From: Straminergon stramineum | Taxonomy: Eukaryota > Streptophyta > Bryopsida > Hypnales > Calliergonaceae | NCBI GenBank assembly: GCA_963920665.1 | Contig: OY987266.1 | Coordinates: forward strand, 13,831,001 to 13,895,000 | Reading direction: 5' to 3' | DNA: 64,000 nt | Part shown: piece by piece, positions 1-64,000 of the stretch | How positions within the stretch are numbered: position 1 is the stretch's first letter | Layout of the letters: each line of letters opens with the position of its first letter | The notes under the pieces: generated by a model | What the model was told of the DNA's origin: nothing | Database searches by the model: none | The model's input: the letters and a program-made list of their open reading frames with translations, nothing else | Position numbers and translations under genes: made by a program

Positions 1-3000
1 ACTGCACCTTTCGGACACACATCAATCAGGAATGACTCTATATGGATCACCAAAAGCACAACAAAGCCTGAACTATAAAGATGTATGTATAGATATATTA
101 ATAGATATAGCCTTGTGATAAATTTCAGGTGCAGAAATATCATTAACAATAAACGCAGTGGGACAGGAATTACTTGATACACGCACGACCCAAGCCCTGG
201 ATGCGCAAAAACAAGCGGGTGGTTGGTGGGCAGCGAGGATAATCCCGAGACCGAATAAATTCGTCTTTTAAAATGGATAAAGCAGTGAGAAACCGGCAAG
301 CTTTAATTGCATAATTGCAGCGTAATTCCTGAAACAAGAACACAACAGATGTCAAAACTCAGTAATCAATTCGACATCTTCGACACCTTCAGAAATAAAA
401 AACAAAAAGCTTGTGCAGATTCATTTGAGTATCGCTAGGAGTTCATTTAGAACACAATTCCAGAGCCACTGTAGCCCACGCTCGAATGCTTTTACAGTTT
501 TAGTTGGAAACAATGACATCTGAACGACACATCTACAAAAATGATGGACATAAATGAGAAGCAAAGACATGGTGCTTTCCATAACAACCTCTTTCATCAC
601 TTTTGGTGTGGGAAAAAGTAAATTACGCAACCAATATCACAGGCAAGGCCCTCAGATCTTAGAGGTCATTATACACACCTGAGTGAATTGTGGCCCTGCC
701 TGGGCTAGTTCGACTGCCAGCTCGGCACAAACTGTGGAGCCACTTGCTAAAGCGTCAAGAGTATGGGACGTCACACGCAAACTGTCATAGCTGTAACAAT
801 CCAGAAAAAGATGATACAACATCAATCCCTGAGACTTCCATAAGTAATACCAGTTGTAGAATAAGCAAGATGCCACGTATAGCAAGAAGGCAGACTTATC
901 TACCAATTCTTCCTTGATAAAACTGAAGTCCATGCAATTGTGAAAACATATACCTGGAGGTAAGCTGATACATAATCTCCACAAGGTCAAGTTTAGGTTC
1001 AAATGCTTTTTGCATAGTAGTCCAACCAACAACTAAAGGCTCTAACAGACCAACAAGTCGCGTTTTGATCTCCACTCCCTGCTTTTGCCTTGGATTGGGA
1101 TCATTTGTGCATGCCAGGAGCAGCCGATCATTTAAAGCTCCAACCAAAGCTGCAATTGTCATCCAACAGACATTTATGAGGGTTATGCAAACGAATTGTC
1201 AAGTGCAAGGTAAAGCAACAAACGACTCAAATCTAGATTCAAAATGTATGCCAATCCTTACTGCAATTTTCGCAAATTGGGAAAATGAATTGCTGATTGG
1301 AGCATTCCCAATACTCTGAAGTGCAACATCCAGAGCCGCAAGCATATGACACACTTACCAGCATTCGGAGTTCCAATTCGTGCTAGAGGCCGAGCAACCC
1401 CATCCCAGCCGAGTAACATTACAGATGTGGCTGTTGAATATAACAACGACGGGCCTACCCACATAAGTGATCTGAAGTGCATAGAAGTCAAGGACAATGA
1501 TCAAAAATCACAAAATTTTCAGAAAGGGAGCATCCCCCATGAAGTCTGGAAGTTCTGTGATGATGTCCACTGATAACTCGAAGCTGAAGAAAGCCAGAGG
1601 ATGCATAGTTCTTAACAAAAACACAAGAAAATAATACACCATAGTTAATAGAATGAGGATATTGGAGGATAGCCTTTGTCAGCTGTAGCAGACGTGCTTG
1701 CAAGTATGCTCAGACTTGCTGATGCAATTAGGACACGCTGTGTAGTTAATATACCAGCAACTTGTCCACTCAAAGTTTCTTGCCATTGCACCTGAGGAGC
1801 ACATCAATCATTCTTTAAACACGACTTTTCGCAAACAACGATTGTCACATTGAGAATGTAGTCAGAATGTTCAAAAGGAAGGAGATCGCTAGATGATTTC
1901 TAGAGCATGAAATTTCAATCAAGACATAATTAGGTGGGGAAGAATAGGAGAAATAATATTTCACGGCAGTGGAAAGCTGTCTTGAGTGTGCCACAAAAAA
2001 AATTTACCTCTATAGTAAAGATACAAGTTAATGCACCTCAATAATAATAAGAAAATTATGAGGAAGTTACTATAGATGTAATCATTCAAAGCATTATCAG
2101 GGTAACGGTATTCTTACCTCAAGAACAACTTCAAAGGGCTGAAGCTGTATAAGCTTTCCAAGTTCCGGGCTTGTGGAGACAAGAAGCTCGCCCGTGGTAG
2201 TATAGGCACCCGGATACACTTTTCCAAGCCCAATATGGCTCTCTGGGCAAGCGTAGAGCAAGGTTGCTTCTGCAAACATTACATAATGCAACTGCTGAGA
2301 CATCACCACATATAATATGCACAGCCAGACCATGTCACGGCATCGTCAAAACGAATATCAGAGTAACCACAACTATTCTATGATAGAATATAGAAGAATA
2401 AAACGCTATTTCATATTTCAATTTATAATAAGGAAAAAAACTCGAGAGGGTAGTATGAAAGTTAAGAAGCAGTACATTACGTCCGGTCTCTCGATAGTTC
2501 TCAACTTCAATAAATGCAACTAAGAAACTTTCCATGTAGAACTTTGTATTCAACCAAAAAGAACAGAAACTCACCTAAAGGACAAGAGAATATCCGCTGC
2601 ACTGGAGTGTCGAATGCAAACTGTATGGGAACATGAGAGCCTTTCTTATCCAGAGGTCTCTTAGTAGAAGCTTCAGAAAAATCGTTTTCATCCAGTGCAC
2701 CATCTGGACCTCTACTGTCTGCCGCTTCAGGTACTGGATCTGTTAAAGTGGCAAGATTTGTTTCCTCTTCCATGGAGTATAGAACAAGTCCAACTCCATC
2801 ATCGTCAAGAATCGCATATTGGTTCTGGGTAGGACCAATGAATGCACCATCACTGCCTGCAATCATAAAAGACTTGTAATGAAAATCACATGGGTGATAA
2901 AGTCAGATGTACTGTAACATAATATTTCACATCCATGAAACCTATTTAAAAACATACATGACCACGGCTGATGCAGCATCATGGCTAAAATAAGCGTAGT

Positions 3001-6000
3001 ATCAGGCAGCCTACATGATAATTCCAAGTAGCATTTGATAATTAAAGATACTACAACCATGACACTTGCTTTAAAGATGAAAAAGCGGACCTATCAAGAT
3101 GAGCTTAGGAAAGTGAACACACCAGAAATGAAAACTCAAATACAACAGACAATTTTGCGGTAAACTCTTGCAAGTTCCACTTCGTAACTGATAAGAACAG
3201 ATACTACATGCTTTCGCCTGTTTCTGGAAAGGTTCAAGGCTGCATGCTAACTCTGTTAAGCATGGACAGGTTTTAGTATTATAACAAACTAAAAGGATCA
3301 TCTTAATTACAGATAGTTTCTTACGTTTTACTTCTCATGATTAAGGTTGAGAATGGCTTCTTCAATAATATTGAGGATTTTGACATCCCAGGAATATCAG
3401 CCAACGCCTTAAACAAAGTTGACAAACCTGTAATAGTGTTCACTCGATCTTTTGCTGTCTGAACACCTAGATTGTCCCGATAGACAACTACCTCGCTTGT
3501 AGCACCCCGGCATTCAAAGAATATAAGAAACATATGTTGTTTGCTGCTACAAACCATCCTTTTGGGAGTCCTCTCATTCCCCCCCAGAGCCTGCCAAGAA
3601 TAGTCTTGAATTATTATTTTACACATAGCACAGCTGTATCAATCACACAAAGAACTTCCATTCACACTCTATCAACTCGAAAAGAGCCATAAAACAAACG
3701 AAATGTGCTGCAACAGAAACAGTGGTCCACCAAAAATTGCAACATGAAACCCTCTGTTTCATTAATTTTCAGAAAGACTTAAAAGAACTTCCTGCTAAGC
3801 TGAATACGAACCGTGGGAGACAGCTTCTTATAGATGTTGTAATCCCCCGATGCAAGGTTGTACGCTGTTAAATTGCATCCATCCATGAAAAAGGCTCTCA
3901 CAGGGTAATTGAAAATTCGGTTCTCACTGTTGTAAAATCTCATTCCCTGCTGGAAAGCCTGCGTTTTACCAGCACAGGCATGAAAAGATAACCACGTAAA
4001 CGAACAGCGAAAAGCTTAAATCAGAACTAAAGGAAGTCAAACAGAGCTCTGAAACAACATGCATACAGTATACTTCCAAGGACGATAATAGAAACAATTT
4101 CGGTGATCAAAGAATTCACCAATTGAAGACCATGGATTCACGGGATTAAATGACCATTTTGATTTATTATACTGTTAACGTAAAATTTCAATGTATAATT
4201 ATATCCCTGCACTTTATAGTCAACAACATCGGAAGTATTGGCTTGGAAAATGTTTTTGGACAAAAAACTATCTCCATATCAACTCTTGAAAAGTTGCAAA
4301 GAAAATATGAGATCAAATATTGACTTTTTGTTTTTTTAAGAATTAAATTCCAGGAGTAACAATCAGAAAGACAAACATCACATTCAGAATCTCACCAGAA
4401 AAATGCAATTCGTATTAAGTTCTGTGACGAGATGGAACTCCCATGTCTAAAAAACTCAACTACTGTGTATTTTACCTGGCAGACAGGCATGTCACGCAAG
4501 GGATGTCCAGGGTCCGCGACTGTCATTAGCGGAAGAGACAAAATTGGTCCACTTTTAGCTAGCCCTTCTGTGCCATTCTGTTGAGAAGATAACCCGATCA
4601 TATAAAACACTCAACGTAAGCCTAAAACCAACAATGAGAGAATCACTCCAAGCTTTCAAAGAATGACAGCTCCTAGGGTTTCAATATAGAAGAGGAACAA
4701 CCTTATATGCAGGACCTGACCCCATCAGACATGCCAATGCGAGAGTAATGCGAACACAAACTCGCATGAACCTGACGTGCATTATTGAGAACCATAAAGA
4801 AATCTGCTACGGTATTTTGGCAGACCATTAACAGGAGAGTGCAACACAGAGGAGACCATAATTAAGACCAAAAAAAATTCTGACTCACAATTTCACCCTC
4901 CAAATTACAGTCAACAATTAGGATGATTTCAAGAACCTCTTACCCCATAAAGAAAAGCCTTTCTTGCAAGGTCTGATATTGTCAACTGACCTCTGCACCC
5001 ATAAAATGTAAATTCGTGAGCAGAGAGGGATCTTATATTTCGCGAATGATCCCTTAACCTGCAAATATCCATTGACCACTCGAACTTGACTGAAAAAAAT
5101 TGCTCAACAAAATGCTGAATGCTTACGCTGCTTGTGATTTGGCATATTGTAGCTGCACCTGGTGATCAGGTAAGATGCCAGTAGATCCGAGGACCGCCAG
5201 CTTCTCCTTCAAAACAGAACCTTCACAGAGAGATCAAAAGCTCTAGCATAAGACATGAGAAGTCGAACCAAAATACATATGCTACTCCTTATAGGCCAAT
5301 AACCTTTCACTACCAGCTTAATCTTAGCCCACAATTGAAGTAGGCGTGACAGGTAAATACTTGGAGATCCTCGAGCAGCCTGAAGCACGGAGAAAAGCTG
5401 TCTTCTTGACTCCCGAGATACACCACCTCCTCTTCTCCTCGTCTCCTCAGCGCTGACAACAACATTCTGAAAAGAGATGAACACTCCATAAGGCAACTGA
5501 CGGACAATTCACTAGTCATCTAGTAACATGAGACAACAATCATATAGATCAACAATTTTTTCTAAGATTCGCAATTATAAATTGAAATCCCAAAATTTGT
5601 CATGATTTACCGCAAAAAGGAGTGATGCGAGATTCAACTTGGGATGAACAAGGACATCAATAATTCTGGGAAGTGGATACACAATACCCCCTCCACTCTG
5701 GCTTAGGATTGTGCTAAGATCCAATGGGTCCACTCCTGCATGATATTCACCCATATCAATAAATGCATACATGTATGAATGGATTCAACTACTATTATAA
5801 TGGACGGCAACTCTCAATGAAATATCCTAATTCTACATGGTTTCAATAACACACATTCCAATTAAATACACGTCCTCGGTGCAATGTTAAAAATCTGCAA
5901 ACATTTTGTCAAGTAAGATGAAATTGAAGTAATTGAATTAGTGGTTTAACATTATTGATGACCATAGAGATTCAGAACATCACTCTTTCTCGGCACATCG

Positions 6001-8986
6001 AAGGCCTCAGAACTAAATACATAATACGTTACCTGCAGGTTCCAGAAAGTTAGCACGCATATGGGGCTTATTGGGATCTTGGTTCACACGAACTCGCCAA
6101 ACTTGAACAGTTCCTTCCTTCGTAAGTGTAACCAACATGTTAAGCATTGAAAGCCAGGAGACTGAAACGATCGGAGATGTGCCTGTTGAGATACTGTCCA
6201 ATGCCCGGATAATGGTTACAAAACCTTCAGTCGAATTTCAAGAACTTTAACAACAACCTCTACGATAAAGTTTCACTTAGTTACTATGTTGCACGACGTG
6301 AAAATCTCTTGGAAAATATTATGAAACCAAAGTTAAAATACAAGAGAACATAAAGTGCAGTGAATTAGACTCTAAAGCCTTAAAAGCGACTCTGGGGCAA
6401 CAAACTTCAGTCAACCCTTACATGCCAATCAAGTTTGGACGACTTGGAACCGAAACGTCCCAAGCCAAAAGAGTTCCACATCGATCACCAACAAAGACCC
6501 ATTCTAATGTTGGATGGAAGGCAAACGCTCCTGCACCAGCTAGCTTTACAGTCGGCTCAACTACATCACCAACAATGGAACTCGTTATAAACGAAGAACT
6601 GGGTACATCAGAATTAAGTGAAAAACAGTAGTATTGCTTTCACTGACAACGAAGCGTGCCTCAAATGCTGATCTCTCGAACCCATCCACACACCTACCTA
6701 AGCAGAAAATAGAACAATTGTACAAAAGACTTCAAAATTTTGCTACTTAGATCTATTACGACCACCAAGCTATTGATCCAGGTAATGTGAACAATCGGAG
6801 ATGTCTGGAACTTACTTTGCATGGTATACAGGACAGCAAAATTCTGAATGTTGTAGGCTCGTATTACTCCCTCCAAGTATGCCACATACTGGAATTCAAA
6901 TTTGTGCAGAAGAATCAGCCAATTGTCAAACTGACTACAACATGAGTTTAAGACCGAGTTGAAATAGACGTGACCAAAATAAACTGAGGTTATGAATAAC
7001 CGAAAGAGGAGATACCAGTACTGGATGTCGAGGGTGACAAGCAAGCTGCGTTATAGGCTTCTTCAAGTCCATCTTTACTTTAGTGGCAGTCTTCACGCCT
7101 TCAACCGTGCCAACAACTATTACACCCAAGCCCATCAAACAATAAGCTTCATAGAAAATTCAGCAACATCAATAGAACGGTCTCTTCCACGCGCAAACGA
7201 CTTTCCTGCTAATACGTAACAAATACATATAAAGCACCCAAACAGGATAAACTCGATTGTGATATTTCTCTAGTTCAGACATCATACTCAACTTTAAGAT
7301 ACAGATTCCACAGTTCAAAAATAAATAATGAATTCTTGGTATGAGCACTTGTAGAGAACAGGTAATGTTACCATTGACACTCAATCGACGATGAGCAGCA
7401 AAGAAGATCCAAGGCTTGAGAGGTGTAAGTGCTGTATGAACTTCAACGCTGCCTCCGCCAGCGTTTTCAGATTTCCTATCTGCTGGGGAATAAAGTACAC
7501 ATGTGTGTTCTGTGTCCAAATCCCACGACCTGATAGTCCAATCCTGCGTCAACAAGCAATTTCACCAAAGTGCCATTCAGAATTCATTGAAGTCATCATG
7601 TCTTAAGCCGAGTATCATTCACGTGAAAATGCACTGAAGAATTCAAAAACAATAGGAACAACCACTTGCCAACCAAGCCTACAACGATTTTCCCGCGCCA
7701 ACTCACCTCAAGTACAGCAACAATGACATGACCTCCAGCTGGGCTATAAGACATGCGGACCACCGTTGCCCCTATATCTATGCTAGAGAGCTTGCATCCT
7801 GTCAGTGCATCAAACTCTGCAAAGCAGACAATATCATTTCCAATAGACGTTAGCATTTCGATGATTGCAGTTAAAGACGTAAGCCATAATTTTAAGGAAT
7901 AGATATCTCTATTAGAAAAGATTCAACAGCTGCCATCGAGAAAAATCATACAAGAACAGAACCAAATATTACACTATGTGACCTAATGAATTTGTATCGC
8001 TCCAAGTTCCAAAGAGCAATGCTAATACATACAACAAATGTCATTCAAACGTATTTTTAACACAAAGCATTAGAATCGACACTCTAAAATGGACATTCAA
8101 CCCGTGTGAATAAGAAAAATTAGCACTGTTAGCGTACTATTATCGTGATGTTAGCATTCACGAAAAAGAAAATTTGACCAAAATGGACATGCAGGCAGCT
8201 CTTGTCCAGCGGTTTTTTCTAGAAAACAGTAATCCCTTCCCTGTCCTCAATTCATTGAAGAATGTTACGAGGGACGCCACAGTAGAGGTCGTTTTTGTGG
8301 GATGCGGCGCAATTTCGTGAGAACAAGAACGCTGCTCTTGTCACCCGTTCGTCAGTACAATCTACAACGCTCCGGCTTGCAATTCGGGCAGAACCTACGA
8401 ATCACTATTTTCTCAAATACACCTCAAACAGAGGGTCTGTTCTAGCCTCTCAGAGCTTTCACTTGTAACCGCACGCCCTCATGCCAATCGCAAAGATTGA
8501 GCTCACGCGATATTACACCCGCTCTTACCTTCCAATCATGAAACTGGAAAACTGAAAATCCGGTGCCAGTTCCTCGCAAAAACTAGCATTACCGAATTGA
8601 ATCGGTCCTTTCCCTATACGTCCATTCTCGCTATTATAAATAATCAGCTATCCACACAACAGTACAATTTTACGAACCCTGATGATCGGCTCCTAAAAGG
8701 ACTCTGGATTCGAAGTTATTCCAATGCGGGTTACTTAAAATACAATGCAGAGCGGTCGGCCCTTTTCCAACCCGCCATAGCTCCAACAAAACGATTCGCA
8801 AGGCTAAAACTTGCAAGAGGCAGAGAGATAGGGTTCCCAAAAAATCTCACCTACGATATTTCTCCCCACGGCCACAGCAATCAACGCCTGCGAGTGATGA
8901 AACGCTGCGACATGAGGCTGCACAGCGGGGGCACCGGATCGCACGGGCTGCAGGTCTAGGTGATGCGTCGCCGTCCACTTCATCAT
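1..8986 (-). CDS. TWD40-1: TWD40-1-like subunit of the TSET/TPLATE complex (5' part, runs off left edge)
   Basis: Encodes the N-terminal ~960 residues of the plant TSET/TPLATE-complex subunit TWD40-1, a plasma-membrane coat component acting in clathrin-mediated endocytosis. Exons (minus strand): 8986-8851, 7816-7707, 7543-7372, 7116-7016, 6888-6816, 6560-6422, 6193-6033, 5735-5611, 5466-5361, 5220-5127, 5058-4944, 4577-4476, 3958-3812, 3590-3428, 2856-2575, 2269-2118, 1791-1663, 1476-1359, 1149-954, 790-679, 328-174; all phases join. The protein starts MMKWTATHHLDL and carries WD-type propeller strands such as EFDALTGCK, VEWIF-like FAFHPTLEWVFVGDR and WVGPSLLYSTATSV; the last exons (YAIKACRF, FIRSRDYPRCPPT) enter the helical solenoid. 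Arabidopsis TWD40-1 is about 1,600 residues, so roughly 40% lies beyond base 1. Exon 11 could start at 4992 instead of 5058 (same frame, 22 residues fewer). The intron between exons 17 and 18 is AT-AC. Family identity is secure from remembered homologue sequence. Confidence 0.93.
1477..1662 (-). other. U12-type AT-AC intron in TWD40-1
   Basis: 186-nt intron between exons 17 and 18. No GT donor exists between the conserved coding text and the first in-frame stop, but the minus strand reads CCA/ATATCCTCA, a near match to the U12 donor ATATCCTT. The intron ends GCAC/TTC, with TGTCCTTGAC upstream, close to the U12 branch consensus TTCCTTRAY; the branch A (1488) is 11 nt from the junction. Joining here gives DKGYPP-FRSLMWVG, which lines up without gaps with the family sequence DRGLPS-FRSLLWVG. 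The splice is phase 0 after residue ~769. Confidence 0.85.
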
Positions 8987-11405
8987 GCCTCCACCGAGGC
9001 CTTCTCGTCCCACCATGAGCTCCCGCTTCGCAGATCGAATCCAATGTAACCCTAAGGTCTCTCAATCTCACATTATTCGCAACAAAAAGCAAAATCAACG
9101 AAGGAGAAAGTCCGAAGTGAGTGATCCCAACGGGAACTCCTCGCTACCTCGCGAAAATGGCTAATCCTGTCGAATCGGGAGTAGACCGAGCTGCTTTCTT
9201 CAGGTGTCTCGATTCGACAATCCGCTTTCGACCTCAGAGAACTCTCGCGATGGATTGCAAGGCAGCGATGGGAGAGAACCCGGAGGTGGATCTCAGAAAT
9301 CTGAGGCACAAATGCAAACCTCGAAGGCTCGAAGTGTCGCAGCAGGACCACGACGAGGACTGCTCGCCAGCAATGATGAAGGTCTGGTCAGGTGTGAACG
9401 CGCCAATAGGTCTGTTCCGACTACTTACTGCACTAAGGGCCAACTTGTATTAGGGTCCAATTGTTGGCCCGATTTCAAAACCACCGAAATCAGTCAATAG
9501 GAGTGCCTACATTGTTAAATTGTCCCCATCAATCGGCCACTAAATTGAAGTTGCTCTAAGTTAATATGTCCTATAAGTGCATTGTGAAACTAATTTTTCA
9601 GTCACACTATTTATAAAATAGTTAAATTAGAGGGGACTCAAATATTACTATATTATATTAGTTTCCATATAAATATATTCTCTCAATCTCAAAATAAATC
9701 CAAGATTTTCAAATATACTTGTCTCAAATTAAATTTGAAATTGTTTCTCCACAACTTGATGGACAACAACTAAAGCTAGTTCAATCACCCTAAAGCAAAA
9801 GCATCCATTGATACCATGCTCCAAAGACTACATAGCAATTCAATCCTTGTAAAGCTAGGGAATTAAAATGCAACTTCTAACCAACCAAAGGCAAAGAATT
9901 CAACCCATAACTATACAAAAACCACTATTAACAAATCTCTTGTTGAGGATTTCCTAGAGTTGAATCACAAGAGATTGTCAAAGTTGAATATAGAGGAAAT
10001 TAATAAGTTAGATGACATTGCACCAACGTTGCTCAAAAAATGATCAAAATTAATTCCCTTGGAGTAGTTCTCCAAAGGACAAAATTTTTATCAATTTCAT
10101 CACTTGTTTTCCATATGCATTGTTTTCCTATTGACTTCCATTATTTCACACCTAATTTGTGGGGTTTACTAGAAGTTATAGGATTTATACAATCTTTTGA
10201 AAATAGGAGTATCTCACATATTAATTTGGCCATTTCTAAGAAAACTCAAATTTATTTTGAGATAGAGGGAGTATTTTTTAGTAGACACCCATTTTTTATT
10301 GTCAATAATAGGATTATGTAGTGTCTAGCTAAAATCAACCAAACATTATCCAAAGTAGTGACCAATTTCAACTAATTATTATTATCTATAGGTATCCATA
10401 TACTACTTCTCTGAATATTATGTTTGCTTGTTATTCATTCAAAACTAGGAGATAATTTCAAGTACAATTATCTTAATCTAAAATGAAAAAATATACATAA
10501 AAATCTTAACTTGCACTTTTCTCACCCCCTAATGATTTTAGAAATAAAGGATATCTATTTTCAAGATACCATATCTAAAATATTATCATATATTATATGA
10601 ACAAAGATAAAAATATATATAAAAATATTGTCTTACAAATCAGCAAATTATTTTTAGAGAGTCCTCAATTATATGTTTTATCTTTTTGCAAGCCTATTCC
10701 AAATTCCTTGTTATGATCACAGGAACAATAATAATGCGCATGTTGCTAAGTAACTATTTAATTTATCTTAAAAATTGAGTTCATTATATTATAATATTTT
10801 CATTTAAACCCCCAAAAAATCACTCAAATTCAAATGTTTTGATCTTCATTAATTTGTAAGGTCATGTATACAGTTTTTCCCACGAAAAATCATTGGCAAT
10901 TTTCATATATCGGTTCTGATGATTCAACTCCCAGAGTATTATGCAGGAATCTACCAATGTTGGATTGGTAAGGCTTCAAATAATGACTTTCCGTAAGAAT
11001 TTGTAATTAGACAACCGAAGCTAAAATGTTCATGACTTAAACATATCAGTCCCGACTTAGTGTAACGCACTTCAGTATTCTTCCAGAAATTTACGAAAAC
11101 TGTAGAATGAAAATTCTACGAATCTTGTTTACATATCTTCATTTTCCATAGATGAGAACCATGGGAGAGCTACCGTGACAGTTTTTGCTTCTCCGGCGCG
11201 TCGCTGCTACGCCGATTGAGTTGCAACGATCGAGGCGAGAGTTGATTGTTGCGAGTTTTGTTGTTGTTTCTTCAAAATTTTGGAGCTCTGGAATAACCCC
11301 AGTATTCTTGGGTGTGACTGTATGCGAGTTTTTTCAATCGGCTTGGCTGTTTGTTTGGTGATATTCCCCTGTTTTTAAGCTTTGGAGGTCTTCTGCGAGT
11401 CTGCC
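8987..11405. other. Intergenic region between divergent TWD40-1 and API5 genes
   Basis: The two genes diverge, so this 2.4 kb holds both promoters. 8987-9480 is relatively GC-rich and contains overlapping open frames on both strands (for example 9121-9453 plus, 110 codons) that resemble no family I know; 5' UTR of TWD40-1 is the simplest reading. 9500-11150 is AT-rich with no gene. A telo-box-like CCCTAA lies near 9049. Confidence 0.6.
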
Positions 11406-14400
11406 ATGGCTGCTCCCGCGTTGGACGACGCCTCGGCTGCGATTGAGCAGCTGTATCAGTTCGGCGAACGATTGAACGAGTCGAAGGAGAAGTCCGAAGT
11501 GCGTTTGCATTGATTTTGCAGTTATTTTTGGACTAATCCTTCGAGGCGGTAGTTTTCAGTTGAAGTTGTTGAAGAATTATTTGTTCTACCATTATTAAGA
11601 AATACAATTTGTGGTTTTGTTTGAACTTATGGCTCTGTCGTGATCAGAACGAGGCGGACTACTTGGGGATTATCGCTGCAGCCAAGGGAAGCGCGAAATC
11701 GAAGCAGCTGACTGCGCAGCTCATCCCTCGTTTTTTCAAGTATTTTCCGAGTCTGTCCTCCGATGCTATCAATGCGCAGCTGGATTTGTGCGAGGAAGAG
11801 GAGCTTGGGGTCAGTTGGTTATCTTCTTCACTTCCTGTTGCTTTTTTAGGGTGGTTTTCCTAAACCCTAGTTCGACGAAGTGTTTGAGCATTGGAAACCT
11901 AGTTTTTTCTAGTAGAAATCGTTGGACACGGAATCGTTTATGGCTCCTGACTGGTACAATACTATTGTTAGCAATGCGCATGTCAAGAACTCACGGCTGT
12001 CGCTCCGAACGGTACGGTCAAGTCGCCCAAGAAACCTCATCGCATTGTTTGGGTTTAAGTTCAAAAACGCAGCGAGAATTTAAATCGTATTCTGAAGTCT
12101 TTGAACGAACATGGTTTTTTAACTGAATTATCTCTCGTCATTTTTTGAGGTTAGGGTTAGTAGTTCAGCAATTTGGTTGTTAATCTATTTGGATGAACTT
12201 GGCTCGAACCGACAGACAAGTCTTCATGCATTTACACTAGAACCCGAGCTGCGTCGCGCAATTATTTCGCTGACACTTTCTTCTTTGGTTTCGTGGTTTC
12301 GTTTTAGTTGGAAATGGTACAAAGCACTGAGCTTGTGATTGTTGGTGCATTGGTAGATTCGGGTGCAGGCGATTAGAGGATTGCCACAACTATGCAAGGA
12401 TACACCTGAGCATTTGCCTAAGATTGCAGACGTATTGGGACAACTCCTTCTAGCAGGTACGGGGGTAACTGTCTTGCCCCGTGTCTACGCGTATATATGC
12501 ACATTTTGGCGTAAAGCTAGACTTAGGAAACAGACTAGCGTAATTAAGTACTGCTTGAAACACTCATTTTCTTAATGCCACGTTGCACCAGAAGAAGCGT
12601 TGGAGCGAGATGCTGCTTCGAAGGCATTGATGTCATTGCTACGTCAGGACGCGAAAGGTAGCTAGAATTCAAACTTCGCTCCTTCTCAAAATTATTGTAC
12701 AGATGTTGAAACTCCAGGACGCTTTATTTTCGTGCGGGAGAATTACTTTTTTACTTAGTGGAATTTCCATTTTATTTAGATTAAATCTTCTTTCTTGCGT
12801 AGATTTCATGAAAGAAGCTCCGATGACGATGTAATAATTTTGTTTGATTACATTATTGCATTGGTTTAAACATGAATTGATCGGTTCGTATGACTTGCAG
12901 GCTCATTGACTGCTCTATTCAAGCACATCGAAAATTCTGATGAAAACCTACGAGATAAAGTTCTGACCTTCGTAAAAGAGAGAGTACGCTCCTGTTTTAC
13001 CTTTTGTCTATTAGCTCGATTGTTTTGATGAGAAGCTCATGCATGATGATGATTTTGGTTGAATTCATTGTGTTTTTGAGTTTCAGAGCACCGTAATAGC
13101 GCTCTCTCAATTTTATTTGATCCTTTCTCCTATGCTGTCATTTCCATCTGACCTTTTTGACCTATTTGTTATGCTCTCCTTTCAGGTGTTCCCAATCAAG
13201 AAGGAGGTTTTACATCCCCAGGATGAAATGGAACGGCACATCACTGATCTCATAAAAAAGGTCTTTTAGCTGTCTTCAAAGTCCTTGTGCTACTTATTTC
13301 CATGGTATTCTTGTCATTGAGGACCATCGTATTGACTGTAACTTTTGACTTGTAATCGGGACTAGGGACAACATTGATGCATCTCTCAGAGCCTTGATGC
13401 TTAGGAATATGCACGCTATTAACAACTGATCTACGATCCAGTGAACAATATTTTACGATTGACCGTTTAGTGTATCATGCTCTGTGAAATGCACGGTTGG
13501 TGCAGAGTTTGCAACTGAGGCCAGTGGTGATGCAGTGTCTTCAAGATGTGACAGGAGCGGAGTTCAAGATGTTCATGGACTTTCTCAAGAGCCTAGCCCT
13601 TTTTGGCCCCAATGCCCAGGCGGAGCAGGTTCAAGAGCTCTTGGAGATCGTTGAGGGTCAAGCTGATTTGGATGCTGTCTTCAATGTGTGTATTTCCTTA
13701 CCTGTGTATTCTTAACCATTTCTCAGTCAAGAAGCTCAGTCATTTCCAAAGACGCTCTTTATTGTGTAATGACAGTTGGGTGACATGTTTGGTTTCTCAA
13801 GGCTCGTGAATTGTTCTGTAATTATGCAGAAGTAGGTTAAATGAGTCTTTTATGCTGTTTTACTCTGGATTTCAAGTCAATTTCGCTCAGGACTGTAATC
13901 ACTTTATTAATTTTGAACCGGGCTTAACCATACCAGATTTGATATTTGGCTTCACTAAAATTAAGTTCCGGTGAGATCGTAGGCCATTTTATCAGTGCCC
14001 ACAAGAATGGCCCTTTTTGATTTCATGGTGGAAGTTAACCACCAGCATGTGATGGGTGGTTTTGGGTGTCTGTAGATAACTGATACTGACCACATTGATC
14101 GCTTGATGTCGTGCCTAAATATGGCTCTTCCTTTCTATGCTGTAAGTTTCTGCAACTCTAGTACTTGCTTCTGCGCAGATTGCTCGTGAATCATTCATCA
14201 TTGAAAGTAATGAGTGAGCTGTTGGATTGTGTAAATTTCTGGAATCTGCGAGTGAGACCTGTTTTCTTGGATGCTGCAATTGGAGTTCTTGTGGTCTCTT
14301 TTTTTGGACAGATACTGCAAGGTGTTATGAGTTGCATTTTGTTATATTTTCTCTATTGTTCTGTTTTTCCAATGTTCGATTGTGGATATCAAATACTCGG

Positions 14401-17226
14401 TGAATTTCAGTATTTACATTTCTTACAATGTGGTTAAGTCGTATTTGTGCATATGCAGCGTGGGGCATCTAATAGCAAGTTTCTGAACTACATCAACAAA
14501 CATTTACTTCCGGTATTTGAAAAGGTACATTTGATGATTATCCGTTAGAACACTGCATTGAATTCCTGATTCCTGATAAAATTCATGTGCAAGGCCAAAT
14601 CGAGTGCAAAGTGAAATGAGGAGTTATACTTTGAAGAGCTGCTCTGTGCGTGCATTACTAAGTGGTAACACAGTGCGTTAGGTCTTCTCTAACTGTAGAG
14701 ACCGAGTAAAATCCGTCTGAATTACCGTTGGCCTCACTGAAGCAGTATTTCTGTGTAGTTGTGTAGTTGTGCAGCTTGAATTTTGTACGAATGGTGTAAA
14801 AATTTACTTCTGAAAGAGTCCTGAAGACGGTAACTTACCCTTTCGCTGATGTGGGTCTGTAACAGCTTCCAGAGGGAAAGAAGTTGGACTTGCTGAAAAA
14901 TCTAGCTGAGAGCTCACCTTACACTGCTGCTCAAGATGCTCGGCAGCTTCTTCCATCCATTCTTCTGCTTCTGAAGGTGATAATGCCTGGTCTTCGCAGA
15001 GCGTACTGCAAATCATACTTCTTTTGATTCTGTGTCGATTTGAAACAATGAAAACAAGCTTTCACAAAACAACAACTTTGAAGTTTTGTGAATTTTCTCT
15101 AGTGAGTGTGCTGATTTTAGCTCTAGCCTCTGAATGCCAGCTAACAGAAATGTGCTGTGTGCAGAAGTATATGCCACGAAAGAAAACATCAGAAGAACTG
15201 CAGTTTACATTCGTGGAGTGTCTACTTTATGCATTTCATGAATTGGCCCACAAGGTTCACATTCAAACCTCCTTTGTGATTGCGTGCTAGGGTGTAGGGT
15301 TTGTGATTGACAGAGCCATGAGTGGTATATTTTCCAGACATGCGGTGTTTTTTTAGAGAGTAGGTGATACGACACAATTTTCATGAATGTGTTGTGAAAT
15401 ACTCAGTCTTACGTTATTATATCTGTTGTGCGTGTTCGTAAACATTGCAGACTCCCAATACGACGAATAGCCTGTGCGGCTACAAGATTGTGACTGGCCA
15501 ACCGTCAGACCGTTTAGGAGAGGACTTCACGGAGCTCTTTACAGATTTTAATGAGAGGTGAAATATGTACCATGCCACTTAGATTATGCTCGTTTTCAGA
15601 AGTTGGTTGCCTCTGGTTTGAGCATTCCTATTCAGTCTTCTTTATTTAATAAACCAGTCCAGGAAAATCTGCTCTCTTCTGGTACTAGAAGTGGGTGATG
15701 GTGATGCTTCAAGAATATGTACAGTTGTTTCATGAAGTGGAGGGTGAAACACTGTTTGCTGTTTCCTAAGGGCCATGGCAGAATTTTGCCTGCAGGCCGC
15801 CGCCTGTGGTCACCTAAATACTAGTCAGAAAAAGTTCTTGCAATGATCTTTGATGTGCAAGCAAAGATCGCAAGATTTTGGCCCCCAGTGCAGCAACCAG
15901 TTGGAATGTTTACTCGTTCTGGGAAGAAGTTTTGCTTGCTGTGAGTTTCATGAGATATTTTAGATCCTTGAGTACGGGTTTATGGGGCTACGGTCAACCG
16001 TGCGTTGATTTACTTATAATCTACTTTTGACTCTACTCAGGTTGACGGTAGTAGAGGAGCTGGCAAAGGCAGCCAACAAGAAGTTGACGCAGGGAATGTC
16101 AGAACTCAACAAGTCATTATCAGCAGCAAAAACTGACGCCGAGAAAGCGGAAGTGGTAATGAATCATAATCCTCCATAGTTTCGCGGAATTCTAGTAACA
16201 ATATTGTTGTTTGAATGGGAGTATAGTTTCTCAAAATCCGCATGTGCACTTTGCTTGCGACCTATTTTGATTCAATTGCGTATCAGTGTTCGGGCTCATG
16301 AGTTTCGGGAGGGTGATTCATTAGCTCATTCATCTTTTGTGTATTCTCATCTTTCGTGACTTAATTATTTGTCTGCAGAAATCAAAGAAGCTTAATTCAA
16401 GCACAAGACTTCGCTCGAACAACAATATTGTTACTCTGGCTCATGTAAGTCATCATTGTGTTTTATTCTCTTGATGTTAGTGATTTCTTAGTCTGAAAGT
16501 TATATTGCTAAGCCTATTGCTTCTCATGGGACATTGGGGTAGGTGGGGTTGAATAATTTGGTCACATATCCTCTCTTCCTTCCCTCCCTGCTTGTTGTTG
16601 TTGTTGTTGTAGTTTGTGGTCATGTTATTGTCAACGATAGTTTCCTTATTGACGTAAATCATGATCTTGGCAGCCCTTGCACCAGAAAGCACCTAGTTTT
16701 TTCGGAAAAGATAAAGCTATAAATTTGTCTTGGAAGGAGACCTCAAAGCCGGCTCCAACACCTGCCGCAAAAGAAGGTGCTGCTCCTGTAGCAGCTGCAG
16801 GTGCAGGGTAAGTTTCTAAGAGGGTCCAGTTTGAATTTGATGTATCGTATTGGAGCATTATTCTTTATTAGACGCTGCACGTCCTTATAAAGAAATTCTC
16901 TTGATTGTGTTCTGATGGATTACACTTCTTATAAATCATGATTTTCCTTTCGAAGAGTCTTTTTTACTAAAGATCGCTATCTCCCGTTTCCTTGTTGAAT
17001 TGACAGTAAGAAGCGGCAGGTAAATAACACAAACGGAGGCGGCGCTTCTGCTTCAAAGCGGGGCCGTGGAGATGGGCTCGGTTCTAGTCAGCTAGTCAAT
17101 AGAGCACTTGCTGGACTTGGTGGCTCTTCCAGGGGTGGTTTTGGTGGCCGAGGTGGAGGAGCTGGGAGAGGAGGCCGGCGAGGGGGCTGGCGTGGGGGCC
17201 GGAACAATCGTAACAGAGATTATTGA
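11406..17226 (+). CDS. API5: API5-like (apoptosis inhibitor 5 / AAC-11 family) protein
   Basis: Complete 567-residue member of the API5 family, nuclear HEAT/ARM-repeat proteins; the rice homologue binds DEAD-box helicases and controls tapetal programmed cell death (known for the family). Exons: 11406-11498, 11648-11809, 12357-12456, 12592-12657, 12901-12983, 13186-13260, 13536-13685, 14076-14141, 14459-14524, 14866-14976, 15165-15254, 15451-15557, 16041-16155, 16379-16444, 16674-16807, 17007-17226; all phases join and it stops with TGA. Recognised text includes LGIRVQAIRGLPQLCKDTP, GAEFKMFMDFLKSLALFG, FVECLLYAFHELAHK and CGYKIVTGQPSDRLGEDF. The tail carries KKRQ- and SKRGRG-type basic patches (likely nuclear import) followed by a Gly/Arg-rich RGG-like end, as in plant homologues. 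Exon 7 could start 30 nt earlier at 13506, adding ten residues that the family lacks. Start chosen from the conserved AIEQLYQFGERLNESK segment just after the Met. Confidence 0.95.
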
Positions 17227-20030
17227 TGTGCTTGAGGCGTGTCTTCGTTAGTTGACCATGTAATATCAGATCATTCCAAATCAGCGAATGGGATCTTTTT
17301 GTTAGACTACTACCTACCCACATTGTTCTAGTTGGGAAGCTTTTGAGAATTTCACGCGACACACAATATGCAATACCAACTTCCTTGTGGTGGGGGACGC
17401 CAGTGAGCTTTTCCTAACTTCAGCTGATCAAGAAGTTTTACCCTGTACTCAGATCGGGCACAAAGGATGAAGCATGCCATATTGGTCATCCCTGATTGTT
17501 TTTTCAAGCATCATAGACTCTCGACTCTTGCTGTCGTTCAGGATAGTTGGAAGTCTCAAGCTTTGCCTTGAGCTGATGAGAAGTTGCTCATGGCAAGTTG
17601 CATCACAAATCGGGATACGCAGGACGGACTTGATAGTGTTCAGATTTTAGTCCTCAAGATCAGTTGTGGTCTGCGGTCTTCTCTGAATTTGCAAACCTGT
17701 CGGTTGGAGAAGCCTTGGATGCACTCAGTAGATCTAGGAAAATGGGGTGAAAATTTCCTTTTCTGGTAGTTTTCTTCAGGTGTGCTTCGCACGATTTTCA
17801 TTTGGGAAGCGAATGGAGTGCCTGATGCGAAGGTGCCGCACTGCAGGTACTGTAGTTGAGATAACTGTGTCATCGAGAGATTTTCCCTTGTGCTTGTGCC
17901 TGATACTTGGAAAATCTAGCTTTCTGAGACATTTGCAATGTTGTGAAAATTCCTAGGGTACACTCACAGCAAGGGAGCATATCTTAGCTCTAAGAGAGAT
18001 CAAATAATTTCTCCACAGTGGAGGATTGAGATTGAATGGGAGAGTAACACTTGTTAGGAGATAATTTACCTCTTGAACTAGGCTAATTTTCAAATATGAT
18101 CAACATCACATCATTCAACCATGAATCAAGGATGTCATTGATAGTCATAGTCAAGGATTGTATTTAATTTTGTTGATACATGTTCCAAATCACCATCCAT
18201 CTACTTGTGGGCTTCCTGCACTCCCTTCCAACTAACACTAAAGTTGTAGAACCAACAATAGCTACTTTTTCAATGTTAAAACCTTTGTTGGCATTGAAAA
18301 AGGTTGCAATTTGCTTCTTCTATCAATTCTTCAATTGATTGACCTAGTAGAATAAAACAAGTATTATGAAATGGACATCAAATCCTTATTTTACAATCAA
18401 GTACAATCAAGCTCTGAAATAGATAGCAAATGATGGAAGGGAGAGGGGAGGTGAACCTATTAGCATGAAATAATACATGAGTACATTTGAATTTAAGTTT
18501 TTAAGAAAACATGTGAAGAGTTTAAACTTCAAAATTGGTGATTTTAGAATAGCATAACATGCTTTAAGAAGTATCTGAGGAGAGTGGCTCTCATTTGGTT
18601 CTATAGTATAATGAGGATTTGAATAATTATTATATAATAGGTCAATCACTACATGCAATCAAAATTGTATTGAAAGCAACAAAATCAATATCAGATTGTA
18701 TTTCATTAAAGTACTACAACAACTCAGATTCTTCTTATTGAAAAAATGTTTGTCCATTATGGCATGAATCATTGAAGTCAATCAAAGATTGATTCTTTAG
18801 AGTTAAACTTTCTTTCTAAAGAATCAATGATTTGGTATTGATTGTACTATTTTTATATGATTGCTCATGAAGAGAAGAAAGACTCCATTTGCTTAATTAA
18901 GAATACATGGAAGTTGATCCTTGAGGTGCCTTACTACACATGCCTTCAACCATTTGGGGGGGAGTTTTGCAATGCACATAATTTGATGTTGTACCAAAAT
19001 TATAATGCTCATAATAATATGGGTTTTACTATACTTACAATGACACAAATAGCAATATGCTACAATATACCAATATTCATTGCATATGATATGCCAATTA
19101 TTAAGGTGTGTACACCAATAATCATCACTACAGAAAAATAAGAAAAATCAACTACATAATCAACTAAGCTCCCACCTTCCTCTAGTGGTTGCCATGAAAG
19201 CACAAGAGTTTTACAAACTTGGAGGCTTTCCCTATAATGCAACATATGAGCTGAAGAAGAATGTAATGAAAGGCCTCAATTTATTTATATTGGGTCTTAG
19301 GCCCAAGAAGCCATTTTTGAGCCTCTCACCTATTAAATAGGTCAAAGTTATAACTTCATATTCCTCCATTCTAAGAAAGATACCTAAATGAATTTCATAT
19401 TATAATGTTCATATTGAAGGGGAAGCTCAAAAGTAAAATTGACATCGTGTAACAAGCTTGATGTACAATGCACACTATCAATCAAAGTCCAAACTTGTGA
19501 AAAAGTACAGAAATTGCTTGGGCCTTGAGGAATTAATGGCAAGTGAAAGGAGATTTCAACACAATTTAGCATGCCTTATTTGGACAAAGTATGAATGAGA
19601 AATTTTCAAAGTGCTAATCATAGGTGTAGCATAAATCAATACTACAAATTGGAGCTAAAAATGGCGATCTCAGAACTAATATCTTCAGAACTAATTCACA
19701 TCTTCAGGACTGATTCATATCTTCATTGAAGGCAAGAATTAGACGTGACGGTTTTCGGTCAGTGACGATTTGGGGTTTACTCACCTTATAACACGAATCA
19801 TGCATGAGATGGCAAGCTCAATTTTTTTGAAATATCCGTTTTCTTGTATTCATTCCTGGTTGCAGATCATCGCTGATGACTACATCAACAATCCTTGTTC
19901 TCAACTCTTTACACTATCACATCATGTTTTCAGACAAGGTAACAAAAAGCTGTCCTCTCAAAACGCCTACTCATACCAACTCCAGAATTTCCTACACTTT
20001 TCCATATTCAAACATTTCCTACTTAGATTC
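17227..20030. other. API5 3' flank and AT-rich intergenic DNA
   Basis: API5 and RRP46 converge here. 17227-17960 is probably API5 3' UTR and flank. 18000-20000 is AT-rich; the only structure I recognise is a decayed copy of the family B TTAA repeat at about 19288-19535. No gene seen. Confidence 0.6.
19288..19535. repeat. Decayed copy of TTAA-inserted repeat family B
   Basis: About 250 bp aligning along its length with the two better copies at 47465-47717 and 52556-52805, including GCCCAAG near one end and GCTTGGGCCTTGAGG at the other. The terminal TTAACCCC is mutated at both ends, so this is an old copy. Confidence 0.7.
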
Positions 20031-22638
20031 CTACACAGCCCGTAATTCACCTCTTTGGCTTCGTTCTATGCTGGTTCGAGCAAACTCTGAAATTTTGGCA
20101 ACCGCGGCCCGACCATTCTCAACACATGTGAAATACTCTTGAACTGCAAACAAAGTCTCACCAAGTTAGAAAAAACGACGAGAAACTCCAAGAAATTGAC
20201 AAGTATGATCCATTATTAGCGAGATTCTTGAGATGCAAAAAGAATCGGCCACTTAAAACTCACCTTCCATAGCTCCACGTGTGACGGACGTTACAATACC
20301 ATGCTCAACAGATTCTCCATCCACATCGAGTGGCAGTCCAGAAACAGCAGACAGAGGGCGACTTGGAAAGACCAGGCAAACAAAGGCCTTGCTTTTCTAC
20401 AATATTCAAACAGATTATCGTTAGAAGCGGTGGCAAGCAACCAAAAACACAATCTCAATAGTATCTAACAGAGGATATCGTCAAATTCCAGAGGCCGGTG
20501 TAGTAAGATCAAAGTTGTGTTGACATACTTGTTCCTCCAACTTTGTAGGATCCAGGAAAACTTGACCATCATGAGTAACACCGCAGCTTACAGCAGCTGT
20601 TAACAATTGAAAAATGACTCAGCACAGCCTTCGAAAGCAAGAAATGTCACCAAAGAACAGGCAAAATGCAGATTAGCAGCGGCGAAGGGGAACTTGACAA
20701 AATATGGAAATCAGACTACACGAATGGAACCAATGAAAGATGGCACAAAAGTATAGAGATCCTACTGAGAAGCCCACTGAGAGGAATGCCAGCATCAACA
20801 AGAGCCGCACAAACTGCATTGAAGGCACATGCCAATAGCTGAACCGTTCGAAGTTAAGTGTTCTGACGTGGTTGATAAGATGAAAACAGTAGTACTTTAA
20901 TGAAATACACGGTATATTCAGGACGAATAAAACTTAACAAACCCTCTTACCTCTGACTAGAAAGCGCCTCAGAGGACCAAAACATGGAAAAAGGATACAG
21001 ATCCATCATCACTGATAACCTGCACCACGAATCCAAAAGAAGGAGTAAGAACAAGCCCAGAAACTCAACCTATAAGTCAGAGAATCAGAAGATACCTAAA
21101 AGTTGAGATAAAGCCCAATACTGAAACCTGACATGTGCTTTTCAAGATCCTTATCAGGCAATACTCAACTTCTGAGAAGATTAGCATCACATATCATACT
21201 TGATGCTGACAGTAGTGCCTCAAGTGTAAATTTCATGTTACCTGAAGGATGACAGATATGGCAGTATTTGGGTGTAGAGCTGTCAATATTATGCTTTCCA
21301 GCGACCTTCTCACGATTACCTCCGCCTCTTTCTCGAAGGACCCTGCCAACGTAAAGCAACGCTGTTCAGCACCTCGTCGTCAAATGAGAAACCCAGGAAG
21401 ATCTCAAACATGATTAATTAGGTTGAAAATTTTCGTTGGTGATGCATGGCTGAAATACGAAGTAAGAAGTCAACACTAACATCTATCATCATACGCAAGA
21501 GTATCATATCAATATCCGTTACAGGCTCACGGGGCCAAAAAGTGGCTTCCAAACCATGTTCTTGATTTTTTCTTCCTTTGAACAAGATGAGAAATATATA
21601 TTTTCATATTGAACAGCAAATAAGGAGCCCAGCCAAGGAATCTAGTAGTATTGTTACTTGCTATTTACGCTTACACTTACACTCGGGTCATGTAATTATT
21701 CAAACAAGAGGGATGTCTTCAAATAACGTACATGCACAAACCCTAAAAACATGAAATTCCAAAAATCAATTATTGACGTTGAAAATCATTCCTAATTAAA
21801 ATTGCTACGATTTGAAACTGTTGTAAAATTTCCATCTTCTCATCCTGCATTTTGGTCTTAATTTTGCATTTGCAATGCCCTTGCAAGACCTGAGCAGATA
21901 AAATATTATAACTTTCAATAGTAATAGAATATTCTGAAAATTTGCAAAGGAGCACACTCTAGCAGAGAATGCGTGGAAAGTAGTTCAATTAATAATAAAA
22001 TACAATGAAGGAATTATGACCCATTGAGTGCTGAGTATTTCAAGTCAAAAAAAAAACTGGAATTTCAAGGGATAACTACTGTTAGTCTTGCTCACAAACT
22101 TAGTCCATGAGAACCATAGCAATCCTTGAGTATGGGAAACGAACAATATACCAGGCAAACCACTCTTTGACCTCCAAGTAATCTCAATTATGGCACGCTC
22201 AGCATTCTCCTTCTTCATCGGAGCTGGTTTTGGACCATACACCGCAGCCATAACTGTGCTGTTTTCTGATACAAAACAAAAACTTCAGAGCATAAGCAAA
22301 GAAAGAATTCAAAGTTTATCATAATTCCATCAAACAAGAACGCCGAAGCTCGCATACATGAACGACAACGCCGCGAGGAAGCACAAAAGCCAATCACAAG
22401 GCAGAGAAAAAGCAGAAATCTATTGCCTGCTTCATTCAATGCCAAACCTCAAAGGAAACTTACACCCGAATGCATTCCACAATTTGAATGTCAAGTTCTA
22501 CGTACCTTGGGACCAAGTGGCGGATCCATGAGCTCGTGTAAGCAAACCGCGCGAGCACTCCAGCGGGCGGAGCTGCGAAGCAGTCCTTCCATCGGTTCGT
22601 TCAGCGACGTTAAACGAAGGCCCAAGTTGCACTTCCAT
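20031..22638 (-). CDS. RRP46: Exosome complex subunit RRP46-like (RNase PH fold)
   Basis: Complete 251-residue RNase PH-family protein of the eukaryotic exosome ring, which processes and degrades RNA in nucleus and cytoplasm. Exons (minus): 22638-22506, 22265-22152, 21342-21242, 21019-20999, 20838-20766, 20596-20529, 20396-20264, 20143-20031; phases all join, TAG stop. Landmarks in order: DGRTASQLRPLECSRGLL, SATWSQ, MAAVYGPKPAP, VISDDGS, CAALVDAGIPLSGL, DPTKLEEQ, VEHGIVTSVTRGAMEG and CVENGRAAVAKISEF. These match plant RRP46 rather than RRP41 or RRP45 (VYGPK with the KKENAE stretch, short C terminus). Length is close to the ~240 residues of Arabidopsis RRP46. Exon 4 is only 21 nt and is followed by a U12-like intron. 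Start chosen because the RNase PH DGRT motif begins 16 residues later, as in homologues. Confidence 0.95.
20839..20998 (-). other. U12-type GT-AG intron in RRP46
   Basis: 160-nt intron with donor GTATCCTTTTT, a perfect match to the U12 GT donor consensus GTATCCTT. Upstream of the acceptor GTTCAG/CTA the sequence CACTTAAC resembles the U12 branch site; its A at 20854 lies 15 nt from the junction. It follows the 21-nt exon 20999-21019 that encodes VISDDGS, part of the conserved DDGS-L loop. Confidence 0.85.
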
Positions 22639-22833
22639 CGCCTTCCACTGCCAATGACGTGCAAAACCTAATCCCTTGATTGCATCAATCCAATATTTGA
22701 ACTCAACACGGCTGTTTCAGAATTTCACAAGAAGTGCATTTGCCACTCATATCTTACATATGGATTCCAAATACCGAAAGATCCCAACAATTTCTCGTCC
22801 AACATGAACAAACTAAGTATTGGCACTAATACA

Positions 22834-22865
22834 CCCTAAAACCCTAAAACCCTAAAACCCTGAAA
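22834..22865. promoter_or_regulatory. Telo-box-like CCCTAAAA repeat upstream of RRP46
   Basis: Three exact CCCTAAAA octamers and a fourth CCCTGAAA, about 196 bp upstream of the RRP46 start. They contain the plant telo-box AAACCCTAA, common in promoters of ribosome-biogenesis and translation genes, fitting an exosome subunit. The octamer also equals the Chlamydomonas-type telomere unit, but four copies in a gene promoter are not a chromosome end. Confidence 0.6.
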
Positions 22866-24048
22866 TCCTTACAACCATCAGTCTAGATGATTTGTGATTT
22901 CGCCTGTGCAGAGGGGCGAGAGCATATCGAATGACCGTTTCGTCACACCTGGGATCAATAAAACCTCCTAGAAATAGGAAATGGCGGACAAAAGCTTGTT
23001 GATAACATTAATCTGTTTCAAGGAACAAAACTGCAGAGTGGCCTCCAGGAGCTGGAATGGCTTCTGCAACACGCAGGTCAAGTCCCTGATCCGAAGTCCT
23101 TTCTCGCCTGAATCATGAATTCGGACGCCAACATCTCAAGACCGACATTGAAGCTGGGTCCTCACAGAATAGGGCACACGACCCATTTCAAGCAATTATG
23201 CATACAGTATATGGAGCGCGGGCTTCTCGAGTGGGGAAATTTTCCCGTGCACAGAAATAGAGTTTGGAAGGATTCCATAAAAAAATTTCAAAAATTTAAT
23301 TTCTCAAAACATAATTTCTGTGAATTTTTTAGCTCAAGATTCTGTTGGACCCTTATTGGTCATCAAGGCCTTCCTATTTCTGACCAAGGGCTCATTGTAA
23401 TATTGAGGGTCTTATAGCCAACCATGATGTGCCACAACTACATCGGGAATTGCGCCCTAATTAATCACTATTCATCAGTACCTGAACGAAAAGAAACAAG
23501 TCTATAGGTAGAAATGGAAGGTGATCAAAAAGGGATCAGCTACTGTATGACCTTGGAAAATAGCGTTGTCCGCTAATTCTAATACAAAAGTTTGTGATAT
23601 ATTTTCAAAAATTCAGGTAGGTTTACATAAGGTCAATTTTTAGCAGATGTTATCCTTGTACCCTGTGACTAAGCTAGTCACTCAAAAATTCTCCGGTTTT
23701 TTGTTTTTAGAACAATAGGTGCATTCTTCATTTGAAAGTCATTCATTGCCCACTCTTTGGCTATAGATTAATGAAAAATTGACATAAGGTGTGGACATGT
23801 ACTTCTTTTTAGGAAGAGAAGATTTAAAAAAAAAATCAAGTGCCCAATTCTAAAGTCATGTTGTAGGAAGATTTGTGAGTAAGGTTGGCAACTTTGGAAA
23901 GTTGTGGACAACATTTGTAATACTCTTCTTCTACTCTTGAAATTTGGAAACTATGTAACAAACACAATATAGGATGCCATTGTCAAAAAAAGGGGTGGAT
24001 GCTAATCATCCCAATCTTCATGTAAAGCTTTGCTTCACATCATTCTAA
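22866..24048. other. Intergenic DNA without a recognised gene
   Basis: Short open frames only; no family match and no element termini seen. Ends at the target duplication of the solo LTR. Confidence 0.5.
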
Positions 24049-24053
24049 TGAAT

Positions 24054-25141
24054 TGTCGCGCCCCTTAGTGACACTTACCACCTTAAGCTCACTTTCCAAA
24101 CCCTTAACACTTTAGTGCCACCAAGGTTCACGCTCTCCTAACACTGCACATGCCACGCACCCACAATGTTAGGTTCCACCTCAAGCCACGGGGTTCCCCA
24201 TTCCTCCGTGACTCCCAATCCTTAACTCCCACAAGACACCGGGCATGTCATTTGATGACATGAGGCGGAACTTCCATTGATGTCCAAGCACTCGGTGAGG
24301 CACTACTCCCACCGGTGCTAACCGCCCTTGAATGGGACCCAACTCCCCACTAGGCCCAACCCAATTCATTTCGGGACTCACTAATCAGGACTCACCAAAC
24401 GGGACTCACACCATGGCCTAGTGTGAAGTGGGACACCACCCAACCGGTATCAAGGAGTGCACAAGCACTCCATGGTAACACACAAGTGGTGGTGAGGCTC
24501 CAACACTAGCCTCACCACCCGGGGCCCCTTAAGCTCACCATGGCACCATCCGGGAGTGAGGAGGGAGACCACCCCTCCTCATAGTACTCTCTGTGGGATT
24601 CAGCAGCCCCCCCCATACTAGAGGTCACCGGGAACCCCCAAGATGCACCCCATCTTGAAAGACCACCCATTTCTCTCGATTCGCACTACTTTGGGGCTCC
24701 CGAACTTTCACCCGGCATAACTTTGCAGTCCGGGATCCAAATCGCACATGCGACCCCATTTTCGACATCTACGCGACGCGTAGATGCCGATGGACTACTC
24801 ACTTGCTCCATTCGGACAAGTACTCGCAAAGATATCGCCCTCCAAATATTCGGGACACTCCCGGCGCGACCGGGACACCCCGAACTTTGAACGCCCATAA
24901 CTTTTGACTCGCAAGTCCAAATCACGCGTTCTTTGGATGGCTGGAAGCGTCTTCTCAAGACCTTTCCAAGCACGTATCACACGCCCCCAAATTCGTCCGG
25001 ATCAGAGCGCTACATCGCTCTGATCGTTCGGGACTCCTAGTCCCCCTCACCTCATCTCTTGCAAGGCTTGGGGAGTCACCCCCAATGTCCCCCTTGCTCA
25101 CCAAGGTGGCACGGGCACGCCTTGTGATGAGGGTCGTGACA
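24054..25141 (+). mobile_element. Solo LTR with 5-bp target duplication
   Basis: 1,088-bp GC-richer block beginning TGTCGCGCCCC and ending GGGTCGTGACA, so it has TG...CA ends and imperfect inverted termini (TGTCGCGCCCC versus TGTCACGACCC). It is flanked by the identical pentamer TGAAT at 24049-24053 and 25142-25146. No gag or pol sequence adjoins it, so it is a solo LTR left by recombination. A diverged inverted relative lies at about 56176-57481. Orientation is arbitrary. Confidence 0.85.
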
Positions 25142-25843
25142 TGAATATTGCAAAAGTTATAAGAATTTTTTCTAATTTATTTCAATGTCAAAGTGGGCAT
25201 TAAACATGTATTCTAAAAGAAGACTAATTTATTTTTTTATTGTATGAATTGATACCTACTCAAAAACATTTGAACCATTCAATTCCAAATAATTTGGTGA
25301 AAGTTCATGTGAGGAGTTTTATATTTTGGCCAAAGTTATCAGTAGTTTAGTTCTTTCTTTCACCCTATTCCACCTTGCACATTATTTATTTATTTAAATA
25401 ATATGAAGCTATTTGAAGTTTTCTTGGTTAAATAATTTTTCATATATTCTCAACTCCTTTTTCCAACATATTGGCTAAATCACACATGTTCATGACATAT
25501 AAGTTTTTTTCTAAAAATGTTGAAAGTTGGTCTGAGTTGACCCTAAACTACCAGATGATGGTAGAAAGGTACCCAAATTGAATGGCATGGTTGTGGGTTT
25601 GATATTTGGTTGTGACAAGTTAGTTTATCTAGTGTGAAATCATCCTTTCTTTTGACGGAAACCCTCGCAATGTGTTCTTCAACATGCTTGTGTCAAGAAA
25701 AATAAAAAATGAAAATATTGAAAGTCAAAATTTTACCTTGTGGATAGGCTAGGAAATATTTACTTTTTGAAGTTTAGTAACATTGAACTTATAATGAGTG
25801 GGCATTTCTACTCTAAAGTTTTGGAAGGGTGTACTTGAACAAG

Positions 25844-26766
25844 TTACCCCCTAAAGGACCATTGTCCCTGTGGGGGACAAATGAGATTACGGGCAAGTAC
25901 CTACAGCCTCAATTTTTATCTTGATTTTTTGAAACTTTTTATGAAGATAGAAAAATTGATGAGCTTTGTGGGAATATAATTTTTTTTTTCATTTGGTGCC
26001 TAGGAACAACAGTTATACCCATGTAAGCTCAAAACAGAGGAGAGGAGGCACCAAAAACAGTTTCAAAAATTTGAATTTTTTTCTTTTTTCTTTTTTTCTA
26101 TTATAGATTATATTTTTGTCTATATAGAAAGCTTTGATTCATTCCATTTGGATTTGTTATGATAAAGTTATAGACAATCTTGTTTTTTGAGCAATTAGAG
26201 CATCTTCCTGAAAAAATAACTTGAAGGATTCATTTTTGAATGCAATTTTTACAATTTTTCAAAAAAAAGGTCTGTCTAGTTTCATTTTCTTTCTAGAACA
26301 ATCTGACCATTGGGATTAGTGCATTTTAATTCCATCTTGGAGATATTAATAATTTAGATTTTCCTTCTATCTTCTACCTACTTCTACTTCACAATTTTTT
26401 AAAGAATAAAAATTAAATTCTTTTGTATTTTTTTTTCTAGACTCTCAATTCAATTCTCCACCATAAAGATTTAAAGCTGAAAACTTTGTTGTGCAAAAAA
26501 TTAAAGTTAAGAAGGTTCAAAGTCAAGTAACCTAGTCCTGCAATGTGTGGGAAAACTTGTTTTCTTCACTTTAAACGCAGATATCTTGCAATCTATATGG
26601 TCAAAATTTCTGAAATTTTTTTCACACATTTTTATATTATTTAGGTGTAAGATCCTATGGTTAGATGTGCAAAAAATAAAAATTTCAATTTTTTTACTCT
26701 TTGCTCTAAAAATGGTAGTTTTTAGTGTTATTTTGCAAAAAAAGGCCTTGGTCCTTTAGGAGTTAA
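25844..26766. mobile_element. TTAA-inserted element, family C, long copy
   Basis: 923 bp from TTACCCCCTAAAGGACC to GGTCCTTTAGGAGTTAA. The ends are inverted (core CCTAAAGGACC) and sit at a TTAA (right) and a TTA-C mutated from TTAA (left). The interior is AT-rich with no transposase, so it is non-autonomous. Related to 34433-35022. Confidence 0.7.
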
Positions 26767-28252
26767 CTAGAAGATAATAAGGTTGGATTCATTTGAGTGT
26801 AAACATAGATAAAGATTGTGGCCTTGCTTTGGGTGTAAGTATTTTGAAGAAGTTTTAGGCCTCAAAACACCACACTATTTTAGGGGATAAAATTCAAAAT
26901 TATCATACAATCATGAAGAAACAGTATAAAAAATTCATATCAAATACAAAATATGATTCAAAAACTTCACCATAAATATACATCATAGTACAAATCAAGT
27001 ACACAAAAATGGTTATTTAGTGTGGTCCATTTTAATTCACACGAGCACACACTATTATATATCACAGTAAAAAAATTGGACACTGATTATTCATCAAGTT
27101 TATTTGGCATTGATGGTAATTGTCGTGGAGAATGTTATTTCACATCTTGATATTTAGGATGGTATAATATTATAAATTATATTACTATTAAATTATACTC
27201 CGTATTACTTTTAATACTACTAAAAAATATGAATAATAATACAACATATGAGTATTTTATTATACAAGTGATACCCTAATTCTCTACTCTGTGAATTTGA
27301 ATATGGACCACATATAACAATTTACCGTATTGCCAATTATTCACCCATACTAAATAGCCATTTTAGTGTAGCAATCAGGTCTAAATGTTTCTATTCAATT
27401 TCACATTGCAAAGCATCTTTGAAAATAAATTATTCAGTTTTAACAAATCCAACCCAATGCTATTTTACGTTTCAAATCTCTATAATTATACATTCCTTCA
27501 TGCATCAAAGTGATAAAAGAATTGAAAATTAAAAAATAGATAAAATAGATTAAAAAAAAAGTTAATGATAATTCTCAAGTTGAATTCCGTGGCCACACTG
27601 ATCAGATTATGCCACAGAGGGAAAGGTGCACCCGAATTGTCAACAGCATCCCTCACAATCTGGAGTTCTGGACCCATGATTGTGTGTTCCTGGGCACTCA
27701 CTCAGTGAAGCCTTGTTTGAAGAGTTCGTAGAACTTATTATTACAGGTAACTTAGAGTAGAACTTCTCATCCTTCAGTTAAATAACACATAACAATATCA
27801 ATTTTTACTTGAATTATTCCTGTGATCCCCAAAATTCATTCTGTCCATCATACACTCAGTGAAATGATTTCCATTAAAAAAAAAAATCCCAAATTTAGTA
27901 TTTCTCCAGTTATATATAAGTTTCTTCTCAGATAGTACTTGCAAGTAGCTTCAGTCGTGTGTGCAAGAGTACAGTTTAAACAGGGAAAATTTAAGCATAA
28001 AGTCAATATGTTATTGAACCTGTACGATTGCAGTGACTCTGAAGGCACTGTAGTAGTGACTGTTGTAAGGGCCTACATTCTTCGGTTTCCAGAAATGCGG
28101 GCTGAAATCCATGATCCTTTACGTCCAAGTGAACATGATCAGACCGGACTTTGAGTAAGTCTTTTACCTTGTGATGAGAAAAGATTCTGAATCTTAAGTT
28201 AGTAAAAATGCAGTTGCATTCGGGCATCAACTACCAAATATAGTACATGGGA
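26767..28252. other. AT-rich DNA with a short coding-like patch
   Basis: Mostly AT-rich and featureless. On the minus strand 27701-27580 and about 28120-28020 read as protein-like text (for example VRDAVDNSGAPFPLWHN) that I cannot assign. They may be remains of one gene together with 30150-31010. Confidence 0.35.
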
Positions 28253-28261
28253 GAATTATTT

Positions 28262-28530
28262 GGAGGACGTTAAATCCTCCATTCGAACTGGGTCCCGCAG
28301 GGGCAGATTTACCATGGGAAAAACGCTGGAATTTTTTATTTTTTGCACATTTTTTATTTTTTGCAAATTCTGAATTCATATATGCAATCAGGGACCCCAA
28401 ATCAGATTGGAGAGGTCTAGAACATACCCTAGACAAGGCTCAAAATAGGGGGTAGTTTTTACTTTTACCCCGGATAAAACACAAAATGCCCCTGCGGGGC
28501 CCAGTCTGAATGGAGGATTTAATGTCCTGC
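28262..28530. mobile_element. MULE-type MITE with 9-bp target duplication, copy 1
   Basis: 269 bp. The 16-nt ends GGAGGACGTTAAATCC and GCAGGACATTAAATCC are inverted, extending into a longer imperfect TIR around GGGCCCAGT/ACTGGGTCCC. The nonamer GAATTATTT is repeated at 28253-28261 and 28531-28539. A 9-bp duplication with long TIRs is typical of Mutator-like elements. The interior has no coding capacity. Sister copy at 42371-42641. Confidence 0.85.
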
Positions 28531-28539
28531 GAATTATTT

Positions 28540-30149
28540 GACAACAGTATAGTCAATCAAATTGAAGACTACTTCCATGAGCAAAAACCTACCAAGTTTG
28601 GTCTTTGATATGTAGCAACTGAAATGGTACAAAGCAGTAGGGGAGTCATAGTAGCAAGGAGTTCTTCAGCTAACTACTTGTTCCTTGAGCTGTGAACAAA
28701 TTCTTCAACCAAAGCATAGCGGAGTTCTTTAGCAATTCAACACAAGCACTCCCCATGTAAGGTAAAACAACCATGAGGTGGAATTGGAGGCCTCAACATG
28801 CCCATGAGTTCCAGGCTGCCGAGAACGCAGAATTGTGGCACTGTTGCAGTCTAACGTGGCCGACATTGTGCCACATCAAAAAAAAATGAAATTTTTTTTT
28901 CAACTTATTTTTGCATATCAAAACTAAAATTTTATTTTTTTTGGTATTTATTTGATTGACAACAGCCAGCTGTTCCTAGATAGCATAGGGAATAGGTGGG
29001 GAACAAGCGGGGAACAACCCTGAAATGGGCATGTAGAGGCCTTAGATTTCCTCTAATGCCATTGTGGTCAGAAGACTCCATAGTCGACATCTATGGAATG
29101 ATCCCATTATGGGTTTTTTCAGACCCCATCGTGGGTTTTATTACTAAATGAGATTTGGACCACAATCAATGTCTTAGCTGACAGTAATGGAGTGATTAGT
29201 GAATGCATTAGGAACTTCTAACTTTTCAATGTAATTTCATTGTAGGAAGTGACTTTATTAGGCCTTTCACATTAAAAATTATTATGACTGCTTTAGGTGT
29301 GTAAGATGAGCATGATGGATACAAATTTTGTTGGTTCTGGGGTAATCTATAGACTCTTTTGGGCCATGATGGGCTGAACACTTCAAAAATTCATAGCAAA
29401 TTCATACTTTGTCAAAAAAATATAATTTCAAATGCTCTCATTGTTTCTCACATCTGTCTTTATGTGGAAAAAAAATGAAAAATTTCAGCAATGGCGTGAG
29501 TCCGAACTCCTAATTCTGACCACAATGGGCTGTTTTACCTTATCATTCACGAAGTTGAATTCATTCAGGGAATACTTACAGTGATGGCTTCCCTATTGGA
29601 TCTCCCCCCTAATAGCAATCAATGAAACAAGCTAATAAGGAACCTGTGCAATTAGATCTCGGTAGTACCACCTTCTCTAATATCACATCCTTTGTTTACA
29701 TTCACAAAAGGAAATATACAATTCAAAACTCCCTCTATATTCTCACTGGCACAAGAAATTGCATACAAGGTGATGCAGTAAGGAGAAATTTCATACCTTC
29801 TTGGCTGTTGTGACTAGCAACCCGACGTTTTACAAGTATAGAGCTCCATAAAACCACGTGCATCTTTAGACATTACTATTGTCACAATGTTATTGAATGA
29901 GCTCAAATTAATGATGTTCCATTTTCGTGACCTAAGATATAACATTAGATCTCATCAATGTATTTGGTTTCAAATACAATATTACTCAGAAGAATTGCGG
30001 CCTACATTGCAATGGAGTGTGAAAGAACAACACATGTCATGCAGCCACGTGGTATCATTGAAATTTCATTTTTGCACAATACAGTAGAAAATGGCAGTTT
30101 TTTTGACAATTTCCAAGAGCAAGGAACTTAGCCCTACCTGGAAAATCCA
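28540..30149. other. Intergenic repeat-derived DNA
   Basis: No gene. 29060-29530 is homologous to the flanks of the family C insertion at 34.27-35.23 kb, and TTAA at 29272-29275 marks the equivalent empty site. Confidence 0.6.
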
Positions 30150-31010
30150 TTATTGGAATCTTACGGAAAGTGAAGCCAGGGAGTTCCGAAAACTCCAAGA
30201 AGGCTGGTCGGGTTGAAGTACGTACCCCACACTATGCTCCCCGTAGCAGGCGGGTGGGGTCATTTCAAGTGAGGCCGGCATTTCGAAAGATTGCTGAAAC
30301 TCCGCAGCATTGCAGCCACAGATTGGATCCACTCTCTCTCCCATTTGACAGGCAACTGTACATGATCGTCTGCGCAAAGGAGCTCGAGAGACGGTTTTCG
30401 ACGAGGAACTCAAATTATGGTTCCGTTCGGAGTAGTACCCGATGTGGAGCCCAATGCCGCTTTGCACTTTCAGTTGCCCAGTCAAATTGAAGAACTCCGG
30501 GCATCTTCTGGAGGACGATGTGAATCCTGCGAGTTCATTGGTTTGAGACTCCGGCCTCACCCAACTGACAGAAGTGGACATGACCAAATTGTCAAGAAAA
30601 ATGAAGGGAATGATTCCTTCTAAATTTAAGAGACTAGAAAGAATAATCAGGAATTCATAAGAATAATAAGGAGTGATGCAGTAAAACACTTCGGACTGCC
30701 TGAATCGCTGCAGTGGCTGAGGTAACTTGCATACAAAGCATGTGGAATTGCGGTGAAAGCAGCTTCTGGATCACTTCCATCACATGAATCGAACGTCTTC
30801 CAAGTTCCAACTTGGCCAGGAGTTTGGGAAAAGTTGCGTCTAAAGCTCATGTCCCTGGTTTCATGCCAAAGTACAGGGCCGTAAGATTCTTGAAGGACTG
30901 AACTGACTGGAGGACTGCAAGTTATCTGAGGCTTGTTGATACCTGGCCAGGGTAAGTTACTGAGGATTGACAGTGCACGACACAATACCATCGTGATGCC
31001 CCACGGCAAA
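30150..31010 (-). pseudogene. Coding-like relic of unknown family
   Basis: A GC-richer island in AT-rich DNA with long minus-strand open frames (30689-30150, 179 codons; 31009-30647, 120 codons). Stretches such as GTWKTFDSCDGSDPEA and GERVDPICGCNAAEFQQ look like protein-coding text, and several frames carry plausible text in adjoining pieces, as in a frameshifted gene. I do not recognise a family and see no convincing start or exon chain. It could be a captured or dead gene fragment, or an expressed gene missed for lack of a homologue. Confidence 0.3.
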
Positions 31011-31021
31011 ACTGGTTTAAT

Positions 31022-31253
31022 TTAACCCCTACTGAACGACTAGGCGGACGTTTTTTGTCCGATGAATGACAAGGAATTCTCATGTGTACTAGGACAGAAG
31101 TGTAACTATTCATCCTCAGAATTAGGGGTGGAAAGGGGATATCATTTACAGTAGTTTGACTCCCAACGAGTATTTTTTATTCTTTTAAAGTAGATGATGT
31201 CACACGGTTTTAAAAGGGAGGATTTCCACGGTCACCTAGTGTTCAAGGGTTAA
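31022..31253. mobile_element. TTAA-inserted element, family D, copy 1
   Basis: 232 bp bounded by TTAA at 31022-31025 and 31250-31253. The ends TTAACCCCTACTGAACGAC and, inverted, TTAACCCTTGAACACTAGG are imperfect inverted repeats. Shares GGCGGACGTTTTTTGTCCG and GATGAATGACAAG with the copy at 52187. No coding capacity. Confidence 0.7.
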
Positions 31254-32789
31254 TCTACCATTTGGCAACTTGGGTTCATCTAGGTGTGGTTGGATGAAAA
31301 AGAGCCATGTGTAGTTTGTTCATAACATTATTAGCATTTGTTTGGGGGGTCCCTTTTGCCCCCCCCCCCCCTTCCAATCAGGAGTCCTCCATACTTGCAT
31401 GACCAATGAGTTTGTAGAAACTCTCACAACCCTGCAATATAGGTTACAACTAGCAAATGATCTTCTATGTATCATAACTAAAGTCTCCCCCTAGGTATAT
31501 ATGGAAGAATAATACCTCTACATGGGTGAGCCAATCTACTTGTTTAACAATGTTAAGTTGTCGACAAGAATTGCACATCCAAATCATGTGTCCAAATCAT
31601 GTGTCCAAATTGTGCATCTAAATTAGGTCACATAGTTTAGGAGTAGGAGAAAGCAAGGGCTATAATTGTTGAATACAATTTTGAACCTACAAGGCTAGAT
31701 AGGCAAAAACTAATTCTGAAAAATATTAGAAATGAAAACCAACAAACTAATTTGTATTCCTATGAAATATTGAAATTTATGAATTTTTCATAATTTCCCA
31801 TTGGAGTTGAAATTGCACTTGATAAGCTTCATTTTCATTAGTTGGACTCAAATTCCAAAATATCATTTTTGAATCTAAAATTCACATCAATATAAATAGC
31901 AAGAAATGGTCAAAATACACTAGAGGGGGGATTTGTGGATTCAACCTCTTCTTCTTTAGAAAAGTTAATAATATTGTAATGAGGGAATTTGCAATACTAT
32001 TCACTAAAATGTATTCAACCAACTTCCAATAATAATATTGTATGAAAAATGATTTTTTCATCCTACAATCTTAAGTGAAGTTTTCCATTAGACACTTATT
32101 GTCCACAAAACCCTTTATGGTCAACTTAAGGGGGGTGAAACCCAAACCACCACTTTTGGCAATAGGGCCTAGTAGTTAATATTATTAAAATAATTAATTT
32201 TTTCATATTTTCTTGTTGGCAAGTGAAAGAAGGTTCCAACACACTAAAGAACACGACATTCGAATACAATATGCAAAAGATTTAAAGGAATAAAGTTTGG
32301 TTCTAAAGTTATTTCTTTCACATAATTTAGTATATAGCAGATTTTGGAGATGTACACGGAGTGAAGCCAGTGGTTTAGGGTCAATGCTGCATTTAGGGTG
32401 TCCACCTTCTATGCAGCATCAAGTGTGACGATTTTGACATTGAGACTTTTTGTATGCTTCCTGCTTCAAGGTGTGTGGGATACTATATCTGTACCACAGC
32501 ATAGTACTTTGAACTTGAACTTGAGAAAATTCTCCTCAGGGAGGTAAGAACCAAAATTCATTCCCAAGCTTCAAACACCACAGTTCACTGCCACTCACTT
32601 CTGCAGAACTTATCATTGAAAAGGGGATCCTTACAGTGAATAAAATGGGCTTCTATGCAGGCATTTTGTTTTTAGCGATAATTCGCACACCCTGCCAAAT
32701 ATTGGCCCCTGTGCTGTCATCCCTCCAAATTTAGACCAGTGCAGCACAGCCAGCAAACTGCCACACGGCCAAAAAAAACCCTGCTTCTA
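31254..32789. other. AT-rich intergenic DNA
   Basis: No gene or bounded element seen; contains a poly-C run near 31362-31372. Confidence 0.5.
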
Positions 32790-33291
32790 TGACTTCTCAG
32801 CCAACTCCAATCCTTGAATTAACTGATAAGTTCTTCCCAAATTTCCCATAGGGCATGATACCTTCCTAGCCAACCCCAATCCTTGAATTAATTGATAATT
32901 TCTTCCCCAATTTCCCATAGGGCATAATACCTTCCTAGCCAACCCCAATTCTTGAATTAATTGATAAGTCTTTCCCAAATTTCCCACAAGCATGATACCT
33001 TCCCAACCAACCCCAATCCTTGAATTAATTGATAAGTTCTTCCCAAATTTCCCATAGGGCATAATACCTTCCTAGCCAACCCCAATCCTTGAATTAACTA
33101 ATAAGTCCTTCCCAAATTTCCCATAAAGCATAATACCTTCCCAGCCAACCCCAATCCTTGATTTAACTGATATTAATTCCTTCCCAAATTTCCCACAAAG
33201 CATAAAACCTTCCCTACCAACTCCAATCCTTGAATAAACTCCTAATTCCTACACAAATTTTCAACAAAGCATAATACCTTTCCAGCATGGA
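32790..33291. repeat. Tandem array of about seven 68-72-bp units
   Basis: The motif CCAACYCCAATCCTTGA recurs at 32801, 32870, 32939, 33007, 33076, 33145 and 33217, each followed by a TTCCCAAATTTCCCA segment. Units become more diverged toward the right end. The open frame across it is a by-product of the ~69-bp period (divisible by three). Confidence 0.9.
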
Positions 33292-33680
33292 AAAGACCAT
33301 TGACTTGTTATACAATGTCAGTTATATGATGTGAATTCAATATAACAAAGAAAAAAGGGTGTAGAAATTCTGTAATTTTCCATGGGCCTGGGCAACACTT
33401 TTGGCTATCACCATTGACTTACTTGGTTCCAGTGGGGTCAAAGGAATCATCTGTTGTAGCTAGCACACGTGTGTCTTCACACGAAAGTCATCCTTTTTCT
33501 GAATAGACTAATCAATTTGCAGGTGACTTTGAAGTCCTCCTCAAGGAAAGGTACAAACTACAAGGACAACCTTTGTGGGGTGTTTCTTTTGAGTGGACAT
33601 AATTAACATTGGTTACCAATGAGGCAAGGGGTTCCTTTTGCATCCTTGAAAAGATGACCCCTACTGTGAACAAAATTGTC

Positions 33681-33971
33681 TTTTATGACTCCTCAGCCAA
33701 TCCCAGTCCTGGAATTCAATGATAACTTCTTTCTAGGTATCTAACAAAGCACCTATAATACTTTCCCAGCGTGGGGATGACCATTGCTTGGTTATATAAT
33801 GTTGTGGATGGTCACTGCAGAGGGACTTTTATGACTCCTCAGCCAATCCCAGTCCTGAAATTCAATGATAACTTCTTTCTAGGTATCTAGCAAAGCACCT
33901 ATAATACTTTCCCAGCATGGGGATGACCATTGCCTAGTTATATAATGTTGTGGATGGTCACTGCAGAGGGA
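33681..33971. repeat. Tandem duplication of a 146-bp unit
   Basis: Two nearly identical 146-bp copies (33681-33826 and 33827-33971) differing at a handful of bases. The unit contains a diverged version of the 69-bp motif from the array just upstream, so both come from one repeat lineage. Confidence 0.9.
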
Positions 33972-34432
33972 CACCAAAGTCCACTCCCCCTCTCCAAATT
34001 GGAAAAAAAATACAACACGTGGAAAAATAATTGAAGGTTCTTTAACATACATTTCAGATGTTGCAATTAGATGAAATTATCTTGTTTCATGCAATACTCT
34101 GATTTGGCCTTTTAGTTTGAAAAGGCCAAAGTTATACCAAAGATTTATCACTTAGGATAAGATAAATCAATGGCCTATGAAAACAAAGCATCCATAACAA
34201 ACACATAGGGAATGACCCAACATTACAGTCTAACATCAATCAATGACAAACTTTTTCAATAAACAATATTTGGGCTACATTAGGTTGAATTAGTGGCCAC
34301 AATCAATGTCTTGGATGATGGCAATTGATGGAGTGATTAGTGACTACAATAGGAACTTCCATCTAAGTTGTAGAAATTCATCATAGGAAGTGTCTTTTTA
34401 AGGCATTCATGTTGTGCCCATGTTACCCCTAA

Positions 34433-35022
34433 AGGACCATAAGGCCACCACATGGCTTCTGCAACTACATTTGTTCAAAATTCGGAATGTGAACCTCACT
34501 AATAGTCCGTGACCATCAAAGAGACCCTAGATGATTATTTTTGTTGAATCCATCAATACAATCTGATCGAGAAATGATTGAGTGAGCAATTTTTGGTGAA
34601 TTTTTTGAGAATAGGAAATTACTCTGGCTAACACTTCACATGCTCATATCTTTTTTTCCAAACCTCAAAATGATTTGAAAAAAATTACACACCTAAATCA
34701 TGATGATATGTACTTGTGGAAAAAAAGTCAGAGTTTTTGGATCACTTTTGAGCATTCCGATTTCAACATTCCAATTTCAGCACATGTGCAAAGTTCCGTT
34801 GAATTGGATATCTTTCATCAATTTTGTCAACAATGGCATTTTCTCAAAAATTGTGCAATTTTGTTGATTTTTTTTCCATAGGAAAGCTACATAAGTCTTT
34901 TTACATTTCAACGGTGGCGATCATCAAAATCATATCACACATTTGAGAAATTATGCTTGTTACAAGAGCTAGTGAAGAAAACAAGAGCTTTGCTCAAACA
35001 CCCCTAGTCCTTTAGGGGTTAA
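34433..35022. mobile_element. TTAA-inserted element, family C, short copy
   Basis: About 590 bp from TTACCCCTAAAGGACC to GTCCTTTAGGGGTTAA. Flanking sequence on both sides matches 29060-29530, where the element is absent and one TTAA (29272-29275) sits at the junction. The interior is AT-rich without a transposase frame. Confidence 0.8.
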
Positions 35023-37230
35023 GAAATATTGTGTGTTTTAGGTGAATAAGATAACCATTATGGATACACATTTTGTTGATTTGGGGTAGTGCAAAGACTC
35101 ATTTGGGCCAATTGGGTAACACACTTCAAAAAGCCATAAAAGAATTCATTTTTTGTTAAAAAAATAAAATTTCAATCACTATCCCCATTTCTCACATTTG
35201 TCTTTGTAAAGAATTTAAAAAAAAATGAATAATGCCAAGAGGACAAACCAGTCATTCTGCCTCTCATAGTCTGGTTTACCTTACAGGGTACACTGATATT
35301 TTCTTGCAATGGTCTAAAGCGTCAGTCTAGACGCTTGATTCAAACACTAAAAATAAATAAATAAAATATACTTTTGCCTCTTGCAATGAATTCCGTTTCA
35401 TTTGTTTCATAAAATAAAATACATTGAAAATAAAAAAAGAAGGAAGTTATGACATCGCCGTACTACAATGAACAACCGCGAAAAGGTTTATTTCCGTGCC
35501 ACCCGAGTCACGAGTTCACCACAGACCCCAAAATGCAAAGATAATGACCCGAATCAGGAAAAATGCAGGATCCCAGTGGGCAGAGGAGAAAGAGGGAAAT
35601 CACATTTTACAAGATTCATCTATGTCCCAGTAATGAAGTGTGGCTGAGTTCCACATCATTCAGCATATTCCATGTCCGATAGCAAACAAACTTTTACAAT
35701 ATTAAAAACATGTTACTAAATTAATTTGATTCCAAAGTCACAGAAAAGAATCGTTCTTCCCGAGGCAGTGCCTTGTACCCAAGTCGACGTCGGCGAAAAC
35801 CTCGATCGACAGCGACACCAGTCCCTCACTGATCGTGTCGCATTGACCTGAAATTTTATACCTGTACACAATCTCCCGAAATTTCGCAGCCGCTGGCTAC
35901 TGGTGATGCCGCTGAATTCCTGCAGCTCGATCTCGCTCGGCCCCACGGATCCCACTCCTCCCAGCTACCTGTAGCCAGCTGCGGTTGAAAGTGTGTGAAC
36001 CGTGAACTAAGTTACTGTGGAAATGTTCCAAAAGCGAGTAGTTTATAGTTTTCCAGGTACCTGATTCGATGGCAAGCAAGCCAGAGCTCCTGACGAAAGG
36101 ACCTTGGAAGTCCCTTGCGACGGAGTCTGGGCGCGAGACTCATCGCGGCACTACAAGTCTACAAAGAAAAGCAACCACACACAGCCGCTGCCTGCTTAAG
36201 TGCGATGCTTGGGCATTGACGGAGTTTCCGAGGTTGATAGTTGGGGAGTTGAAGTACCGAGATCACCATTTCGGTGCAGTCTGTGCCTCTGTGGTGTCAG
36301 GAATCAATGGAGTGGAGTACATAAACTGGGTGATATATCGGAAGTACCATTTGGTGCACAGCAAATTTGGCTGCTGATCAACACTAGCCTGGATGTGACC
36401 GACTGACTGAATTATTTACAGTTGCTGCTGGCTAGCCAGTTGAGCGGTACGCTGTCCTGTTTGAAATGGTCTTGAATGGGAACTCGTAGTTTGAGTGTAG
36501 TTGAGGTTATTTTGGTCCGAGTATGTTTGCGTTTTTATGTGTCTTTGCAATGTCCTTCACCACTTCAGGTTTTTTGCTTCGGATAATTTCATACGAACTT
36601 CGATTCTGAGGTAGCTAGCGCTGATTCTGTGTGTATGCACTTTAATGGGGGTTAGATATCGTAATAATAATATTTTATTTTATGGCGCACAGAACAGAGT
36701 GCTGCACTGTCTAGAAGTATGGACGGCGGAATCGATTTGAAAGGCTCCTGTAAATTGAGCTTACTCTTAGTACATTGACCAAGTAGGAATTCAATTGTTG
36801 ATGCCTAGAAAGCTGTCCACAATGCGATTCCGCGTTCGTTTTCAGACTGTATACAAAGAGTAGACTAGAGAATACTTCCATTACTCAAAGAACTATTCGG
36901 TCAATGGACAAGCTGTTTTCTCTGCTCGAATGTACTAAAGGTTGTAGTTTTCGAAGAGCACCTGATTTCTTAGTCCAATCTAGAAAAATGAGTCCACCAA
37001 TTTTCTTCACTATCAGGACTTGCTGACTGATGACGCTGAAAGAACACAATTATCGCGTTCTGCAATTCAAGCAGGCGATCAAGCCACTTTCCACCGCCGC
37101 ACAATTCACATGAATTCCTATAAAATGTTACCATCAATCTCACTTCAGGAGCTCTTGATTTCACCTAATTCTCATGAAATCGGGCGACTGATCCTTGCTT
37201 GTGTTCCACCAGGTTTACAAGCTTCGCAGA
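35023..37230. other. Upstream region of the ammonium transporter
   Basis: 35028-35260 continues the duplicated sequence flanking the family C element. 35740-36400 is GC-richer with short frames on both strands (for example a Met-started frame at 36069) that could be 5' UTR exons of the transporter; nothing decisive. A good acceptor (TTCCACCAG, ending 37212) lies just before the AMT start, so an upstream non-coding exon is likely. Confidence 0.4.
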
Positions 37231-39908
37231 ATGTCGTCAGGAGTTCCATCCGCGTACAACAACACGGGCGGCGTGATCCCCGACTGGCTGAACAAAGGCG
37301 ACAATGCCTGGCAGCTCACCGCTGGCACTCTCGTCGGCCTCCAATCCGTCCCCGGCCTAGTAATCCTCTACGGCAGCATCGTCAAAAAGAAATGGGCCGT
37401 GAACTCCGCCTTCATGGCCTTCTACGCCTTCGCGGCCGTCCTCCTCTGCTGGGTGATCTGGGCGTACAAGATGTCGTTCGGGGAGAAGCTGCTCCCCTTC
37501 TGGGGCAAGGCGGGGACTGTCCTGAGCTACAAAACCTTGCTCACCCAAGCCCTGCTGCCAGCCACTGTGCACTACCACCATGATGGGACGCTCGAGACGT
37601 CGGCCTTGGCACCGTTGTATCCGCTGGCCACCATGGTGTACTTCCAGTTCGTGTTCGCGGCGATCACGCTGGTGCTGCTCGCGGGGGCGCTGTTGGGAAG
37701 AATGAACTTCCGAGCGTGGATGCTGTTCGTGCCCTTGTGGCTTACATTCTCATACACTGTGGGAGCGTTTAGTCTCTGGGGAGGCGGGTTTCTGTTCCAA
37801 TGGGGAGTTATTGACTACTCGGGAGGATACGTTATTCATCTCTCCTCGGGAGTCGGCGGCTTCGTCGCCGCGTTCTGGGTAAGTTCAACACACTTTGCAT
37901 AATCGATCGATTTTCATGATATTTTATGACACTAATTTTAAGCAATTTGAATTCCTGGGATTTTCTGAGAGTTGTTTTAAGCAATTATTTCAATTCCTGA
38001 GATTTTCGGGGAGTTGTGTTAAGCAATTTTCCGGAGATTTTTCTGAGGCCAGAGAGTTTTGAGGTGATCGTGTCCCTGTGGTTTCATTGGAAGAGTTGAA
38101 GAGGTTCCTGAGATTTCTGAGTTGTTTTAGGCAATTTTGATTACTGAGATTATCTGAGAGTTGTATTAAGCAATTTTCCTGAGATTTTTCCGTGGTTGGA
38201 GTTTTTAGATGATTGTGTCCCGCTGGTTTCATTGGAAGAGATTTTAGAGCCATTTTCGTCCACAGCAGTCTTAGTTGGTGTCCTGTATTCATTGGAGTGC
38301 AGAATCTTGATTGTGTATGAGAACAGATGTGACAAAAAAGCACCCTGTTTTGCACTACTTTCCGTTTCGTTAAAGGAAAGATTTCATGTCTCTTTGTTCG
38401 GAATACTAGTTCCCTGCGTCAGATAGTCTCCTAAGAAAAGCAACATAGGATTGGTAATAGCCAATGAGAAATAAGTTTCTCTCAGAACCCAAAAATGCGT
38501 ACCGACTAGGCTACACTCAACAGAGTCTTCGTTCCGAAGGTCAACGTTAAGTTTCTTCTGGTTCCATGTTACAACGTCGACGACCGAGCTTCAATTTTGC
38601 AAGACCACAGATGTACCATGCAACAAAAAATGGTTATCTTGGTGTGAATTCCGACAACAGAAATCTGTGGTGAATTACTAATTCGGGAACCCAATCGATC
38701 TGCAAGTGTGATCCCAGTAGAGCTTTCTTCTAAGGGAGCTTCAATTTTCTGTCCCCATCATGTGTGCAGGTTGGGCCGCGCTTGACCCGCGACCGGGAGC
38801 GCTTCCCTCCGAACAACGTCCTGCTCATGCTCGCCGGCGCAGGCCTGCTCTGGTTGGGCTGGGCGGGCTTCAACGGCGGTGACCCGTACGCCGCTAACAT
38901 CGACGCGTCCATCGCCGTCCTCAACACGAACGTGTGCGCCGCGGCCAGTTTGCTCATGTGGACGGTCATGGACGTGATGGTGTTCGGGAAGCCTTCCGTC
39001 ATCGGCGCCGTGCAAGGCATGATCACAGGTCTCGTCGTCATCACGCCCGCCGCAGGTACACCTCCGTTCACCCCGCAAACAGTCTCCCATTCTCGCAACC
39101 TGCTACCGAATTTGTGCAAATTTCCTTACCCGGTTCAAATTCTCGCATGAATTCGTTTTGGGTTACCAATTAGGAACAAATCAGGCTAAAATTTGCAGAT
39201 TCCCTCAGGCGGTTGAAATTCTCTGACGAACTCGAATTGGGTCTGACGAATTTGTATTGGGTTACCAATTTGTTACCTATCGGGCTACCAAATTATCAAA
39301 ATTTCCCTCTCCGATTGAAATTCAGTGTCTGACGAATCCGAATTGTGTTCTGTTGAAATTCTATTCCACCAGGAGTGGTGCAATGCTGGGCGGCAATCGT
39401 GATGGGAATTTGCGCCGGTAGCATCCCATGGTTCACGATGATGGTGATGCACAAGCGCTGGTGGCTTCTCCAACGAGTCGACGACACACTAGGCGTCTTC
39501 CACACGCACGCAGTTGCGGGGTTCCTAGGCGGCTCGCTCACGGGCTTATTCGCAGAGCCTACCCTCTGCAACTACTTCCTGTCCGTTACCAACGAGCAGG
39601 GCGGATTCTACGGCGGCGTGGGGGGCAACCAGTTCGGGAAGCAGCTGGCCGGCGCATGCTTCATCATCGGCTGGAACGTGGTGGTGACGAGCATCATTCT
39701 GAACGTGATTCGTCTCATTGTGCCGTTGCGCATGACGGACGAGCACATGATGGTGGGAGACGACGCTGTCCACGGAGAAGAGGCGTACGCGCTTTGGGGC
39801 GACGGGGAAAAGTATGACATCACTAAGCACGGCGCCTCCGATTATGATGATACCAACCACGGGATTGAGGACGGGAACAATTCGCGCGGGCCCACTGTTA
39901 CGCTTTGA
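37231..39908 (+). CDS. AMT2: AMT2-type (MEP subfamily) ammonium transporter
   Basis: Complete 489-residue ammonium transporter of the plant AMT2/MEP branch, expected in the plasma membrane with 11 membrane helices. Exons 37231-37878, 38770-39055, 39373-39908; phases join. Text such as [40 protein letters not shown] and [19 protein letters not shown] matches AMT2 rather than AMT1. The conduction residues are present: D195 in [14 protein letters not shown], twin histidines H203 (same motif) and H357 (VFHTHAVAG), spaced 8 and 154 residues like D160/H168/H318 of E. coli AmtB. The cytosolic tail keeps the regulatory [25 protein letters not shown] segment. Exons are GC-rich compared with introns. 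Intron 1 (891 nt) contains a ~147-bp internal repeat. Start taken at the Met 16 residues before WLNKGD, as in homologues; a longer in-frame start at 37195 is possible but would read through a likely acceptor. Confidence 0.96.
37940..38250 (+). repeat. Imperfect ~147-bp duplication in AMT2 intron 1
   Basis: TTAAGCAATTTTCC recurs at 38019 and 38166, each followed by a G-rich segment ending GGTTTCATTGGAAGAG. A shorter unit around GATTTTCTGAGAGTTGT also repeats. Purely intronic. Confidence 0.75.
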
Positions 39909-41108
39909 ATGCACTCTGTAGGTTTTTGGTGTAGTTTCTTCCTTTGTGTACAATAATTTGGTAGAAAGAATGGGGATTGTCCTGCAGGGAAAGTGTGTGG
40001 AGTGTTCAATTGTGTACACAAGTGGACAGACAGGAAACAAGGGGATGGAAATAAGCGTCAGTTCGCGGGGAAGATCACTATGATACATGGGTGTCCTGTA
40101 GGAGGAGAAGTTTGAGCAAACCCCTCAAAAAAAGCTGAATGATTCATGACTGGCATTGTGAGTTGTAAACTGTGACCGTAGATTGTAACCTGTTTCAGTA
40201 ATAAGATTTGTGGTTGTCCAGAACACAATGACATTTGTGCAGATACGAATTCATTTCTGAAATGGGACTTCGGCTGGAGTACTGGACAGACTGGCTGTAG
40301 TTTACGTGAAAAGAACTGGAGCAGTGAAATATTGAAACACTGGTCTAATTGAGGAGCATTATACTATATTTCATTGTCAGGCATACATACAGTACAGGAA
40401 CTATTATATGACTCAACCAAGGACTGGATGAAAAGAAATAAATCACTCTTATGTGAGCGACGCTCACGTTTGGAAATACGACATGAGTTCTGGATTGTGC
40501 GAAAAAAAGAATCTGAATTCCTTTCTTGGCACACTCTACAGTGCTTCCTAGTATAGCTCCTCTACAATGTTGTGGAATCTCTTGTCTTTGATCGTTCTTT
40601 TCCGCTTGAATTGCGAAAAAATTATCTGCTTCTCATCTCTACTTCACAGCATTGGACATCCTCATCAACCAGCAGCTCACTCAAATGGCTCTACTGCGTT
40701 ACAAGGCATCATGGGCTATTCTACTCATTGTCGATTTCTGACAGACCAGGAATATACTCTAAGCTTAATTACATCGAAGATGATGGAGCTACTGGGAGGT
40801 AACTTACGGTGGGCCGTCCCGCCGCAGCACCAACTCCTTGGGGTAAGCCAACGGACACAGACAGACGGCAACACAAGAATCTGTAGTGTAGCATCAGTCA
40901 CCATGGCAATGACACGAGGACATTCGAGCGGAAGAGAAGGGGTCTCTACCGTAGACCGAACGTAACGGTAGTCTGTTTGCGGTGCACCCTGAGTCCTGTA
41001 ATAATAATAAGCTGCTCTGAGTACAAAGAAAAGCAGCTTTGGAAGAAACTCAAGGCAGTTATACCTCGCCGGGAATATATGATCGGTGTTGGCTCCCCAC
41101 TTTCATGG

Positions 41109-42089
41109 TTAACCCCTCATCGCCGGAGGGGACGAAAAGTGTCCTCATATTGTCTGGCAGTCAAATTCAAAGTGCTGCTACTTTTGCAGCCGATGTCCAA
41201 ATTCAATAAAACTTGTTGGAAAAGTTTCTCATATTAGTCTAGTTTCATTGGTAAAATTTCCAGATCAATCCAACATGTACTGAGTTCTTGAGAGCCCTTC
41301 GAAGTTCACAGGTTCAATTTGAGTTCACCACATTGCATTCTGATGGCTGCAACTTCGGGGGCTTGTAACTTTTCCAGAAATTGTTTTTTTTCAATAAAAT
41401 TTTCTGGGTTTTGTTCCTCTTAAGTTCCAATTATTGTGGCTAAATGTTCATGTCAATACAAGATGATTTGAATGTTTGGGAGCAATTCGAAGTTCAAAAT
41501 CGAGACGTTTCTGCATTACAGTGAACTTCAGCGGCTTATAACTTCTTCATAAGTGGTCCGTTTTCAATAATTTTTGTTAGAAAAGTTTTACATACTAGTT
41601 TAGTTTGTGTGGTTAAAATTTCATATCAATCCAAGAGGTAATGAGCGGCTGAGAAGTATTTTAGTAGAGGGAGGTTTAGCTATAGATGTGATTTTTTGCT
41701 ACTTCTTTCACTGTTTTTTGACATTTCAAAACAATTTTGCAGACACAATGAGTCAATTGAATGATATTTTTTTTCACCAAAGTGTTTGTCTTTTGGTTTT
41801 GAATCACTTTGTAGTCTAAAGTTTTTTCATTTGAGTAGGTTTAGAAATTGAATTTCACCTCCAAATGTGTTTTTAAGAAAATTTCAGCATCTTTTTTCAG
41901 CACTAAAACATTGTAATCATTCAATCCATATGGTCAAATGACCCCAAATTGGTTTCACACCATCTACAGCATGCACTCTACAAGATTGTATGGTTGAGAT
42001 TTTAATAATTCACTGAAATTTAGACTTGTAGCACTTGAAAAGCAAGGATGCTTTTACACATGTTTGGACTTCAGGCAATGAGGGGTTAA
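41109..42089. mobile_element. Non-autonomous piggyBac-like element, family A, in FKBP pseudo-exon 5
   Basis: 973-bp core flanked by TTAA at 41109-41112 and 42086-42089. Termini CCCCTCATCGCC and, inverted, CCCCTCATTGCC. The intact paralogue reads CATGGTTAAAATGC at 48918-48931, exactly the uninterrupted site with one TTAA. The left end GGGGACGAAA also matches the left end of the 7.2-kb piggyBac relic at 54664. No transposase inside. Confidence 0.9.
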
Positions 42090-42370
42090 AATGCATTGGT
42101 GCAACCCTCTGATGATTTGCTTGGAAAGACCATTCACGATTTTCAATTTAACTTTTTCACTCTTTCTTTCTCCATTGAAAACTTCCAGTACAAAACCCCA
42201 TTACGACACCAGTAGAACTGAACTCTCCACAGAAAGCGCCATGTCTCCACATTGTCATAATCCTTGAGAAGGAAGCTCCTTACTCATCAATTTTCAGAAC
42301 TTTGGCAAGATGAGAGATGCTCATTCTTGTTAACAATTATTTAGTCTAGGAAAGACCACATATTGTGAAG

Positions 42371-42641
42371 GCAGGACGCTAAATCCTGCAAATGAAGTGG
42401 GCTCCGCAAGGACATTTTGTGTTTTACCCAGGGGTAAAAGTAAAACCTGCCCCCTATTTTGAGCCGTGTCTAGGGTATGTTCTAGACCTCCTCTAGCTAA
42501 TTTGGGGTCTCTGATTGCCAAATATGAATTCAGAATTTGCTAAAGAAATAATGTGCAAAAAATTAAAAAATTCCTGCATTTTTCCCCATGGTAAATCTGC
42601 CCCTATGGGGCCCACTTTGTTTGCAGGATTTAGTGTTCTCC
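42371..42641. mobile_element. MULE-type MITE with 9-bp target duplication, copy 2
   Basis: 271 bp, ends GCAGGACGCTAAATCC and, inverted, GGAGAACACTAAATCC. ATTGTGAAG is repeated at 42362-42370 and 42642-42650. Similar in length, ends and interior (CCCCATGGTAAATCTGCCCC-type segments) to 28262-28530. Lies in a pseudogene intron. Confidence 0.88.
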
Positions 42642-43060
42642 ATTGTGAAGCTCTAAGAATAATACTATAATGGACTCTAATGCAATGCAACAACACCGAG
42701 CAGGTTCTATCGAAGTGCACAAAGGTTTTGCCACAATCAAAGGTTTCATTGCAAAAATGTTTTGGATGTCATTAGGATTTAGCAAGAACAAATGAATGAA
42801 AAATTATGGAGATGAAAATGTGATGAATGAAAACATGGCACATTGTGCACTTAATATAAGAGATTACTATTATCATTCTACTTCTTCTAGTATATTAAAG
42901 TAATGATTCACCATACCAACCTTGATTTTGAAGATATATGGACCCCCTTTGCCTAGAGAATTGTTCCATTGCCAATTGAATGTCATGAATACTATAAAAA
43001 ATAATGTCAAAAGTCAAGAGTCCCATCAATGTCATAAATTATAGACAACCTACTTAATAG

Positions 43061-44670
43061 GTAATGAAATTTTTGTTGGCAAATAATTTCTAAAAATCTT
43101 ACCTGTTTTTTGAGGTAGTTGAATCAACCGTGCCATGATTCATGAAATCACTAATATGTATATATTGAATTTGTTGGCAAGGTAGATTTGTGTAAGACTT
43201 GTAGAGCAACATATATATTGAATTTGTTGGCTGGGTAGATTTGTGTAAGACTTGTAGAGCAACTTATATATCAATTCTAATGGCAATTTTTGTTCCACAA
43301 TCATGAGGCCTATATATAGTAGCTTATGAATTGGAGGACACCATACCATGAAAGTGGGCATGAAAGCATTTATTGGATGTGAAAGAACTTAGGTGTTGCC
43401 CACCATAGTCTAAAGTTGTGGATATTATACTTGTGAAACATCCAAGCTAGCAATTGGGATGTTGTTTTCAATATGATGTTATTCGTCGTATTCATGCCAA
43501 ATATACGTCATAAAAAGTTAATAAATCTAGAACTTACCCTCTTAAAGAGTAGGATCATTTGATAGGACATGTGGACTTGAGCTTCTTCTTCCCTTTGGAA
43601 CTTGTTCTCACATATTTTAGAGCATCTTTGAAACAAATTATCCATGTTCTTTGCACAAGCTTGAGTCACTTGTTTTTTTCTTTCAGAATAGTGAAGTTCT
43701 ACAATGGTTCAAGACTTATGGAGTGGCTCAAAATGTAACATGCTAGAGTTTAATACGTGTGCTCTAGTTGCATTCTACAATGTAAACCAACAAATGTGCA
43801 TGGGCCAATTCTCTGACACAACATTCTAGGTTAGCTACAACTTAATAAGTGGAAAGAACTTAATTTCAATGTTCAATCAAAGCATATAGAAAACATGTAT
43901 ATAGCCCAATACATAGAAACCATTAGTCACTCATTGTTTTGTAGTTTTTCAATGGTTCCTAAAAGATACTACGTACAATGATAGATGGCATGATGACACT
44001 TTTGGTAGAGTGTTCCTTGTGATGATTAAGAATACTAAGAGCAATTATCTATAGGAGTTTTTCCTATCATGATTGAATGTAGTTATGTACAAAAAAATTC
44101 TTATGATGCTTAAGAATAGGAATGTATGTGTAAGAGTTTTCTCTATGATGATTCACATTGATTTTTGAGCATTTTTTTTGTAACAATCATTACAAGATAA
44201 TTTTGAAGATGTAAAATGAATTGAGGTATTCCCTTTGACAAGATAATGCGGAACATCATGCAAGATTGGTTTTCCCTTTTACATGCATTAAGATACATGG
44301 AATGTTTCTGGAGCCCCTTGTGTATACAAACTGATAAAGGGTTTTGAACAAATCAATCATAGTTACATCTAATTTCACTCTTGGTTTGTGAAATCATTAG
44401 TTTGTTTATGTGTAGATGAAAATTGTGGAGAAACAATCAAATGGCTTAGAGAAAATGAAGAAATTGTATGAGCTAATAATGAATTTTTATGAGCAATTGA
44501 AAGTTTATATATACACAATAAAAAAATTTCTCAAAGATAAATAGTAGTATAAAGATATCTCCACTAATAATGGAAATTTTTTTGTAATATTTTCAAAAAT
44601 TTCCTATGACAATATTGAGTAAGAAGAAAAAAAGAAAAGTGATTTCAACTATTCTTTAAGGTTGACTTGT
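43061..44670. other. AT-rich intergenic DNA with a short tandem duplication
   Basis: Two ~54-bp copies around TATTGAATTTGTTGG and GTAAGACTTGTAGAGCAAC lie at about 43157-43270. No gene seen. Confidence 0.6.
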
Positions 44671-44673
44671 ATT

Positions 44674-47464
44674 AACACCTAAAGGACCAAGTGTTTGTTC
44701 AACAGACACTTGAAAATATGAATAGGGTCATACAAGGTTCATTTTTGATGGATATTATCAAAATTTTGACAAAAGTTAGGGGCATTCACCCCCTTCAGGG
44801 AAATTGAAAAAAAATTCCAATTGGATGCCAAGATCAAAAGTTATGTACTTATGTTGTATAAAAAAAATTGGGCAATTTACGTAGTTTTAGCATCTTTTGC
44901 TAAATTACTCATCTACTTCTAAAATGTAGCTTGTAGGTAACTAACATGATATAAAAGGTAATTGTAAAAAAGAAATGTATATTTAGCTCAAAATTTTTAT
45001 TCCAAGAAGAGATGTACTCTACTAATCCTCCTAGTCAAGTTTGAGAAAATATGTTTATTTGCTAATTTCAAATGCTGGTATCTTGATATTTGTGATCTCA
45101 AATTTATCAAAAAGAATTCTCATATATTCCAAATGTTTGTGTCTAATTTTCACCTCTCGGATTTCAAATAAAAAATTTCCTTATTGCACAAGGAATCATC
45201 AAAAAATGACTATTGCACTATTCATTCAATTAACCTCTTTACATTGTAAGGTGGTTTGAGGTAGGTGGTCTATAAAGTGTTTAGGCTCTAAACATGTCCA
45301 CCTCTTGAAATGTACACTATTTGTACACTTTTGTTTCTCATTTTTTCAACAATCTACAAATAGTGTACATTTCAAGATGTAGACACTTTTAGTAACTACT
45401 GAGTTTCAAAAATTCATAACTTTAAAAATTCATAACTAATTCGACAAAGCTCCAAAAAACATGAAATGACTTGGATTATATGCCGATTTTGTATACCTTT
45501 CAATGAAATTTTATTGAAAAATTTCAAGAAGTCTAACCTCCCCAAATGAATTTTGTAATCTAGAATTTTGCCTTTCTCAAAAAAACCCAAGACTATAGTA
45601 TTGGGGTTCAAAATCCAAGGATTGATCAAATAGTCTAATGCATTGTGACTAAATTTTCTTTTTAAAATATAAATACCTTATAAAATAGATTCTAATGAAA
45701 AAAATTATAAAAAAAATCCATTGGTTTTTAGGAAAAAGATATCATTGACTTATCCAATCACTAATTTCCATTGGACACATATGGATGCAACAAAACAAGC
45801 ATGCAATCCCCATCTTATTCTAATATGGGGATAAATAAAAAATATGCTTTAAGTGAGGGTAAACACAACATATAGCTTAAAGCACAATAGTATCCATTTC
45901 CATTTGTATTTGCTTAAAGCATAAACTCACATGATTTGCTTCAACATCACTCAATTCATTCAACAAACCACTATTAGTATTTCCAACTTCATTCAAACCA
46001 TCACAATCTTAATATTGCTCATAGTGTACTTTATTTTAACTTGCTTTAAGCAACTACATGACATACTCTTTCAGTAATCATCTTTATAATTTACCTTTAA
46101 TCTACACATTTACTCATAGCATTACTATATTGCATTAGGAAAATTCTAAGGTCTCAACAAGGTTGCGAGTTTTGCCCCCTCTCCTCTCCTCCCTCCCCCC
46201 CCCCCCCCGTGATGCAATTATAGAAATAGAAATAATTTTTCATTTTCTTAAATTTGGAATCCAATGTGGCACTACTAGTGCCATATTAGTGCCATATCAA
46301 ATTGATTGTTTTTTTAATATTTTTTTTTCCAAAAATTATTTTTTCTTTTCTCTATATTTGTACCTTAGAGGAGCCAAAAATCTAAAACTTGCAGCCTTCC
46401 CTTGACCTCAAAAATTTCCTAATGGATTTGTTTAAAGCCATTCTATCTAAACAATTCAATTGTAACCTCTCACCAGTTTGCTATAGAACTAAACAATTGT
46501 TTTAAGCTCACAAACACAAGATTAGCAATCACTGAGACTCCTTCACATACTTGATATAAATCTAGATTCAAACATATGAACATCAATATAGCTTCAAGTT
46601 CTAAACTCAAAATTTACTAATCCAATCTCTAGATACACTCAAATCTTTTTACCACACCCAATCACAAGTTCTCACATGTTCTTACAACAATTATGTACTC
46701 AATAAATAATTCAATTACAATAGGCATTAAGCCATTAAATAATTTCCATCAGTATAACCTCTAAGCTCACTCATATTACATACATAGGACATCAACTTGT
46801 ATTATATACACTACTCATAATTATTCTTCAAGCAGTATTATCACACACAACACTCAAAGCTTTCATAAATTGATACAACCATTCAATAAAAAATCTCACA
46901 ACCTTCGCTTAATGCTTCAATCCTCACAATGAATCAACTGCTTCAAGCCTTAACAAAAACACACATTGCTACAAGCTTATATAAACAATTAGAATGATTT
47001 AATCAAACACTCACACACAAGCAATTGCTTTAAGCATAACAAATAATAATTCCTCTCACAAGAAAATTCCACACATACAACAATGCTCAATCATTGGGAC
47101 TTACATAAAATTTAAAATATATGATTCAAGCTTTTTATTACACAAAAATTATCAACAAAAATCACACAAGTGTTCTGAAACTCACACATACCAAAAAAAG
47201 GGAAGAGAAGAGAAGAGAGAGAGACAATGAGAGAGAATCACTTATCAATACGGTTTAAGCAACTATCCACATCCTCTTTGGTCTAACCGTTAGAGCTTAT
47301 TCATTGTTCACTTGCAATCCCACGGCAATTCCTCAAATCACTTGACAATTTATCCCCTATCACCATTTATTCCTAAAATCAAAGATAAAATGATCTCCAT
47401 CCACACCTCAAAACAAAAATAAAATTTTGATTTATATATTCTGGTATCTACAAATTTCAAGCTC
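44674..47464. other. AT-rich DNA with one orphan family C end and a foldback
   Basis: TTAACACCTAAAGGACC at 44674 looks like a family C terminus, but I find no partner end. A 31-bp inverted repeat lies at 45294-45386. The rest is AT-rich, with a poly-C run near 46195-46208; no gene. Confidence 0.5.
45294..45386. repeat. 31-bp inverted repeat (foldback)
   Basis: Arms around CTTGAAATGTACACTATTTG (45304-45323) pair with CAAATAGTGTACATTTCAAG (45357-45376), with ~28 nt between. Mismatches are few. Could be a MITE core or a small-RNA hairpin; nothing else seen. Confidence 0.7.
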
Positions 47465-47717
47465 TTAACCCCTCAAGGCCCAAGCAGTTTCTGTACTTTT
47501 CCACAAGTTTGAACTTTGATTGGCAGTATGCATTGTACATCAAGCTTATTACACGATGTCAATTGTACTTTTGAACTTCCCCATTCAACATGAACATCAG
47601 AATATGAAATTCACTTAGATATATACTTTTTGAGAATGTAGGAAAATCAAGTTACAACTTTGACCTGTTGAACACGTCAGAGGCTTAAAACAAGCTCCTT
47701 GGGCCTTGAGGGGTTAA
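47465..47717. mobile_element. TTAA-inserted element, family B, copy 1
   Basis: 253 bp with TTAA at 47465-47468 and 47714-47717. The 16-nt core ends CCCCTCAAGGCCCAAG are perfect inverted repeats. Copy 2 at 52556-52805 lies in opposite orientation. No coding capacity. Confidence 0.88.
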
Positions 47718-48553
47718 ATGGGCACTTTCTAAGTTCCTACCTTGGAATAAAGTATACTCCATATTTGCTTTGAAATTTTGCATTAGAGTACCTAACAAGA
47801 TTTAGAACTCAATGATGGAGTGACACAAATTCATGTAATCTGGTACCCGGAATGGGGATTGTCCTGCACGGGATTTATGTGGAGTATCGAATGGTGGACA
47901 TGTGTGGACAAACAGAAAACAGGGGGACGGAAATAAGCGATCCATGATACATCGGTGCCCTGCAGGGGTAGAAGTTTGAGCAAAAGCAAAAAAATAGTTG
48001 AATCGTGATTCTTGACTGGCTAGTTAGTTCGAAACTATAGTCATCGATTGTAAGGTATTTCATTTGTTGTTGTTCAGAACACAATGACAATTGTGCAGAT
48101 ACAACTTCACTTTTGAAATGGGATTCATATATAACAGTCTGAAGAACTGTACTGGTTGTACTGCAATATTGAAACACTGGTCTAATTGAGGAGCAGTATA
48201 TTTCGTTCAGGCATGCACTGACTATCACATGACCCAACCAAGGACTGGATGAAAAAAATGAATCTCTAAAATGAGCAACGTCACGTTTGGAAATACGACA
48301 TGAGTTCTGGATTGTGCACAAAAAGAATCTGGAATCCTTTTCTTGGTACACTCTTCAGTGTTTCCAAGGTTAGCTCCTCAACAATGTTGTGGAATCTCTT
48401 ATCTTTGGTCATTCCTTTCCGTCTGAATTGCGAAAAAGAAATCTGTTGTACATCTCTACAACTTCACAGAATTGGACATCCTCTTCAACCAAATAGCCCA
48501 CTCAAATGGCTCTACTTCGTTACAGGGGAGTATACACGGCATCATGGGCTATT
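47718..48553. other. 3' flank of the FKBP16-3 gene
   Basis: From about 47850 this is the parental sequence of the duplicate at 39969 and includes the 3' UTR. No separate gene seen. Confidence 0.6.
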
Positions 48554-51084
48554 CTACTCAATGTTGATTTCTGAAAGACCAGGAATATACTCTAAGCTTA
48601 CATCGAAGATGACGGGGCTACTGGCAGGTACTCTGGGCCGTCCCGCCACAGCGCCAAGTCCTTTGGGGTAAGCCAACTGCAACAGACAAACGGCAAAACA
48701 AGTATCTGTTGCATCAGTCACCATGGCAATGACACGAGGATATACGAGCAGAAGAGAAGGGGTCTCAACCATAGACCTAACGTAATGGTAGTCTCTTTGC
48801 AGTTTGCTGAGTCCTGTAATAATAATAAGCTGCTCTGAGTACAAAGAAAAGCAGCTTTGGAAGGAAGGCAGTGATACCTCGCCAGGAATATACAATCGGC
48901 GTTTGCCCCCCACTTTCATGGTTAAAATGCCCTCGTCTAACCCCTTGATGATCTGTGTGGAAAGACCATTCACGATTTTCAAATCTTTATTCGGTCTTAG
49001 TTTCTCCATTGAAAGATCTCTAGCTTTCCATTGAATGCACAAAATAAAAATAAAAATACGAACACAAGAGATCAATCAGGATTCCAGAAAATGGTGTTCA
49101 GATTGGAGGTCAGAGTGGGAGCTAATCTCCACTCGGGAAATGCAAATTTCTAGTGCAAAACTCCATTACGACACTATTAGAACTGAACTCCACAGAAAGC
49201 ACCATGTCTCCATATTGTCATAATCCTTGAGAAGCAAGCTCCTACGCGTCAATTTCAGAACTTTGGCGAGAAGAGAGATGTTCATTCTTGTTAACAAAAA
49301 TGATGCAGCTCTAACAAAATTATTAATACTACTCTTGTCATTCTACTTCTAGTGTGTTTGAGTGATAACTCACCGCACCGGCCCCGACTCGGAAGATATA
49401 TGGGATCCCTTTTTCCAGAGAACTGTTCCGTTGCCAACACAATGTCATGAGTAGAAAGAGAATAATGTCAAGAGTCCCATCAATGTGATAAATGATTTAC
49501 ATCCTACCTCATAGTTGCATTAGCTAGTACTAGTTAGGATATCTAGATAAAGATTTCAGGTCAAAGTTAAATTTGGAATATCCAGTGGCTTACAGATTTT
49601 TTAACTAGACAATCTCCAAGTGAAACCACCGAGCGAACGTGAGCTGTCAGAAAATAGACGTAAAAAACTAGAATTAAACTTGAGATGACAGTAGTGCCAA
49701 CTAATTACCTGTCAAAGATTTTGCCACCAGGAATCATAGCCACGTAGTTCGCAGCAACCTGATTCAACAGACATGTTCAAATTAGAAACTAAATTACCCT
49801 CGATGCAGTACAGTAAGCCAGTAACCATCTATTGAATTGCTTTCATTGCCTTCCTATTGTGACATCCCCAATTGCTCCCACCATCAACACAGCCAATTTC
49901 AGAAATGAAGTCGAGAACCTGGAAGCCAACAATCGGAACCTCTCCATCTCCAACAACAATGTCTTTGTACTGAAGACCCGATTCAGTTGTCTGCATTGGG
50001 ATCTGCAAAGATGGCAACAGGAGCGATTAAAATCCATTGCTCATCTCACGAGCAAGGTATTTCACTTCCACGTCAGAAAGGTACTCAAGCCAAGGTCACA
50101 CAGACTTTGGAAACAATCTAAAAATCTGGAGTTGGTGATTGGAGTGATAAAACATTGTTTCAACACTATTTGCAAGGTCCCAATTTGTCTTTGCCATGAC
50201 ACAAACTATTGGGGTGACTATCATTCCACAAACTGGAATACGTAATTTTCTTGAAAGGAGCTGCACACATCTTGGGCCAAACTGTCGATTTACGGAAGAA
50301 TCAAGGTATTCAGGATGCTCTGATTACGTAAAATCTTCTTTCTTCTCACGTATCCTCTCACATATTGAGTTCAAGAATGAAACATTGATACTCAGTCAAC
50401 CATTATAGCGGAAGAATACTTGTAGTATACCGTCAACCGTAGTGCATTGAAGTAAAAAGGGTGAGCCGCCAATACAGCTCTAGAGTATTATGTGACTGGC
50501 ATTTGAGACACAGAATGCTAGATTAAAAACTCAAGGAAAATTTCAATACTCAAGATTCTTTTAGTACAAACAGATCAGATCTAGACATATATACATTCAC
50601 CAACGCTTACAGAAATGGTTTCCCAATCAGTTTCCCATACTTGTGTCGCCCTGCCTAGCACTTTAACAAGTCAGGGTACTGACCAATTAGACTATGGAAA
50701 CCGTAGTCATGGTTGCAGAGATCTTACATTATCGAGACCCTTCTCACAATCGCCGTCGCAGAGCTTGGCAGGTGGAGGGCCAGGTGGTAAGCCTGCAGCA
50801 TTGGCAAGGCTTCCGGGCAACCACGACAGAGCTCCACCCAGTGCTATGGCGGCCAGAGCCTCTCTCCGCGGCATCTCAGCAGCCTGCACGTTCTCTCCTT
50901 TCCTGTGGACGGCGCATCGTACAACCGATGCTGGCTTGGGGTTCGAAGACAACGTCTTCACCGCTGGACATGCCCAGATGGTTGCTCCTGGCATCGTCAC
51001 ATTCGCAATCCACAATGTTAGGTCATGGCGTCCCCACATTGCCCTAATCTCGACTTCCAAGGCATCCAATTTGTATGCAGTCAT
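48554..51084 (-). CDS. FKBP16-3: FKBP16-3-like thylakoid-lumen immunophilin
   Basis: FKBP-type immunophilin of the chloroplast lumen. Exons (minus): 51084 or 50994 to 50728, 50002-49919, 49758-49709, 49422-49374, 48952-48878, 48676-48554; phases join, TAG stop. Family text: TTESGLQYKDIVVG, VGFQ, AANYVAMIPGGKIFD, SSLEKGIPYIFRVG, IIKGLDEGILTMKVGGKRR, YIPGE, AYPKGL and SSPVIFDVSLEYIPGL. Before the domain, MPRREALAAIALGGALSWLP ending ANA is a twin-arginine lumen-targeting signal, preceded by a Ser/Ala-rich chloroplast transit segment. Two starts fit: 51084 (245 residues) or 50994 (215), the latter giving a typical transit peptide; Arabidopsis FKBP16-3 has ~220. Most lumen FKBPs of this group lack some isomerase residues, so activity is uncertain. 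A partial dead duplicate lies at 40-43 kb. Confidence 0.93.
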
Positions 51085-52186
51085 TAAAATTGACTCTCCT
51101 TAAGAATATGTGCACAACGTACATTAAGTATCTCAGGTGCACGAAGGCATCAACTGCCTCCAATCCAGAGTTCTAATATAAGAAAAGGTTAGACCTACTG
51201 GATGTCGTGATGTCTGACACACTCTATAACATTCGAGTATACTACAAGGATATGATTTTGTGACAAAAAGACGGGCCACTTAATCTTAAACTTCATGTCA
51301 TACACACTAGAAGTCACGTCTGTCTGTCTGGGAAGCTGACCCTGCTCCAATCTCCTCACATTTGCATCACACTCAATACCATTGTGAGCTTCTTCAAACC
51401 AAAATTCCTCCATACAAACATACCATATTCACATGAATACGCAACCTTGCTTCAACCTCTTCAAAATTTTATGCCACGATCAACACCAATTCCAGCTTCA
51501 TTAAACCCAAAACTCTCGCTACCTAAATGACATGGGTAAGAGCCTCAATCTCGATAGAACCAATTACAGAACAAACGAGGTAGTTCAACGGCACTGCAAT
51601 TGACCCAAGCAAGCATTCGGAACCTCAAAGGCACGCCCAATTTTGATCAATCAACAAACAATGTAGATTAGTACACATTGCAGTAGCGCAATCCCCAATC
51701 ACAATAAGAAATCACAGTTCCCATTACAAAATCCAAAGCTGCCAAGTACACTCAGACCTCTCTTTACTCCAACTACCACCCGAGGCCCCAAGTGTGCTAC
51801 AATGTGGCCCGTGGCCTGTGTGCAAGCAATTCTGGACGGCCATTTCAGAGAAGATGGGTTTGAGAGCAGCCAGACGAACCCGCAGTGGTCGAGTGGAGGC
51901 AGGAATGCGCCATAGCCGCCCCGCCACTGAATTGGATGCAGCAATAGGAGCTTGGCAATTCTTGTGACCGCTGCCTGGCGATGGATGGACGAAGGGGCTG
52001 CGGGTCCTGGGGGAGTGAGGGAAGCGCGGTCGCGGTGACGCAGATGGGAGCTTGCGCTTCAGGGGGGCTGCCTGCCTGCGTGGGCAGGGCTGGCTGGCTA
52101 GCTGGGGCGCTGGGCTTATCCCATTTTGCTCTTTTCTAGTTGCGAATAGGCGGAGGCTCTCCCAGGGAACAGAATAATGGACCAAG
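51085..52186. other. Upstream region of FKBP16-3
   Basis: 51760-52130 is GC-rich with a 195-codon minus-strand open frame that resembles no family. Its Met at 51849 begins MAVQNCLHTGHG, which could be an alternative first transit-peptide exon, but no firm splice link was found. Confidence 0.4.
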
Positions 52187-52830
52187 TTAACCCATAAACG
52201 CCGATGCGGACGTTTTTCGTCCGATGAATAACAAGAAAGTAATCTGTAGGAAGTAGGAATGCAGTTTTTCAACCGTTTTTTTTTTAACACAATTGTGGAG
52301 ACGTGCTGCATCTTAGAGGGCCAAAAATACTGTCATTCGGATGCATTCATAATTTTAGGGAGCATAGACATGGAGGACAGAACACGGAAATACCCGTGCA
52401 CGGTGTTAGGTCGTAGGCTGCCCTCCTACAATTTTCATGAGGGCAATGAGAGTTCCCCTTTCTTTGGTACTGTTCATGAACGTGTTTCTCTCCCACGGTC
52501 AGTGCACAATGAACAGTACTCAGCCTGCTTTCCCCCGCGGGGACCAGTCCGTCGTTTAACCCCTCAAGGCCCAAGGAGCTTGTTTTGAGCCTCTGACCTG
52601 TTCAACAAGTCAAAGTTGTAACTTGATTTTCCTACATTCTCAGAAGTATATGTAAGTGAATTTCATATTCTGATGTACATGTTGAATGGGGAAGTTCAAA
52701 AGTACAATTGACATTGTGTAATAAGCTTGATGTACAATGCATACTGCCAATTAAAGTTCAAACTTGTGAAAAAGTACAGAAACTGCTTGGGCCTTGAGGG
52801 GTTAAGGGTTTAAAAGGGCAGACTTCCATG
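52187..52830. mobile_element. TTAA-inserted element, family D, copy 2, with nested family B element
   Basis: Begins TTAACCCATAAACGCC at 52187 and shares GCGGACGTTTTTCGTCCG and GATGAATAACAAG with 31022-31253. Its right part, GTTTAAAAGGGCAGACTTCC, resumes after a family B element at 52556-52805. The far right terminus is not recognisable, so the end is approximate. Confidence 0.65.
52556..52805. mobile_element. TTAA-inserted element, family B, copy 2
   Basis: 250 bp, TTAA at 52556-52559 and 52802-52805, termini CCCCTCAAGGCCCAAG in inverted repeat. Inverted relative to 47465-47717 and highly similar to it. Sits inside family D copy 2, so it is the younger insertion. Confidence 0.88.
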
Positions 52831-54663
52831 CTGCAATGTAACAATGTAACAATGGATTGTGTAGCCTGTTTTTGGAGTGGATAGTCACTCACAGGGACAA
52901 TTCTATAAGTTTAACCAAAACATCCAACCAAAACAGATTGAAGTATTTTGAGTGGATAGTGAGAGAATGTCAATTTCAAGGAAAACCACAAATGATTTTC
53001 TAAAGGGTTCCACTTGGCATTTCTCCATTTGTTGTTAATCTTTTCAAAAATACCTAAAATGGGTAGACATGTCATTCTCTCATTCATTGAGATTGTTACT
53101 TGTAAATTATCCCCCTCCCACCCTACATTTGTATTTGTGTGACATTAGTGTGGTTGACAAGAAATATGGGATATTTCTAATATGTTTGCCATATCTGTAT
53201 TTTATATTTGTACTTCCATATCTGTTCTCATATATATATATATATATATTTTTAGTATGTCATAGCCCTATTCCATATGTGTACTTCATATATATGTATT
53301 CTGTATTTGACTTGGGCAGCTAAGATTGACCTGATTGGATGCCCCACATTTAAATTTGCTCACCCACATCAACGGTGCTAGGGGGTGGTATAATTTCTTT
53401 TCCAAAATGATTAAACGGCCCAAATTTTTGACAATGAAGGGGGGCAAGTTTTTACAAAAAATAGGTTGTATTGCATCTTTTGAGTGCATAGTAACAACAC
53501 AAAAAAGAGAATATTTTTAAGTCCCACGACCTTAAAGGTTGAGTGTCAAAAACTTTTTGATGAGACTATTAGCAAACTCAAGAGCAATGCAATACAATCC
53601 AAGTGGTTTTCAAATTTTCCTATGCTCTAGTGATATTTTACAAATTTTCAAAGTTGAAAACATAGGGTAGCCTATACATAACCCTAATTATTGAAACTCA
53701 CTTGAATGGACACCCTTGAAGTACGACATGTTACATGTCTCATTGGTTGCTTTGGAAAAGTTGTGTTGACTTTAAGTCACATGTGGAAGTGTTCATTCAA
53801 GGTCATTTTTTAGGTGTTAGAAAATGAAGAATGTTGCAATTGGGTGCTTCTACCTTATGAGAATGTTAAAAAACTTCACAAATTTTCTTGAACAAAAATT
53901 GCTTTTGTCAAGTTGCATGATGTTTGCACTTCTATGTGATTAGGGAAAAAGTTTGTTTATGAGGTGCCAACTTCAATGTCTTGTGGGTAGGTAGAAACTA
54001 CCTTTTGTGAGTAGTTGTGTCTTGTTATCATACCAAAAGCAACCTAAAAGTTCAAGTTCTTGAATGTAAAAAATAGTTTCTAGAAGTTGGAAACTTACTC
54101 CCTTCCACTTTCATGTACTATACTCTTGCTAGCAAACTATTTTGGTTTACCCCTTGCAAATATTGCACACTTCTATAGAGAGTTTTAGAAAACATTTTGT
54201 CTAGTGCTAGGCTAATTAATTAAGTCTAATCAACATTCTTACTGGTCTATTCTGATACGAAAATTTGAGAAATTTCTAAAATTCAAGGTTTTGTTGCAAT
54301 TTTATCATAAGGACTATGTGATGAATTTTCTAATTTTCCAACATTATGGTAAATTGATGTCCAACCTGATCTTCTATATTGTAACATATATCTAAAGAGA
54401 ATTTCAAGCCTATTTATATATGATATGATTTTTTTCACTTTTTATTTAAAAATTCACAATAATTTCAAAATTTTACCAAAAAAGATGAAACTTTTATGAC
54501 TTATAAGAGACATATAATTTCATCTCTAAAAAATAAATATGAAAGATTTCATTCATATCTACTTGCAAAATAGGAGCATAGGAAGAGTATTAATCGTGAG
54601 TTGCTTTGACTATAGATGGGCAATTTCATTAAAATGGTAAGCCATTTTGCAACTTTGACACTT
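52831..54663. other. AT-rich intergenic DNA
   Basis: No gene. Contains a TA dinucleotide microsatellite near 53232-53251. Confidence 0.6.
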
Positions 54664-54889
54664 TTAACCCCTCATTGCCTAAGGGGACGAAATCCACCCC
54701 TTGCGAATTGGAAAATGGTCTAGCGCTCTCATGGATGGGGCGGATTCACTCATTTTAATTTGGAACTTTGAAGGCAAGTAGGTGTTCTACAGCTTCAATT
54801 GAAATCCACATCTCAAATCATGCGAGTTGGTTAGAAAATTTGTCCAGATTGGCCACACCTTGCGTTGTCGCAGGGATAGACTGCGCAGG

Positions 54890-55930
54890 ATGACCAAGAG
54901 ATGCTGGTTGAAGACCATAGGGTCTGAATTTACTCTAGATCCCTTACTCAAGGCACCTCGAGAAGATTGAACTGGTTTGATTGTTCAGTGCAAGTATATT
55001 GTGATGGCGTCCTTTTACTTTGGTACTAAACTCTATAGGGCCATTCCGCATGACTTCGAGAGAAATGGCTACTTGGCATTGTCCTTGTTTACGATTTCTG
55101 AGTTCCAGTAGTGGTGCCGCACTTCCAAACCATCATTTGTGCAATTGTGGTTTTTATTTTATCAATGCATCAATATTTGTTGTGGTAGCCCCACTTCGTT
55201 GATTTCATCAAGTGGAGTTGTGGATGCACCACCTCACGCATTTGGTGGCTTTCTTGAAAAAGCACAACATTGTGACTTTGCTTGGAAGTAAAATGGCAAC
55301 TACTCTACGAACAGGGAGGGCATCTGTTGAAGAGCTTCAAAAAATTCAGGATTTGTTGTTCAACTAGGCAAAGGGAGAAAGTGGTAGTGAGGTTGTTGCA
55401 CAATCCAATGTAAATTGCCTCCATGAATGGTACTTGTTGGAGGCGGAGGATTCTCATTTTAGGTAGCAACTGCAGTTCATTGCGATGAACAAGAGGTGGA
55501 GGTATTTGGTGTACTGATGGATTGCAAAGTTGTTGGGGTTGAAGAGATGAGTACAAGAAGGCGAGCTGTAAGGGATCTCATCAAAATTTTGGCATTCATT
55601 TGTTAAAAACTATGGCTTGATACTATTGATGAAGTCCCAAGCTCGTAACATGGCAAGGGCACGTCTTCAAGAGAGACCATAGGTGAAGCGTACAAAAATT
55701 TGCAAAGGACAAACTTGAGTGCTACTAAGGAGCCCTTTAGGTGTCACATTAGGCCAAAGCAACTTTGCGCATGTTCAATTGGTGGTTACACAACCGGGCG
55801 AGCTTGTTGCTCAAGCCATAACAGAGCACGCGAGGATAGCAACAAAAGTTGCTGAATTTGAGGACCCCCATCTAGAGACGCATGAAATTCGTGGAATGCT
55901 TGGTAGGGCCTAAAGAAGCACTAGAGTGCA
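54890..55930 (+). pseudogene. Decayed unassigned coding region inside the piggyBac relic
   Basis: Plus-strand fragments such as GRASVEELQKIQDLLFN (near 55315) and QPGELVAQAITEHARIATK (near 55790) look like protein text but are broken by stops. They match no family I recognise. They could be a second element-encoded protein or captured host sequence. Confidence 0.35.
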
Positions 55931-56175
55931 TGGCTCACGAAGATTTGGAGTGGTCCAAGGTCAGAATTCAACGACTATAGTTGTAGCGGCCACTACTTGT
56001 TTCCTTGCGATAAATGTAGGACATGTAGTGCATCATTGATGTCAACAGGTTGGGGACCAACTAGCAACCATTATGGCACATCCACTTGAGCTGATAGGCT
56101 GGATTCCACCTACAATCTAGCCGGACCTTCGAAGCCCACCAATCCTATGAAAGAGGAATATAGTCAACCATTCAT

Positions 56176-57481
56176 GCCCCTATCTCCTTGGGGTGCCCAA
56201 AGTGTCTTAGTGAGTAAGGGGGACCTTGGGGGGACTTCCCAAGCCTTGCAATAGGCTAAGAAGGGAGAAATGAGAAACTCTTGAGCAAATAGGGCGCAAT
56301 AGCGCCTTAGTTACGAAGGGCATAGTGGCTTGTCATACATTCTTGGAAAGCTCTTGAGAATACGCTTCTAACCGTCCAAAGAACGCGTGATTTGGACTGG
56401 TAGGCTAGAAGTTATGGCCGTTCAAAGTGAGGGGTGTCCTGGTGGCGCCGAGACACTCAAAGACTAGGTGTGAGGGGTTCCTAAAGAATCACTCAACAAA
56501 GCATGGTATGTAGCATATCACTAGAAAGATAAAAAAGACAAGGAACCTATAATGCCAAGCATTACAAGTTTCTAAGCCATGAGCCAAAAGTTATGGCCAA
56601 CAGAAGGGTTGTGGTGAAGGCGTGACACCGCACTTGGTGAATCCGAATCTTTGGAGGGCCATAACTTTGTGAGAACTTGTCCAAATGGGACAAGTGAGCA
56701 GTCCATAGGCATCTACTCGTTGCGCAGATATCCAAAATGGTCTTGCATGTGGTCTTTGGAGCCTTGACAACAAAGTTACACTGTTTGGAAGTTCGGGAGT
56801 CCAAACGGAGGTAGAACTTGGGGAGTTCGATTGGAAACAGGTGGTCTTCCAAAACCCAAGGGGGTTTGGGAAGTCCCTTTGACCCATAAGGGGGGGGCTA
56901 CCAAATCCTACAAAGAGTACTATAGGAGGGGTTGGTCTCCCTCCTCACTTTCTCCTTGAGCCTTGGTGAGTCTTGGTGACTCATGGATGGTGATGTAACT
57001 TCACCACTGGCTTCAAAGCTCCTTGGGACACTTGTGTATGTGTCTTGGGGCACCGGTTGGTTGGAGTCCCACTCCTTGCTAGGCCTTTGGTAATGTGTCC
57101 CGAGTTGTGAGTCCCAATTAATGTTGGTGTGAGAGTAGCAAGTACACAATGGGCCTAGTATGAAGTGGGGTGACAACCAAGGGCGGTTAGGACTGTGGTG
57201 AGTAATGCCACCATGAATCCTAGCATAGTAAGATGGAAGTTCCACCCCATATCACCAAGTGATATACCAGTTTTCACGAGTGGAATGCATGCTAGAAGTC
57301 CCGAGCACTAGGACTTAGCAATGTGAGTTGGAAATGGGAACTAATGCTGTGAGTGTGTGGCATATGTAGTGTTAATTAGTTGGGCCTAAATGATACTGGT
57401 ATTGGAGCATGGTGAGCCCTGAAAGTTGTGAAGGGCTCTTGAAGTCTGGTTGGAGCTACAAGGTGTTATTAGGGCCACGAT
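56176..57481 (-). repeat. Diverged LTR-like repeat related to 24054-25141
   Basis: Read on the minus strand it follows the solo LTR order: TCGTGGCCCTAA start, GTGAGGAGGGAGACC, CAAATCACGCGTTCTTTGGA, GCAAGGCTTGGG and a GGGCATGAATGG end. Several indels and mutated termini make boundaries approximate. No adjoining retroelement genes recognised. Confidence 0.7.
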
Positions 57482-57678
57482 AACCACCAATAGCAACACT
57501 CTCCCCGTCTTACCTTAGCAGGTCGTCCGCAACGCCAAAAGCTCAGTCCTGCACCACATGAGGAAGATGCCATCTTTATAGATGGACCTGATTCTATGAC
57601 AGAAAAGTGTTGTCGTGGATTAAATCTCCTTGGATCCTTTATTGATGCGGGATCATCTGAACTGTTGCATGTTCCAAC

Positions 57679-57842
57679 TACTAGAAGAAATCTATGTTTG
57701 CCTCCACAACATCTACATGACATGCTTGTTGAGGCAAACACAATATCTACATTGCACAATGTAGAAAAACATAGATTTTGTATTTGCCTCAACAAACATG
57801 TCATGTAGATGTTGTGGAGGCAAATGTAGATTTCTTCTAGTG
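57679..57842. mobile_element. CACTA-type foldback MITE 1
   Basis: 164-bp near-palindrome with ends TACTAGAAGAAATC and, inverted, CACTAGAAGAAATC, flanked by AAC on both sides (57676-57678, 57843-57845). A 3-bp duplication and CACTA ends fit the CACTA superfamily. The arms pair over most of their length around TTTGCCTC and CATCTACATGACATG. Confidence 0.82.
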
Positions 57843-58288
57843 AACTAATACAATGGAGGCCACATTTTGAAGCACCATTCCCATAATGGGGGATATGTTG
57901 CCATGTAAGCAATCGGGACCCAACAACTAGTTCAGTGGCATGCTTCCCAACGGTGTGTGGGTCCTTTTGCGGTTGCTAGGCTATGACCTTAGTCAATGGG
58001 GCAATCTACAAGAATTTTTTGGTGAGGTCGAGGAATCTTGGTGGGAGGGTGGCACATAATTTTTCGGAGTGCAAATTAGTAGCCCTATTGGTTGGCGCTA
58101 GCCACTAGGTATGAGTTATAGACTGTCGATGTTTGGATTGGCGCAATTTTCAACATCTTCTTGGTGACTTCCACGAATCAACATTGTTGCTAAATCCAAG
58201 TCTAGAGTTGGTCACCTTCGGACCCGACATCATTGTATCGCAAGACATCCCTTCTGCATCCCCCACCTCAAGGCAGTTCGAGACACCT

Positions 58289-58418
58289 CACTAGTAGAAA
58301 ACTGTGTTGCAGTCAACAAAATCCAACTAACATGTTTTTGTATTTTCTATTTTATAGTAGAAAATACAAAAACACATCAGCTAGATTTTGTTGATTGCAA
58401 CTTAGTTTTCTACTAGTG
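58289..58418. mobile_element. CACTA-type foldback MITE 2
   Basis: 130 bp with perfect 15-nt inverted ends CACTAGTAGAAAACT, flanked by CCT (58286-58288, 58419-58421). The body is foldback, with TTTTTGTATTTTCTA against TAGAAAATACAAAAA. Confidence 0.88.
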
Positions 58419-58799
58419 CCTCTATGACCTAGATGCATGGCGGAGTGAGCCTTGCCAGTGCATGACTACAACACCCTCTCACATTATGATAGTTGGACAT
58501 CTGACTCTGAAGATGCATCCTAGATGGCCAAATTTCACGACTTCACAATTAATTTCTTTGACAATACAAACTCCGATCACGAAATGGATGAGTCGGTTGA
58601 TAGGCTATCAGAAGATGCCATTTTGATCCCAAAATATATGACAAGTTCAGTCATCTTGACCTAGACCACAAGGCCATGGTTGAACAAATTTGGCATCTAT
58701 ATTGTGATAGTGAGTGGAGACACATATCGCCTCACTTGTTGGGTGACCGGTAGCACTTTCAAGGCCCTATCCTACAACCTACATCGAGACCTCTTCTAA

Positions 58800-60915
58800 G
58801 GCATGCGGAGCCTACACATTTTTTCAAAATGTTATAGGAGGACACTACTTTGGCGAAGCTTGTTGTGGAGACTAATTGGTATACCAAGCAAATGTGCATC
58901 GTGTTGAATGATCCATGTCAAAGAGGACAACCACTTGGATTGAATGGTGGCACTAAGTGGACGGATGTTCAAGTGGTGGAGATGCGAGCATTTTTAGGCA
59001 TGGTCATCCTCATGGGCCTAAAATTCACACCTCAAATCCGGGAGTACTAGAGGGCAAATAGATTTTGGCAGTGTGGGCTGATTCCCATGGTCATGTTGGG
59101 AGATCACTTTGAAGTATTCACTATAAGAAAACCATGTTTTAGGTGACATTTAATATAACAATCGATGTCAAAATGAATAGATTTTAGGTGACATCAAATA
59201 AAACAACCCCTATTTTTATATTAGCAATGATGTCCAATGTAACATCAAGATGTTACATTGAACATCATTGTTGACATAAAAATAGAGGTTGTTATATTTG
59301 ATGTCACCTAAAATCCGTTCATTTTGACATAAAAAAACTATGGTTTCTTATAGTGATTGTTCTAGTATTTGCATTGTGTTGATATCTTGACTCTATGTGA
59401 GGATAAGGATGACAAACATTATGATAAGATTGGGAAAGTGCATTGGGTGTTGGATCATTTTGTTGAAAGGTCCCATTCTCTCTTCAACCTTGAGAAGTTT
59501 GTGACTATAGATGAGGTGATAATTGCCTATCGTGGTCATTTCTCTCCAATTAAGCAATACATGAAGTCCAAACCCACCTGTTATAGCATCAAATGTTGAA
59601 AGCTTGTCTCCAATTTGTTTCATTCCATCTATCGTGTCTTGTCGTATTTGGGAAAAACTAGTGGTGTATTGGAGGTTGGCCAAGGCTAGAAGGTGGTGCA
59701 TCAACTCATGACAAGTTTGGGCCACAAGGACATACAGTTGTTTGTGACAACTTCTTCACATCCTTGCAATTGTTTCATGGTTTATTGGACTGTGGCATAT
59801 ATGCTACTAGTACTATGAAGGAACAACAAGTTGGCTTCCCCACAGTGCTAATGGGAATGCCAAAAGGTGCTCCCCCCAAAACTATCCTTTTTTGGCAAAT
59901 GCACTCAAGTAAGCACATGGCCACCTCTAAGGTTTTTCATCATGACATGACGTTGGCTTTTCACATCAAGATGTCTATCAGTGTTAGTCCAAACATGTCC
60001 AAATCATGTCCAAAAGCTGAAAGCTAAAATTTTTTATTTTTTTTGATGGCCTATCATCAACTTGGATGGTCGGTCCGTCCATATCAATAGTCCATTGTCC
60101 AAAGTGACAAACAAATCGTCCCTATTGATGACAAATCATCCCTGTTGACAATAGATCGTTCTTGTAGATGATAGATCGTCCCTGTTGACGATAGGTTGTT
60201 TGAGCCAACAGATGGACCATCCCAAAAAATAAAAATTCTTGGGTCCAGACAGGTGCGGGGGTGAATCTTGACATTTCATCCTTTGACTGTCCATCCAGAC
60301 ATGATGTGACGCTGAAAATCTTGGCCGCTACAACATGGTATGACTCTAAACTTATATCATTTCTGAGCATAAGTGCCAATCCAGATGGTCTTACCAGTGC
60401 AATGCAATGGTCTTAGGGAGTGCGTGGGGAGGTGAACTCAATACCGCAACAATCCAAATACCAACAATACATGAGTGGTGTAGACCTTATTGACCAAATG
60501 AGAGGAGACTATATAGTGCAATTTCACTCAAGGAAGTGGTAGCACAAATTGTTTTCTTTTAGCATTGACTCCTCTTTACAAAATGCTTGGGCATTGTACC
60601 ATCACCACCGTGAAGACTTTCCGGGCAAAATGATTTGTCACAATCAATTCTACTTGAGCGTGGCCAAGATTTTGGTGGTGCCACTAATAACAACAACTTG
60701 GACATGTACCATTTATAACAAGTGCCCTTCAACATTACATGTTAGCATACAACACCCTAAAGGAGTTCATTGCTGATGCCAATGACGTAAGAAGAAGTAG
60801 TCCTATCTTTGCGAGGCATGTGGAATGATGTTTATGTGTGCCTAACCTTGTTTTGGGAAGATTCATGGCACAAAAATGTGGGCTCTTTATGCTAGTGGCT
60901 AAAGAAAATTGCATG
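58800..60915 (+). pseudogene. piggyBac-family transposase, broken
   Basis: Plus-strand relic of a DDE transposase (PiggyBac domain) read across at least three frames. In order: LAKLVVETNWYTKQ (58853), KWTDVQVVEMRAFLGMVILM (58951), an in-frame stop near 59048, a MITE at 59119-59355, FVTIDEVIIAYRGH (first catalytic-type Asp, 59510-59512), KQYMKSKP, CDNFFTSLQLF (second Asp, 59746-59748), GVDLIDQMRGDY (third motif, Asp codons 60483 and 60492), RKWWHKLFSF and a Cys-rich tail CEACGMMF...CFGKIH. This is the piggyBac domain order including the C-terminal zinc-binding segment. Frameshifts, stops and the ~60050-60420 region (short ~21-bp GATCGTCCCTRTTGA-like repeats) show it is dead. piggyBac transposases are uncommon in plants. 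Confidence 0.88.
59119..59355. mobile_element. CACTA-type foldback MITE 3, inside the transposase
   Basis: 237 bp with ends CACTATAAGAAA and TTTCTTATAGTG, flanked by ATT at 59116-59118 and 59356-59358. Near-perfect foldback around GATGTTACATTG. Removing it with one ATT places DHFEV and YLHCVDI in the same frame with a single stop between, as expected for an insertion into a once-continuous reading frame. Confidence 0.9.
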
Positions 60916-61880
60916 TTTTTTTGTAGCCTAGTTGTTGGCGACGAATACTCGATCCCTTGGTAGTTTGAGTCGCATAGGCAAGATCCACAAGAGAGCCCTC
61001 ACCATCAACGGAGGAGATGTATGGTAGCCAAAACAATTGGACTTCATGTAGTAGTTGCCCAATTGGGGCTTGTAGTCATTAGCATTGAGCATTCCACACA
61101 AATTTGGTTTCTTTAAATTTTTTTCCTTGATTGTTGAACACTCCCATTGCAAAGGGTGGTACATTATTTTTATGCAATCATAGTGATGTCGATCTTGTGG
61201 ACCGGCTTTGTAATGTCCTGCTTCAATGGAATTTTTTTGTCGACAAAGTTCGTGATCTTGTTCCTTAATGCATGCTATGTATTGTAGCTGAAATTTACAA
61301 CTTGAAGGTTGCCCTCTGAAACAGCTCAGACAACTCTTCTTCATGACCTTAATAACAACCAAGTCTGGGAATAAGCAATTGCCCCCTTTCCAACTATTGC
61401 ATGTCCAGTCAATCGGACTTTTATGGTGACCTATTATCTACTATTGCTATGGAGCCCCATGTGCAGTCATCTGATCACCGTGAGCCTCTACTATGTCATT
61501 TGATTTGCAATTTCTCATACATTCTAGGTAGTTGTGGTCCAGAAACTTTGTTATCTTCTCATGTTGGTCATCACCTCCCGCTATATGAAATATTCTTCCA
61601 AAATTTTCATGTCCTTGTAGCCCAAATTTGATCTGGACGAGAGGATGGAGCCAGAAAACACTACGGATGGGTGATAGTGTTCAACAATCAAACTTTATAT
61701 ACTGAAAATCCATCACATGAAATCCTCATTAGAGGCAAATTTCCAACTCTTTTATGTGTCAACTATACATTTCAGCTGTGAATTTGATTAGAATTGCATA
61801 ATGAAGTAGGGCGGACACTTTATTTCAAATTGCCATTGTAAACTTCTGTAGCAAGTCTTTTGAGCTCAAGCAATGAAGGG
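60916..61880. other. Right flank of the piggyBac relic
   Basis: Short frames on both strands with no family match; ends at the right terminus. Confidence 0.5.
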
Positions 61881-61884
61881 TTAA

Positions 61885-64000
61885 GGTTTAGACTATGCGT
61901 CTTGAAATCTAGACCCGCCCTAGATGTTAGAAATCTATACCTATCCTAGATGTCTGAATCTAGATCAAGGTTGTCATATATACTAGACGGGTTAGGGTGA
62001 TCAGACAGGATGGACAAATGGGCAAACTAGACTAAATGGAAGGACGGTCCGGACAGTCCAGACGCCTTTCATATTTGAAATTTTTGAATTGGCAAGTTGC
62101 TTCCATGCTAGTGGTCTACATTAGAATCAGGGCGCAAATGTGGAAGTCAAGGCGGGGATGTCAGTGCAAGGCATTGACTTTCTGTTGGAGCACCAATGCC
62201 TCATTAGGGCACAGACTTCCTGTCACGGCGCGAACTTTAGGTCAGGGCGCAGACATCCCACTCCTCAACCATAGTGGGGGGGGGGAAGTCAAATTCGCAT
62301 TGAACTTGGTCATGGGATTCTTCTTTCCCATGGAGAGGGGGAACCCATTATGTAGCCAACCCTTTATTTGAATTTGGGGAATATCTTCAAATCAATGGTT
62401 GCATCAAGAGGTCCAACTACTTTTTGAGTTCAAAGACAATATATAGAAGCATGTCACTCCCTTCTTGGGGCCGGACTTCTCCTTCTTGCCTTCATCAAGC
62501 ACTTAAGAACTAGGACCCACCTCAAAAAAAAATTTAGAAAATGAAACTGAATTTCCAAACAAGAAGGACAAAATTTGTATGAGTCAAATCCCAAAAGGTT
62601 TGGAGTCCTAATTAAAGACAAGGTACATATTCGTTTAAATTCGAGTTCAAGGATTCATTTTTTTTTTTTCTAAATAGAACCTATTTGGAATTTAGGGTTT
62701 GGAGTTTAAAAATCAAATCATAACCAACTTATAATTTTTTGGATTTTTGTTCAAGGCTCTATTTTTTAAATAAATAGCTACAATGTTTTGGATTGAAATC
62801 AAATACAAATTATAATGCATTGAAATATACTTGAAGGGTTTGTTTTCCGAGAAAGAGGCTACAAGGGTTTGGGTCTTCAAGACTTGAACAATATATTCTT
62901 GTAATGGGGATACCAAAAGGGTTTGGTATTAAAATGAAATTCAATCTAGTTAGATTATTTTTGAATTCAAGTTCAATAGGTTATTTTTGTAATGGGTAAC
63001 CCAAACCGGTTTGGGTCTTTGTGAATTGGGATTGAAATGAAATACTAGTCAAGTTATTTTGAATTCAATCATTCCCCTAGAAAATTTTATTTGTATAATG
63101 GGATACTAAAAGGGTTTGGTATTGAAATCAAATACTAGTTAGGTTATTTTAGAATTCAAGTTCAACGGTGTATTTTGGTAATGGGATCATAGAGGGCTTG
63201 GGAATTAAGATGAAACACTTGTTAAGATTTTTTTGGAATTCATCTTCAACGCATTCTTTTTGTAAGGGGCTACTAGAGGGTTTGGGATTGAAATGAAGTA
63301 CTAGTTAAGATATTTGAGTGTTCAAGTTTGTGAGTTTGCATGGGGAAGTTTGTCATGGAGAGAGTTCAAATTTGGCTTGGAGAAAGTACAAGTCTATCAC
63401 TTGGATAAGTTTCCACACATACACCTAGGTTAGGGCGTAGACGTCCCACTCCTTAACCATAGTGGGGGGGGAAGGTAAATTCGCATTGAACTTGGTCATG
63501 GGATTCTTCTTTCCCATGAAGAGGGGAAAACTATTAATGCAGTCTACCCTTAATTTGAGCTTGGGGAATATGTGCAAGTCAATGGCTACATGAAGAAGTC
63601 CAACTACTTTTTGAGTTCAAAGACAATTCATGGAAGGATGTGGCTCCTTTCTTGTGCCGCACTTGTCCTTCTTGGCTTCCCCAAGGACTTGAGAACTAGT
63701 CCCCACCCCCAAAAAAGGAGATTTCAGAAAATGAAAATTAACTTGTACACTTCAAGAAAAAAAATTTGAAATTAGACACTAGAGGTTTGGGGATTTATAA
63801 CGAAATACAAGGTACACATTTAAAAAAATTCAAGTTGAAGGATGCGTTTTCGAATTCTCCAAAGAGAAACTAAAAGGGTTCAGAGTTCCAAAAACAAATC
63901 AAACACGGCTTATATTTCGTAGAGTTCTAATTGAATGGGTTTATTTTTGGTAATGGGGGCTACAAGGGTTCGGAAATTGGAATTCACATCATTAACATAT
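61885..64000. repeat. Direct duplication with internal tandem units
   Basis: 62240-62560 and about 63430-63745 are direct copies (~1.19 kb apart), sharing CATAGTGGGGGGG, GCATTGAACTTGGTCATGGG and TCCAACTACTTTTTGAGTTC. Between them, units of roughly 80-105 bp around TTTGTAATGGG and GGGTTTGG recur near 62896, 62985, 63095, 63174 and 63258, and again near 63945. This looks like a larger satellite-like array continuing past the window. No gene seen. Confidence 0.75.

Follow-up and report, generated by a model that had tools for sequence, protein, structure and literature searches.

A decayed piggyBac element in the Straminergon stramineum genome and the probable two-coding-region organisation of its relatives

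piggyBac is one of the main transposons of genome engineering, and it is usually described from animals and with one gene. A piggyBac-like locus at positions 54664-61884 of a 64,000-nucleotide stretch of Straminergon stramineum DNA (the window, analysed at its full length) raises the question of what such an element consists of in a plant and whether this copy is fit to serve as a reference. The original prediction described a transposase relic with three acidic motifs and a Cys-rich tail between inverted TTAA-CCCYTCATTGC ends. A PF13843 domain, an alignment to the T. ni piggyBac structure 6x67, in which the acidic motifs are the three catalytic Asp residues, and genome-wide counts of the ends bear this out. 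The ends are as follows.

54664..54683, plus strand: left end, TTAA target duplication and 16-bp terminal repeat CCCCTCATTGCCTAAG
61865..61884, minus strand: right end, TTAA and 16-bp terminal repeat CCCTTCATTGCTTGAG

The element begins with TTAACCCCTCATTGC at 54664 and, on the minus strand, with TTAACCCTTCATTGC at 61884. TTAA is present at both ends, and beyond it the terminal repeats, which start with CCCC and CCCT, agree at 13 of 16 bp, in keeping with the piggyBac hallmark of 12-19-bp terminal inverted repeats with a CC[C/T]T-type start given in the accessible part of PMC2872659. The pair by itself is weak evidence, since each shuffle would be expected to yield 0.26 pairs of this kind within 12 kb. 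The window has three instances of the exact 15-bp end against none in 200 shuffles, and the whole 326-Mb genome has 260 against one for the reversed pattern used as a control. Smaller elements and an empty site lie in the same window.

41109..42089: non-autonomous element of 981 bp that shares the ends of the large element, TTAA on both sides
48922..48925: single TTAA in a paralogous stretch that lacks the 981-bp element (its empty site)
47465..47717: 253-bp MITE with related ends TTAACCCCTCAAGGCCCAAG
52556..52805: 250-bp MITE, 95% identical to the MITE at 47465..47717
19299..19539: older copy from the ~250-bp MITE family with 85% identity and one decayed end

The 981-bp element has a natural empty site with one TTAA, which establishes that the ends are real and that TTAA is duplicated; the site at 48922 is compatible with insertion and precise excision alike. 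A TTAA pair at 28270-28522 was rejected as piggyBac, its repeat extending beyond TTAA with a flanking 10-bp direct repeat. Wuneng and Microuli are candidates for earlier plant TTAA MITEs, with no host named in the passages on them.

Ends of this kind might instead derive from PIF/Harbinger or Tc1/mariner, with the transposase between them by coincidence, since TTAA includes TA and TTA/TAA, the target duplications of Tc1/mariner and PIF/Harbinger, and its presence at the copies is partly selected, TTAA being part of the search pattern. However, the empty site has a single TTAA where the inserted element is flanked by one on each side, and TTAACCC ends flank the PF13843 transposase on both sides in 11 of 20 fetched loci (paired by eye in L027 and L039, taken from the second-ranked pair in L035 and L040, and with weak candidate pairs of 7952 bp in L023 and 7478 bp in L038 excluded). 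PF13843 and TTAA are found in place of the Harbinger transposase domain and 3-bp TWA duplication of PIF/Harbinger, and a chance enclosure has a negligible probability. Neither of two contrary outcomes, the transposase between different termini elsewhere or ends that never accompany it, was seen: same-clade copies have related, not identical, termini (CCCTTCACCGCC in L021; right ends CCCCTCATTGTTGC in L026 and CCCCTCATCGAC in L032), and window-type ends occur in the genome both with and without transposase.

The transposase frame, ORF2, has a start Met at 55629 inferred from relatives and contains the following features.

55629..60896, plus strand: ORF2 relic, a piggyBac transposase with a long N-terminal extension, broken by nested inserts, stops and frame changes
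56097..56147, plus strand: conserved motif GW-x2-P-x-I-x5-SP-x2-L in the N-terminal part of ORF2
57976..58110, plus strand: conserved motif LGYD-x2-QWG... in the N-terminal part of ORF2, found by regular expression in the window, L031 and L033
59510..59512, plus strand: first catalytic Asp (TIDE), aligned to D268 of T. ni piggyBac
59746..59748, plus strand: second catalytic Asp (CDNFFTS), aligned to D346 of T. ni piggyBac
60483..60485, plus strand: third catalytic Asp (GVDLIDQM), aligned to D447 of T. ni piggyBac
60771..60866, plus strand: Cys-rich C-terminal tail relic, aligned to the metagenomic protein P0002 and, by eye, to P0004

PF13843 matches three plus-strand frames of the element (E 2.2e-21, 2.6e-07 and 4.3e-07), is detected in three of its four single ORFs and is the only Pfam family above cut-off on that strand; the minus strand has none above cut-off. 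The read-through of the transposase aligns to T. ni piggyBac 6x67 and piggyBat 9c0f with 24-26% identity in the aligned core. The DDD triad coincides in 6x67 with D268, D346 and D447, the catalytic residues named in the available portion of PMC7351741, and the relic tail retains a Cys-rich C-terminal domain. The GW motif is recovered by regular expression in the window, L021, L026, L030, L033 and L040, and variants are seen by eye in L024, L025 and L031. An AlphaFold model of P0001 (10-row alignment) was dropped at a mean pLDDT of 36.9. In-frame stops number 12 in 601 codons over five transposase segments, in addition to frame changes, and the window element is an inactive, broken-up copy of a piggyBac-superfamily DNA transposon. 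Five inserts interrupt it.

56169..57455: nested LTR-like repeat with 68-74% identity to the reverse strand of 24242-25105; its right boundary is approximate
57679..57842: nested CACTA-type MITE with 3-bp duplication AAC
58289..58418: nested CACTA-type MITE with 3-bp duplication CCT
59119..59355: nested CACTA-type MITE with 3-bp duplication ATT, splitting the transposase frame
59925..60321: insert of ~400 bp within the transposase frame, target duplication uncertain

L040 contains the same LTR-like repeat. The 7.2 kb that had been taken as the native length is inflated by ~2.2 kb of nested inserts, and ~5.0 kb remain as the estimated original length; five relatives from this genome have lengths of 4.9-5.2 kb (L021, 5058 bp; L025, 5149 bp; L030, 4906 bp; L031, 5125 bp; L027, 5174 bp). 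A minus-strand frame of 169 aa at 60928-61437 was taken as non-coding: it has no Pfam or protein match, a best PDB match at E 0.22, and no nucleotide match elsewhere in the window or in that part of the relatives. An Rfam search gave nothing above the gathering score. Signs of a plant host are an ammonium transporter split over three frames and an FKBP frame, and the nearby frame at 50707-51099 may, by reading alone, resemble a thylakoid-lumen targeting peptide; the PDB matches fall on non-plant proteins or lack significance.

The first reading had missed another conserved coding region, ORF1, which lies upstream of the transposase on the same strand.

55293..55595, plus strand: ORF1 relic with a conserved start Met at 55293 (tblastn E 5.8e-19 to ORF1 of L025)

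ORF1 is a domain of about 110 aa with no match in Pfam or PDB. A protein search with the decayed ORF1, a weak one in that the query was joined to the 60928-61437 frame and compared with candidates of similar total length only, found no relative. The genome-wide ORF1 search also recovers the window copy (C4:13886293). With self-matches dropped, ORF1 is found upstream on the same strand at E<1e-3 in 16 of 20 loci. The remaining four show no significant ORF1 upstream within the fetched 10 kb, and the genome search places it about 10 and 11 kb upstream in L028 and L032, with none for L034 and L039. An ordinary single-gene piggyBac relic without special structure would account for the core domain, triad, tail and ends, all of which are standard, but the ORF1 relic at 55293-55595 and the ORF2 N-terminal motifs are conserved in relatives, making this reading improbable. 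The elements here depart from the canonical T. ni type of piggyBac, in which some 2.5-3.5 kb contain a single ORF of about 600 aa.

The linkage and order of ORF1 and ORF2 hold across the genome. At least 116 ORF1 matches were found. For 78 of them a transposase match was scored no more than 12 kb away, the nearest being downstream and on the same strand in all 78; the other 38 have none in that range. A transposase lies within 6 kb of ORF1 in 73 cases against a random mean of 0.15 and maximum of 2. When PF13843 matches alone are counted, 59 of the 116 are paired, all on the same strand and downstream. Seen from the transposase side, 77 of 144 rows show a scored ORF1 no more than 6 kb upstream; both searches scored part of the candidates with one query each, so that divergent pairs were missed. 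ORF1 also occurs on two deep branches of the transposase tree, one formed by the L021-L033 group and L040, the other by L035-L038. Five ORF1 pairs give NG86 dN and dS of 0.222 and 2.487, 0.243 and 1.597, 0.263 and 1.374, 0.314 and 1.548, and 0.501 and 1.583, and at dN/dS of 0.09-0.32 purifying selection acts on ORF1. The 38 matches without a scored transposase nearby would suit an ORF1 that is cargo or a nested independent element residing in these transposons by chance, and free-standing copies may exist, but the order and strand fixed in 78 of 78 neighbours, the presence in two deep lineages and the low dN/dS make such chance residence highly improbable.

A closer competitor, which overlaps the preferred explanation, is that splicing joins ORF1, as a 5' coding exon, to the transposase, giving one long protein with an additional N-terminal domain. 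The strand and order of ORF1 and ORF2 are constant, L036 has a donor-like GTATGT where ORF1 ends and acceptor-like sites ahead of ORF2, and L033 has a long gap between ORF1 and the rest and lacks the +1 start. However, 10 of the 12 copies inspected have a +1-frame ATG directly after the ORF1 domain, at an offset (first +1-frame ATG between 301 and 420 nt) of 337 or 340 nt in all eight measured, and joining the L036 GTATGT to its two nearest acceptors (2174 and 2183) breaks the frame, although other, weaker combinations would keep it. A spliced exon is unlikely, if clearly less so than the readings set out above.

The explanation preferred here, with a probability of roughly 80%, is that of a piggyBac group with two coding regions. 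Putatively autonomous members are 4.7-6.4 kb long and have TTAA-CCC inverted repeat ends. Their two conserved coding regions share a strand, with ORF1 first and, downstream, ORF2 with the PF13843 core behind a long N-terminal extension bearing its own conserved motifs. By analogy with T. ni piggyBac, ORF2 would cut and paste at TTAA, and the 981-bp and ~250-bp elements would be mobilised in trans. In PIF/Harbinger elements, ORF1 helps transposition, and the ORF1 described here may likewise aid it through DNA binding or assembly. It is a tentative proposal, with somewhat less than even chances, that this is a two-protein plant branch of piggyBac with overlapping +1-frame ORF1 and ORF2, in which TTAA-specific transposition depends on ORF1, a protein family that has no known relatives, and that this branch has moved recently and feeds large non-autonomous families.

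A genome search, proposed at the outset as a way to intact copies, found at least 118 PF13843 matches (116 of 472 candidates scored), 14 without an internal stop. The dead window copy, contrary to the value first placed on it, serves poorly as a reference, because stop-free, better relatives exist in the same assembly. A search with the window transposase gave at least 93 matches, the four closest besides the window being 62-65% identical. L035, L036 and L037 are 6.3-6.4 kb long, ~99% identical where aligned (0.30-1.47% difference per region), and have open frames. In all likelihood, the element set in this plant genome is large, diverse and in part recently mobile. The few ORF1 differences among L035-L037 are mostly nonsynonymous, and the close pair L021-L022 has dN and dS of 0.036 and 0.09 in ORF1 and 0.062 and 0.071 in the transposase, suggesting that individual copies decay freely after insertion.

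Outside this genome, viral-contig and genome-contig collections gave no relatives. The metagenomic P0001, P0002 and P0004-P0010 (JGI, Logan) were compared as proteins from short contigs; P0001 is 47% identical over 90% of the read-through, and P0004 and P0008 fall inside this genome's subfamilies in the transposase tree. The original prediction placed a piggyBac-superfamily element with defined TTAA/CCCY ends in a plant, as found here, and held piggyBac to be scarce in plants; the number of PF13843 matches speaks against scarcity in this genome, and PiggyBac is already listed among the repeats of land plants (Table 2 of PMC4438587; PMC6890710, with 1230 copies in C-fern), by entries that in the parts available give no structure, ends or ORFs. 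T. ni piggyBac (IFP2) and piggyBat share with the elements here, according to the portions of PMC7351741 and PMC10140906 available, the PF13843-type core, DDD triad, TTAA, CCC repeats, unlike left and right ends and Cys-rich tail. The T. ni element, however, is 2472 bp long with one ORF of 594 aa (PMC10140906, same portion), whereas those here are 4.7-6.4 kb long with ORF1 and a long N-terminal extension. Coral CMITEs and Acropora piggyBac-like elements have in common TTAA duplications, a CC[C/T]T-type terminal motif and small elements related to piggyBac ends, and the CMITE family III end CCCCTCAGTGTCCG is similar to the ends here; they differ in their animal host and ~100-bp MITEs, and the table in the accessible part of PMC2872659 gives each element a single ORF length.

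With more than 100 transposase matches, near-identical open-frame copies, non-autonomous families and an empty site, the genome offers a native plant system for TTAA transposition. PIF/Harbinger (Pong), which has a different transposase and a TTA/TAA duplication, is a functional analogy alone, in its pairing of a transposase with an accessory ORF1, and the linked ORF1 raises the question of whether this branch of piggyBac, as in PIF/Harbinger, needs a second protein.

Taken alone, the element at 54664–61884 would be a minor find; of more interest is its family, in which a second coding region is linked to the transposase and under selection, and some copies are recent. A Pfam scan of the interval matched PF13843 (DDE_Tnp_1_7) in all three forward frames and found no family on the minus strand; of four ORFs scanned singly, three matched it too. 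The read-through translation, with X at stops, aligns with T. ni piggyBac (E 1.2e-11) and with piggyBat (E 5.9e-11). Its TIDE, CDNFFTS and GVDLIDQM motifs fall on D268, D346 and D447, the residues named for T. ni piggyBac in the excerpted text of PMC7351741, and so the transposase relic with three acidic motifs proposed in the original prediction is confirmed. Across its five tblastn segments the transposase has a total of 12 in-frame stops over 601 codons, together with frame changes. The CpG ratio (observed/expected) is 0.40, lower than the 0.57 of the window, a depletion that methylation and decay would lead one to expect. The element is a dead copy, and with the core, the triad, the tail, the TTAA and the CCC ends all found, it is a piggyBac.

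The following features of the window carry its ends or related ones.

54664–61884, forward-strand transposase: window element, with ends TTAACCCCTCATTGC and TTAACCCTTCATTGC (direct reading and scan)
41109–42089: 981-bp non-autonomous element, owner of the third window copy of the exact 15-mer end
47465–47717 and 52556–52805: 250-bp MITEs, 95% identical, with related ends
near 19.3 kb: MITE copy, 85% identical to the 250-bp MITEs, with related ends

Beyond the TTAA, the terminal repeats of the window element are identical at 13 of 16 positions. Shuffling predicts 0.26 pairs of this quality within 12 kb in each window, which makes the pair weak evidence when taken by itself. Three copies of the exact 15-mer end are present in the window but none in 200 shuffles, and genome-wide there are 260 against 1 for the reversed control (135 + 125 and 0 + 1), which bears out the predicted TTAA-CCCY inverted ends. 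Among the genome places listed, at least eight inverted 15-mer pairs are spaced 913–982 bp apart, the size of the 981-bp element. A partial duplication of an FKBP-frame region, downstream of an ammonium transporter gene (39954–42336 and 47836–49297), was used for an empty-site comparison. The flanks of the 981-bp element are a diverged duplicate of 48634–49014, which reads ACTTTCATGG-TTAA-AATGC without the element, whereas the occupied site has TTAA on both sides, showing that an element with such ends duplicates TTAA. The empty site fits either insertion at 41109–42089 or precise excision at 48634–49014. At their left ends, the 7.2-kb element and the 981-bp element have GGGGACGAAA in common (54683–54692 and 41128–41137), as well as a small palindrome, CCCCT...AGGGG, absent from both right ends; this end asymmetry is conserved between the two elements. 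A short element at 28253–28540 was rejected as piggyBac; it has long inverted repeats (GGACRTTAAATCCTCCATTC...) inside a 10-bp direct repeat, GAATTATTTG, and looks like a Mutator-type MITE. The right flank of the window element holds a repeat of about 147 bp (62238–62384 and 63426–63571, 87% identical).

The predicted size of 7.2 kb holds for the ends at 54664 and 61884 but not for the native length. The total of 7221 bp includes three nested CACTA-type MITEs with 3-bp duplications (AAC, CCT and ATT), about 1.3 kb of an LTR-like repeat and, within the transposase frame, a further insert of some 400 bp. The LTR-like repeat is also present in the relative L040, and its second window copy (24242–25143) starts TGTCACGACCC on the minus strand. 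Without the nested inserts the element measures about 5.0 kb, an estimate supported by full relatives of 5058 (L021), 5149 (L025), 5174 (L027), 4906 (L030) and 5125 bp (L031). Near the right end, a 16-bp perfect inverted repeat, TTGATTGTTGAACACT, with arms 533 bp apart (61127–61691), may mark one more nested element; a search for its target duplication showed none.

In the genome assembly (326,016,511 bases, 59 contigs), PF13843 has 118 matches (116 of 472 candidates scored), and none in 14 control genomes of unstated kind. The genome search for intact copies, proposed in the original prediction, found the matched part stop-free in 14 of the 118. The window transposase as query gave 93 matches (89 of 504 candidates scored), and the nearest other copies among scored candidates are 62–65% identical to it. 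Twenty loci of 10 kb (L021–L040) were chosen by closeness to the window copy or open frames and are a non-random sample. In 11 of them the transposase lies between TTAACCC ends, at lengths of 4665–6431 bp (L021, L025, L027, L030, L031, L033, L035, L036, L037, L039 and L040; L027 and L039 paired by eye, L035 and L040 by the second-ranked pair, and L023 and L038, whose candidate pairs were weak, excluded). L035, L036 and L037 lie in three places with 10-bp flanks all different, diverge by 0.30–1.47% per region where aligned, and retain open frames 906–948 aa long, which shows recent movement. On the minus strand of their 3′ part is a 158-aa frame whose Met comes early; it is absent among the longest frames listed for other elements. 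In a 31-row tree, drawn with a midpoint root, the window copy groups with L026 and L032 (97/86) and next with L021 and L022 (100/100); L035–L039 and L034 form two more deep lineages of the same genome, and the metagenomic transposases P0004 and P0008 fall inside its subfamilies.

Comparison of upstream ORFs revealed a second conserved coding region, ORF1. With four ORF1 domains as tblastn queries and self-matches removed, 16 of the 20 loci contain it at E<1e-3, upstream of the transposase and in the same orientation. In the window it matches at 55290–55595 (E 5.8e-19) and nowhere else in the 64 kb. It was not found within the fetched 10 kb of L028 and L032, for which the genome search gave matches about 10 kb and 11 kb upstream, respectively; L034 reaches E 0.03 only, and the sole match in the 10 kb of L039 is on the opposite strand, outside the element. 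No Pfam family above cut-off and no PDB chain matched ORF1.

One ORF1 query gave 116 matches genome-wide (150 of 184 candidates scored). These were compared with 144 transposase rows, namely the 118 PF13843 matches and 26 hand-picked from the 93, which include pieces of single copies (three of the window copy, one locus twice). A transposase lies within 12 kb of 78 ORF1 matches, the nearest being on the same strand and downstream in all 78, and within 6 kb of 73, where random placement gave 0.15 on average and 2 at most (1000 trials, sizes of contigs C6, C9 and C11 approximated). PF13843 rows alone pair with 59 of the 116, all on the same strand and downstream, and 77 of the 144 rows have a scored ORF1 at most 6 kb upstream. 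The 38 ORF1 matches with no scored transposase within 12 kb may be elements in decay, non-autonomous carriers of ORF1 or copies captured by the host.

Constraint on ORF1 is visible between lineages. NG86 dN and dS are 0.222 and 2.487 (L023–L025), 0.243 and 1.597 (L024–L025), 0.263 and 1.374 (L023–L024), 0.314 and 1.548 (L025–L027) and 0.501 and 1.583 (L031–L033), the ratios being rough because dS above 1 is uncertain; dS is saturated for L029–L030 and L029–L031. Over all pairs used, third positions are the most variable (0.63 vs 0.48 and 0.40). Transposase core dN is 0.14–0.38 for the same five pairs. Between L021 and L022, dN and dS are 0.036 and 0.09 in ORF1 and 0.062 and 0.071 in the core, and the few ORF1 differences among the young copies L035–L037 are mostly nonsynonymous, showing that single copies are unconstrained once inserted.

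Directly behind the ORF1 domain, 10 of 12 copies examined have an ATG in the +1 frame, in most cases with Lys and then a basic stretch after it; L033 is without this start, and in the window the counterpart reads in the ORF1 frame, following a shift. In all eight copies measured, this ATG lies 337 or 340 nt from the ORF1 Met, and a comparison of L023 with L024 shows the third-position signal switching to the +1 frame behind the domain. These observations favour ORF1 and ORF2, the transposase region with its N-terminal extension, as two overlapping ORFs. A spliced single protein is a possible alternative, since ORF2 identity over the first 150 codons is no more than 25–38%, other frames outscore +1 there for L021–L024, and L036 has a donor-like site, besides weaker donor/acceptor combinations in frame. 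However, the L036 site is out of frame with its nearest acceptors, and the higher scores for L021–L024 are put down to indels.

The piggyBac transposase cuts ends through hairpins and joins at TTAA, as described in the excerpt of PMC7351741, and the ORF2 transposase would act likewise; the small elements may be moved by the same transposase. In the excerpts consulted, piggyBac is listed for land plants (PMC4438587, Table 2) and for C-fern (PMC6890710), and plants are among the hosts in which it was found (PMC10813416 and PMC10140906). Among the papers listed in a literature search, none was devoted to plant piggyBac structure; the search was not aimed at a second ORF, and so the two-region structure is not claimed as unpublished. 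The ORF1 of PIF/Harbinger provides an accessory model for assisting transposition, and by analogy the ORF1 of this piggyBac family may assist transposition as well.
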